A stretch of 42,671 nt of DNA from Planoprotostelium fungivorum (taxonomy: Eukaryota > Evosea > Variosea > Cavosteliida > Cavosteliaceae): positions 1 through 42,671 of the forward strand of contig MDYQ01000244.1 of the NCBI GenBank assembly GCA_003024175.1. Reading direction: 5' to 3'. A program made the translations under genes and the position numbers. The notes beneath the pieces are model-generated. The model saw nothing but the letters and a program-made list of their open reading frames with translations. It was not told the DNA's origin and made no database searches. This document shows, in pieces, positions 1 to 42,671 of this stretch. Position 1 is the first letter of the stretch; each line of letters begins with the position of its first letter.

Positions 1-3000
1 ATGCCTATCCATTCCGTCATCTTTGTGCCAGGTGCATAGTAGGTCACAAAGTAAGTGTCGCCGATCGTGTCGACATAGCAGCCCAGATACTGTGCGATGT
101 TGATGTGTTTCAGTCTCTGTTCCAACATCATTCCTTCCATCTTTCTCCATGACCCTCAACACACCTGCAGCAGCTGATCGCTCAGTCCATCGCCTGCTTG
201 TGCTCGGACTACAATGACGTTCGACAGCTGTCGACATTCTTCAGTATCACGCTACTTCTTTCATCTCACCTGATATCTAGCCTTCCTGACTCTGGGTGAC
301 AGATAGCCTATCATGACACGTCAGATATCTAAGCATCACAGATCTAACGATCACCTTCGGGTAAGATCTGATCGGCAGGAATGACATGAGGAGCCGTCGA
401 ATTTGTCGTAGTCATGTCGAAGTCGTCGTCGTTCTTCTTCAATTTACGTTTCCTGGTCATCACGATGATGAGTACGAGAGCCACTGCCAAGATGAAGACG
501 AAACCTCCAGCACCTATTCCTACCCCTGTACGTGTCACTTGTGTAACGATCTCACATTACTCACATTTCCATGGAAATGGTTTGGCTGCGATCTCGCTGG
601 GTGGTACCTCCTTCGGCGTAACTTGGAGAGAGAAAGAAGTGAGATGATTACACAGACACTTGACTGGCTGACTGCTTGTGTCTGTCGTGCAGCCCTCTCT
701 GTTCCAGCCTCTTGTGCTGTTGTCCCACCACACGCACTCGATCTCATAGCCGTCTACAGCGTTGTAGTCCATGCCGATCTCGATGGCTGATGACGTGTTA
801 TGGATGGATACTTCAGTTCCATTGGCAGAGGTGACAGACAGAGACACGACGTTCGTGAATCTACATCGATCAGTAACATACCAACTTGATTCACCGAGGG
901 TACTCACTGTACGGTATCTGTAGATGATGACGTCACGTATGGATTGAACGTATAGACAGAGAGTACGGCCGAGCTATTGACAGGCAACAGATCAGCCACG
1001 TCAGATGGAATGAGACCTGAGGCTGCACTGACACCGAAGACCAGATGCAACTGTGTTCCATTTGCAATCTGTCGTCGTCAGTGAGGGTCATTCAGCGTTG
1101 TAGATGCATCACCTTTCCAGCAGCGATAGAGATGTTGCCTGCCTCTACTACAAACGTCTTGTTCCTCTGCAAGTTTGTCGATGCGATCTGCAGCACAACT
1201 GCGTTCAGCTGCTCAGGACACTGCATCGCCAAAGGCTGTATCCCTCTCAGCTGCTCTCTGTCAGTCACACGGCCCTTCCTTCTGTCTCTGCACTCTCACC
1301 TGATCTTGCAGAACAGAAGAGGACAGAGAGCGATTGAAAGAGAGAAAGATCTGATCGCAGAAGGGGATGTCAGTGGTAGTGGCGGTAGTTGTAGATGAGG
1401 TAGAGGGGATGCTGGATGTGGTAGAAGACGTAGTGAAGGTCGATGGCTTCGTCGATGAAGTTGTAGAGGTGGATGGCTTCGTAGTGGAAGATGTGGAGGA
1501 AGTAGTCGACGTTGTAGATGTAGTCGGTTTAGTAGTCGACGTTGTTGAAGAAGTTGTCGATGTTGTAGATGTGGTCGGTTTGGTAGTAGACGTCGTAGAG
1601 GATGTTGTCGATGATGTGGAGGATGTTGTCGATGATGTGGAGGATGTTGTCGACGTTGTTGAGGAAGTCGTTGACTTTGTAGAGGAGGTCGTCGACGTTG
1701 TTGAGGATGTTGTCGACGTTGTTGAGGATGTTGTCGATGTCGTCGGCTTCGTTGTAGACGATGTAGTGGACGATGTTGTCGACGTTGTAGATGATGTCGT
1801 GCGAGCCTCTGTCATTCGCTCAGTCATCGTCTTCTCTTCTCTCTCTTCTCACGGTATGTCATCGTAGCTGCACTCGACGTGTAAGTGCAGTATCCCGACT
1901 TGACAACTACACTTCCCGTGTTCTGTGCATTCTGACATGCAGGGGCTGTACACGTGATGGTCGTGCGAGTCGATGACTTGTATGTGCATGTCCTTCCATC
2001 CACTGTCACACTTGGCGTTCCTCTGTGTCTCTGTCAGTCTCTCTCCGACATCTTCTCTTCTCTTCATCATCATCTCATCTTTCGATCATCGTGACGATCA
2101 AGACATCGATCAGGAAGATGATGAAGCTGAAGATGGAGAAGAAGGTGACTCACCCCCAGTATCTTCCTGTGATAACAATGTCTCCTCCTGCATTCGGTGG
2201 ATTTCCACTCACACTGCTTATCGTCGGTGTGTAACAGCTGCACGAGGCTGAGCAGCTGCTGCTGGCCCATCCAGGAATGGGACAGGCGAAGTTCGGTCCG
2301 GATGGCGATCTACAACCCGTCAGACCTCATCTACATACACTCTATCATCACCCTTTGCTCGACATGTCACAAGTGGCTCCACTGCCCAGCGGACTGCCCA
2401 TAGTATAATCTTCAAACTCGTCGAAAGCGTTACCAGTCAGATCTAACAGAGTCTTTGTAGAGATCGACTTGGGGACTATTCCAGGAACGCGGTTGCCCGT
2501 GGGATTGTACACAGCGTACTGATCTCCTATCACCTGAAACCCGAAGCTGAGCTCTTTGACATTGGGCATCGACCAAATGCCAGGATCAACNGACAACTAC
2601 ACTTCCCGTGTTCTGTGCATTCTGACATGCAGGGGCTGTACACGTGATGGTCGTGCGAGTCGATGACTTGTATGTGCATGTCCTTCCATCCACTGTCACA
2701 CTTGGCGTTCCTCTGTGTCTCTGTCAGTCTCTCTCCGGCATCTTCTCTTCTCTTCATCATCATCTCATCTTTTGATCATCGTGACGATCAAGACGATGAT
2801 GGTGATGAACAGATGATGATTGCGAAGTTGGTTGTGATGATGACAAAAATGAATCACCCCCAATATCTTCCTGTGATAACAATGTCTCCTCCTGCATTCG
2901 GTGGATTTCCACTCACAGAGGATGTAGTCGGTGTGTAACAGCTGCACGAGGCTGAGCAGATGCTGCTGGCCCATCCAGGAATGGGACAGGCGAAGTTTGG

Positions 3001-4152
3001 TCCGGATGGCGATCTACAACCCGTCAGACCTCATCAACATACACTCTATCATCACCCTTTGCTCGACATGTCACAAGTGGCTCCACTGCCCAGCGGACTG
3101 CCCATAGTATAATCTTCAAACTCGTCGAAAGCGTTACCACTCAGATCTAACAGAGTCTTTGTAGAGATCGACTTGGGGACTATTCCAGGAACGCGGTTGC
3201 CCGTAGGATTGTACACAGCGTACTGATCTCCCCTCACTTGGAATCCAAAGCTGAGCTCTTTGACATTGGGCATCGACCAAATGCCAGGATCAACAGTCGA
3301 TGTCAGTTTGTTACATTCCATCTGTACACGTCAGATGTCGTCCATAACATGTCACTCACTCGTATGGAAGTGCAGGTAGACATGCTGGTAAAGGAAGAGG
3401 GTACGGATGCGAAGAAATTGCGGTACAACTTCAAAGCTTGGAGATAGGTCAAGACAGAGAGGCCACCCGGGTTAGCGAATCCGGTCAAACGGTTGTATTC
3501 GAAGTCAGCCTGTGACATGGTTGAGACAAGATGGGATGGATGAAGAGACGAGATGAATACATTAGAAGACGGAGCGATTGATAGATCAAGCGCCCGAAGT
3601 GAAAGAGGGATGATGACTCACCTGTTGAAGGTTGACCATTCCGGAAAGGTCTGGGATGTTTCCGCTAAAATCGTTCGAATTGATGTAGAGGTACTTCATC
3701 TTTGTCATACTGCTCAGACCAGAGGGGATTGGGGTGTTGTATAGACCTGAGGCATCAGGATTGCTAATGTTCGACCAACTCACCCTGAAAATTGGATCCA
3801 TAATTGGTGTTACCTTGATAGTTCAACGTGATGTGTAATTCGGTCACTTGAGTTAGACCGGCACCGAATGCGTCGGGTATGCTTCCTTGTAATGCAAATT
3901 TATCCAAGTTGATTATAGTCACAACGCCTCCCGAACAGGTGATGCCAGCCCAGCTGTTGCTGCAAGGGTCACCATTGAGCCAATTGGCGTTTCCACCGTT
4001 CTGCCAAGAGCTTCCTTTATGACTTCAGTTTCGCATTTTATCGTCTAAGACTTACCTCCTGCGCTGTTATAGAGATTGACGAGATCTGTTCTCTGATCCG
4101 CCGCAAACACTGCATACACCAAGAAGACAAGGTGAGACGGTCGCATCCGCAT
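1..4152 (-). CDS. Receptor A: LRR-TIG-mucin-GPS-TM-pseudokinase receptor (3' part off the window)
   Basis: Cell-surface type I receptor of the six-member family. Exons on the minus strand: 4152-4056 (signal peptide MRMRPSHLVFLVYAVFA), 4014-3784, 3746-3622, 3509-3360 and 3321-3056 (LRRs, with a plant-like W-N-G-D-P-C cap), 3013-2858 and 2022-1853 (TIG domain), 1808-1300 (Thr/Ser stalk), 1250-1113, 1068-908 and 860-565 (GAIN-like region and GPS, CLCNHLTSF), 525-355 (transmembrane helix), 307-270, 227-165, 116-1 (start of the kinase-like domain). The model stays in frame only if the extra block next to the N at 2591 is skipped: exon pieces 2712-2592, 2590-2352 and 2309-2154 repeat LRR/TIG exons. 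Introns are 37-110 bp. The 5' half matches receptor C and the 3' half matches receptor D almost base for base. The kinase core lies off the left edge, so its activity cannot be judged. Confidence 0.85.
1364..1808 (-). repeat. Thr/Ser-codon microsatellite (mucin-like stalk of receptor A)
   Basis: Imperfect tandem array of ACN/TCN codons coding runs of TTSSTTSTTKPTT-type sequence. It is in frame in receptor A exon 8. The stalk should be O-glycosylated and extended, holding the LRR/TIG domains away from the membrane. Confidence 0.85.
1902..3294. repeat. Tandem near-identical blocks flanking a single N (receptor A)
   Basis: Block 1902-2590 and block 2592-3294 carry the same sequence (LRR exon 5, TIG exons and their introns) with a few differences, joined by one N at 2591. 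Both blocks start with gacaactacacttcccgtg and end with caggatcaac. The reading frame works with only one copy. This points to an assembly join between overlapping contig ends or between two alleles or paralogues, rather than a real internal duplication. Confidence 0.8.
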
Positions 4153-4684
4153 GATTCGTTTTTAAATAATGTACCACGAGCTCGTGATATCGGAAGTCAG
4201 GAGGGAGTTTTCCCTTCCAAGAGAATCAGCCCTGCAGGAATGGCAAAGGTGAATCGCAAACATAACAACACTACAACACCTTTCGAACTTTTGTGTTTGT
4301 AATGTCATCATATTTGCACGGTAATAACCGTCTTACCACTCCAATTTACCCCATAGCGGATACAGAAGAGGGTGACAGAATGTTTGTATATCGCGGCACT
4401 TGTTGTCAATTCGCCTTGCGTGTCCCAGCACACGATTGGAACTTTGTGAACAAATTATAATTGTTCTTCATGGTCCGTTTCTCTTTTTATTGCGCTAATG
4501 CATCAGCGCAATCTACAACTAACCACCTGTCAACTTATGAGCCCACGGAAGGCTGATTGAGATGAATTAGAGCGGAGGATGGTGCTTAACCATGGAGGGA
4601 CACAGTAACTGGACTGGTGCCCAAATTTTTGGGCCGTCTTTCTTGACAAGAAGATGATTCTTCGAACGGCTCCACTGGGCCCAA
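4153..4684. promoter_or_regulatory. Divergent intergenic region between receptor A and the VioB-like gene
   Basis: This 532-bp stretch has no credible gene; the minus-strand ORF through 4530-4970 is a shadow that runs into the next gene. It must carry the promoters of two genes transcribed away from each other. It contains the imperfect palindrome CGGTAATAACCG (4319-4330), also found upstream of receptor C. No other element is recognisable. Confidence 0.5.
4319..4330 (-). promoter_or_regulatory. Shared upstream element CGGTTATTACCG
   Basis: On the minus strand this reads CGGTTATTACCG, followed by a gca-rich stretch and atatgatg, about 170 bp before the receptor A start codon. The same 12-mer followed by gcgcatatgatg occurs about 120 bp before receptor C. 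The CGGT/ACCG arms are inverted. A transcription factor site is inferred only from this match. Confidence 0.35.
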
Positions 4685-7600
4685 ATGGACCAATTTCATC
4701 TCTCACAAAAAGAACCAACACCAACAACCAGCATGACTGCACGAACAAACACCAAAGGAGATTTAGAGGATAGACTCCACACGGCGTCGCAGCTGGAGCA
4801 CACTCTTTTAAATACATATCTGTACGCCGCATGCTCTCTGAAATCTCTTCCAGATGAGTGGGACGTACCCAATGACGACCAAACAAGAGCTCTCTTCTTC
4901 GAATTTGGAAGAAGGTGAGATCAACCATCATCACATCGATGGACTCATTTGTGATAGATGGAAGGCACAACTCTTAGACGTTGCGAAAGAGGAAATGACT
5001 CACCTTCACTCCGTCCAATTGCTACTCGCCAGCCTGGGGATGAGCCCATTCTTTCAGCTGCCTCCCCGAAAGCTAGACACGCACGAATTTGATTTCACGG
5101 ACAAGTGGCAAGCATACGAAGAAGGTGGACACGGGACCCAGCCGGTGTGTTTGGAACATGCGATCAGATGTGTGATTCACACCCCTCGCAGATATCGGTG
5201 GGCATCTGCGATTTCAACATCGAAGCGACGAAGAGATTCATCCTCTACGAGTCCACGTCCATCCTCCAGAAAGAGTTCAAGCCCTTCGAGTGAGTCTAGT
5301 TGAGACTGATTTGTGATCACATCTGATCTCGTATTTTCAGACAGCTGACAAATCCACTCTTCCATGATGCAGAGCAGAACATGTTCATCGCCGGTGCTTT
5401 AGCCAGCGTGGAAGATAAGTCAGAAGAGCAGATGAAGAAGCTAGCCAACAAGCTCAGAGGGTGACACGCGATCTCATCGTAGACACAATCTAATCTTCAT
5501 CAGATTCGTCTTCGAATCATCTCATAAAAAGGTCACGAGCTTCGCCAACACAATGAGCCACCAACCAACATTCCACAGCATTGGAGAACTATATCAAGAC
5601 GTCAAGAAGTTGTGGCCGGCCGATGGCACCTTCTTAGACAACAAGGTGCTGGTGGACGACATGATGATGTCAGCTGATGGGCCTGATCCCTTGGCTGGAC
5701 AGGGATTGACAGACAAAGTGACCACACCAGGAAACAGAGGCTTCAAAGAGAAGACGTACCTCCTGAGCACTCGAGCTCAAGTGAGAATAATAGTTGCCAA
5801 TGTGTCTCATTTGCTTGGCAGGTCGATCGACTCATCGACACCATCACATCGGAGGGTGAAGGTCTGACTGAATTCACCGAGAGAATCAACGCTACGTCCG
5901 AGAAGGTGCGTCATCACGATCCATTCACCCACCATCACGATCGTCTCACCCTGCATCGCAGCTGACATCTCTCGAAACCGTAGCCGAGCAAATCGAAGCT
6001 TTCAAGAATCTCTCCTTCCTCTCCCAACCCACGGACGATGCCGATTGGGTGAAGAACTGGCAGGAGCATTACATCCTCAGAGACGCCCACCTCTATCGCT
6101 TCTACCTCATGCACGCCGAAGTCAGACAGCTGTCCGAGCGTCACCCTGACGTCCAATTCGTCAGACCTCACGTGACCCTCCACGTCAACCATAAGAAGGT
6201 GGCGCTGGCGGGGGAAGGCGATCGCCCGGATTTGAAGAGTCTCAATCGATTGGAACCGGAATTTTGGGCTGAAGAAGGACTCAAGTGGTTCAACGCTTGT
6301 TACTTGGGGTTGCTCGTTTGGCTGGGTCGTATCTACGAGAAGGGAGACCTCCAGCAGAGGAAGAGTATAGAGAGCATCGTCACCTGGCCTCTCATGTCCA
6401 TGTGCATCCGACCCATGCTGGAGGTGATGACGTCATCACACGTCATCGCTCAACGATACAGTGTACGATACCTCTCACAAAATTGCAAGAGAGGTGGAGG
6501 TTCTTCTCTTTCGACGAAGAGAATCTGCCTAAATTTATCGATGCACCGAATGTGAAGAGGTTGCTGCAAGTGCATCAAGGACAGTTGCACGTAGACGAGA
6601 GGGAAGTCAACGGAGACGTCTTATCCGTGTTAGAAAGCGCGGCAGATTGGGCCACACGAGGTCAACAGGCCCTCTCCACGGTGATCCTTCATCATGACGT
6701 GCCGTGACGTCACCAACTTCTGACACCTCTTAGAAGGACGTCATCATAGAGGGCAAATCCCTCACTCCCTCCCAGATCGAGGCCAACAGACAACTCATCA
6801 TGAGTCGATTGAAAGTGCTTGGCCAATTGAGAGACACCAGGGCTCAGATCGATTTCAGATTCGATGGTGGATTCGGTGCATCCAAGTCCAAGAATGTCGG
6901 TGGATTTCGGTGGAGGAGGAGACTGAAATGAGACAGCCGATCGATGAACGATACGAAGAGGACCCTTCGAGGGCACAGATGGATCCCAATCATGATCATT
7001 ATATCACCGTCAGGTGACACCATGATGATGATCATCGACATGATGAATAACATGATGGCCAACCAGATCGACATGACGATCGTAATGCTGATCTATGATG
7101 ACAGATTCGTTGGAAGGTGCAATTCTCTGATGGCCACAGATCCAGATCCATCTGCAGATGAAGTCGGCGTCACCGGCAGCACCCGAGCTTACGCATCTGA
7201 CCCCCGGCTGTGAGATCTCATCTATCCCATCGATCTGATCCGTGACAGATTCGATCGTAGTATGGTCTTCCGTTCGAAACAGCAGGGAGAAGGCTTCGTC
7301 AACAGGCTCGGAAACTTATTACCCGATGAGCAATTACCCGTGGATCAACAGATGGGAATGAGGGTCACAGAGTGCATCTACAACGCTCCCGGACAACGAC
7401 TCATCATCCCCGACGTACAAGACGTACGGATTCATCCATCTTCGTGGTTCTGATCCGTGACAGATTTCGGTGTCTCTCAATCAGCCAGATTCAGATCGAT
7501 TGGCTTACATGATCGGAGATAATCACATGGTGTGGGGAGATGCCACTCCATTCGAGAACAATTTCCTAAATTTCATGGAGAACAACAGATGGTTCGGACG

Positions 7601-8511
7601 AGGTTGGTCATCGCCATCCTCTTCATCATCATGATGATCGCATGATGAACTCGACTCTAAACTTTCTACAGGAACGGCGGGGGACAAGATGTTCATGGAC
7701 ATGACACCCCAACAGAGGGCATCTACCTTCAGGGAATGTAGGGACGGATTCGGTGAATCATCCGAGAAGGTGAGATCTCGTCGATGATCTATAGATCTAG
7801 ATCTGACGTGACGTCAGAGTATGCCCGGTTGGGTCTTTTCACATATGACGAAGAGAGACCAAGCTCTCCTGGATTATCCACAGTATGACCCACAGGTGTG
7901 TGAGATCTACGAGATCTAAATAGACTGAGAAGTATAGGTCGTGGAGACTTGGTTGAAACCTCTGAGAAAATCGGTCAGCGCCGAATTGGTGCGTCAGCTG
8001 GAGAACACCGAGGAATGGGACAAGAAGAGTGGAGACGAGCTGATCAGTGTCATGATGAGGTGCTATCACCTCAATACACCCACCATGTCTTCCCGCAGCA
8101 ACCAGGTATACATGAATTTCATATCCATGTGTCAGATATAATCGGTCTGACGTCATTCAGAGGTACACCGGATGGTTCGAACATTCATTGAGGGGAAGTC
8201 TGAAGAAGGACACGGGTGACCTACCTCTGATCAGTCAAGTGAATAAGCAGGTGATTGTCACGACATCGTGAAATAGACTGAACGTCTCAGTTGGGCAGAG
8301 TCGTCAAACTGGACGAGACGAAGAGGTGGCTGTTCAGATACGGTGAGTCTTCTGTCGACGTAGAATTTTAAACTTTTCTGCAGGTATCGGCGGTTTCGAT
8401 TATGATGGCTCCACCATGCTCATGTGGGGAGAGGTGATCATTTTATCGGATCACATCTACAACGACGAGACTTATCTTCTGTAGGCTAAGATTCCACTGA
8501 ACGTCGATTAA
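4685..8511 (+). CDS. VioB-like ferritin-fold protein (955 aa)
   Basis: A large cytosolic-looking protein built from about 20 exons: 4685-4914, 4958-5144, 5192-5289, 5341-5460, 5504-5780, 5822-5905, 5962-6423, 6492-6680, 6734-6895, 6937-7013, 7105-7209, 7249-7423, 7464-7602, 7672-7769, 7818-7895, 7938-8105, 8161-8250, 8291-8342, 8384-8433, 8485-8511. The N-terminal third resembles the ferritin-like domain of VioB, the iminophenylpyruvate dimer synthase of violacein synthesis. It has LEHTLLNTYLYAA, then AKEEMTHLHSVQLLLASLG (a metal-ligand-type E-x-x-H helix), then HSIGELYQDVKKLW. The C-terminal two thirds (for example RLAYMIGDNHMVWGD) look VioB-like in general character but without motifs I can name. 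The Met at 4733 is an alternative start, and the splice sites between 6890 and 7110 are the least certain. The substrate is unknown; a metal-dependent oxidase or related role is inference. Confidence 0.6.
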
Positions 8512-8521
8512 GAAAGAGAAG

Positions 8522-8527
8522 AATAAA
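8522..8527 (+). terminator. AATAAA poly(A) signal candidate of the VioB-like gene
   Basis: An AATAAA hexamer 11 bp after the stop codon, inside the 38-bp gap to the convergent gene ending at 8550. The two transcripts therefore probably overlap at their 3' ends. Confidence 0.35.
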
Positions 8528-8549
8528 CTCTCATTAGCGATTCATTATT

Positions 8550-9751
8550 CTATACTACAAGAGCCAGTGTCGCTCTCCTCTGCTGACTGTCCGATAGCCC
8601 AGCAGAGATGGGAGAAGAGATCAGCCCTGCGGGATCCAACACGACATAGTCTCTTCTGAACAAGTGTTTGGCCGCCACAATCTGATCTCTCAATTGAGGT
8701 GGTACGGGCATCTGAAGATGGAGTCACGATCGTTTGGTGACGATGATGATCATCTCAGCATCATCGAGATGATGAACGACTCACTCTCAGTAGACGAACG
8801 ACTCGATTATTCCTCTTGATCCTGATCTGAAGCATCTCGTAGACGTTTCCTTGGTACATTTCCATGACGATATCAGCAAAGAGTAAGTGGTACAGATTGT
8901 ACGTGGCGGGAAGATTGAGTGGGCGCAACTGATACATCTTTCCGTCGCAATAAAACATGTCTTTTGACAAGACACAACAATGGACAGTGGAATTGTACCT
9001 GTGGTCGTGAGATATCGATGAGATGAATCGACGCACCATCTGTAGCGATCCCACAGGAGTGGACCATAATGAGACCAGAAGAAGATGAGAAATAAAAAGG
9101 TCAAGAAGCCTAAGAAGACAGATACGAGGATGTTCTTCAATTCACCTCCAAAAGGAAGGGTGACTGGTTACAGATGAGAATGAATGGATGACATGTATGG
9201 TACACACTGAGGACGATGAGCGAAACGACCAGGAGGGCACAGATCAAGCCCGACTTGAGACAGGCTATCCTCCAAGGGGCCCACTGCAGCTCACAAGCCA
9301 CCTCTCTCTCGTGGGGTGAAATGTTCCACGAGAGGTGATGCACACCATCCGAGAACATCTTCTTGATGGCGATTCTTCGTCTGTATGCGTCAGTGAGATC
9401 GAGGCAGAATGAACCTACTCCTTTGTCCTCCGAACGATGTAGATGAGAGGTAACGACAACAGTGCTGTGATTACGAGGGGTCCAATGGCAAATAATCCCA
9501 ACACTGCATCGTTCTTGATGATAGACAGGATTATCAGTAGAATCCCAGCGGCCGAGGAGATGAACCACAGAAATGAGAAAATCACCCAAAGAAGGTACGT
9601 TCTGATACAATCAGAACAAAGGAAGACAGCACAATATAGTTCACCTGTTGAGAAGATGACTGCGAACCTTCTCACGCTCAGACCTACTCAATTGACCATC
9701 GTTGGGCGTATTACCTGTGTTCTGAAGCAGGGGTGTCGTTGCATCTTCCAT
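8550..9751 (-). CDS. Multi-pass membrane protein of unknown function (315 aa)
   Basis: Exons on the minus strand: 9751-9645, 9601-9419, 9380-9172, 9109-9037, 8998-8785, 8711-8550, in frame overall. The start MEDATTPLLQNTG begins a hydrophilic N-terminus of about 36 residues. Four hydrophobic stretches follow: YLLWVIFSFLWFISSAAG, AVLGLFAIGPLVITALLSL, SGLICALLVVSLIVL, and one near FLTFLFLIFFW. A soluble C-terminal part begins near SHYGPLLWDRYRW and contains MVRRF-independent sequence such as KMYQLRPLNLP and PPQLRDQIVAAKHLF. The third intron (9171-9110) has a weak donor; a different splice would change the loop before the last membrane segment. I do not recognise the family. The gene lies 208 bp downstream of the kinase gene on the same strand and ends 38 bp from the convergent VioB-like gene. 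Confidence 0.6.
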
Positions 9752-9959
9752 CGGGTTCGGATGATGCTCCCTCTGTCTTCGCCAACGGACGAGAAAGGTA
9801 AAATCGATCGGATAAGAATTTAGCGAAAGATAAACACTGTAGCAAGATTTATCAACGCCATTCTAGTTATAACCTAGTACACCTCCAATCCGCTTGAGTT
9901 CTCCAAATGAACTACGGAGACAACTCATTACACTCCTCTCATCATGTTCTTCATCTTCT

Positions 9960-11274
9960 TCACGTCGTTTGAAGATGTCGAAACCGATTGAAAAGTGTTT
10001 CAGCTGTGGACCTCTTCTGTGCCTGGTGCTGCACGCAATCATCGTATATCGTTCCCACGAACATTTTGTGTTCTTCAGGGATGGCTGATCGATCTGGAAG
10101 GTTACCCTTCAAGATGTGTTGTTTCGCGTCTAAGACGTTGACCTGACGTCATTGTCATCATCATCATCGAAGACATGTAGAAGCAGTTGAAGATGAAGAT
10201 GATACCTCGTAATAGGGTAATTTGAGAGTCACCAACTCGTATAAAACCATACCGAAAGACCACACTGGATGAATTGAGATGAGCATCACGTGTGATCGGA
10301 TCACCATCAATGGAGGGATCGTAATCGTGATGGCCGTTCATGTTACATGCGATCAATTCGGGAGCACTCCATCTAAGATATTTCAGACGAACACCGATGC
10401 AATTGATGAGGAAGATGCTTGTGAAATAATTGAATAGAAGATGACCTCGTTGTGCCCAGAGTCCTCAACTCATCTTCTTGGAGTGAATCTGGTCCATTGC
10501 TGCAAGAACCGAGATCGCAGAGTTTCAGTGTCGTTGCGTCTTGGTTCATCAAGACATTCTTGCTCTGTATGAACATCAACATCATGACTTGTGTCACAGA
10601 ATTAGACTTGTCACACCTTGAGATCTCTGTGAATGTGACCCAACGAGTGAAGGTAAGTGATGGCATCTAAGAGTTGTGTGCAGATGGAGGTGATGACATC
10701 GTTCGGCAGGCGGCGCGATTGTTCTGAATGGGATCTGACGAAGGTGTATAATGTCTGGGGCATGTACTCTAGATAAAGGAAGATGTTCTTCGGTCCGAGG
10801 AAATAACCGTAAACAGAGACGATATTGGAGTGTGACATACTGGAATGATACATTATCTCTCGAAGTGTCAACTCTCGTTGACTCAGAGGATTTCTGTTTC
10901 TGATCGTGGATCAGTGAACTTGACAGAGGATGCGGTTCTTACTGTCTTTTGAATCGAACGTCATCTCCACTGAGGGATCGACCGCCTTCATGCTTAGCGA
11001 GATCCATACTATGATCTTTTCGCTTAGCAATGGGAGGAGAATAGGCAAGCATCCCAAATTCATCCCCTAATGATAATGTGGAAGCACCCTCCACGGAGAA
11101 CTCTTTCATTGCTAGATGAAGTGTACCCATGTAACACTCCCAGACTGCAGTGCAGCCCTGAGGTTTCATCAATTCGATGAGTTGCAAAGGATGTCAGCTC
11201 ACCCCTCTGGACAGTTGTTTCGTCTTTCGAAATTGTGCATCGTCGAAGGATGGCTCACCTATTAGCCACTGCAT
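9960..11274 (-). CDS. Protein kinase, TKL-like, predicted active (332 aa)
   Basis: Exons on the minus strand: 11274-11203, 11157-10943, 10899-10617, 10564-10446, 10372-10305, 10264-10206, 10142-9960. The protein is little more than a kinase domain. It shows a glycine-rich stretch (RGGCTAVWECYMG), the beta-3 lysine in LAMKEF, SHSNIVSVYGYF, a hinge in FLYLEYM, the catalytic loop HIHRDLKSKNVL, the metal-binding DLG (phenylalanine replaced by leucine), the activation-loop end GTTRWSAPEL, and DVWSFGMVLYEL. All catalytic residues are present, unlike the receptor kinase-like domains nearby. A loop of about 45 residues (LSLGDEFGMLAYSPP onward) is inserted after the beta-3 strand and looks disordered. 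The start codon was chosen because it joins in phase to the glycine loop. Substrate and pathway are unknown. Confidence 0.8.
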
Positions 11275-11374
11275 CGATCATCAGATGCAGATAATATTGA
11301 TTACGCAAATACAGCGAATATCTACAACGAAATCTAACGGTCGCCAATTGGTCATCATTGAGCATTCCAGCATC

Positions 11375-13902
11375 ATGGCTGACGGAAGAGCTCAAAAAAA
11401 AGCGAAGACAGGAGCATCAGCTAGTTTTCTCGATGATCTTCTGAATGAAACAAAATCCACTAGAAAGGAACAATTGGAACAGTGAGCATACATCATCACC
11501 CACAGTATCTCAGTGCTGATCCTCGTATCAGTGCCAGCGTTTCTTCCAAGAGTGGACAGGCACAAGTGATGGCAGCCGATTCCATGTTCTCCTTTTTATT
11601 GGAAGCAGCTAAAGGCTTAGACGCCTCAAATATGGACGACATCGAGTTGGAAGTTCGTTTAGGGGTCATCATGGGATCTCAGTTCGTCGCAGAGATCAGC
11701 AAGGCCGATTTCGATCGTCTCATCAACAAGCTGGAGGCGACGGGAGGCGTCAATTGTAAACAGACCAAACACAATGACTACATCTTTTCTCACTATGGAG
11801 AGTACGAGAGAGTACGTATCAGACACGAAGAGGGCGACGAATTATACCAACCTCAGCAGAAACGAAGGTGAGAGTTGTCACATGCATCTTACGTCTCAAT
11901 ATTCGACAGTCTCGAACATGATGATCTCAAGAAAGACACACACATGCCATACGATGCCAGGTTTGTCTCACGATGCTCCATCATCTCCATCTTCTAACGA
12001 CACGCAGAGTGAGCGTGGCACAAGAGACGATGCTGGACCCCGTCTCAGAGGTGCCGGACGATTGGCAGATGATCCGAGAGAAAGACAGAAAGAGTTACAA
12101 TTTCAACTCTGCCAATCGTCCGTGGGACGTCGAATTGACCGTCGTCATCGAGAGGTGACATCATCATCTCACATCATCACATGCACCATCTCATCCTCTT
12201 CAGATCCCGCAACGTGCCGGCTCGTACCCTCTACGAAGCCGAAATCGAGTTCCACAACTCCGTTCTCCAATGGTGTAAAGACTCCACGAAGCATGATCGC
12301 CTCCGTCAGATGATCGGCGAATTTTGGAAGACTCTCTTCGGCCTGTTTGGACACACGAGCAAAGAGCCTGCCTTCTTCAGAAGGGTGTCGAGGGAGAAGA
12401 ACGAAGAGCTGCAGCAGATCTGCAACGCAGCCCTACCGCAGGGAAGTCGCGTAGATTTCCCCGGATCTATGCCCATCAATTTCAGTCGAAGGTGTATCGG
12501 CGATCTACAATCGAAAGAGTATTACGTGTCGGAGAAGACGGACGGTGTGAGGTGATACAGATGACGCACGGCGTGTGAGTGACGAGATTTTGTAGGTATT
12601 TCCTCGTGATCATTCCCGACGGAGTGTACATGTGCAATCGTAGGTACGATTTCTCTGCGGTGAACGGTGCTTCTATTCTGTCTCGCCTGTTCCCTCACTC
12701 GATATTGGATGGAGAAATGGTCAAATTTGGAAAAGAAGAAGGGAAGGACATGTTCCTCTTATTCGATGTCATCAAGTTCAAAGAGGACCTTGTTACGGAT
12801 CGTTACGTACCAGATCGACTCAAAGTCATCGGGCAGGCGATCGGGGAGTACAGAGCACACATCGATAAGAATCCCAACGATAAGTGTCCATTTGAATTGG
12901 CGGGAAAAGTATTCATGGAGAAGGGGTGGGTCACTTTTGGGACGACACTGGGACTGAAGGAGGACAGGCAGTTGAAAGATCTGATGAAGAGAATCATCGA
13001 CAGACACGGAGAGAGGTACTACCAAGATAAGAGTCGCTACCACAAGACCGTGAGTCTCATTTTCCTCTCTTTCAATCCCCACGTGATTCATTATATTCAT
13101 TCCATCTAGGACGGTCTCATTTTCACTTGTCAGAACGAAGGATATCAGATCAGAAGTGCCCCCAGTCTATTCAAATGGAAATATCTTGATAAGCTTTCCG
13201 TCGATTTTCGCGTCGTGATCGAAAACAATGACAAGTTGAGATTCTACGCTGCCGCCGGAAAGGACCAGCCCGGCATCGAATACAATTTCGAACAGAAGCT
13301 CATCAACAAGGAAGAGATGATGAAAGAGCTACACGCACACGAGAGGGCAAAGAAGAACAAGGAGCACGGCACCATCGTAGAATTCAAATACGACCCATGG
13401 CAAGGTAACGTCGAGAGATCATCGCGATCACATCGCGATCACATTGCGATCGAGATCGTGATGGAGGTGATGGAGAAGACTGAACGAGATAGGTAAATGG
13501 GTTTATTGTACCATTCGAGCGGATAAGAGCACACCGAACCACATCGCCATCGTGATGGACACCATGGAAGTCATGTGTGAGAACGTCACGACCGATGAGA
13601 TCACCTATCGCATGTCTGGCCGAACCGGAGAGGAATGGAAGAACAAGGTAGAAGAACACCTGCAACTCATCGTAGAAGAGACACAGAAGACAAATCCAGC
13701 TCATGGAGCCAGCCGATCACACGCTGGAAACGCCAGACCGAGTCACGGACACCATGGAAGTCATGCGACATCATCATCGCACGCACCGCAAGGCTATTCT
13801 CCTGCTGGAGCTCCCTCTTCGGTTCAGTTTCCGGCGGCACAAGTGCCCAAGACCTCTTCTTATGTACCAACGCAGGCCCCTTCTTACATGCCGGAGTATT
13901 AA
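11375..13902 (+). CDS. mRNA capping enzyme: tunnel-type RNA triphosphatase fused to guanylyltransferase (715 aa)
   Basis: Nuclear enzyme that removes the gamma phosphate of nascent mRNA and adds GMP. Exons: 11375-11481, 11532-11867, 11910-11960, 12008-12154, 12204-12551, 12596-13049, 13110-13404, 13493-13902. The N-terminal part (about residues 50-260) is a Cet1/TTM-type triphosphatase: IELEVRLGV is the metal-binding E-x-E strand, followed by YERVRIRHEE, VELTVVIE and LYEAEIEF. The guanylyltransferase follows, with the nucleophilic lysine motif EKTDGVR, then YDFSAVNGASILSRL, LDGEMVKFG, DGLIFTCQNEG and FKWKYLDKLSVDF, and an OB-fold end (GKWVYCTIRADK). A His/Ser/Pro-rich tail of about 75 residues, probably disordered, closes the protein. 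No methyltransferase domain is present. The first two exons are weakly conserved, so the exact N-terminus is less certain. Confidence 0.9.
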
Positions 13903-14461
13903 AATGAGGAGAGAGTGTGATGGAAGACATGTCGTGTGAATTGTATCGAGAGGTTTCACATCGTGATGTCTGCAGTCATCGTTACAATGGAAAGAGTGTG
14001 AGGAGGAACAGAGTGCACGTGTTCGATGACCTCCGTGAAGGTCGATTGCCGAGTTCGCTCTGAAAATTCCATTTTTCGTCACCTTTCATCCGTGTGAGCG
14101 TTAGACGGTTAGAACCTTCTGGTCAGCAGTTATGATAATACCCGTGTTGGTCAGAGCACTCCCCTGATGGCCGCTCATTCCATCCTTCCTTTCCTCCCGT
14201 ACGACCTCATTCTTTTAATCGTGTTTATTCTTCACCTTTGGGATGCGCTGAGGCGTCTGGGTCCAAGTTCACACATAGATGGGGAGACTTGGACACCTGA
14301 TTGTATAGTATATACGCCTTTAGAACGTATTAATGTTCAAGTTGAAGAAATTCACGACGGGAAGGGCACCTTTGTTTGCGGAATGTAGGACTTGGAGACC
14401 CAGAGAAGGAGTTTGAAATTGCTTCTGCCCGCTTTTCATTTCACGCACAGGGAGCATCATC
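13903..14461. other. Intergenic stretch with one doubtful small ORF
   Basis: There is no confident gene in these 559 bp. An ORF at 14167-14388 (+, 73 codons) begins with a hydrophobic segment (LPYDLILLIVFILHLWDAL) and could be a small membrane protein or an upstream exon. It has no recognisable domain and no support beyond its length. The rest is presumably the 3' UTR of the capping enzyme and the promoter of the SH3 gene. Confidence 0.4.
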
Positions 14462-15994
14462 ATGCTCACACGGTCTGCCTCAGGTGAGTTCTATTCCGCT
14501 CTGTCTGGGCGACACTGACGTACGATAGAGATGGACGGCTCTCTCAATAGGAGAAATCGATCTCCAAGCGTCCTCCAATCATTCGCAGATAAGTTCCGCA
14601 GTCCTCCCAAGCAGAGACGCAACTCGGTCGGTGATGGTCCAATCAGTCCCATTTCTTCTCCGAATGAAACCCAAATGTATCCCCCACCTCTTCCACTGGA
14701 CAACCTCCCTCCCTCTCCCCGTTCGTTATCACCCAAAGAGGAGGGAAGAGGCGACTTCTCACCTCGCAAAGGTGAAAGGGTGATTTTCATCTGATGCCCA
14801 TTCTGACCGGCTCTTCAGGCATGATGAAGCGCCTCAACATCAATACCACGAGGATATTACCTTCCATGAAGGCGTTGAAGGTAAGAAACGTAAGTGCATG
14901 ATACGATTCTAAAACACATTCAGTTCCGTAATCGATCGCAATCGGACACCACCGCCACCGACGGCACGAAGGAAGCCGAAGTACGAACAAGAGAGGATAC
15001 CATGAAACACAAGATGACCGATCTCATCAATCAAGTCCACGAAGATCGCCTCCAGACTTACGATGTGAGTCTTCCTCCATCGTCTCCTCCTCCATCTGAT
15101 CCCATCACTAGACCATCACTCGTCTCACATCGACTGCCGCGGAAGACTCAGCCTGGATCAACTTTTTAGAATCACAACTCGACGGCGTCAAATCAGGTTG
15201 CGTCCCAAGTCGAGAGGGCATGATCACCGAGCTGATCAACCGTCTGGCCGTCTCCGAACAAGAATGCCGAGAGCAGAGGTGAAGTGAAATCTCGTCGAAA
15301 ATCGATCGAACGTTCGCAGACGCAAGTGTACGGAGCTGACGATGAGGGTGAAGGAGCTGGAAGGTCAGCTGGAGAAGAAATCGTTCAGTGAACCGTCCAC
15401 ACCCATTTTGAAGCCAAAGCCTATTTTCAACGCCAGACACACCGTGTCTCTCGAAAAGGTGAACGACTTTTCCTCTTCGATCACTGATGATGATCACAGA
15501 CCCCCCTGTCATCCAGCTTCCAATCGGATCTGTTCTTCCCTGACGTTCCCACTCAGGAACCTAGCAAGCATTGGTCGCCCCTGACGAAGAGAAATCGACC
15601 ATCGCTCGTGGCTCGCTGCGACTACTACCCTGGAGTTGCCTCTCACCTCAAATTCCACGAGGGAGATCTCTTATTCGTGCGAGACAGATCTGCGGACGGG
15701 TGGTGGACGGCGGAAGATTTGGCGGGAAACATCGGGAAAGTTCCGAGAAATTACGTCGTCGACCTGGAGAAGTTACCCAAAGAAACGGTGAGAGGTGGAG
15801 TGGGGTGAAATTGACTCGTTGTTTAGATGAAGGCGAAGGGTGATTTCGCGCCAGATTTCCCGGGAGACGTGAGACTGTGGGAGGGTTGCCGAGTGAATGT
15901 GTTGAGGAGGGAAGATGACTGGTGGATCGTGGAGGTGGATGAGTCCATCGGCTACGCCCCGTCGAATTTTTTGGAGGCTGAGAAGTCTCAGTGA
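14462..15994 (+). CDS. Adaptor protein with two C-terminal SH3 domains (409 aa)
   Basis: Exons: 14462-14483, 14529-14771, 14819-14880, 14924-15064, 15112-15278, 15320-15458, 15500-15787, 15827-15994. Residues 1-90 are Ser/Pro-rich and disordered (PPPLPLDNLPPSPRSLSP), offering possible SH3 ligands. The middle is helical and partly coiled coil (ELINRLAVSEQECREQR, MRVKELEGQLEKK). Two SH3 folds follow. The first starts at SLVARCDYYPG, with the ALYDY-like strand and DGWWTAEDL plus GKVPRNYV. The second starts at GDFAPDFPGD and includes DDWWIVEVDE and GYAPSNFLEA. Both keep the tryptophan pair and the proline of the ligand groove. A cytoskeletal or endocytic scaffold is likely from the family; partners are unknown. 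The tiny first exon (MLTRSASE) is the least certain part. Confidence 0.8.
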
Positions 15995-16135
15995 ATGTAT
16001 GAATAGATGCTGTACAGAGTAGAGTGCTTGATGTGAGGGTTGGTGGTTTTGTCGTGTTCATTTTGATGCATCGAATGTTCAGTTTTACAACGCAGATGAT
16101 TTGGAATTTTTGACAAACATCATCGACAATCATTC

Positions 16136-17449
16136 ATGACGCATCAGCAGCTCACACCGGGTCTAGAGGTATTTATATGATGGAGGATGATTGACTGATC
16201 TCTCAGGTACTCGTCGTTGGAGCCGAACAACAACCACCCGTACGTCTGGGAGAAGGACCCACGTGGCACACAGAACGAGGTATTCTCTATTGGATCGACA
16301 TCAAAGGTGAAAATCACAAACCATATGATGATATCATCTCATATGAATAGGTGCTGCCTTGCACATCTATCATCCAGAGACGCAAAAAGATAAGCGCTTA
16401 CCAGTGCCGAACGGCCAAGTCATTGGAGCAGGTGACGTCAATCCATCTCGCTGCACGAAAGCAATCGACTGACAGCGACAGCCATTCCATGTGAAGGAAA
16501 GAAGGAAAAATTAGTAGTTCCTCTACAGAATGGAATCCACCTGTGGGACATCGAAGAAGGTCATCTGCGATTGATTACAGATCCTGAAGAGGATAAACCC
16601 AACAATCGATTCAACGATGCGAAATGTGATCCGAGGTATGTCCTTCTCATCTCGTCATGTTTAACGACTCAACCATGATCTCGTATCGATGGACTCACAC
16701 ATCGCAGAGGAAGACTCATTGCGGGCACCATGGACAATGCTGAAGAGAAAGAAGACAACGCCAGCCTGTATCTCTTACGCTCTGCCACCTCCCAGTGTGA
16801 GGTACAGAATCCGAGATGATGATGTTGGATGATCATGATCTCATGTCCTCATGTCCTCTCAGGTGCTCATTCCAAAGGTATCTTTATCGAATGGTATTGG
16901 CTTCAGTCCAAAGAGAGACAAGATGTACTACATCGATTCACCGAAACACGAAGTTTATTCCTTCGACTACAACGAGGAGACCGGTCACCTGAGCAACCGA
17001 AAGGTGATGCTCATGCGACGATTTCACATCGCAATCGCAGACGCAGATTTCAGGTCTTGACACGCATCGAGCCCAGCTTTCCAGACGGTATGGACGTCGA
17101 CAGCGAAGGTAACTCTCATCATCACATCATCCGATGATGACATCACACAGGTAAATTGTGGATCGCGCAGTGGGGCGGTGGTTGTGTGTCACGCCATGAT
17201 CCTGATACTGGCGCTGAGATATCGCGCGTCACCCTGCCAGTTTCACAGGTATATAGACAACCTCAAAGTGCTCCGTTGAACTTCCCGCAGGTGTCATCGT
17301 GTTGCTTTGGAGGCAAAAATATGGACGAATTATACATCACCACGGCGGCCGTTAACATCGATCCACACAAAGAGCCCCTCGCCGGCTCCCTCTTTGTCTT
17401 CCGCGAATCACAGACGAGAGGGCTTCCTCACTTTCAATTCAAGGAGTAG
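16136..17449 (+). CDS. SMP-30/regucalcin-type lactonase (304 aa)
   Basis: Metal-dependent six-bladed beta-propeller hydrolase of the SMP-30/gluconolactonase/luciferin-regenerating family, expected to hydrolyse sugar lactones. Exons: 16136-16168, 16207-16306, 16351-16431, 16482-16635, 16708-16801, 16863-17003, 17054-17108, 17151-17248, 17291-17449. The length matches the family (about 300 aa). Metal ligands are visible: the glutamate of RLGEGPTWH, the asparagine of SLSNGIGFSP, and the aspartate of FPDGMDVDSEG. Family motifs ILYWIDI, NRFNDAKCDPRGRLIAGTM and KLWIAQWGGGCVSR are all in order. There is no signal peptide, so it is probably cytosolic. It ends 257 bp before receptor B on the same strand, with no sign of a functional link. 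Confidence 0.9.
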
Positions 17450-17705
17450 GGAACAAGGCGAGGACATAGGCAATAGACACGACTGTGACCTGCACTACCC
17501 GTGTTTTCTGTGCGGCGGCGAAGGATGTTCTTTTCTTGCGGCACATACAGTGAGAGGACGTCCTTGTGTCACCTTACACCTTTCAATACCTCGGCTCCTC
17601 CGAATCTTCTCGATCGAAGTCGTGCCAGAAGCTAAGGTTCGGGTAAATTCTTCATACTGCGCGGCCAAGAGAAGCCCAAGAGTGCATTTCTTCAGAAGCG
17701 GTGGC

Positions 17706-20700
17706 ATGGGGTCCAGTGTGTCGTATCTGCTCTTGTTTGTGGCCCTCGTCCTCCTCGATGGAGTTGACGGTCAGACTCAGGCTCAACAGAGAAGTGATCT
17801 GATGCTTCTATACAATAGCGCCGGAGGTAATGCGACTCTCATACTGGACTTCTGATTATAGGACAGGCAGTAGCTGGACATCCAAAACTAACTGGGGTGG
17901 TAGCAATCCCTGCAACTTTTATGGGGTTACCTGTGATGGGAGTGGTAATGTTGTTACTCTCAGATTGGAAAACATCGGGATGCAAGGGACTATTCCAAGC
18001 GGATTCGGACAGAACCTTGGCTACATGCAGACTCTGGCGATCACGGGGCACTATGCCGTTTCTGGTGGCACCAAAGGTGAGGCATTTCTGTGATTTGTGA
18101 TCCGACGACGAGATCGAGAGATTAAACAGAACAACAGGAGTATACGGACCTCTGCCTTCCAGTTTCACCAGCATGGGCAACTTACAGTACTTCTACATCA
18201 ATTCGAACGAGTTATCGGGCACCCTTCCAAACTTCTCTGCGTTTCCCAAGCTCATCTACGTAATGTCGCCCCGCATCATGCTTTCTGAAATTCCGCAGGC
18301 CGACTTCGAATACAATCGTTTCACAGGCTTCTCAAACCCCAGTGGTCTCACTTCCGTGACTCAACTCAAGCGTCTGTGGCTGTACCGCAACAACTTTGCG
18401 TCCATCCCTTCTGATGTGACCAGCATGTCCTCTGTGACATCCATACGAGTGAGTGGCAGGTTGTAGATGAGATCTGACGTGTGAAGGCGGAATGTAACTA
18501 CCTCACATCAAGTGTTCCCTCTGGTATATGGTCCATGCCCAACGTCAACGAGCTCAGCTTCGGATTTCAAGTGAGGGGAGACCAGTACGCTGTGTACAAT
18601 CCCACGGGTAACCGCGTTCCTGGAATTGTTCCCAAGTCGATCTCTACAAAGACTCTGTTAGATCTGAGTGGTAATGCTTTCGATGAGTTTGAAGATTACA
18701 CTATGGGCAGTCCGCTGGGCAGTGGAGCCACTTGTGACATGTCGAGCAAAGGGTGATGATAGTGTGTATCTATATGATGTCTGACGGGTTGTAGATCGCC
18801 ATCCGGACCAAACTTTGCCTGTCCCATTCCTGCATGGGCCAGCAGCAGCTGCTCAGCCACGTGCACCTGTTACCAACCGACTACATCCTCTGTGAGTGGA
18901 AATCCACCGAATGCAGGAGGAGACATCGTCATCACAGGAAGATACTGGGGGTGAGTCACCTTCTTCTCCATCGTCATCATCATCATCTTCCTGACCGATG
19001 TCGTCATGATGATCAACAGATGAGATGATGTCGGAGAAAGACTGACAGGACGCAGAGGAACGCCAAGTGTGACAGTGGATGGAAGGACATGCACATACAA
19101 GTCATCGACTCGCACGACCATCACCTGTACAGCCCCTGCATGTCAGAATACACAGAACACAGGAAGTGTAGTGGTCAAGTCAGGATACTGCACTTACACG
19201 TCGAGCGCAGCTACAATGACATACCGTGAGAGGAGAGAGAAGAGAAGACGATGACTGAACGAGGGACAGAGGCACCCACGACATCGTCGACAACGTCTTC
19301 AACGACATCGTCGACAACATCATCTACAACATCTTCTACCACATCAACAACGAAGGCGACGACATCCACAACGTCGACAACCAAGCCGATCACGTCGACG
19401 ACATCGTCTACCACGTCGACAACATCATCTACCAAGTCGACAACATCATCTACCACGTCGACGACAAAGCCGACGACCTCTACAACATCGTCCACTACGT
19501 CGACAACGAAGCCAACGACATCAACTACGTCGACAACGAAGCCAACGGCATCGACGACGTCGACGACCTCATCTACAACGTCGACTACTAAGCCGACCAC
19601 GTCCACTACTAAACCCACCACATCTACGACGTCGACGACTAAAGCTACCACTTCGACCTCTTCAACGACGAAGCCAACTACCTCCACAACTTCGACTACG
19701 AAGCCGTTGACCTCCACCAAGTCTTCTACCACATCTAGCATCCCCTCTACCTCATCTACAACTATCGCCACTACCACTGACATTCCCTTCTGTGATCAGA
19801 TCTTCCTCTCTTTCAATCGCTCTCTTTCCTCTTCTGTTCTGCAAGATCAGGTGAGAGTGCAGAGAGAGAAGGAAGGGCTGTGTGACTGACAGAGAGCAGC
19901 TGAGAGGGATACAGCCTTTGGCGATGCAGTGTCCAGAGCAGCTGAACGCAGTGGTGCTGCAGATCGCATCGACAAACTTGCAGAGGAACAAGACGTTTGT
20001 AGTGGAAGCAGGCAACATCTCTATCGCTGCTGGAAAGGTGAATGATGAGTGATGGTGTAGAGAAACTGAAAGAGATGACAGATCAAAAATGGAACACAGA
20101 TGAATCTGGTCTTTAGTAGCAGTGCAGCATCGGGTCTCATTCCATCGGACGTGGCTGATCTGCTGCCTGTGAACAGCTCTGCCATTCTTTCCTTCTATGC
20201 GTTCAATCCATACGTGATATCATCCACAGATAGCGTACAGTGAGTTTTCCTCGAGTTTTATATGGATAAATCTGATGAGACAACAGATACACCAATCTGG
20301 TCTCTCTGTCCGTCATATCACCCAACGGCACAGAGATACATGTCCATAACACGTCATCAGCCATCGAGATCGGCATGGACTACAACGCTGTAGACGGGTA
20401 CGAGATCGAGTGCGTGTGGTGGGACAACAGCACAAGAGGCTGGAACAGAGAGGGCTGCATGACAGACACAAGCAGTCAGCCAGTCAAGTGTCTGTGCAGT
20501 CATCTTACTTCTTTCTCTCTGCAACTCACGCCGAAGGAGGTACCACCCAGCGACATTGTAGCAAAGCCGTTTCCGTGGAAGTGTGAGTGGCAATGATTAC
20601 TGGAAGTGACGTGGGTACAGGGGTAGGAATTGGAGCTGGAGGTTTCGTCTTTCTTTTGGCCGTAGCTCTCGTGGTCATCATCATTGTGGCCAGAAGACGT

Positions 20701-21822
20701 AAATGGAAGACGAATGACAACGAGTTCGCTATGAAGCCTTCATCGTCGACAGCCCCTCATGTCATTCCCGCCGATCAGATCTTACCCGAAGGTAATCGTT
20801 AGATCTATGGATATTTAGAGATCTGAAGTGTCATGACAGGCTATCTGTCGCCCAGAGTCAGAAAGGCTAGATATCAGGTGAGATGAAAGAAACAGCGTGA
20901 GACTGAAGAATATCGTCAGCTATCGAATGTCATTGTAGTTCGAGCACAAGCGGGCGATGGACTGAGCGATCAGCTGCTGCAGGTGTGTTGAACGTCATCG
21001 AGAAAGATGAAAGGAATGATGTTGGGACAGAGACTGAAACACATCAACATTGCACAGTATCTGGGCTGCTATGTCGACACAGTCGGCGACACTTACTTTG
21101 TGACCTACTATGCACCTGGTACAAAGATGACAGAATGGATTGGCATGGGCAACTATGACAACGAGACAGCACATCAGACGTGAGTGATGACGTCATGACA
21201 CAGAAGAAGACGAGTGACGCAGATGACAGAGTGCTGCAGCTAGCAAACGTGATGGCGTATCTGTTCGATCAGAACGTCAACGACTATCGGCTGACAGCAG
21301 ACAAGATCATCGTGCAGCCAGACACAGGCGGTCATATGCTCAAGCTGTGGGACTTCCGCCTTGGCTCCAAGTTACCCAAGCTGTACACTGTGAGAGTCTG
21401 ATGATACAGAGAAAAGACTGACAGAGAGACAGCCGCCAGAGAAGAAGATGAGAACAGAGGCAGCGCTTGTCTGGGCGTTCGGCGTCTTATCTCAGCAGAT
21501 CATCGACAAGCAGCTGTACACCCCAAACACCCCTTACACTGAGTACTACAACGGAGAAGACATACCAGAGTCGTCTGTAGAGTTCTCAGTCAAGCAGAGG
21601 TGTGTGCAGACGAGTGAGAAGAAGAAGAGAGTGACAAGAGACAGCTTGAGGAAAGATCCGACAAAGAGGCCAACTTTCGTTGAGCTGTGCAGGAGAGGAA
21701 AAGAGATTGCCTCATCCACGTCCTTCAACGGCTCTTCAATTTCATTCCCAGCTCAGCAGAGAAGATTTCCATCCGTTTATCAGAAGCAGACGTCTGATCC
21801 TTACTCACAGATCCATATCTAA
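17706..21822 (+). CDS. Receptor B: LRR-TIG-mucin-GPS-TM-pseudokinase receptor (1097 aa, complete)
   Basis: Reference member of the family. Eighteen exons: 17706-17826, 17867-18076, 18138-18259, 18299-18448, 18487-18752, 18795-18950, 19056-19225, 19270-19850, 19900-20037, 20082-20239, 20287-20582, 20621-20791, 20840-20877, 20920-20982, 21031-21179, 21230-21389, 21433-21599, 21645-21822. Residues 1-23 are a signal peptide. Residues 24-290 are LRRs with a plant-like cap. Residues 290-398 hold a TIG fold (NAGGDIVITGRYWG, TPSVTVDGRTCTYKS). Residues 399-575 are a Thr/Ser stalk. Residues 575-767 are a GAIN-like region ending in GPS CLCSHLTSF, with the predicted cut after Leu764. The transmembrane helix is about 791-813. 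The kinase-like part (about 850-1060) has HINIAQYLGC, then DYRLTADKII for the catalytic loop (Asp and Asn lost), DFR for DFG, and the TKL-like RPTFVELC. Signalling is probably non-catalytic. Confidence 0.9.
19270..19787 (+). repeat. Thr/Ser-codon microsatellite (mucin-like stalk of receptor B)
   Basis: The longest stalk array of the cluster, about 170 codons of imperfect TTSSTT, TTSTTKPTT and TTKATT units. The repeated gtcgac and acgacg words make it prone to slippage and unequal exchange. Confidence 0.85.
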
Positions 21823-21903
21823 GATTGTTAAACTAAAATGTTGTTCGAGTATTCACAAGAGACGATTTCATTCTGGAAGTGCTGTCACAATTCATCTTCT
21901 GTT
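21823..21903 (+). repeat. 3' flank of receptor B, inverted copy of the receptor D flank
   Basis: About 80 bp after the stop (containing ttaaactaaaatgttgttcg) match the minus strand of 33306-33228 behind receptor D with few changes. The duplicated unit therefore included the 3' untranslated region. Confidence 0.75.
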
Positions 21904-22574
21904 GGCGTCCGCAGCCTTCGTCTCTTCTTTCTGTGTGAGGATGTGCTCTCGAGCAGAAATTGTTAAAGGATGATGTTGTTGTGTCCTCAATCGTCACGTC
22001 TAATCCCTTGGTTGTACTCGTACTTGTATTCTCTGATATTCCTCTTGTTTCCTGCAGAGGTGTAAGAAGACTCCCGGTTGTAGATCATCCGGCCGATCGC
22101 ATCGGAGAGTGTTCTCATTTGAGGTCACAGGGAGAACACTCTGCCTCTTCTCCATCTCACCTTCAATATAATTTATGGATTAGAATGACCTCCATCGTGT
22201 TTCAATTTATTGGGCCGGGTTGCATCTCATCAGATGGATCGACCCAACCACCTTCAAATCAGTTTCATATCGCCAAACCAGCGCAAATGAGAATGCATAG
22301 ATGGTATCTTATCAAATCTCCTCTCATGAAGGGGACATGAGTAGAGAATTGAACTATTCCTCTTGACGCAAGTTGACAGTAGGCCGTCCAAGAGTGCCGA
22401 TATACAAACATTCTGTCGCTTTTGTGGTTACAATCTATGGTAGCGGTTATTACCGCGCATATGATGTGACACACATGTAAAAGGTGTTCGTGTGGGGACG
22501 CGATTCTCACCTTTGTCGTTCCTCTGGAACTCCCTTCCCGTATTGTAAGTGGAAGTATATTTCAAACACGGGCC
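21904..22574. other. Intergenic stretch and receptor C promoter
   Basis: No gene is supported here; the ORF 21960-22340 has no domain and poor composition. The final 130 bp contain the CGGTTATTACCG element at 22444-22455. Nothing else is recognisable. Confidence 0.5.
22444..22462 (+). promoter_or_regulatory. Shared upstream element (CGGTTATTACCG plus CGCATAT)
   Basis: CGGTTATTACCG followed directly by CGCATAT lies about 113-131 bp before the receptor C start. The first part is shared with the receptor A upstream region, and taccgcgcatat is shared with the CBM18-glucanase gene upstream region (30139-30150). Confidence 0.4.
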
Positions 22575-25500
22575 ATGTGGAGGGGGCTGTCTCTGTATCG
22601 CCTCGTTTTCTTGGCTCAGGTGATATTTGCGGACCAGACGGCGGATCTGACCGCTCTATACAACAGTGCCGGAGGTGAGATGCGGATATGATGAACTGAA
22701 ATGCGAAACTGAAGTCAAACAGGAAGTTCTTGGCAGAACGGTGGAAACGCCAATTGGCTCAACGGTGACCCCTGCGGCAACAGCTGGGCTGGCATCACCT
22801 GTTCGGGAGGCACTGTGGTCAAAGTCAATTTAGATAATTGTGGATTGCAAGGAAGCATACCTGACTCATTCGGTACCGGTCTAACTCAAGTGACCGAATT
22901 ACACATCACGTTCAATTATCAAGGTAACACTGGTTATGGATCCAACTTTCAGGGTGAGTTGATCGCACATCACGAGAACAAATCTCGCAGGATGTTGAAG
23001 ACCTGCCTCAGGTCTATACAATACACCTCTTCCTTCTGGTCTGAGCAGTATGACCAAGATGATATACCTCTACATCAATTCGAACGATTTTAGCGGAAAC
23101 ATCCCAGACCTTTCCGGAATGGTCAACCTTCAACAGGTGAGTCATCATCCCTCTTTCACTTCGGGCGCTTGATCCCTCATCCGCTTCGTCTTCTCATCCA
23201 TCCCATCTTGTCTCAACCATGTCCCAGGCTGACTTCGAATACAACCGTTTGACCGGATTCGCTAACCCGGGTGGCCTCTCTGTCTTGACCTATCTCCAAG
23301 CTTTGAAGTTGTACCGCAATTTCTTCGCATCCGTACCCTCTTCCTTTACCAGCATGTCTACCTGCACTTCCATACGAGTGAGTGACATGTTATGGACGAC
23401 ATCNTGGCTCAACGGTGACCCCTGCGGCAACAGCTGGGCTGGCATCACCTGTTCGGGAGGCGTTGTGACTATAATCAACTTGGATAAATTTGCATTACAA
23501 GGAAGCATACCCGACGCATTCGGTGCCGGTCTAACTCAAGTGACCGAATTACACATCACGTTCAATTATCAAGGTAACACTGGTTATGGATCCAACTTTC
23601 AGGGTGAGTTGATCGCACATCACGAGAACAAATCTCGCAGGATGTTGAAGACCTGCCTCAGGTCTATACAATACACCTCTTCCTTCTGGTCTGAGCAGTA
23701 TGACCAAGATGATATACCTCTACATCAATTCGAACGATTTTAGCGGAAACATCCCAGACCTTTCCGGAATGGTCAACCTTCAACAGGTGAGTCATCATCC
23801 CTCTTTCACTTCGGGCGCTTGATCTATCAATCGCTCCGTCTTCTAATGTATTCATCTCGTCTCTTCATCCATCCCATCTTGTCTCAACCATGTCACAGGC
23901 TGACTTCGAATACAACCGTTTGACCGGATTCGCTAACCCGGGTGGCCTCTCTGTCTTGACCTATCTCCAAGCTTTGAAGTTGTACCGCAATTTCTTCGCA
24001 TCCGTACCCTCTTCCTTTACCAGCATGTCTACCTGCACTTCCATACGAGTGAGTGACATGTTATGGACGACATCTGACGTGTACAGATGGAATGTAACAA
24101 ACTGACATCGACTGTTGATCCTGGCATTTGGTCGATGCCCAATGTCAAAGAGCTCAGCTTTGGATTCCAAGTGAGGGGAGATCAGTACGCTGTGTACAAT
24201 CCTACGGGCAACCGCGTTCCTGGAATAGTCCCCAAGTCGATCTCTACAAAGACTCTGTTAGATCTGAGTGGTAATGCTTTCGACGAGTTTGAAGATTATA
24301 CTATGGGCAGTCCGCTGGGCAGTGGAGCCACTTGTGACATGTCGAGCAAAGGGTGATGATAGAGTGTATGTTGATGAGGTCTGACGGGTTGTAGATCGCC
24401 ATCCGGACCGAACTTCGCCTGTCCCATTCCTGGATGGGCCAGCAGCAGCTGCTCAGCCTCGTGCAGCTGTTACACACCGACTACATCCTCTGTGAGTGGA
24501 AATCCACCGAATGCAGGAGGAGACATTGTTATCACAGGAAGATATTGGGGGTGATTCATTTTTGTCATCATCACAACCAACTTCGCAATCATCATCTGTT
24601 CATCACCATCATCGTCTTGATCGTCACGATGATCAAAAGATGAGATGATGATGAAGAGAAGAGAAGATGCCGGAGAGAGACTGACAGAGACACAGAGGAA
24701 CGCCAAGTGTGACAGTGGATGGAAGGACATGCACATACAAGTCATCGACTCGCACGACCATCACGTGTACAGCCCCTGCATGTCAGAATGCACAGAACAC
24801 GGGAAGTGTAGTTGTCAAGTCGGGATACTGCGCTTACACGTCGAGTGCAGCTACGATGACATACCGTGAGAAGAGAGAGAAGAGAAGACGATGACTGAGC
24901 GAATGACAGAGGCTCGCACGACATCATCTACAACGTCTTCAACGACATCATCTACAACATCTTCCACCACATCAACGACGAAGGCGACGACATCCACAAC
25001 GTCGACGACCAAGCCCATCACATCGACAACATCGTCTACCACGTCGACAACATCATCCACTACGTCGACAACAAAGCCGGCGACCTCTACAACATCATCA
25101 ACCTCGTCGACAACATCATCCACTACGTCGACAACGAAGCCAACGACATCAACCACGTCGACAACATCATCCACTACGTCGACAACGAAGCTAACGACAT
25201 CATCTTCGTCGACGACATCATCTACAACATCGACTACTAAGCCGACCACATCTACAACGTCGACGACTAAACCGACCACCTCCACAACTTCATCGACGAA
25301 GCCATCGACCTTCACTACGTCTTCTACCACATCCAGCATCCCCTCTACCTCATCTACAACTATCGCCACTACCACTGACATCCCCTTCTGTGATCAGATC
25401 TTTCTCTCTTTCAATCGCTCTCTGTCCTCTTCTGTTCTGCAAGATCAGGTGAGAGTGCAGAGAGAGAAGGATGGACTGTGTGACTGACAGAGAGCAGCTG

Positions 25501-27440
25501 AGAGGGATGCAGCCTTTGGCGATGCAGTGTCCTGAGCAGCTGAGCGCAGTCGTGTTGCAGATCGCATCGACAAACTTGCAGAGGAACAAGACGTTTGTAG
25601 TGGAGGCAGGCAACATCTCTATCGCTGCTGGAAAGGTGATTGATGAGTGATGGTGTAGAGAAACTGAAGAAAGATGACAGATTGAAAACGGAACACAGAT
25701 GAATCTGGTCTTTAGTAGCAATGCAGCCTCAGGTCTCATTCCATCTGACGTGGCTGATCTGCTGCCTGTGAACAGCTCTGCCATTCTTTCCTTATATACG
25801 TTCAACCCATATGTGACATCATCATCTATAGATACCGTACAGTGAGTTTTCATCGAATTTCCGGATTCGATTCAGATGATCGAATAGATATTGATGAGAC
25901 AACAGATACACCAATCTGGTATCCCTGTCTGTCACATCTCTCAACGGCACAGAAATACATGTTCACAACACGTCATCAGCCATCGAGATCGGCATGGACT
26001 ACAACGCTGTAGACGGCTATGAGATCGAGTGCGTGTGGTGGGACAACAGCACAAGAGGCTGGAACAGAGAGGGCTGCACGACAGACACAAGCAGTCAGCC
26101 AGTCAAGTGTCTGTGCAGTCATCTCACATCTTTCTCTCTGCAAGTGACGCCGAAAGAGGTGCTGCCGAGCGAGATAGCAGCGAAGCCATTTCCATGGAAG
26201 TGTGAGTGACCGAGCGGATGAATATGTACGAGATGTGACACAAGACAGGGGTAGGAATAGGAGTGGGAGGCTTTGTCTTTCTGTTAGCTGTCGTCATGGT
26301 GGTGATAGCTGTGCTGACGAGGAGAAGATGGAAGAGAAGAGAAGAGTATGATTTGGGAATGCAATCGATATCTCACGTCATCCCAGCAGATCAGATTGAA
26401 GTCACAGGTGACGTCACATCTGTATTCACGTCAATCTGACATGCAGTGACAGAACATCTGTCGACACGGATAAAGCGGGGTAGATACCAGGTGAGAGGAA
26501 ACATCTGACAGGGTCCATGATTGACAACGTCGACAGCTCGCTGACGTTGTTGTTGTGAGGCAACAAAGTGGAGATGGACTCAGTGAACATCTCCTGCAGG
26601 TGACATCGATAACAACGTAGAGAATATCGACATCTCATCTACAACGCAGAGAGTACGACACGTGAACATCGTACAATATCTGGGATGCTACAGCGATTCT
26701 GTCGGTGACAAGTACTTCGTGTACAACTATGTAGCTGGCATAGAGCTGAGCAAGTGGATGACAGCCACAGAGTATGACAACGACATGGCTGAACATCTGT
26801 GAGAGTTGTAGATGATGTGACGTCATCTGATGTGATGCAGAGTGATGCAGCTGGCCAACGTGATGACATACCTGATCGATCAAGGGGTGACAGACAACAT
26901 AGTGACGGCTGAGAAGGTCATCATACAGCCTGACAACAAGGGATATGTACTCAAGCTGTGGGACTTGAGACCAAACGTACAACGACCTGAGCTATATGTG
27001 GTGAGTTTGTGATGATGCAGCACATGACATCGAAGAAGAGGCTGAAAGAGAGACAGCCACCTGAGAAGAAGTTGAGGACCGAGACTGCACAAGTGTGGGC
27101 TTTTGGCATCTTGTCTATGCAGATCATCGAGAAGACGCTGTATCCACAAGGTGACTGAGCATAGTATACGGTCGATGATGGAGAACTGAGAGGTGATGAC
27201 AGAAACAAGCTATACAGAGTATTACGACGACAAGGAGATTCCCGATTCACTGACTTTGTATGCCGTCAAGCAGAGGTGTCGATCATGATGCAAGACATGG
27301 GAACTAATGACGAGCACAGTTTGAGGAAGATTCCAGAAAGAAGGCCGAAATTCATGGACATCTGTAGAACAGCAAAGGTTTGCGCATCGCCAAAGAAGCG
27401 ATCATTTACATCGCCCTATTTTGGAAGTGACTACATGTGA
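22575..27440 (+). CDS. Receptor C: LRR-TIG-mucin-GPS-TM-pseudokinase receptor (about 1064 aa)
   Basis: Exons: 22575-22674 (signal peptide MWRGLSLYRLVFLAQVIFA), 22723-22953, 23012-23136, 23228-23377, 24087-24352, 24395-24550, 24696-24865, 24910-25448, 25498-25635, 25681-25841, 25906-26201, 26249-26407, 26447-26490, 26537-26599, 26650-26798, 26841-27000, 27057-27150, 27203-27275, 27320-27440. The domain order is as in receptor B, with GPS CLCSHLTSF. The frame closes only if the second LRR block (23405-24048) beside the N at 23404 is left out. The LRR/TIG part is nearly identical to receptor A, but the transmembrane and cytoplasmic parts are more diverged (RRRWKRREEYDLGM). The kinase-like domain has DNIVTAEKVII at the catalytic loop and DLR for DFG, so it should be a pseudokinase. 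It carries one more intron than receptor B after EKTLYPQ, which receptors E and F also have. Confidence 0.85.
22755..24074. repeat. Tandem near-identical LRR blocks flanking a single N (receptor C)
   Basis: Block 22755-23403 and block 23405-24074 both begin tggctcaacggtgacccctg and both end gttatggacgacatc, joined by one N at 23404. They differ mainly in the first LRR: NLDNCGLQGSIPDSFG in the first against NLDKFALQGSIPDAFG in the second, the second being the receptor A version. Probably a misjoin of two alleles or paralogues. Confidence 0.8.
24910..25383 (+). repeat. Thr/Ser-codon microsatellite (mucin-like stalk of receptor C)
   Basis: About 155 codons of TTSSTT, TTSTTKPTT and TTSSSSTT units in exon 8, in frame. 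Confidence 0.85.
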
Positions 27441-27551
27441 TGAAGATCTCATCGCTTCCATAAAAAACGTGAACGACTGCCGTCTGTGTCGAAATTCACA
27501 TAGAACATTCCATGTCTGCTTCATGATGGGGAGGTTCGGTACTAAATACAT

Positions 27552-28209
27552 TTATTCCATGAAAGGTACAAAAGCCTTCTCGTTACAATGGTAATTCAGT
27601 TCGTACTCTCCTATCAGTAGTGATAAGAGTATTGGATCCTCTAGAGAATTTGATCTTCGTCTCGGTGACAGTGGTGCCTTCAGATGGGGTAGCTCCACCT
27701 TATAGAGGAGAGAGGACAGGACACTTGAGACGTGATTACTGTCTGATGGTAATCCTCTCTGATTTAGATGGTGCTCGGCCCAGCCAACCAGTGCATCTAA
27801 TATGATCATCTCGTCTACGTAAGAGGCCAAACCTGTGAGAGACGTAAGACGTCATGTGTGGGTCATACACCCCACCTGTCCCAGCCGTGAGTATGATGGC
27901 GACGGCATCTTCATTCAGAGCTCTAAAGGCAGGCCCTGTCAAGACCTCCTCTCCTCGCTCCGAGATGAAGCGAAGACAGCCATCTCGTAGTTTCGTGAGA
28001 TGGTATTTATGTGATGTCAGCAGCAGGCTGCATGTGTTGTGTCTGTCCAGTATTCGTAGTGCGTATTTCGATATCGCGATTCTCTGCTCGTCCGTCGTAG
28101 CTTTACTGCACATGTCTTCTATATCGAGGCTGCTGATTCCTCTCGTGATTGCATTCGGTCGCATCAGAGGCGACCTTTGCATCGGGGTAGTGTGTGTGAG
28201 ATGCATCAT
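27552..28209 (-). CDS. BACK-domain protein, BTB-Kelch-like, apparently lacking a complete BTB (204 aa)
   Basis: Two exons on the minus strand: 28209-27876 and 27832-27552. The segment SLLLTSHKYHLTKLRDGC followed by LRFISERGEEVL matches the end of a BTB fold and the start of BACK. AVAIILTAGTGLASYVDE and LDALVGWAEHHLNQRG match the conserved BACK helices. Such proteins normally act as Cullin-3 substrate adaptors. Only about 55 residues precede the match, too few for a whole BTB domain, and no Kelch repeats follow. The same frame runs upstream through a TAA at 28225-28227 into a 75-codon Ser/Ala-rich ORF (28452-28225). The gene may therefore be truncated, start further upstream with a missed intron, or be decaying. 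Confidence 0.6.
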
Positions 28210-28693
28210 GTGTTTCGGTTTATGTTAATAGTCGGGTGATTGGATGCGCCCTATCTTGTGTCTGATCCCTTTCTGTGGCGCGGTTTCCAAATCTTTTACA
28301 AACTGAAACGTTTGCGCTTCACTGAATTTTCCCTCGGAAGACCCCGCACCACCAGAGGCCTGATAGCTCCACCTCGATGCCGAGGCCGCAGAGGCTGACT
28401 CAGACGTCGAGGACACTTGTTCATTTTCATGACCTCTACACGAAACGTCCACTCTGTCTATGGAGATGGGGCAAGCGAGTGCGTCTAGGTAGTGATATAT
28501 CTCGGTTGTGACATAGAGGAAGAAATCGTGGGCGGGCTGAGATACAGAGGCAGGGGAAGTCTATAGAAGGAAGGCCCTTTGGTGTGTGGGTTCTTATGGA
28601 CTGCGACAAATTTCGTTTCTCCTTTTCATCGAGATTTCCGACACGTGTGTTCTTGGTGTTTTTGTGATCGGAAGCGCATCGTCACATATAGAC
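28210..28693. other. Stretch between the divergent BACK and Nudix genes
   Basis: It holds the promoters of two divergent genes and a minus-strand ORF of 75 codons (28452-28225, MDVSCRGHENEQVSST onward). That ORF is in the same frame as the BACK gene and separated from it by one stop codon plus five codons. It is low-complexity (Ser, Ala, Gly), so it could be a disordered leader or chance. Confidence 0.45.
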
Positions 28694-29838
28694 ATGAAGG
28701 TGTTGATTCGAAGTGAGAATGGAGGAGAGGTCTGCCATCCCTTTTCAACGTGCACACTTCATCTGTTTGGAGTCACAGAAGAGGATGAAGTTCCTGTATC
28801 GATTCAATACGGACAGTCGGGTCTGATCATTGGACGTCCGGGAGAGGGTGAAGAAGTATTCGGCTCCTAAAATGTTCCATCTGACCGAAGCAGCATGCCG
28901 TATTGGAACACGCACACGAATGCCCATTTCGTTTCATATCAGAGGAGTTTAGGAATCAAGTGGACGAAATCAAGCAGGATGTTCGCATTGGTGTTGCCGT
29001 CGTTTTAGAGAATCAACACGGACAGATTTTCACGACAAGAAGAGCAGATCACATGCGAACTTGTGTGTCCTCTAAACTCGATCATCATCACTGATCTCCC
29101 CCAGTTCCACGGGGATGGGTCTTACCTGGGGGTGAGACGTCATACCGACCGAATTTGAGAGTCCCAATTTAACCTCACACCCAGGCCACATCGAGGAAGG
29201 AGAGACACTGAAGAGAGCCGGAGCGAGAGAGGTGGAATTCACATCATCATGATGACGATCCGTGTAACGATCGTGTCAGGTGCATGAAGAAACTGGTATC
29301 AAGGTGGAAGAGTCTCAATTATCTCCATTAGCTCTGTACGAGAGTGTCTTTCCAGTTCACCTTCAAGTGGGTCAACCCAAGAGACATCACATCGTCATCT
29401 ACTTTTACGCAAAGATTCACATGGACGAACATGCGACGTTGAATTTGGATCCACAAGAAGTCGGTGCAGGTGTGAATCCCCTCTTTCGCTCATCGGAATC
29501 ACCACGCATACGTGCAAATGCACGATGCATCATCATCTCACGCAATCACATGACATGTTTGAATGGCTGATGGATGGATAGCTGGTTGGCTCGATATGGA
29601 GCAATTGAAGAAGGTCTTTCGGTGTGACGTACCCCAATCGGGAAAATTCTCGGCCCTCGTCAGGAGGGGAGAAGAATGGAGCGAGGAAGAGCTACCCATT
29701 GAGAGCTTGCAGGCCATTCCAGACGAGAACGGAAGACTTCAGAACGAGAGACTCACCACGGGGACGAGGGTCGCCATCAGGAGATGGATGAGGATGAAGG
29801 GAGTCGAACCTGTCGAGATGTGTTCTCCTAAACTGTAA
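28694..29838 (+). CDS. Nudix hydrolase, NUDT17-like (284 aa)
   Basis: Hydrolase of nucleoside diphosphates linked to another moiety. Exons: 28694-28855, 28891-29062, 29105-29131 (27 bp), 29185-29231, 29280-29469, 29582-29838. The catalytic Nudix box is complete once introns are removed: GHIEEGETLKRAGAREV continues as HEETGI, giving the conserved glycine, first glutamate, REV, and the EE pair that binds Mg. FPRGWVLPGG precedes it and QPKRHHIVIYFYAKI follows. The region before the box (RIGVAVVLENQHGQIFTTRR) and the C-terminal WLDMEQLKKVF resemble human NUDT17. Three introns cut the box region itself. There is no targeting signal. The start at 28694 (MKVLIRSENGGEV) is the first in-phase Met; upstream exons are not excluded. 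Substrate unknown. Confidence 0.85.
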
Positions 29839-30193
29839 AGTGACATAAACGAGAGTTTGTAATCGTTGAAAAAGTGCATGCACCGCTTCACAGCCTGAAC
29901 GGGGGTGTGCAGTCCCTCTGACCTCACCCGTTCAATATCATTCATATCGAACAGCATGCTCTATAGAAGAGAGCGGCGAGCCCCGGGGATCTTCGAAGTT
30001 GAGGTCGAAAGTTCGAAGGGGCCCCTGAAGAATTGTCGGCACATAATTAGCGAGCGTATGTCACGCTAACTAGACGCGGAATTCGTGGAGATCGAGTGTC
30101 AAACAGGAAGAAGCACCGAAGTGTTCTGCGGTCTGTCATACCGCGCATATCTTACAGTAAGGGAGGGAGGCATTCGCTCAGTCCTCTGATAAC
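29839..30193. promoter_or_regulatory. Intergenic region upstream of the CBM18-glucanase gene
   Basis: No gene in these 355 bp. It contains a hairpin, TTAGCG (30047-30052) pairing with CGCTAA (30064-30069), the palindrome GGGGCCCC near 30018, and the 12-mer taccgcgcatat at 30139-30150, 44 bp before the start codon and shared with the receptor C promoter. Confidence 0.4.
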
Positions 30194-32034
30194 ATGAGGA
30201 CAACCCTGCTTATCGTGTTCGCCCTGGCGGTCGTCAGTGGACAGAACTGTGCTTCTCAAGGATGCAATGCCTGGGATGGGGCATGCTGCAGCCAGTACGG
30301 ATAGTGAGTTGAAAGTGTAAAAGTTCAGTCAGACTCATGAGTTTTATAGCTGCGGTTCCACCGAGGAATACTGCTCTACCGACAAGGGGTGAGACATCAT
30401 GCTTTGATGTGATTCTTATGTCATTTGCAGATGTGTTTCTGGTTGCTGGGGAGCTCCCGCACCCACTCCCACCAAGGCTCCCGAGCCAACCAAGGACAAC
30501 AACAACTACGGCAGCATCGACAACGGCGATAGATCTGGTGCCGATCTTCCCAACCAACCCCAATATGCCGCCAATGTGAAGGACTGCCAAGCTAGATGCT
30601 ACAACAATGCGTGAGTCCTCTCCCTTTCCACCATCTTACCAATCATCTTCATTCGATCTCACATTATACAGGCAATGTGGTAGCTGGGCTTTCGATTCTT
30701 GTGGAACGAACTGCTGGTTGAAGTCTGGACAACCCGGCCATTCCGATGCCAACTGCAGACAGAGCGGAGTCATCTCTGGACGCGACAACAACGGAGGAAA
30801 CAACGGTGGAAATAACGGAGGAAACGGTGGAAACAACAGCACTGGTACGTCTCATCTTTTCATCCTCGATCATGAGATGTCTGACGTTTATTTTAGGTTC
30901 TTGCTTCCCCATGGGTTCTGCCTCTTTCAAGAACGGTCACCCTAACAACCGCAACCAATGGTTCTGCGGTGCCGATCAGATCTACGGCTTTTTGGGGTGA
31001 AGACATCATGCAACCCGCATGTCACTGATGATCTATCCAGATTCAGTTACCCCCTGGAAGACGGAAACTGCAACGCCGACTCCAACAGCTACAACAAGAT
31101 CAGCCGAGGTGAGGCACACCATCTCATCGCATCATCTGACGAGATCGTCAGACATGGCAGACATGAAGAAGAGATACGACGCCAAGTTTTTGAGAGTCTA
31201 CCTCCCTCAGTGCAGACAGACTTCCATCTGGAAGAACCTCGTCAAGGCCGGTCGCGACAACGACATGTGAGCCACGTCGTATGACGTCATCACACGTCAC
31301 TCACCTTCCCAGGGCTGTCATTCCCATGATCTTCTGGGACTGGGGACCGAACGACAACTTGATGTACCAGGCACAGAACGCTCTCCTCGGCGTCTTCAAG
31401 GACGGAGAAGTCGGTGGCATCGCACCTTACGTCATCCACTCCGTTGCCTACGGAGACGAGTTGGGAGAGCAGGGAGACTACTGGCTGCCCAAGATGAGAT
31501 CGTTCAAGCAGCAGCTGTCGCAGTACGGTGTCATGCTCACCATGACCGACGATTGGGACAGAGACATCTTCAGAAACGGAGACAGTCTGAAGGACTTTGG
31601 AAGACAAGTCAACGACCTGTCCGACCTCACGAACATCCACAGTGAGTGACGTGGCGTGACGTCATCGTGCTGAAGGAGTGACAGTCATGCCCTACTACCA
31701 CCCCTGGCAATGCCCCAACGCGTACAGCTTCTGGCCTTACTTCCAATCTCAAGTCAACTTCGCCACGAAGAACTTGAAGCGACCCATCATGGTGTCTCAG
31801 ACGTGCTGGAGCTCTGATGGTAATTCTGGACACGGCAGAGGCGCACACGACGAGGCCAGAAACATGGACAACTTTAAGAAGTACTGGAGCACCTTCACGG
31901 ACAACTGCCAATACTTCAAGAGCAACAAGGTTGGATGGTTCGTCCATGCCTACAGTGACTCGGGAGAGCCTGGATTTGGAATGTTGGACTGGAACAACAA
32001 CCCCAAGTTTGGATTCAACCCTTACAGATGTTGA
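30194..32034 (+). CDS. Secreted chitin-binding (CBM18) - PAN-like - glucanase-like protein (487 aa)
   Basis: Exons: 30194-30303, 30350-30388, 30431-30610, 30672-30844, 30897-30996, 31041-31108, 31152-31266, 31313-31641, 31685-32034. Signal peptide MRTTLLIVFALAVVSG. A hevein-type chitin-binding domain (about 20-60) has the eight-cysteine spacing and GACCSQYGYCGSTEEYC. A Pro/Thr linker leads to a PAN/Apple-like module (KDCQARCYNNAQCGSWAF, CWLKSGQ). An Asn/Gly-rich linker (NNGGNNGGNNGG) precedes a TIM-barrel-like hydrolase of about 300 residues. That part looks like the GH17 beta-1,3-glucanase group: VIHSVAYGDELG could carry the proton donor, and MVSQTCWSSDG sits where GH17 enzymes have the nucleophile motif ETGW, but with Gln in place of Glu. 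VGWFVHAYSDSGEPGFG follows. Probably acts on fungal cell walls, if active. Confidence 0.75.
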
Positions 32035-32055
32035 GTGTACGATCAGTCTCTCGAG

Positions 32056-32061
32056 AATAAA
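32056..32061 (+). terminator. AATAAA poly(A) signal candidate
   Basis: An AATAAA hexamer 22 bp after the stop of the CBM18-glucanase gene and about 100 bp before the next start codon. Confidence 0.35.
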
Positions 32062-32162
32062 ATGGGGAGAGATATTTTATTCATCGTATTCTCGCCGACT
32101 CCGCGCTGACAGGAGTGTTCCAGCGTTCTTCAGAAAGGGACTTCTCCATCGAGCGCTCCTCC

Positions 32163-33227
32163 ATGCTGATCCCTCTTCTGATCTTGATCGCTCTCGCAGA
32201 TGCTTGCACGTACACCAATAATGATGGTAAAATCTTCACGTTGACATCCACTGCGGCCTGGAGTGGATTCATCGATCAGAATCAGACATGGCAGCTCAGC
32301 ACATGTGCACCTATCACCTCTGGACACTATTGCTGGGGTTCATTAGTTTGTCAAACCTGGGGTGATGGAGATTTCGGTGCGGTAATCTTTGCCAATGGAC
32401 CTTCTACCACATATGATGAGCGTGAGACCATATTCAAATTCAGAGTCAGAGGTGATCTGATGTTCGAATAGCCACCCTACCAGAATCGATTATGTCAATC
32501 AGGTCTATCCAAACCAGCTCCTCTCAATGTGGAGTCGTCGACTTGTTCTGTAACAAGGATTCTTCTTACATCTCAAGCCTCTCCAAATCACCCATCTCAT
32601 CTTGCTGGGCGATCAGCTGGTTCTTACCTGACGTCTGTCAGCAATCCTCTCTCGTGAACCCCTTCGTCTTCTCTGGTGCTTTAGTGTCCGTCGATTATCA
32701 GTCGAAGTTGATCCGCGTGAGCACATCAATCACTATTATCCGGTGTAAAAAATGTCTTCTCATGTGTCTAACGCCCACAGATGAAGCATTACTCCACAAA
32801 CAACGCGACCGCAGCCATCATCTCTGTAGATCAGATTAAGACCGACAAGTATTACTGGAGTTTCTACACCAACAACACCTTCTATTACTATGATCCCGCC
32901 CTGACTCCCTCGTGCCGAATATCTAATGACCCCATCCTTCCGTACGTCCCCAATCTGCTGGCGTCGCGTAATACGTCATCAAACACCACAGAGAGCTGCT
33001 CATACAACGGAAAGGTGATCGATGATGAGATGAATTGAATCTGAATGATGCAGACGGGAACCCTGATCACATACGATGTCATGAAAGTGTGCAGGATAGG
33101 GGAGCGAGTGTTGTATTATTCAGGAGCGGATTTTGTGGCCAACATGACCGTCTTCGTCTCTCCCTTCACCGACCACGGTCAATTCACCTTTAACTTACCT
33201 TACCCGTGCGCCAGTCTTCTTTGGTGA
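32163..33227 (+). CDS. Secreted cysteine-containing protein, possibly MRH/mannose-6-phosphate-receptor-like (303 aa)
   Basis: Exons: 32163-32421, 32472-32716, 32781-33014, 33054-33227. The N-terminus MLIPLLILIALADA is a signal peptide. The mature part is rich in Tyr, Ser, Thr, Asn and Cys with N-glycosylation sequons (NQT, NAT, NNT, NTS). The pattern of a cysteine near the N-terminus, WQLSTCAPITSGHYCWGS, VCQTWGDGDFGAVIF, and later VVDLFCNKDSS and FYYYDPALTPSC resembles the MRH/ATG27-type lectin fold, but no sugar-binding residues can be placed with certainty. No C-terminal membrane segment or anchor is visible (ends PYPCASLLW). Its stop lies 79 bp from the convergent end of receptor D. Confidence 0.55.
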
Positions 33228-33306
33228 TGGAAGATAAATCGTCGCAACACTTCCAGAATAAAATCGTCTCCTGTAAATACTCGAACAACATTTTAGTTTA
33301 ACATTC
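33228..33306 (-). repeat. 3' flank of receptor D, inverted copy of the receptor B flank
   Basis: The minus strand reads ttaaactaaaatgttgttcg and continues with high similarity to 21823-21903. The match stops near the end of the secreted-protein gene, which marks a duplication boundary. Confidence 0.75.
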
Positions 33307-36300
33307 TCAGATGTGGATCTGTGAGTAAGGATCAGACGTCTGCTTCTGATAAACGGATGGAAATCTTCTCTGCTGAGCTGGGAATGAAATTGAAGAGCCG
33401 TTGAAGGACGTGGATGAGGCAATCTCTTTTCCTCTCCTGCACAGCTCAACGAAAGTTGGCCTCTTTGTCGGATCTTTCCTCAAGCTGTCTCTTGTCACTC
33501 TCTTCTTCTCACTCGTCTGCACACACCTCTGCTTGACTGAGAACTCTACAGACGACTCTGGTATGTCTTCTCCGTTGTAGTACTCAGTGTAAGGGGTGTT
33601 TGGGGTGTACAGCTGCTTGTCGATGATCTGCTGAGATAAGACGCCAAAGGCCCAGACAAGTGCTGGCTCTGTTCTCATCTTCTTCTCTGGCGGCTGTCTC
33701 TCTGTCAGTCTTTTCTCTGTATCGTCAGACTCTCACAGTGTACAGCTTGGGTAACTTGGAGCCAAGGCGGAAGTCCCACAGCTTGAGCATATGACCGCCT
33801 GTGTCTGGCTGCACGATGATCTTGTCTGCCGTCAGCCGATAGTCGTTGACATTCTGATCGAACAGATACGCCATCACGTTTGCTAGCTGCAGCACTCTGT
33901 CATCTGCGTCACTCTTCTTCTTCTATACAATGACGTCATCACACTCACGTCTGATGTGCTGTCTCGTTGTCATAGTTGCCCATGCCTATCCATTCCGTCA
34001 TCTTTGTGCCAGGTGCATAGTAGGTCACAAAGTAAGTGTCGCCGACTGTGTCGACATAGCAGCCCAGATACTGTGCGATGTTGATGTGTTTCAGTCTCTG
34101 TCCCAACATCATTCCTTCCATCTTTCTCCATGACCCTCAACACACCTGCAGCAGCTGATCGCTCAGTCCATCGCCTGCTTGTGCTCGGACTACAATGACG
34201 TTCGATAGCTGTCGACATTCTTCAGTATCACATTACTTCTTTCATCTCACCTGATATCTAGCCTTCCTGACTCTGGGTGACAGATAGCCTATCATAACAC
34301 GTGAGTCCTCACAGATCTAAGATCTAACGATCACCTTCGGGTAAGATCTGATCGGCGGGAATGACATGAGGGGCTGTCGACGATGAAGACATCATAGTGA
34401 ACTGGTTCTCATTCGTCTTCCATTTACGTCTCCTGGCCACAATGATGATTACGAGAGCTACGGCCAAAAGAAAGACGAAACCTCCAACTCCGATTCCTAC
34501 CCCTGGGTGTACGTCAATCAAGGTGCGTAACTTTTCATGTCGCTCACACTTCCACGGAAATGGCTTCGCTGCGGTATTACTGGGTGGTACCTCCTTCGGC
34601 GTGAGTTGCAGAGAGAAAGAAGTGAGATGACTGCACAGACACTTGACTGGCTGACTGCTTGTGTCTGTCGTGCAGCCCTCTCTGTTCCAGCCTCTTGTGC
34701 TGTTGTCCCACCACACGCACTCGATCTCATAGCCGTCTACAGCGTTGTAGTCCATGCCGATCTCGATGGCTGATGACGTGTTATGGATGGATACTTCAGT
34801 TCCATTGGCAGAGGTGACAGAGAGGGATACCAAGTTCGTGTATCTACATCGATCAGAAACATATCCGGAAATTCGATGAAAACTCACTGTACGGTATCTG
34901 TAGATGATGACGTCACGTATGGATTGAACGCATAGAAGGAAAGAATGGCAGAGCTGTTCACAGGCAGCAGATCAGCCACGTCAGATGGAATGAGACCTGA
35001 GGCTGCACTGACACCGAAGACCAGATGCAACTGTGTTCCGTTTTCGATCTGTCATCTTTCTTCAGTTTCTGTATACCGTCGAAGACGCATCACCTTTCCA
35101 GCAGCGATAGAGATGTTGCCTGCCTCCACTACAAACGTCTTGTTCCTCTGCAAGTTTGTCGATGCGATCTGCAGCACAACTGCGTTCAGCTGCTCAGGAC
35201 ACTGCATCGCCAAAGGCTGTATCCCTCTCAGCTGCTCTCTGTCAGTCACACGGCCCTTCCTTCTCTCTCTGCACTCTCACCTGATCTTGCAGAACAGAAG
35301 AGGACAGAGAGCGATTGAAAGAGAGAAAGATCTGATCGCAGTAGGGGATGTCAGTGGTAGTGGCGATAGTTGTAGATGAGGTAGAGGGGATGCTGGATGT
35401 GGTAGAAGACGTAGTGAAGGTCGATGGCTTCGTCGATGAAGTTGTAGAGGTGGATGGCTTCGTAGTGGAAGATGTGGAGGAAGTAGTCGACGTTGTAGAT
35501 GATGTCGTTGACGTGGTCGATGTCGTCGCCTTCGTTGTCGACGTTGTAGATGATGTCGTCGACGATGTCGTGGGTGCCTCTGTCATTCGCTCAGTCATCG
35601 TCTTCTCTTCTCTCTCTTCTCACGGTATGTCATCGTTATCCCTGATGATTTGGGGTTGCCACTGCATCCTGATGTTACGACCACATTTCCCGTGTTCTGT
35701 GCATTCTGACATGCAGGGGCTGTACACGTGATGGTCGTGCGAGTCGATGACTTGTATGTGCATGTCCTTCCATCCACTGTCACACTTGGCGTTCCTCTGT
35801 GTCTCTGTCAGTCTCTCTCCGACATCTTCTCTTCTCTTCATCATCATCTCATCTTTCGATCATCGTGACGATCAAGACGATGATGGTGATGAACAGATGA
35901 TGATTGCGAAGTTGGTTGTGATGATGACAAAAATGAATCACCCCCAATATCTTCCTGTGATAACAATGTCTCCTCCTGCATTCGGTGGATTTCCACTCAC
36001 AGAGGATGTAGTCGGTGTGTAACAGCTGCACGAGGCTGAGCAGCTGCTGCTGGCCCATCCAGGAATGGGACAGGCGAAGTTCGGTCCGGATGGCGATCTA
36101 CAACCCGTCAGACCTCATCTACATACACTCTATCATCACCCTTTGCTCGACATGTCACAAGTGGCTCCACTGCCCAGCGGACTGCCCATAGTATAATCTT
36201 CAAACTCGTCGAAAGCATTACCACTCAGATCTAACAGAGTCTTTGTAGAGATCGACTTGGGGACTATTCCAGGAACTCGATTACCCGTGGGATTGTACAC

Positions 36301-37187
36301 AGCGTACTGGTCTCCCCTCACTTGGAATCCAAAGCTGAGCTCGGTGACTTGAGGCATAGACCAAATGCCAGGATCAACAGTCGATGTGAGGTAGTTACAT
36401 TCCGCCTTCACACGTCAGGTATCGTCTACAACCTCCCACTCACTCGTATGGATGTCACAGAGGACATGCTGGTCACTTCAGAAGGGATGGACGTAAACTC
36501 GTTGCGGTACAGCCACAGACGGTTGAGAAGAGTCACAGAATTGAGACCACTGGGGTTTGAGAAGCCTGTGAAATGATTATATTGGAAGTCGGCCTGCGGA
36601 ATTTCAGAAAGCATGGTATGAGTGAATGTTACCTGAGTGAGCTTGGGAAACGCAGAAAAGTTTGGAAGAGTGCCCGATAACTCGTTCGAATTGATGTAGA
36701 AGTACTGTAAGTTGCCCATGCTGGTGATACTGGAAGGCAGAGGTCCGTATACTCCTATTGTTTTGTTACAATCTCTCGATCTCGTCGTCGGATCACAAAT
36801 CACAGAAATGCTGTACCTTTGGTGCCACCATAAACGGCATAGTGCCCCGTGATCGCCAGAGTCTGCATGTAGCCAAGGTTCTGTCCGAATCCGCTTGGAA
36901 TAGTCCCTTGCATCCCGATGTTTTCCAATCTGAGAGTAACAACATTACCACTCCCATCACAGGTAACCCCGTAAAAGTTACAGGGATTACTACCACCCCA
37001 GTTAGTTTTGGATGTCCAGCTGCTGCCTGTTCTATAATCAGAAGAAGTCCAGTATGAGAGTCGCATTACCTCCGGCGCTATTGTATAGAAGCATCAGATC
37101 ACTTCTCTGTTGAGCCTGAGTCTGACCGTCAACTCCATCGAGGAAGATGAGGATCAGAGCGAACAGATGAATCGCCAACATCTTCAT
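33307..37187 (-). CDS. Receptor D: LRR-TIG-mucin-GPS-TM-pseudokinase receptor (1003 aa, complete)
   Basis: Exons on the minus strand: 37187-37070, 37026-36817, 36754-36633, 36593-36444, 36405-36140, 36097-35942, 35796-35624, 35579-35281, 35231-35094, 35048-34888, 34843-34548, 34502-34335, 34288-34251, 34208-34146, 34097-33949, 33896-33737, 33693-33527, 33484-33307. The protein matches receptor B closely in the LRRs and kinase-like domain (same DYRLTADKII, same tail DPYSQIHI). The signal peptide (MKMLAIHLFALILIFLDGV) differs from B up to LDGVDGQ. The stalk is short, about 75 residues. The end of the TIG domain (VVVTSGCSGNPKSSGITM) differs from A, B and C (VVVKSGYCTYTSSAATM), although neighbouring sequence is almost identical. 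It lies 137 bp after receptor E, same strand. Confidence 0.9.
35345..35579 (-). repeat. Thr/Ser-codon array (short stalk of receptor D)
   Basis: About 75 codons of TTSSTT/TTKATT units, less than half the length of the receptor B array, although the two genes are otherwise close. Confidence 0.8.
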
Positions 37188-37324
37188 TCGTGGAAGACAA
37201 AAGAGCGATTGTCTGCTGAGTGTACCCGCTGTCTTCGGTTTTCGTGGTTTGTCATTTCTCGCGGGTCGAAGAAAGAGCGGAGGCAGATTCTTTCAGAAGT
37301 TGTCAACCTTCGTTCGAGCTTTCT

Positions 37325-40300
37325 TTATTCCATCATGTTGACCTGAGAATAAGGATCAACGTGTTGCCTCTGGTAGGTGTTCGCGTATCGGTCTGGGGAC
37401 AAAGTCGACTGCGATAACACTTGGACTTCTCTCCTGCAGATGTCCGCGAATGTCGGTCTCATCATCGGATCTCTCCTCAGGCTGTTCATCATCAGCACAA
37501 ATTCAATCGTGATCCGCACCTCTGCTTGACATAATACAAGGTCAGTGAATCAGGTATCACCCTGTCGTCGTAGGACTCGGTGTAACCCGATGCTGCCAGC
37601 AACAGTCAGTTCCGAGTAAAGATATTTTCAGTCACCTTGTGGATAGAGTGTCTTGTCGATGATCTGCATAGACAAGACGCCAAAAGCCCACACTTGTGCA
37701 GTCTCGGTCCTCAGCTTCTTCTCAGGTGGCTGTCCCTCTTTCAGTTTTCCACATCATTCGGCATCACAGCCTCTCACCGTGTACAATTTTGGAAGTTTTG
37801 ATCCGATTCTAAAATCCCACAACTTGAGCAGGTGACCACCGTTATCAGGCTGTATGATGACCTTCTCAGCCGTCACTATGTTGTCTACCACTTCTTGATC
37901 GATCAGATATGTCATCACGTTGGCCAGCTGCATCACTCTGTATCACGTCAGATGACGTGGCATCGCGTGCGATACATACACGGACTCTGCAGTTTCATCG
38001 CTATAGTCTCCCATGTTGATCCACTGGGAACCCTTACAGCCTGGTACGTAATGGTTGACGAGGTACGTAACTCCGACGGGATCTACGTAACATCCCAGAT
38101 ACTGAGCGATGTTGATGTGTTTCAGTCTCTGCGTTGTAGATGAGATGAAATTTCGAAGAAATAACGTACCTGCATGAACTGATCGTTCTGACCATCTTTC
38201 GCATCTGTACGTACAATGACGACATTTGATAGCTGTCGACATTGTTTAGCACCTCGTCCCTTCTTCTCTTCTCACCTGATATCTCGCTCGTCTGACTCTC
38301 GATGACAGAGAATCTATCGTCACGTCAGATTGACACGTACCTGACAGGTGATTACGTACCTTGTGGGAGGATCTGGTCTGTAGGGATGAGCAGGGGCTCC
38401 GTTGCAGATGTCAGATCGATTCTGTCGTGTTCTCTTCCTCTTCCTCTCCTCATGATGATGATGATGGTGAACACGATGAGAACCAGAAATACTACAAACA
38501 TCCCCACAGCGACTCCCACCCCTGTCTTATATTACATCTCGTACATATTCATCCACTCGGTCACTCACATTTCCACGGAAATGGCTTCGCTGCGATGTTA
38601 CTGGGTGGTACCTCCTTCGGCGTGAGTTGCAGAGAGAAAGATGTGAGATGACTGCACAGACACTTGACTGGCTGACTGCTTGTGTCTGTCATGCAGCCCT
38701 CTCTGTTCCAGCCTCTTGTGCTGTTGTCCCACCACACGCACTCGATCTCGTACCCGTCTACAGCGTTGTAGTCCATGCCGATCTCGATGGCTGATGACGT
38801 GTTGTGAACAGGTATTTCAGTGCCGTTGAGAGATGTGACAGAGAGGGACACCAAATTTGTGAATCTGACGCCGTGTCACTCAAATCGTGTGGAAATCTCA
38901 AAGAAAGCTCACTGTACACTGCCCGTGGATAATGGTATCACGTATGGATTGAAAGAGTAGGAAGTCAGAACGGCCGAACTGTGGGCAGGCAGTGATTCAG
39001 CCACATCAGATGGAATGAGACCCGATGCGTTGTTCTTCTTGAAGATAAGGTGCAGTTGCGTTTCGTCGATCTGATCTCATCTTAATCTATGAGATCTGAT
39101 TTTATCTACCTGATAGGCCGTAATGGAGATATTCTGGGATTCGATGGAGAAGGAGCCGTTCGTCTTCAGATTCGCATTCGCACTTCTCAGAATGAGCATG
39201 TTCATCTCGTCGGGACATTCGCTGGTCAGAAGATCAAAGTTGTCCGTCTGGTCTTGGTCAGAAAAAGAGTGCAACGGGTGACATACCGCTACCAGCTGAT
39301 TGATGTCGAATGATGTGATGGTGGGAATATTTTCACAGAAGGGGACGAATACCGTAGAGGCAATCGTTGTAGATGAGGATGTCGTACTCGACGTCGTTGA
39401 AGATGTCGTAGATGATGTCGTTGAAGATGTCGTGGATGATGTTGTACTCGATGTTGTAGGAGGTTCTGCAGAAATCTCAGTGAAAACTCATCCGTTTTCT
39501 CTTCCCACGGTATGACATCGTAGCTGCGCTCGACGTGTAAGTGCAGTATCCCGACTTGATGACCACACTTCCTGTGTTCTGTGCGCTCAGACATGCAGGG
39601 GCTGTACAGATGATAGATGTACGATTGAATGTCACGACGGTGCATGTCCTTCCATCCACTGTCACACTTGGTGTTCCTCTATGGCTCTGTCATTCCCTCT
39701 TCTATGAAACGTTCGTCTCATCGACGCGATGATGGAGATCGTGATGATGATGAGGATGATGAAGATGACTCACCCCCAGTACCTTCCTGTGATAACAATG
39801 TCTCCTCCTGCATTCGGTGGATTTCCACTCACACTGCTTATCGTGGGCGTCTTACAAGTACAAGAAGCTTTACAACTATTGACCGCCCAAGACGGAATGG
39901 GGCAGGCAAAGTCAGGTCCCGACGGCGATCTACAACCCGTCAGACGTCATCCAACTCGAACGATCACCCCATTTTCGTCATGTTACACGTCGCCCCACTG
40001 TTCAATGGACTGGCCATGTTGTAGTCTTCGAATTCATCGAAAGCGTTGCCACTCAAGTCCAACAGATCTTTGCTCGTGATCGACGCGGGAACGACTCCAG
40101 GAATGCGATTTCCCGTGGGATACACGGCGTATTGGTTCCCGGTCACTTGATAGCCAAAGTTGAGCTGATTCACCTTGGACATGGTCCATATTCCGCTGGG
40201 TACGCTCGTCAGGTAATTACACTCGGCCTGTACACGTCAGCTTCGTCTGTGACGTACGATTCACTCTTATGGATGTCAATGAGGTGGCGCTGATGATGTC

Positions 40301-41041
40301 GGCAGGGATCGATGCGAAGTTGTTGCGGAAGAGCCACAGACGGTTGAGGGAAGTTAAAGCGGAGAAGCCAGAGGGTGTAGAGAAACCAATGAAACGGTTG
40401 AATTCGAGCTCCGCCTGAAGAGTTTGAATTCTTCATCACGGGGTGGAGGGGTGCGACTCACCTGTTTGAGCTGAGAGAGGGGAGAGAGGTCTGGAATGAT
40501 GCCTGACAGCTCATTCGCATCGATGTAGAGGTACTGTAAGTTGACCATCTGAGTGAAGGTGGAAGGTAAAGTGCCATGAAAACCTGAGGGTACGTCACTT
40601 GAATGATTCGCATCATCACATCGGCTGCAATGTTGGCGCGATGGACAGCCCGAAGCTCACCCAGATTTCCATTTTGAGCGTAATGTAAGGTGATGGATAG
40701 AGTTTGCAAGTAATACAGGTTCTTTCCAAACGTGCTGGGGAAAGTTCCTTCCATGCCGATGTTGTTCAACTGGACTCCGATCACATTACCGTTTCCGTCG
40801 CAGTTAACATTCTGAAAGTTACAGGCATTGGTGCCACCCCAGCCGTTCCCATTGTTACCTGACCAGGAGCTTCCTATTCTCGATCAGGCGTGACAGACCA
40901 AAGATGGATAGTACCTCCAGCGCTGGTATACAGATCGTTGAGGTCTTGCGTCTGTTGTGCTTGTGTTGGCAGAGAGACAGCCATTCGGATCGACATCAAG
41001 GCGAAGATCGATGAGAGCCATCCTCTCCTCCATACCTCCAT
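37325..41041 (-). CDS. Receptor E: LRR-TIG-mucin-GPS-TM-pseudokinase receptor (about 954 aa, complete)
   Basis: Exons on the minus strand: 41041-40915, 40873-40661, 40583-40462, 40414-40265, 40227-39968, 39929-39774, 39678-39509, 39465-39287, 39247-39110, 39070-38913, 38864-38569, 38521-38360, 38313-38276, 38232-38170, 38128-37980, 37937-37778, 37729-37636, 37592-37520, 37481-37325. The LRR half is clearly diverged from the other copies (LRR start GSSWSGNNGNGWGGTNACNF), while the TIG start and the GPS (CLCSHLTSFSLQ) are almost unchanged. The stalk is only about 35 residues. The kinase-like part has DNIVTAEKVII and DFR (catalytic Asp and Asn absent). The transmembrane segment is MFVVFLVLIVFTIIIIM. 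The Met at 41062 is an alternative start; 41041 was chosen because it gives a compact signal peptide (MEVWRRGWLSSIFALM). Confidence 0.88.
39345..39465 (-). repeat. Thr/Ser-codon array (minimal stalk of receptor E)
   Basis: About 35 codons of regular TTSSTTSSTT. It is the shortest and most uniform array of the family, giving a near-perfect microsatellite. Confidence 0.75.
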
Positions 41042-41176
41042 CCGAATAGACCTTCTTTGCATCTCGCGATGTGTTATGATCTTGCGGTCAGGTGGCTCGC
41101 TAGAATGCATTTTTCTTCCGTAGATCTCAAGTCAATCTACACATCCATTTTATTGGTGGTACACATTATCGTAGAT

Positions 41177-42671
41177 TTAAGCCATTTTGGTATTATACTG
41201 ACGCTCTTCGTCAAAGTCATCATCAAAGTCTGATGATACATGTTTCGGTCTGATCGACCATTCCTTTCCCCTCTGACACAACTCCATGAACGAAGCTCTG
41301 CTCTTCGGACTCTTCTGCAAGCTGTAACCAGATCAACAGCACATCTTCTCATCTTCTTCTCACCTCACGGCGATGAATGATTCAATACTTGTGATCGTCG
41401 ATTCATCACCGTCCGTGTATCTAATGTAAGTCGACTCTGTCGCATCATCAGCCTGCGAAGACATGAGGCACCCACCTCTCAAATACAATCTCCTCTCCGC
41501 AATCTGTAATGCCAAGATTCCGAACGCCCACACTAACGATGCCTCTGTGACCACTCCCCCGCTCTTCTTCTCTGGAGCCTACAGCCGTCAGCATGACGTA
41601 CGATGACGTCATCTGTTCCCACCGTGTACAGAGGAGGCAGATTGGACACCGAGCGAAAATCCCACAGCTTGACTGAATAAGAACCTCTCTCGTCAGGCTG
41701 CATGATGATCTTCTCCGCAGTGAGATCGATATCTCTGACCCCCTGCTGAACCAAGTGAGCCATCACATTGGCCAGCTGCAGCACTCTGCGTAAGATGTCA
41801 GATGATGTCATATATAGAGGTGGTGGTTACGCACGTCTGTCTGGCCATATCATCCGTGTACCCTCCTAATTTGATCCACTGAGAGAGATGATCACCGGGT
41901 ACGTAACTGGTCACGTGGTAAGCTTCTCCGATGGTATTGATCCAGCATCCCAAATATTGTGCGATGTTGACGTGCCTGATTCGCTGGATGCGGTTCAGAC
42001 CCGTTGTAGATGACACTCTCTACGAGACCCACCTGAAGGAGGAGGTCACTCTGTCCATCGGCTTCCTTCTTGGTCAATACGACATCGACTAACTTGATTT
42101 TATCAGTTTATATCACGTGATTACAACTCACCTGATATTTGGCCATCTTACATCTAGATGACAGGTGTTCACCTGAACGATGAGATTAGGGTGGAGAATC
42201 GGTGGGAAACGTCACTCACTTGCCAGATGAATCTGGTTGGTGGGAATGGAGTGGGACGACGATTCGACCAGATCGATCTCGTGAAATTCGATCTTCTTGC
42301 CTCTCCTCTTCATGATGATGAGGATGATCACCGTGACGACCACCGCGGCGAAGATGAAACCTCCGATCCCGATGCCGATCCCTGCGTACGTTACGTCTGT
42401 CCCACGAATTCTCCCTCACATTTCCCGGGAAATGTGGAGGCTTGCGATGGTGTATCGCCGACTACGCTGTTCTTCTGTGCAATTTGCAGGGAGAAGCTGG
42501 TCAAATGGTTGCAGAGACATTTTACGGGCTTGCTAGTGACATCAGTCTGGCAGCCGTCTGGTTTCCATGACGACACCGTCTTGTCCCACCACACACAAGT
42601 GAGATCCTCCGAATCTACAGCGTTGTAGTTCATTCCGATTTCGATGGAAGATGACGTGTTGTAGACTGAAA
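41177..42671 (-). CDS. Receptor F: GPS-TM-kinase-like receptor (5' part off the window)
   Basis: Exons on the minus strand: 42671-42420 (GAIN end and GPS, CLCNHLTSFSLQ), 42381-42220 (transmembrane helix IGGFIFAAVVVTVIILIIM), 42172-42132, 42092-42033, 41983-41835, 41785-41623, 41578-41476, 41436-41364, 41321-41177. The most diverged member. Its kinase-like domain keeps more than the others: a lysine at the beta-3 position (VDVVLTKKEADG, where the others have Arg) and an Asp at the HRD position (VRDIDLTAEKII). It still lacks the catalytic-loop Asn (Lys instead), has DFR for DFG and no glycine loop. The C-terminus is acidic (SSDFDDDFDEERQ). LRR, TIG and stalk should lie to the right of the window. 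Its stop is 135 bp before the receptor E start. Confidence 0.85.

Follow-up and report, generated by a model that had tools for sequence, protein, structure and literature searches.

A family of predicted single-pass, GPS-bearing receptors with pseudokinase tails in Planoprotostelium fungivorum

The window, that is, the whole stretch of 42,671 nucleotides of Planoprotostelium fungivorum DNA analyzed here, carries a tandem cluster of receptor gene copies, A to F, which were mapped by tblastn of copy B parts (Table 1). Copy B was spliced by hand at GT-AG introns of the genomic DNA, with two exons placed using copy C as a guide, and yields an uninterrupted 1,113-aa frame without internal stop, running from the ATG at 17706 to the stop at 21820-21822, the same ends as those given by an earlier, sequence-only reading of this DNA. 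Gene-finder output adds two in-frame variants: one contains a probable additional intron of 39 nt at 18260-18298, the other uses an acceptor lying 18 nt before position 20100. The order that had been proposed for all copies (signal peptide, LRR, TIG, stalk, GAIN/GPS, transmembrane helix, and kinase-like domain) is recovered in spliced copy B and, by tblastn, in the others as far as they run; stalk-like frames are seen in copies A, B, C, D, and E, and only the kinase and GPS of copy F are visible before the window ends. Partial internal duplications of LRR/TIG in copy A and of LRR in copy C each adjoin a single N (2591 and 23404, respectively) and may be assembly artefacts.

We observe several single frames that bridge the parts of the protein. 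In copy B, exon 19264-19850 covers the TIG end, the stalk, and the GAIN start, and exon 20287-20582 covers GAIN and GPS and heads towards the transmembrane helix. A 215-aa frame of copy D, which reads through a short in-frame intron, holds GPS and the transmembrane segment, and a 201-aa frame of paralogue L029, to which no splicing was applied, holds GPS and the transmembrane segment and reaches into the beginning of the kinase domain.

Table 1. Positions of the receptor copies in the window and of the parts of copy B
Feature	Position	Strand	Basis or remark
Copy B, whole gene model	17706..21822	+	17 exons, 1,113 aa; hand GT-AG splicing
Copy B exons 1-6	17706-17826, 17867-18076, 18138-18448, 18487-18752, 18795-18950, 19041-19225	+	Hand GT-AG splicing
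Copy B exons 7-12	19264-19850, 19900-20037, 20100-20239, 20287-20582, 20621-20791, 20840-20877	+	Hand GT-AG splicing
Copy B exons 13-17	20920-20982, 21031-21179, 21230-21389, 21433-21599, 21639-21822	+	Hand GT-AG splicing
Copy B, signal peptide-like N terminus	17706..17771	+	Judged by eye from translation
Copy B, LRRNT_2-like cap and plant-type LRRs (introns inside)	17772..18876	+	Pfam, solved relatives
Copy B, IPT/TIG domain (intron inside)	18877..19225	+	PF01833 1.3e-8; raw exon 24.9 bits
Copy B, Thr/Ser-rich mucin-like stalk	19264..19778	+	Exon runs on into GAIN-like region
Copy B, GAIN-like region before GPS	19779..20407	+	ADGRG6 match 2.1e-4
Copy B, GPS with CSHL|TSF, cleavage tripeptide HLT	20408..20521	+	GPS profile 50.7 bits
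Copy B, single transmembrane helix	20621..20700	+	Translation and TM-segment count
Copy B, pseudokinase domain and tail	20780..21822	+	Pfam; alignment to CSK
Copy A	3..4101	-	Kinase cut by window end; GPS 626-739
Copy C	22596..27389	+	GPS 26027-26140
Copy D	33379..37166	-	GPS 34609-34722; GPS + TM open frame 34327-34971
Copy E	37397..41008	-	GPS 38630-38743
Copy F, 3' part only	41261..42666	-	GPS 42487-42600 and kinase-like domain

Pfam was run twice on copy B, on the full spliced protein and on separate pieces. The full scan finds GPS, kinase, and LRR_1 (1.5e-4), places LRRNT_2 slightly below its cut-off (7.4e-4; 20.2 against 20.7 bits), and lacks TIG at E<=1; the pieces recover TIG (35.2 bits against a cut-off of 20.9), LRRNT_2 (22.2 bits, 1.8e-4), and LRR_1 (2e-8). 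The closest solved relatives of the LRRs are plant LRR-RLK ectodomains (MIK2, 1.2e-38), in keeping with the plant-RLK-like cap noted before. Taken unspliced, the TIG exon of each of copies A to E scores above the cut-off (22.3-25.5 bits), giving these copies the extracellular IPT/TIG of TIG receptors such as Met/plexin and DRK rk3; two relatives fall under it (L020, 20.5 of 20.9 bits; L026, 15.8 bits). A lectin-like N terminus considered for the subgroup L022/L028 was unconfirmed, the Pfam B_lectin score of L028 being 14.8 bits against a cut-off of 32.4, and a comparison of this N terminus with the PDB gave no meaningful match.

The GPS predicted by the sequence-only reading is recognized by Pfam at 3.4e-11 in copy B and aligns to solved GAIN domains (ADGRG3, 9.3e-7; ADGRF1, 6.4e-6; BAI3, 0.0054), and the ADGRG6 match spans residues 84-201 of the GAIN-GPS piece. 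For copy D we predicted the structure of the C-terminal GAIN half from an unspliced frame that reads through the short in-frame intron before the transmembrane segment (partial domain, mean pLDDT 72). Its five best fold matches are GAIN-containing chains of BAI3 (two), BAI2, CD97, and ADGRG6, with probabilities of 0.96-1.00 and E values of 0.009-0.095, none reaching E<=0.001. Sequence and partial fold thus point to a putative GAIN domain and a GPS with a predicted cleavable HL|T/S site, as in adhesion GPCRs.

At least 150 GPS matches were found in the genome by GPS profile search, a family larger than the window had shown; the same profile run against viral contigs gave no match confirmed by tblastn. 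We read 68 GPS loci from the DNA, all ranked in the better-scoring half, and used gene-finder models for domain content, dN/dS, and transmembrane counts (the finder overlooks exons and, when set loosely, fuses adjacent genes) and raw frames for the HRD, Lys, and HLT counts. The recurring module in these loci is GPS, single transmembrane segment, and kinase fold, with varying ectodomains; L029 and L030, selected because a kinase match lies beside them, likewise carry LRR, GPS, and kinase. The HLT tripeptide is kept in 68/68 loci, a conservation partly ascertained because the GPS profile picked the loci, and the W/C scaffold patterns are present in 66-68 of 68.

At most one transmembrane-like segment follows the GPS in all 68 models, some of them short: at least seven of those counted are under 100 aa, where further segments could be missed, and 22/68 show none at the chosen threshold. 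A three-frame scan finds such a segment in 61/68 loci, yet the reverse strand gives 26/68, and a 7tm_2 profile search of the genome returned zero matches, as did its control, so that this negative carries no weight. Adhesion-GPCR membership was rejected because no second segment is seen (0/68 models with more than one) and a kinase fold comes next after the GPS and transmembrane segment. Polycystin-1 has a multi-pass channel-like part; no channel-like transmembrane region follows the GPS here, and none of nine PKD_channel matches in the genome adjoins a GPS in a by-eye comparison.

The kinase-like domain of copy B matches PK_Tyr_Ser-Thr at 1.2e-6 in the full-length protein and 1.7e-8 as the kinase part alone, and copy B has, on a single chain, an LRR ectodomain, one transmembrane helix, and a tail of kinase fold, the layout of LRR receptor-like kinases. 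The fold is also seen in paralogue L065 (ABL1 match, 6.5e-19); seven paralogues that were scanned, four as downstream pieces only, score 43.7-110.5 bits against PK_Tyr_Ser-Thr. It was not recognized in L058 and L069. Aligned to CSK, copy B has a degraded Gly loop, a replaced beta3 Lys (VIVVRAQ), DYR for HRD, Lys for the loop Asn, and DFR for DFG. Across the family the catalytic Asp is missing in 58/60 readable loops (40/42 at >=15 bits), replaced by R, I, Q, N, S, A, H, L, Y, or C; eight of the 60 score below 10 bits and were accepted partly because all 60 share a distance, residues 254-316 of the frame. The two exceptions, copy F and L026 (>=99% identical), have Asp in a DID motif; five of the window copies have a readable loop, and among these F alone shows it. 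The loop Asn is kept in 7 of 57 loops, and DFG is intact in 0/28 readable cases. The beta3 Lys is readable in 36/68 loci, so that many members have lost the catalytic Asp and not the ATP-site Lys; the window clade has additionally lost the Gly loop and this Lys. The genome holds 71 HRDLKxxN motifs; the 8 kb that follow each of 150 GPS matches on its own strand contain none, the nearest being at 8,707 bp. As a set, the catalytic motifs of LRR receptor-like kinases (Lys, HRD Asp, DFG) are not kept in this family, whose kinase fold with lost catalytic residues is that expected of a pseudokinase, as had been read from the window.

Purifying selection acts on the kinase region in the measured pairs, with dN/dS of 0.10 (B-L010), 0.14 (B-L012), and 0.21 (B-D) over 204-214 codons each and 0.03 in a fourth pair (A) of 75 codons only, values that gene conversion in the cluster could depress. 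Decay of the kinase part as a pseudogene was rejected because of the 0.10-0.21 seen in three pairs. GAIN-GPS gives 0.14-0.17, and TIG 0.5-1.0 in four close pairs, the top value among measured parts in two.

We consider it probable that the family comprises self-cleaving single-pass receptor pseudokinases, in which a non-phosphorylating kinase fold signals through an active partner kinase. As we picture its cleavage, ligand, partner, and mechanics, the outer part (LRR and TIG in the window clade) would bind a ligand carried by a surface or a neighbouring cell. During maturation, the GAIN domain would cleave its own chain at HL|T, leaving the outer part attached by non-covalent contacts only, and pulling or ligand binding would loosen or remove this part. 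The remaining fragment, a TSFSLQL-type end, a linker, one transmembrane helix, and the kinase-fold domain, would then change its membrane pairing, with the kinase fold serving, without phosphorylation, as allosteric activator or docking platform for the partner.

It is unlikely, in our estimate, that these are instead adhesion or capture molecules, with GAIN as a mechanical fuse through which the outer part is shed and with an inner domain that serves only for cytoskeletal or sorting anchorage and does not signal. The mucin-like stalk, the TIG and LRR ectodomain, the tandem cluster, and the high TIG dN/dS would suit such a role, but strong constraint across the whole kinase fold suggests a specific binding role, an argument that is not decisive. 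Quite improbable is that the kinase-like domains retain activity through an unusual chemistry, another residue acting as base, which would make them working receptor kinases: the beta3 Lys kept in 36/68, the Asp of copy F and L026, and the first DFG Asp retained in 16/28 readable cases agree with this, but the catalytic Asp is replaced by varied residues with no single substitute, the loop Asn is lost in 50/57, DFG is nowhere intact, and the window clade is also without Gly loop and beta3 Lys. The numerous short introns and a gene model from genomic DNA alone might suggest two neighbouring genes wrongly joined, one for a surface protein with LRR and TIG and one for a protein with GPS and kinase, but this artefact is rejected as highly implausible because single exons bridge the parts, the order recurs in the window copies and other loci, and the unspliced frame of L029 unites GPS, the transmembrane segment, and the kinase start.

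If the receptor-pseudokinase reading is true, a family with GAIN and one transmembrane helix lets GAIN cleavage and the tethered segment be tested without a 7TM bundle; to our knowledge, GAIN autoproteolysis has been studied almost solely in 7TM and polycystin proteins. With the catalytic Asp lost in many diverged paralogues, and with purifying selection where measurable, the family would form a natural collection of receptor pseudokinases of unusual size, and the proteins would represent a protist fusion of a plant-like LRR receptor architecture with an animal-like self-cutting domain. More tentatively, and with less assurance than for the family itself, we propose a GAIN receptor superfamily (at least 150 GPS matches) that needs no 7TM: cleavage and a tethered N-terminal segment may control a single-pass pseudokinase, a fixed GAIN-TM-pseudokinase engine with interchangeable ectodomains (LRR, LRR and TIG, perhaps lectin-like), as a third architecture beside adhesion GPCRs and polycystins.

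Text searches of the open-access literature found no description of LRR, GAIN/GPS, and pseudokinase combined, in agreement with the sequence-only reading, to which no described family with this combination was known. In HER3-type receptor pseudokinases, a receptor tail of weak catalytic power activates a partner, a working mode that the present family may share by analogy; they differ in an unrelated ectodomain and the lack of self-cleavage. Adhesion GPCRs (e.g., ADGRG3, BAI3, and latrophilin) have in common GAIN/GPS with the HL|T site and a large modular ectodomain, and differ in having 7TM where we see one transmembrane helix and a kinase-fold tail. Polycystin-1, too, differs, in its multi-pass channel-like part against a single helix and kinase fold here. 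Described as an atypical aGPCR that has a GAIN domain (PMC13197933), it shares GAIN/GPS outside the classic adhesion GPCRs. Naegleria fowleri has GPS-bearing 7TM-RGS proteins, likewise protist signalling receptors with complex ectodomains (PMC9283941), with 7TM and RGS in place of single helix and pseudokinase. Dictyostelium rk3, a TKL receptor kinase of the DRK family, is a single-pass receptor with extracellular TIG and a TKL-like kinase; the main text of its report (PMC1420674) does not use the term GPS, the motif present here. The statement that LRR-kinase receptors are typical of plants calls for some qualification: besides the Dictyostelium TIG receptor kinase (PMC1420674), LRR-TM-kinase proteins are reported across eukaryotes, Amoebozoa included, by a paper whose main text lacks the terms GPS and pseudokinase (PMC13091385). 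With these proteins and plant LRR-RLKs our family shares the plant-type LRR ectodomain, single transmembrane helix, and kinase-fold tail, to which it adds GAIN/GPS, TIG, a mucin stalk, and the loss of catalytic residues.

The sequence-only reading had placed copy B, the reference among the window's six receptor genes (A to F), at 17706-21822, and these limits hold on the forward strand, with an ATG at 17706 and a TAA at 21820-21822. Spliced by hand with GT-AG introns, two of its exons being guided by copy C, the gene assembles from 17 exons into a single open frame of 1,113 aa. Two in-frame alternatives leave the domain content the same: positions 18260-18298 are likely a 39-nt intron, and the acceptor before 20100 may lie slightly earlier. 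The GPS, kinase fold, TIG, and LRR domains that had been claimed were each matched in Pfam: the whole protein gives GPS (3.4e-11), PK_Tyr_Ser-Thr (1.2e-6), and weak LRR matches, with TIG not listed, while the protein cut into pieces gives TIG (35.2 bits; cut-off, 20.9), LRR_1 (2e-8), and LRRNT_2 (22.2 bits; cut-off, 20.7), and the kinase part alone gives PK_Tyr_Ser-Thr at 1.7e-8. The signal peptide was assigned by eye. With the 39-nt intron taken out of the query, the solved structures closest in sequence to the LRR part are the plant LRR receptor kinases MIK2 (1.2e-38), GSO1, and FLS2.

The common domain order proposed earlier is borne out in copies A to E by tblastn of copy B parts against the window, and the raw TIG exons of all five score above the TIG cut-off (22.3 to 25.5 bits); copy F shows kinase and GPS before the window ends. 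Several exons bear on the single-chain question. The TIG end, entire stalk, and GAIN start form one exon of copy B, and a second covers GAIN and GPS and leads up to the transmembrane helix (TM). Copy D holds GPS and TM in a 215-aa unspliced frame, which includes a short in-frame intron; after GPS, an ErbB-type TM profile matches weakly (17.8 bits, below cut-off). In L029, a paralogue elsewhere in the genome, GPS, TM, and kinase start share one 201-aa frame with no splicing applied; Pfam returns only GPS and weak single-TM profiles for it, because the kinase piece is too short. Seven further members, three with long models and four with downstream-only ones, also combine GPS and PK_Tyr_Ser-Thr in one intron-spliced model, both above cut-off in six; in the seventh, L065, GPS is shortened in the model (18.1 bits) and the raw GPS match is above cut-off. 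Single Ns at 2591 and 23404, each adjoining a partial LRR/TIG duplication within a receptor copy, are likely assembly joins.

The genome (36.9 Mb, 471 contigs) contains at least 150 GPS matches above cut-off (176 candidates, 150 scored), one with an internal stop; some of the 150 may be alleles. DNA was read for 68 loci: 6 window loci, 22 loci with long flanking sequence, and 40 with downstream sequence only. They are the six window matches and 62 of the best-scoring 69 outside the window, all from the better-scoring half. L029 and L030 were picked early because each had a kinase match next to it. In the lower-scoring half, four GPS loci have a PF07714 match 505 to 1,059 bp further downstream, and a fifth, on contig C65, has one at 2,045 bp that was found by eye. 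Grouping by DNA identity gives 67 groups at 97%, 65 at 95%, and 57 at 90%, and most of the 68 are therefore distinct genes. Copy F and L026, which share at least 99% identity, may be an allelic pair or the product of a recent duplication. The 305-322 kb region of contig C1, together with C335, partly mirrors the window in GPS spacing and sequence, E and L019 being at least 95% identical; these contigs would be alleles or segmental duplicates kept apart. L009, L016, L017, L022, and L028 form a further subgroup, in which the LRRs upstream of GPS are replaced by a possibly lectin-like N terminus. Contigs C65 and C190 hold arrays of intron-poor PK_Tyr_Ser-Thr matches in frames of about 290 aa; the C65 match at 2,045 bp from a GPS locus belongs to them.

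The cleavage tripeptide HLT and the C-x-W-W...G pattern are present in 68/68 loci, GC in 67, and a CxC-like motif in 66, a conservation that is partly a selection effect because the loci were found with a GPS profile. The GAIN-GPS piece of copy B matches solved GAIN domains of ADGRG3 (9.3e-7), ADGRF1, ADGRG6 (covering residues 84-201), BAI3, and latrophilin-3. The predicted structure of the C-terminal half of the copy D GAIN with GPS and TM has seven strands and one helix (mean pLDDT, 72.3; pTM, 0.48). The five solved chains that it matches best all contain a GAIN domain (two from BAI3, the others from BAI2, CD97, and ADGRG6), with probabilities of 0.96 to 1.00 but E values of 0.009 to 0.095, none of its structure matches reaching 0.001 or better. 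The model, of a partial domain, supports a GAIN fold.

Catalytic residues are widely lost. A small profile combining ABL1 and CSK, both active kinases, with eight members made the catalytic loop readable from raw genomic frames in 60 of the 68 loci, with scores of 5.5 to 64.4 bits (under 10 bits in 8) and always at residues 254-316 along the frame from GPS. The Asp column reads R in 20, I in 8, Q and N in 7 each, S and A in 5 each, D, H, and L in 2 each, and Y and C once each; D is likewise found twice among the 42 loops at 15 bits or more. Both D loops, in copy F and L026, read DID. The loop Asn is retained in 7 of 57 read, and DFG is intact in none of 28 readable (Asp retained in 16, Gly in 11). 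The loop was unreadable in L018, L024, the window locus WA, L036, L050, L058, L064, and L069; WA and L036 are truncated where the sequence ends, other kinase pieces are visible in four, and no kinase piece was seen in L058 and L069. By a pattern devised for this analysis, the beta3 Lys is readable in a TTxVAVKK-like context in 36/68; members of the window clade have it replaced (VIVVRAQ in copy B), or it is not found. As a control, HRDLKxxN DNA motifs were counted in the genome: there are 71 (the reversed pattern occurs once), and no GPS match of the 150 has one on its own strand in the 8 kb downstream, the nearest lying at 8,707. One unrelated kinase on the opposite strand of the L021 DNA reads HRDLKPEN.

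Nei-Gojobori dN/dS for the kinase part, every partner of copy B being a gene-finder model, is 0.10 for B-L010 (214 codons), 0.14 for B-L012 (204), 0.21 for B-D (204), and 0.03 for B-A (75). The same pairs give 0.14 to 0.17 for GAIN-GPS, and TIG gives 0.5 to 1.0. Silent sites are saturated in several pairs of greater divergence, and the kinase ratio is 0.18 to 0.27 where computable. The dead kinase is therefore retained by selection, and gene conversion could lower these ratios.

We favor reading these proteins as self-cleaving single-pass receptor pseudokinases. GAIN domains are cut at HL|T and both parts remain bound; the N terminus exposed by the cut, which is TxFAVLM-like in animals, acts as a tethered agonist. 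HER3 and similar pseudokinases activate partners. In this family, cleavage would leave a fragment that begins with TSFSLQL or TNFTLG/TNFSIG and continues through a linker into one TM. Were the outer part removed or strained, the inner fragments might pair differently and would then offer their kinase fold to an active partner. From the LRR ectodomain, our guess is that the putative ligand lies on microbial or prey surfaces.

Neighboring genes in the window
Feature	Position	Strand	Evidence
SMP-30/gluconolactonase-like gene, immediately 5' of copy B	16436-17446	+	three frame pieces with PF08450 matches
SH3 domain gene	15494-15805	+	SH3_9, 9.5e-11
PAN-domain gene model, between copies C and D	about 28.5-33 kb		gene-finder model; weak chitin-binding match below cut-off

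Text searches of the literature with GPS/GAIN and kinase terms, judged mostly from listings, returned no paper that appeared to describe an LRR/TIG, GPS, single-TM, and kinase-fold architecture, and the genome papers on Physarum and Acanthamoeba and the paper on Acrasis have no mention of GPS in the main text (PMC4758236, PMC4053784, PMC11589745). Any novelty of the architecture is judged from literature text and stays provisional with respect to database annotation. The Amoebozoa examined have family-2 GPCRs without GAIN domains (PMC10445921), and complex aGPCR N termini are described as a holozoan-only feature (PMC12716839). The known systems nearest in parts are the Naegleria 7TM-RGS proteins, which bear GPS motifs (PMC9283941), polycystin-1, which has a GAIN domain and is classed as an atypical aGPCR (PMC13197933), the LRR-TM-kinase proteins that occur across eukaryotes (PMC13091385), and the TIG receptor kinase of Dictyostelium (PMC1420674).
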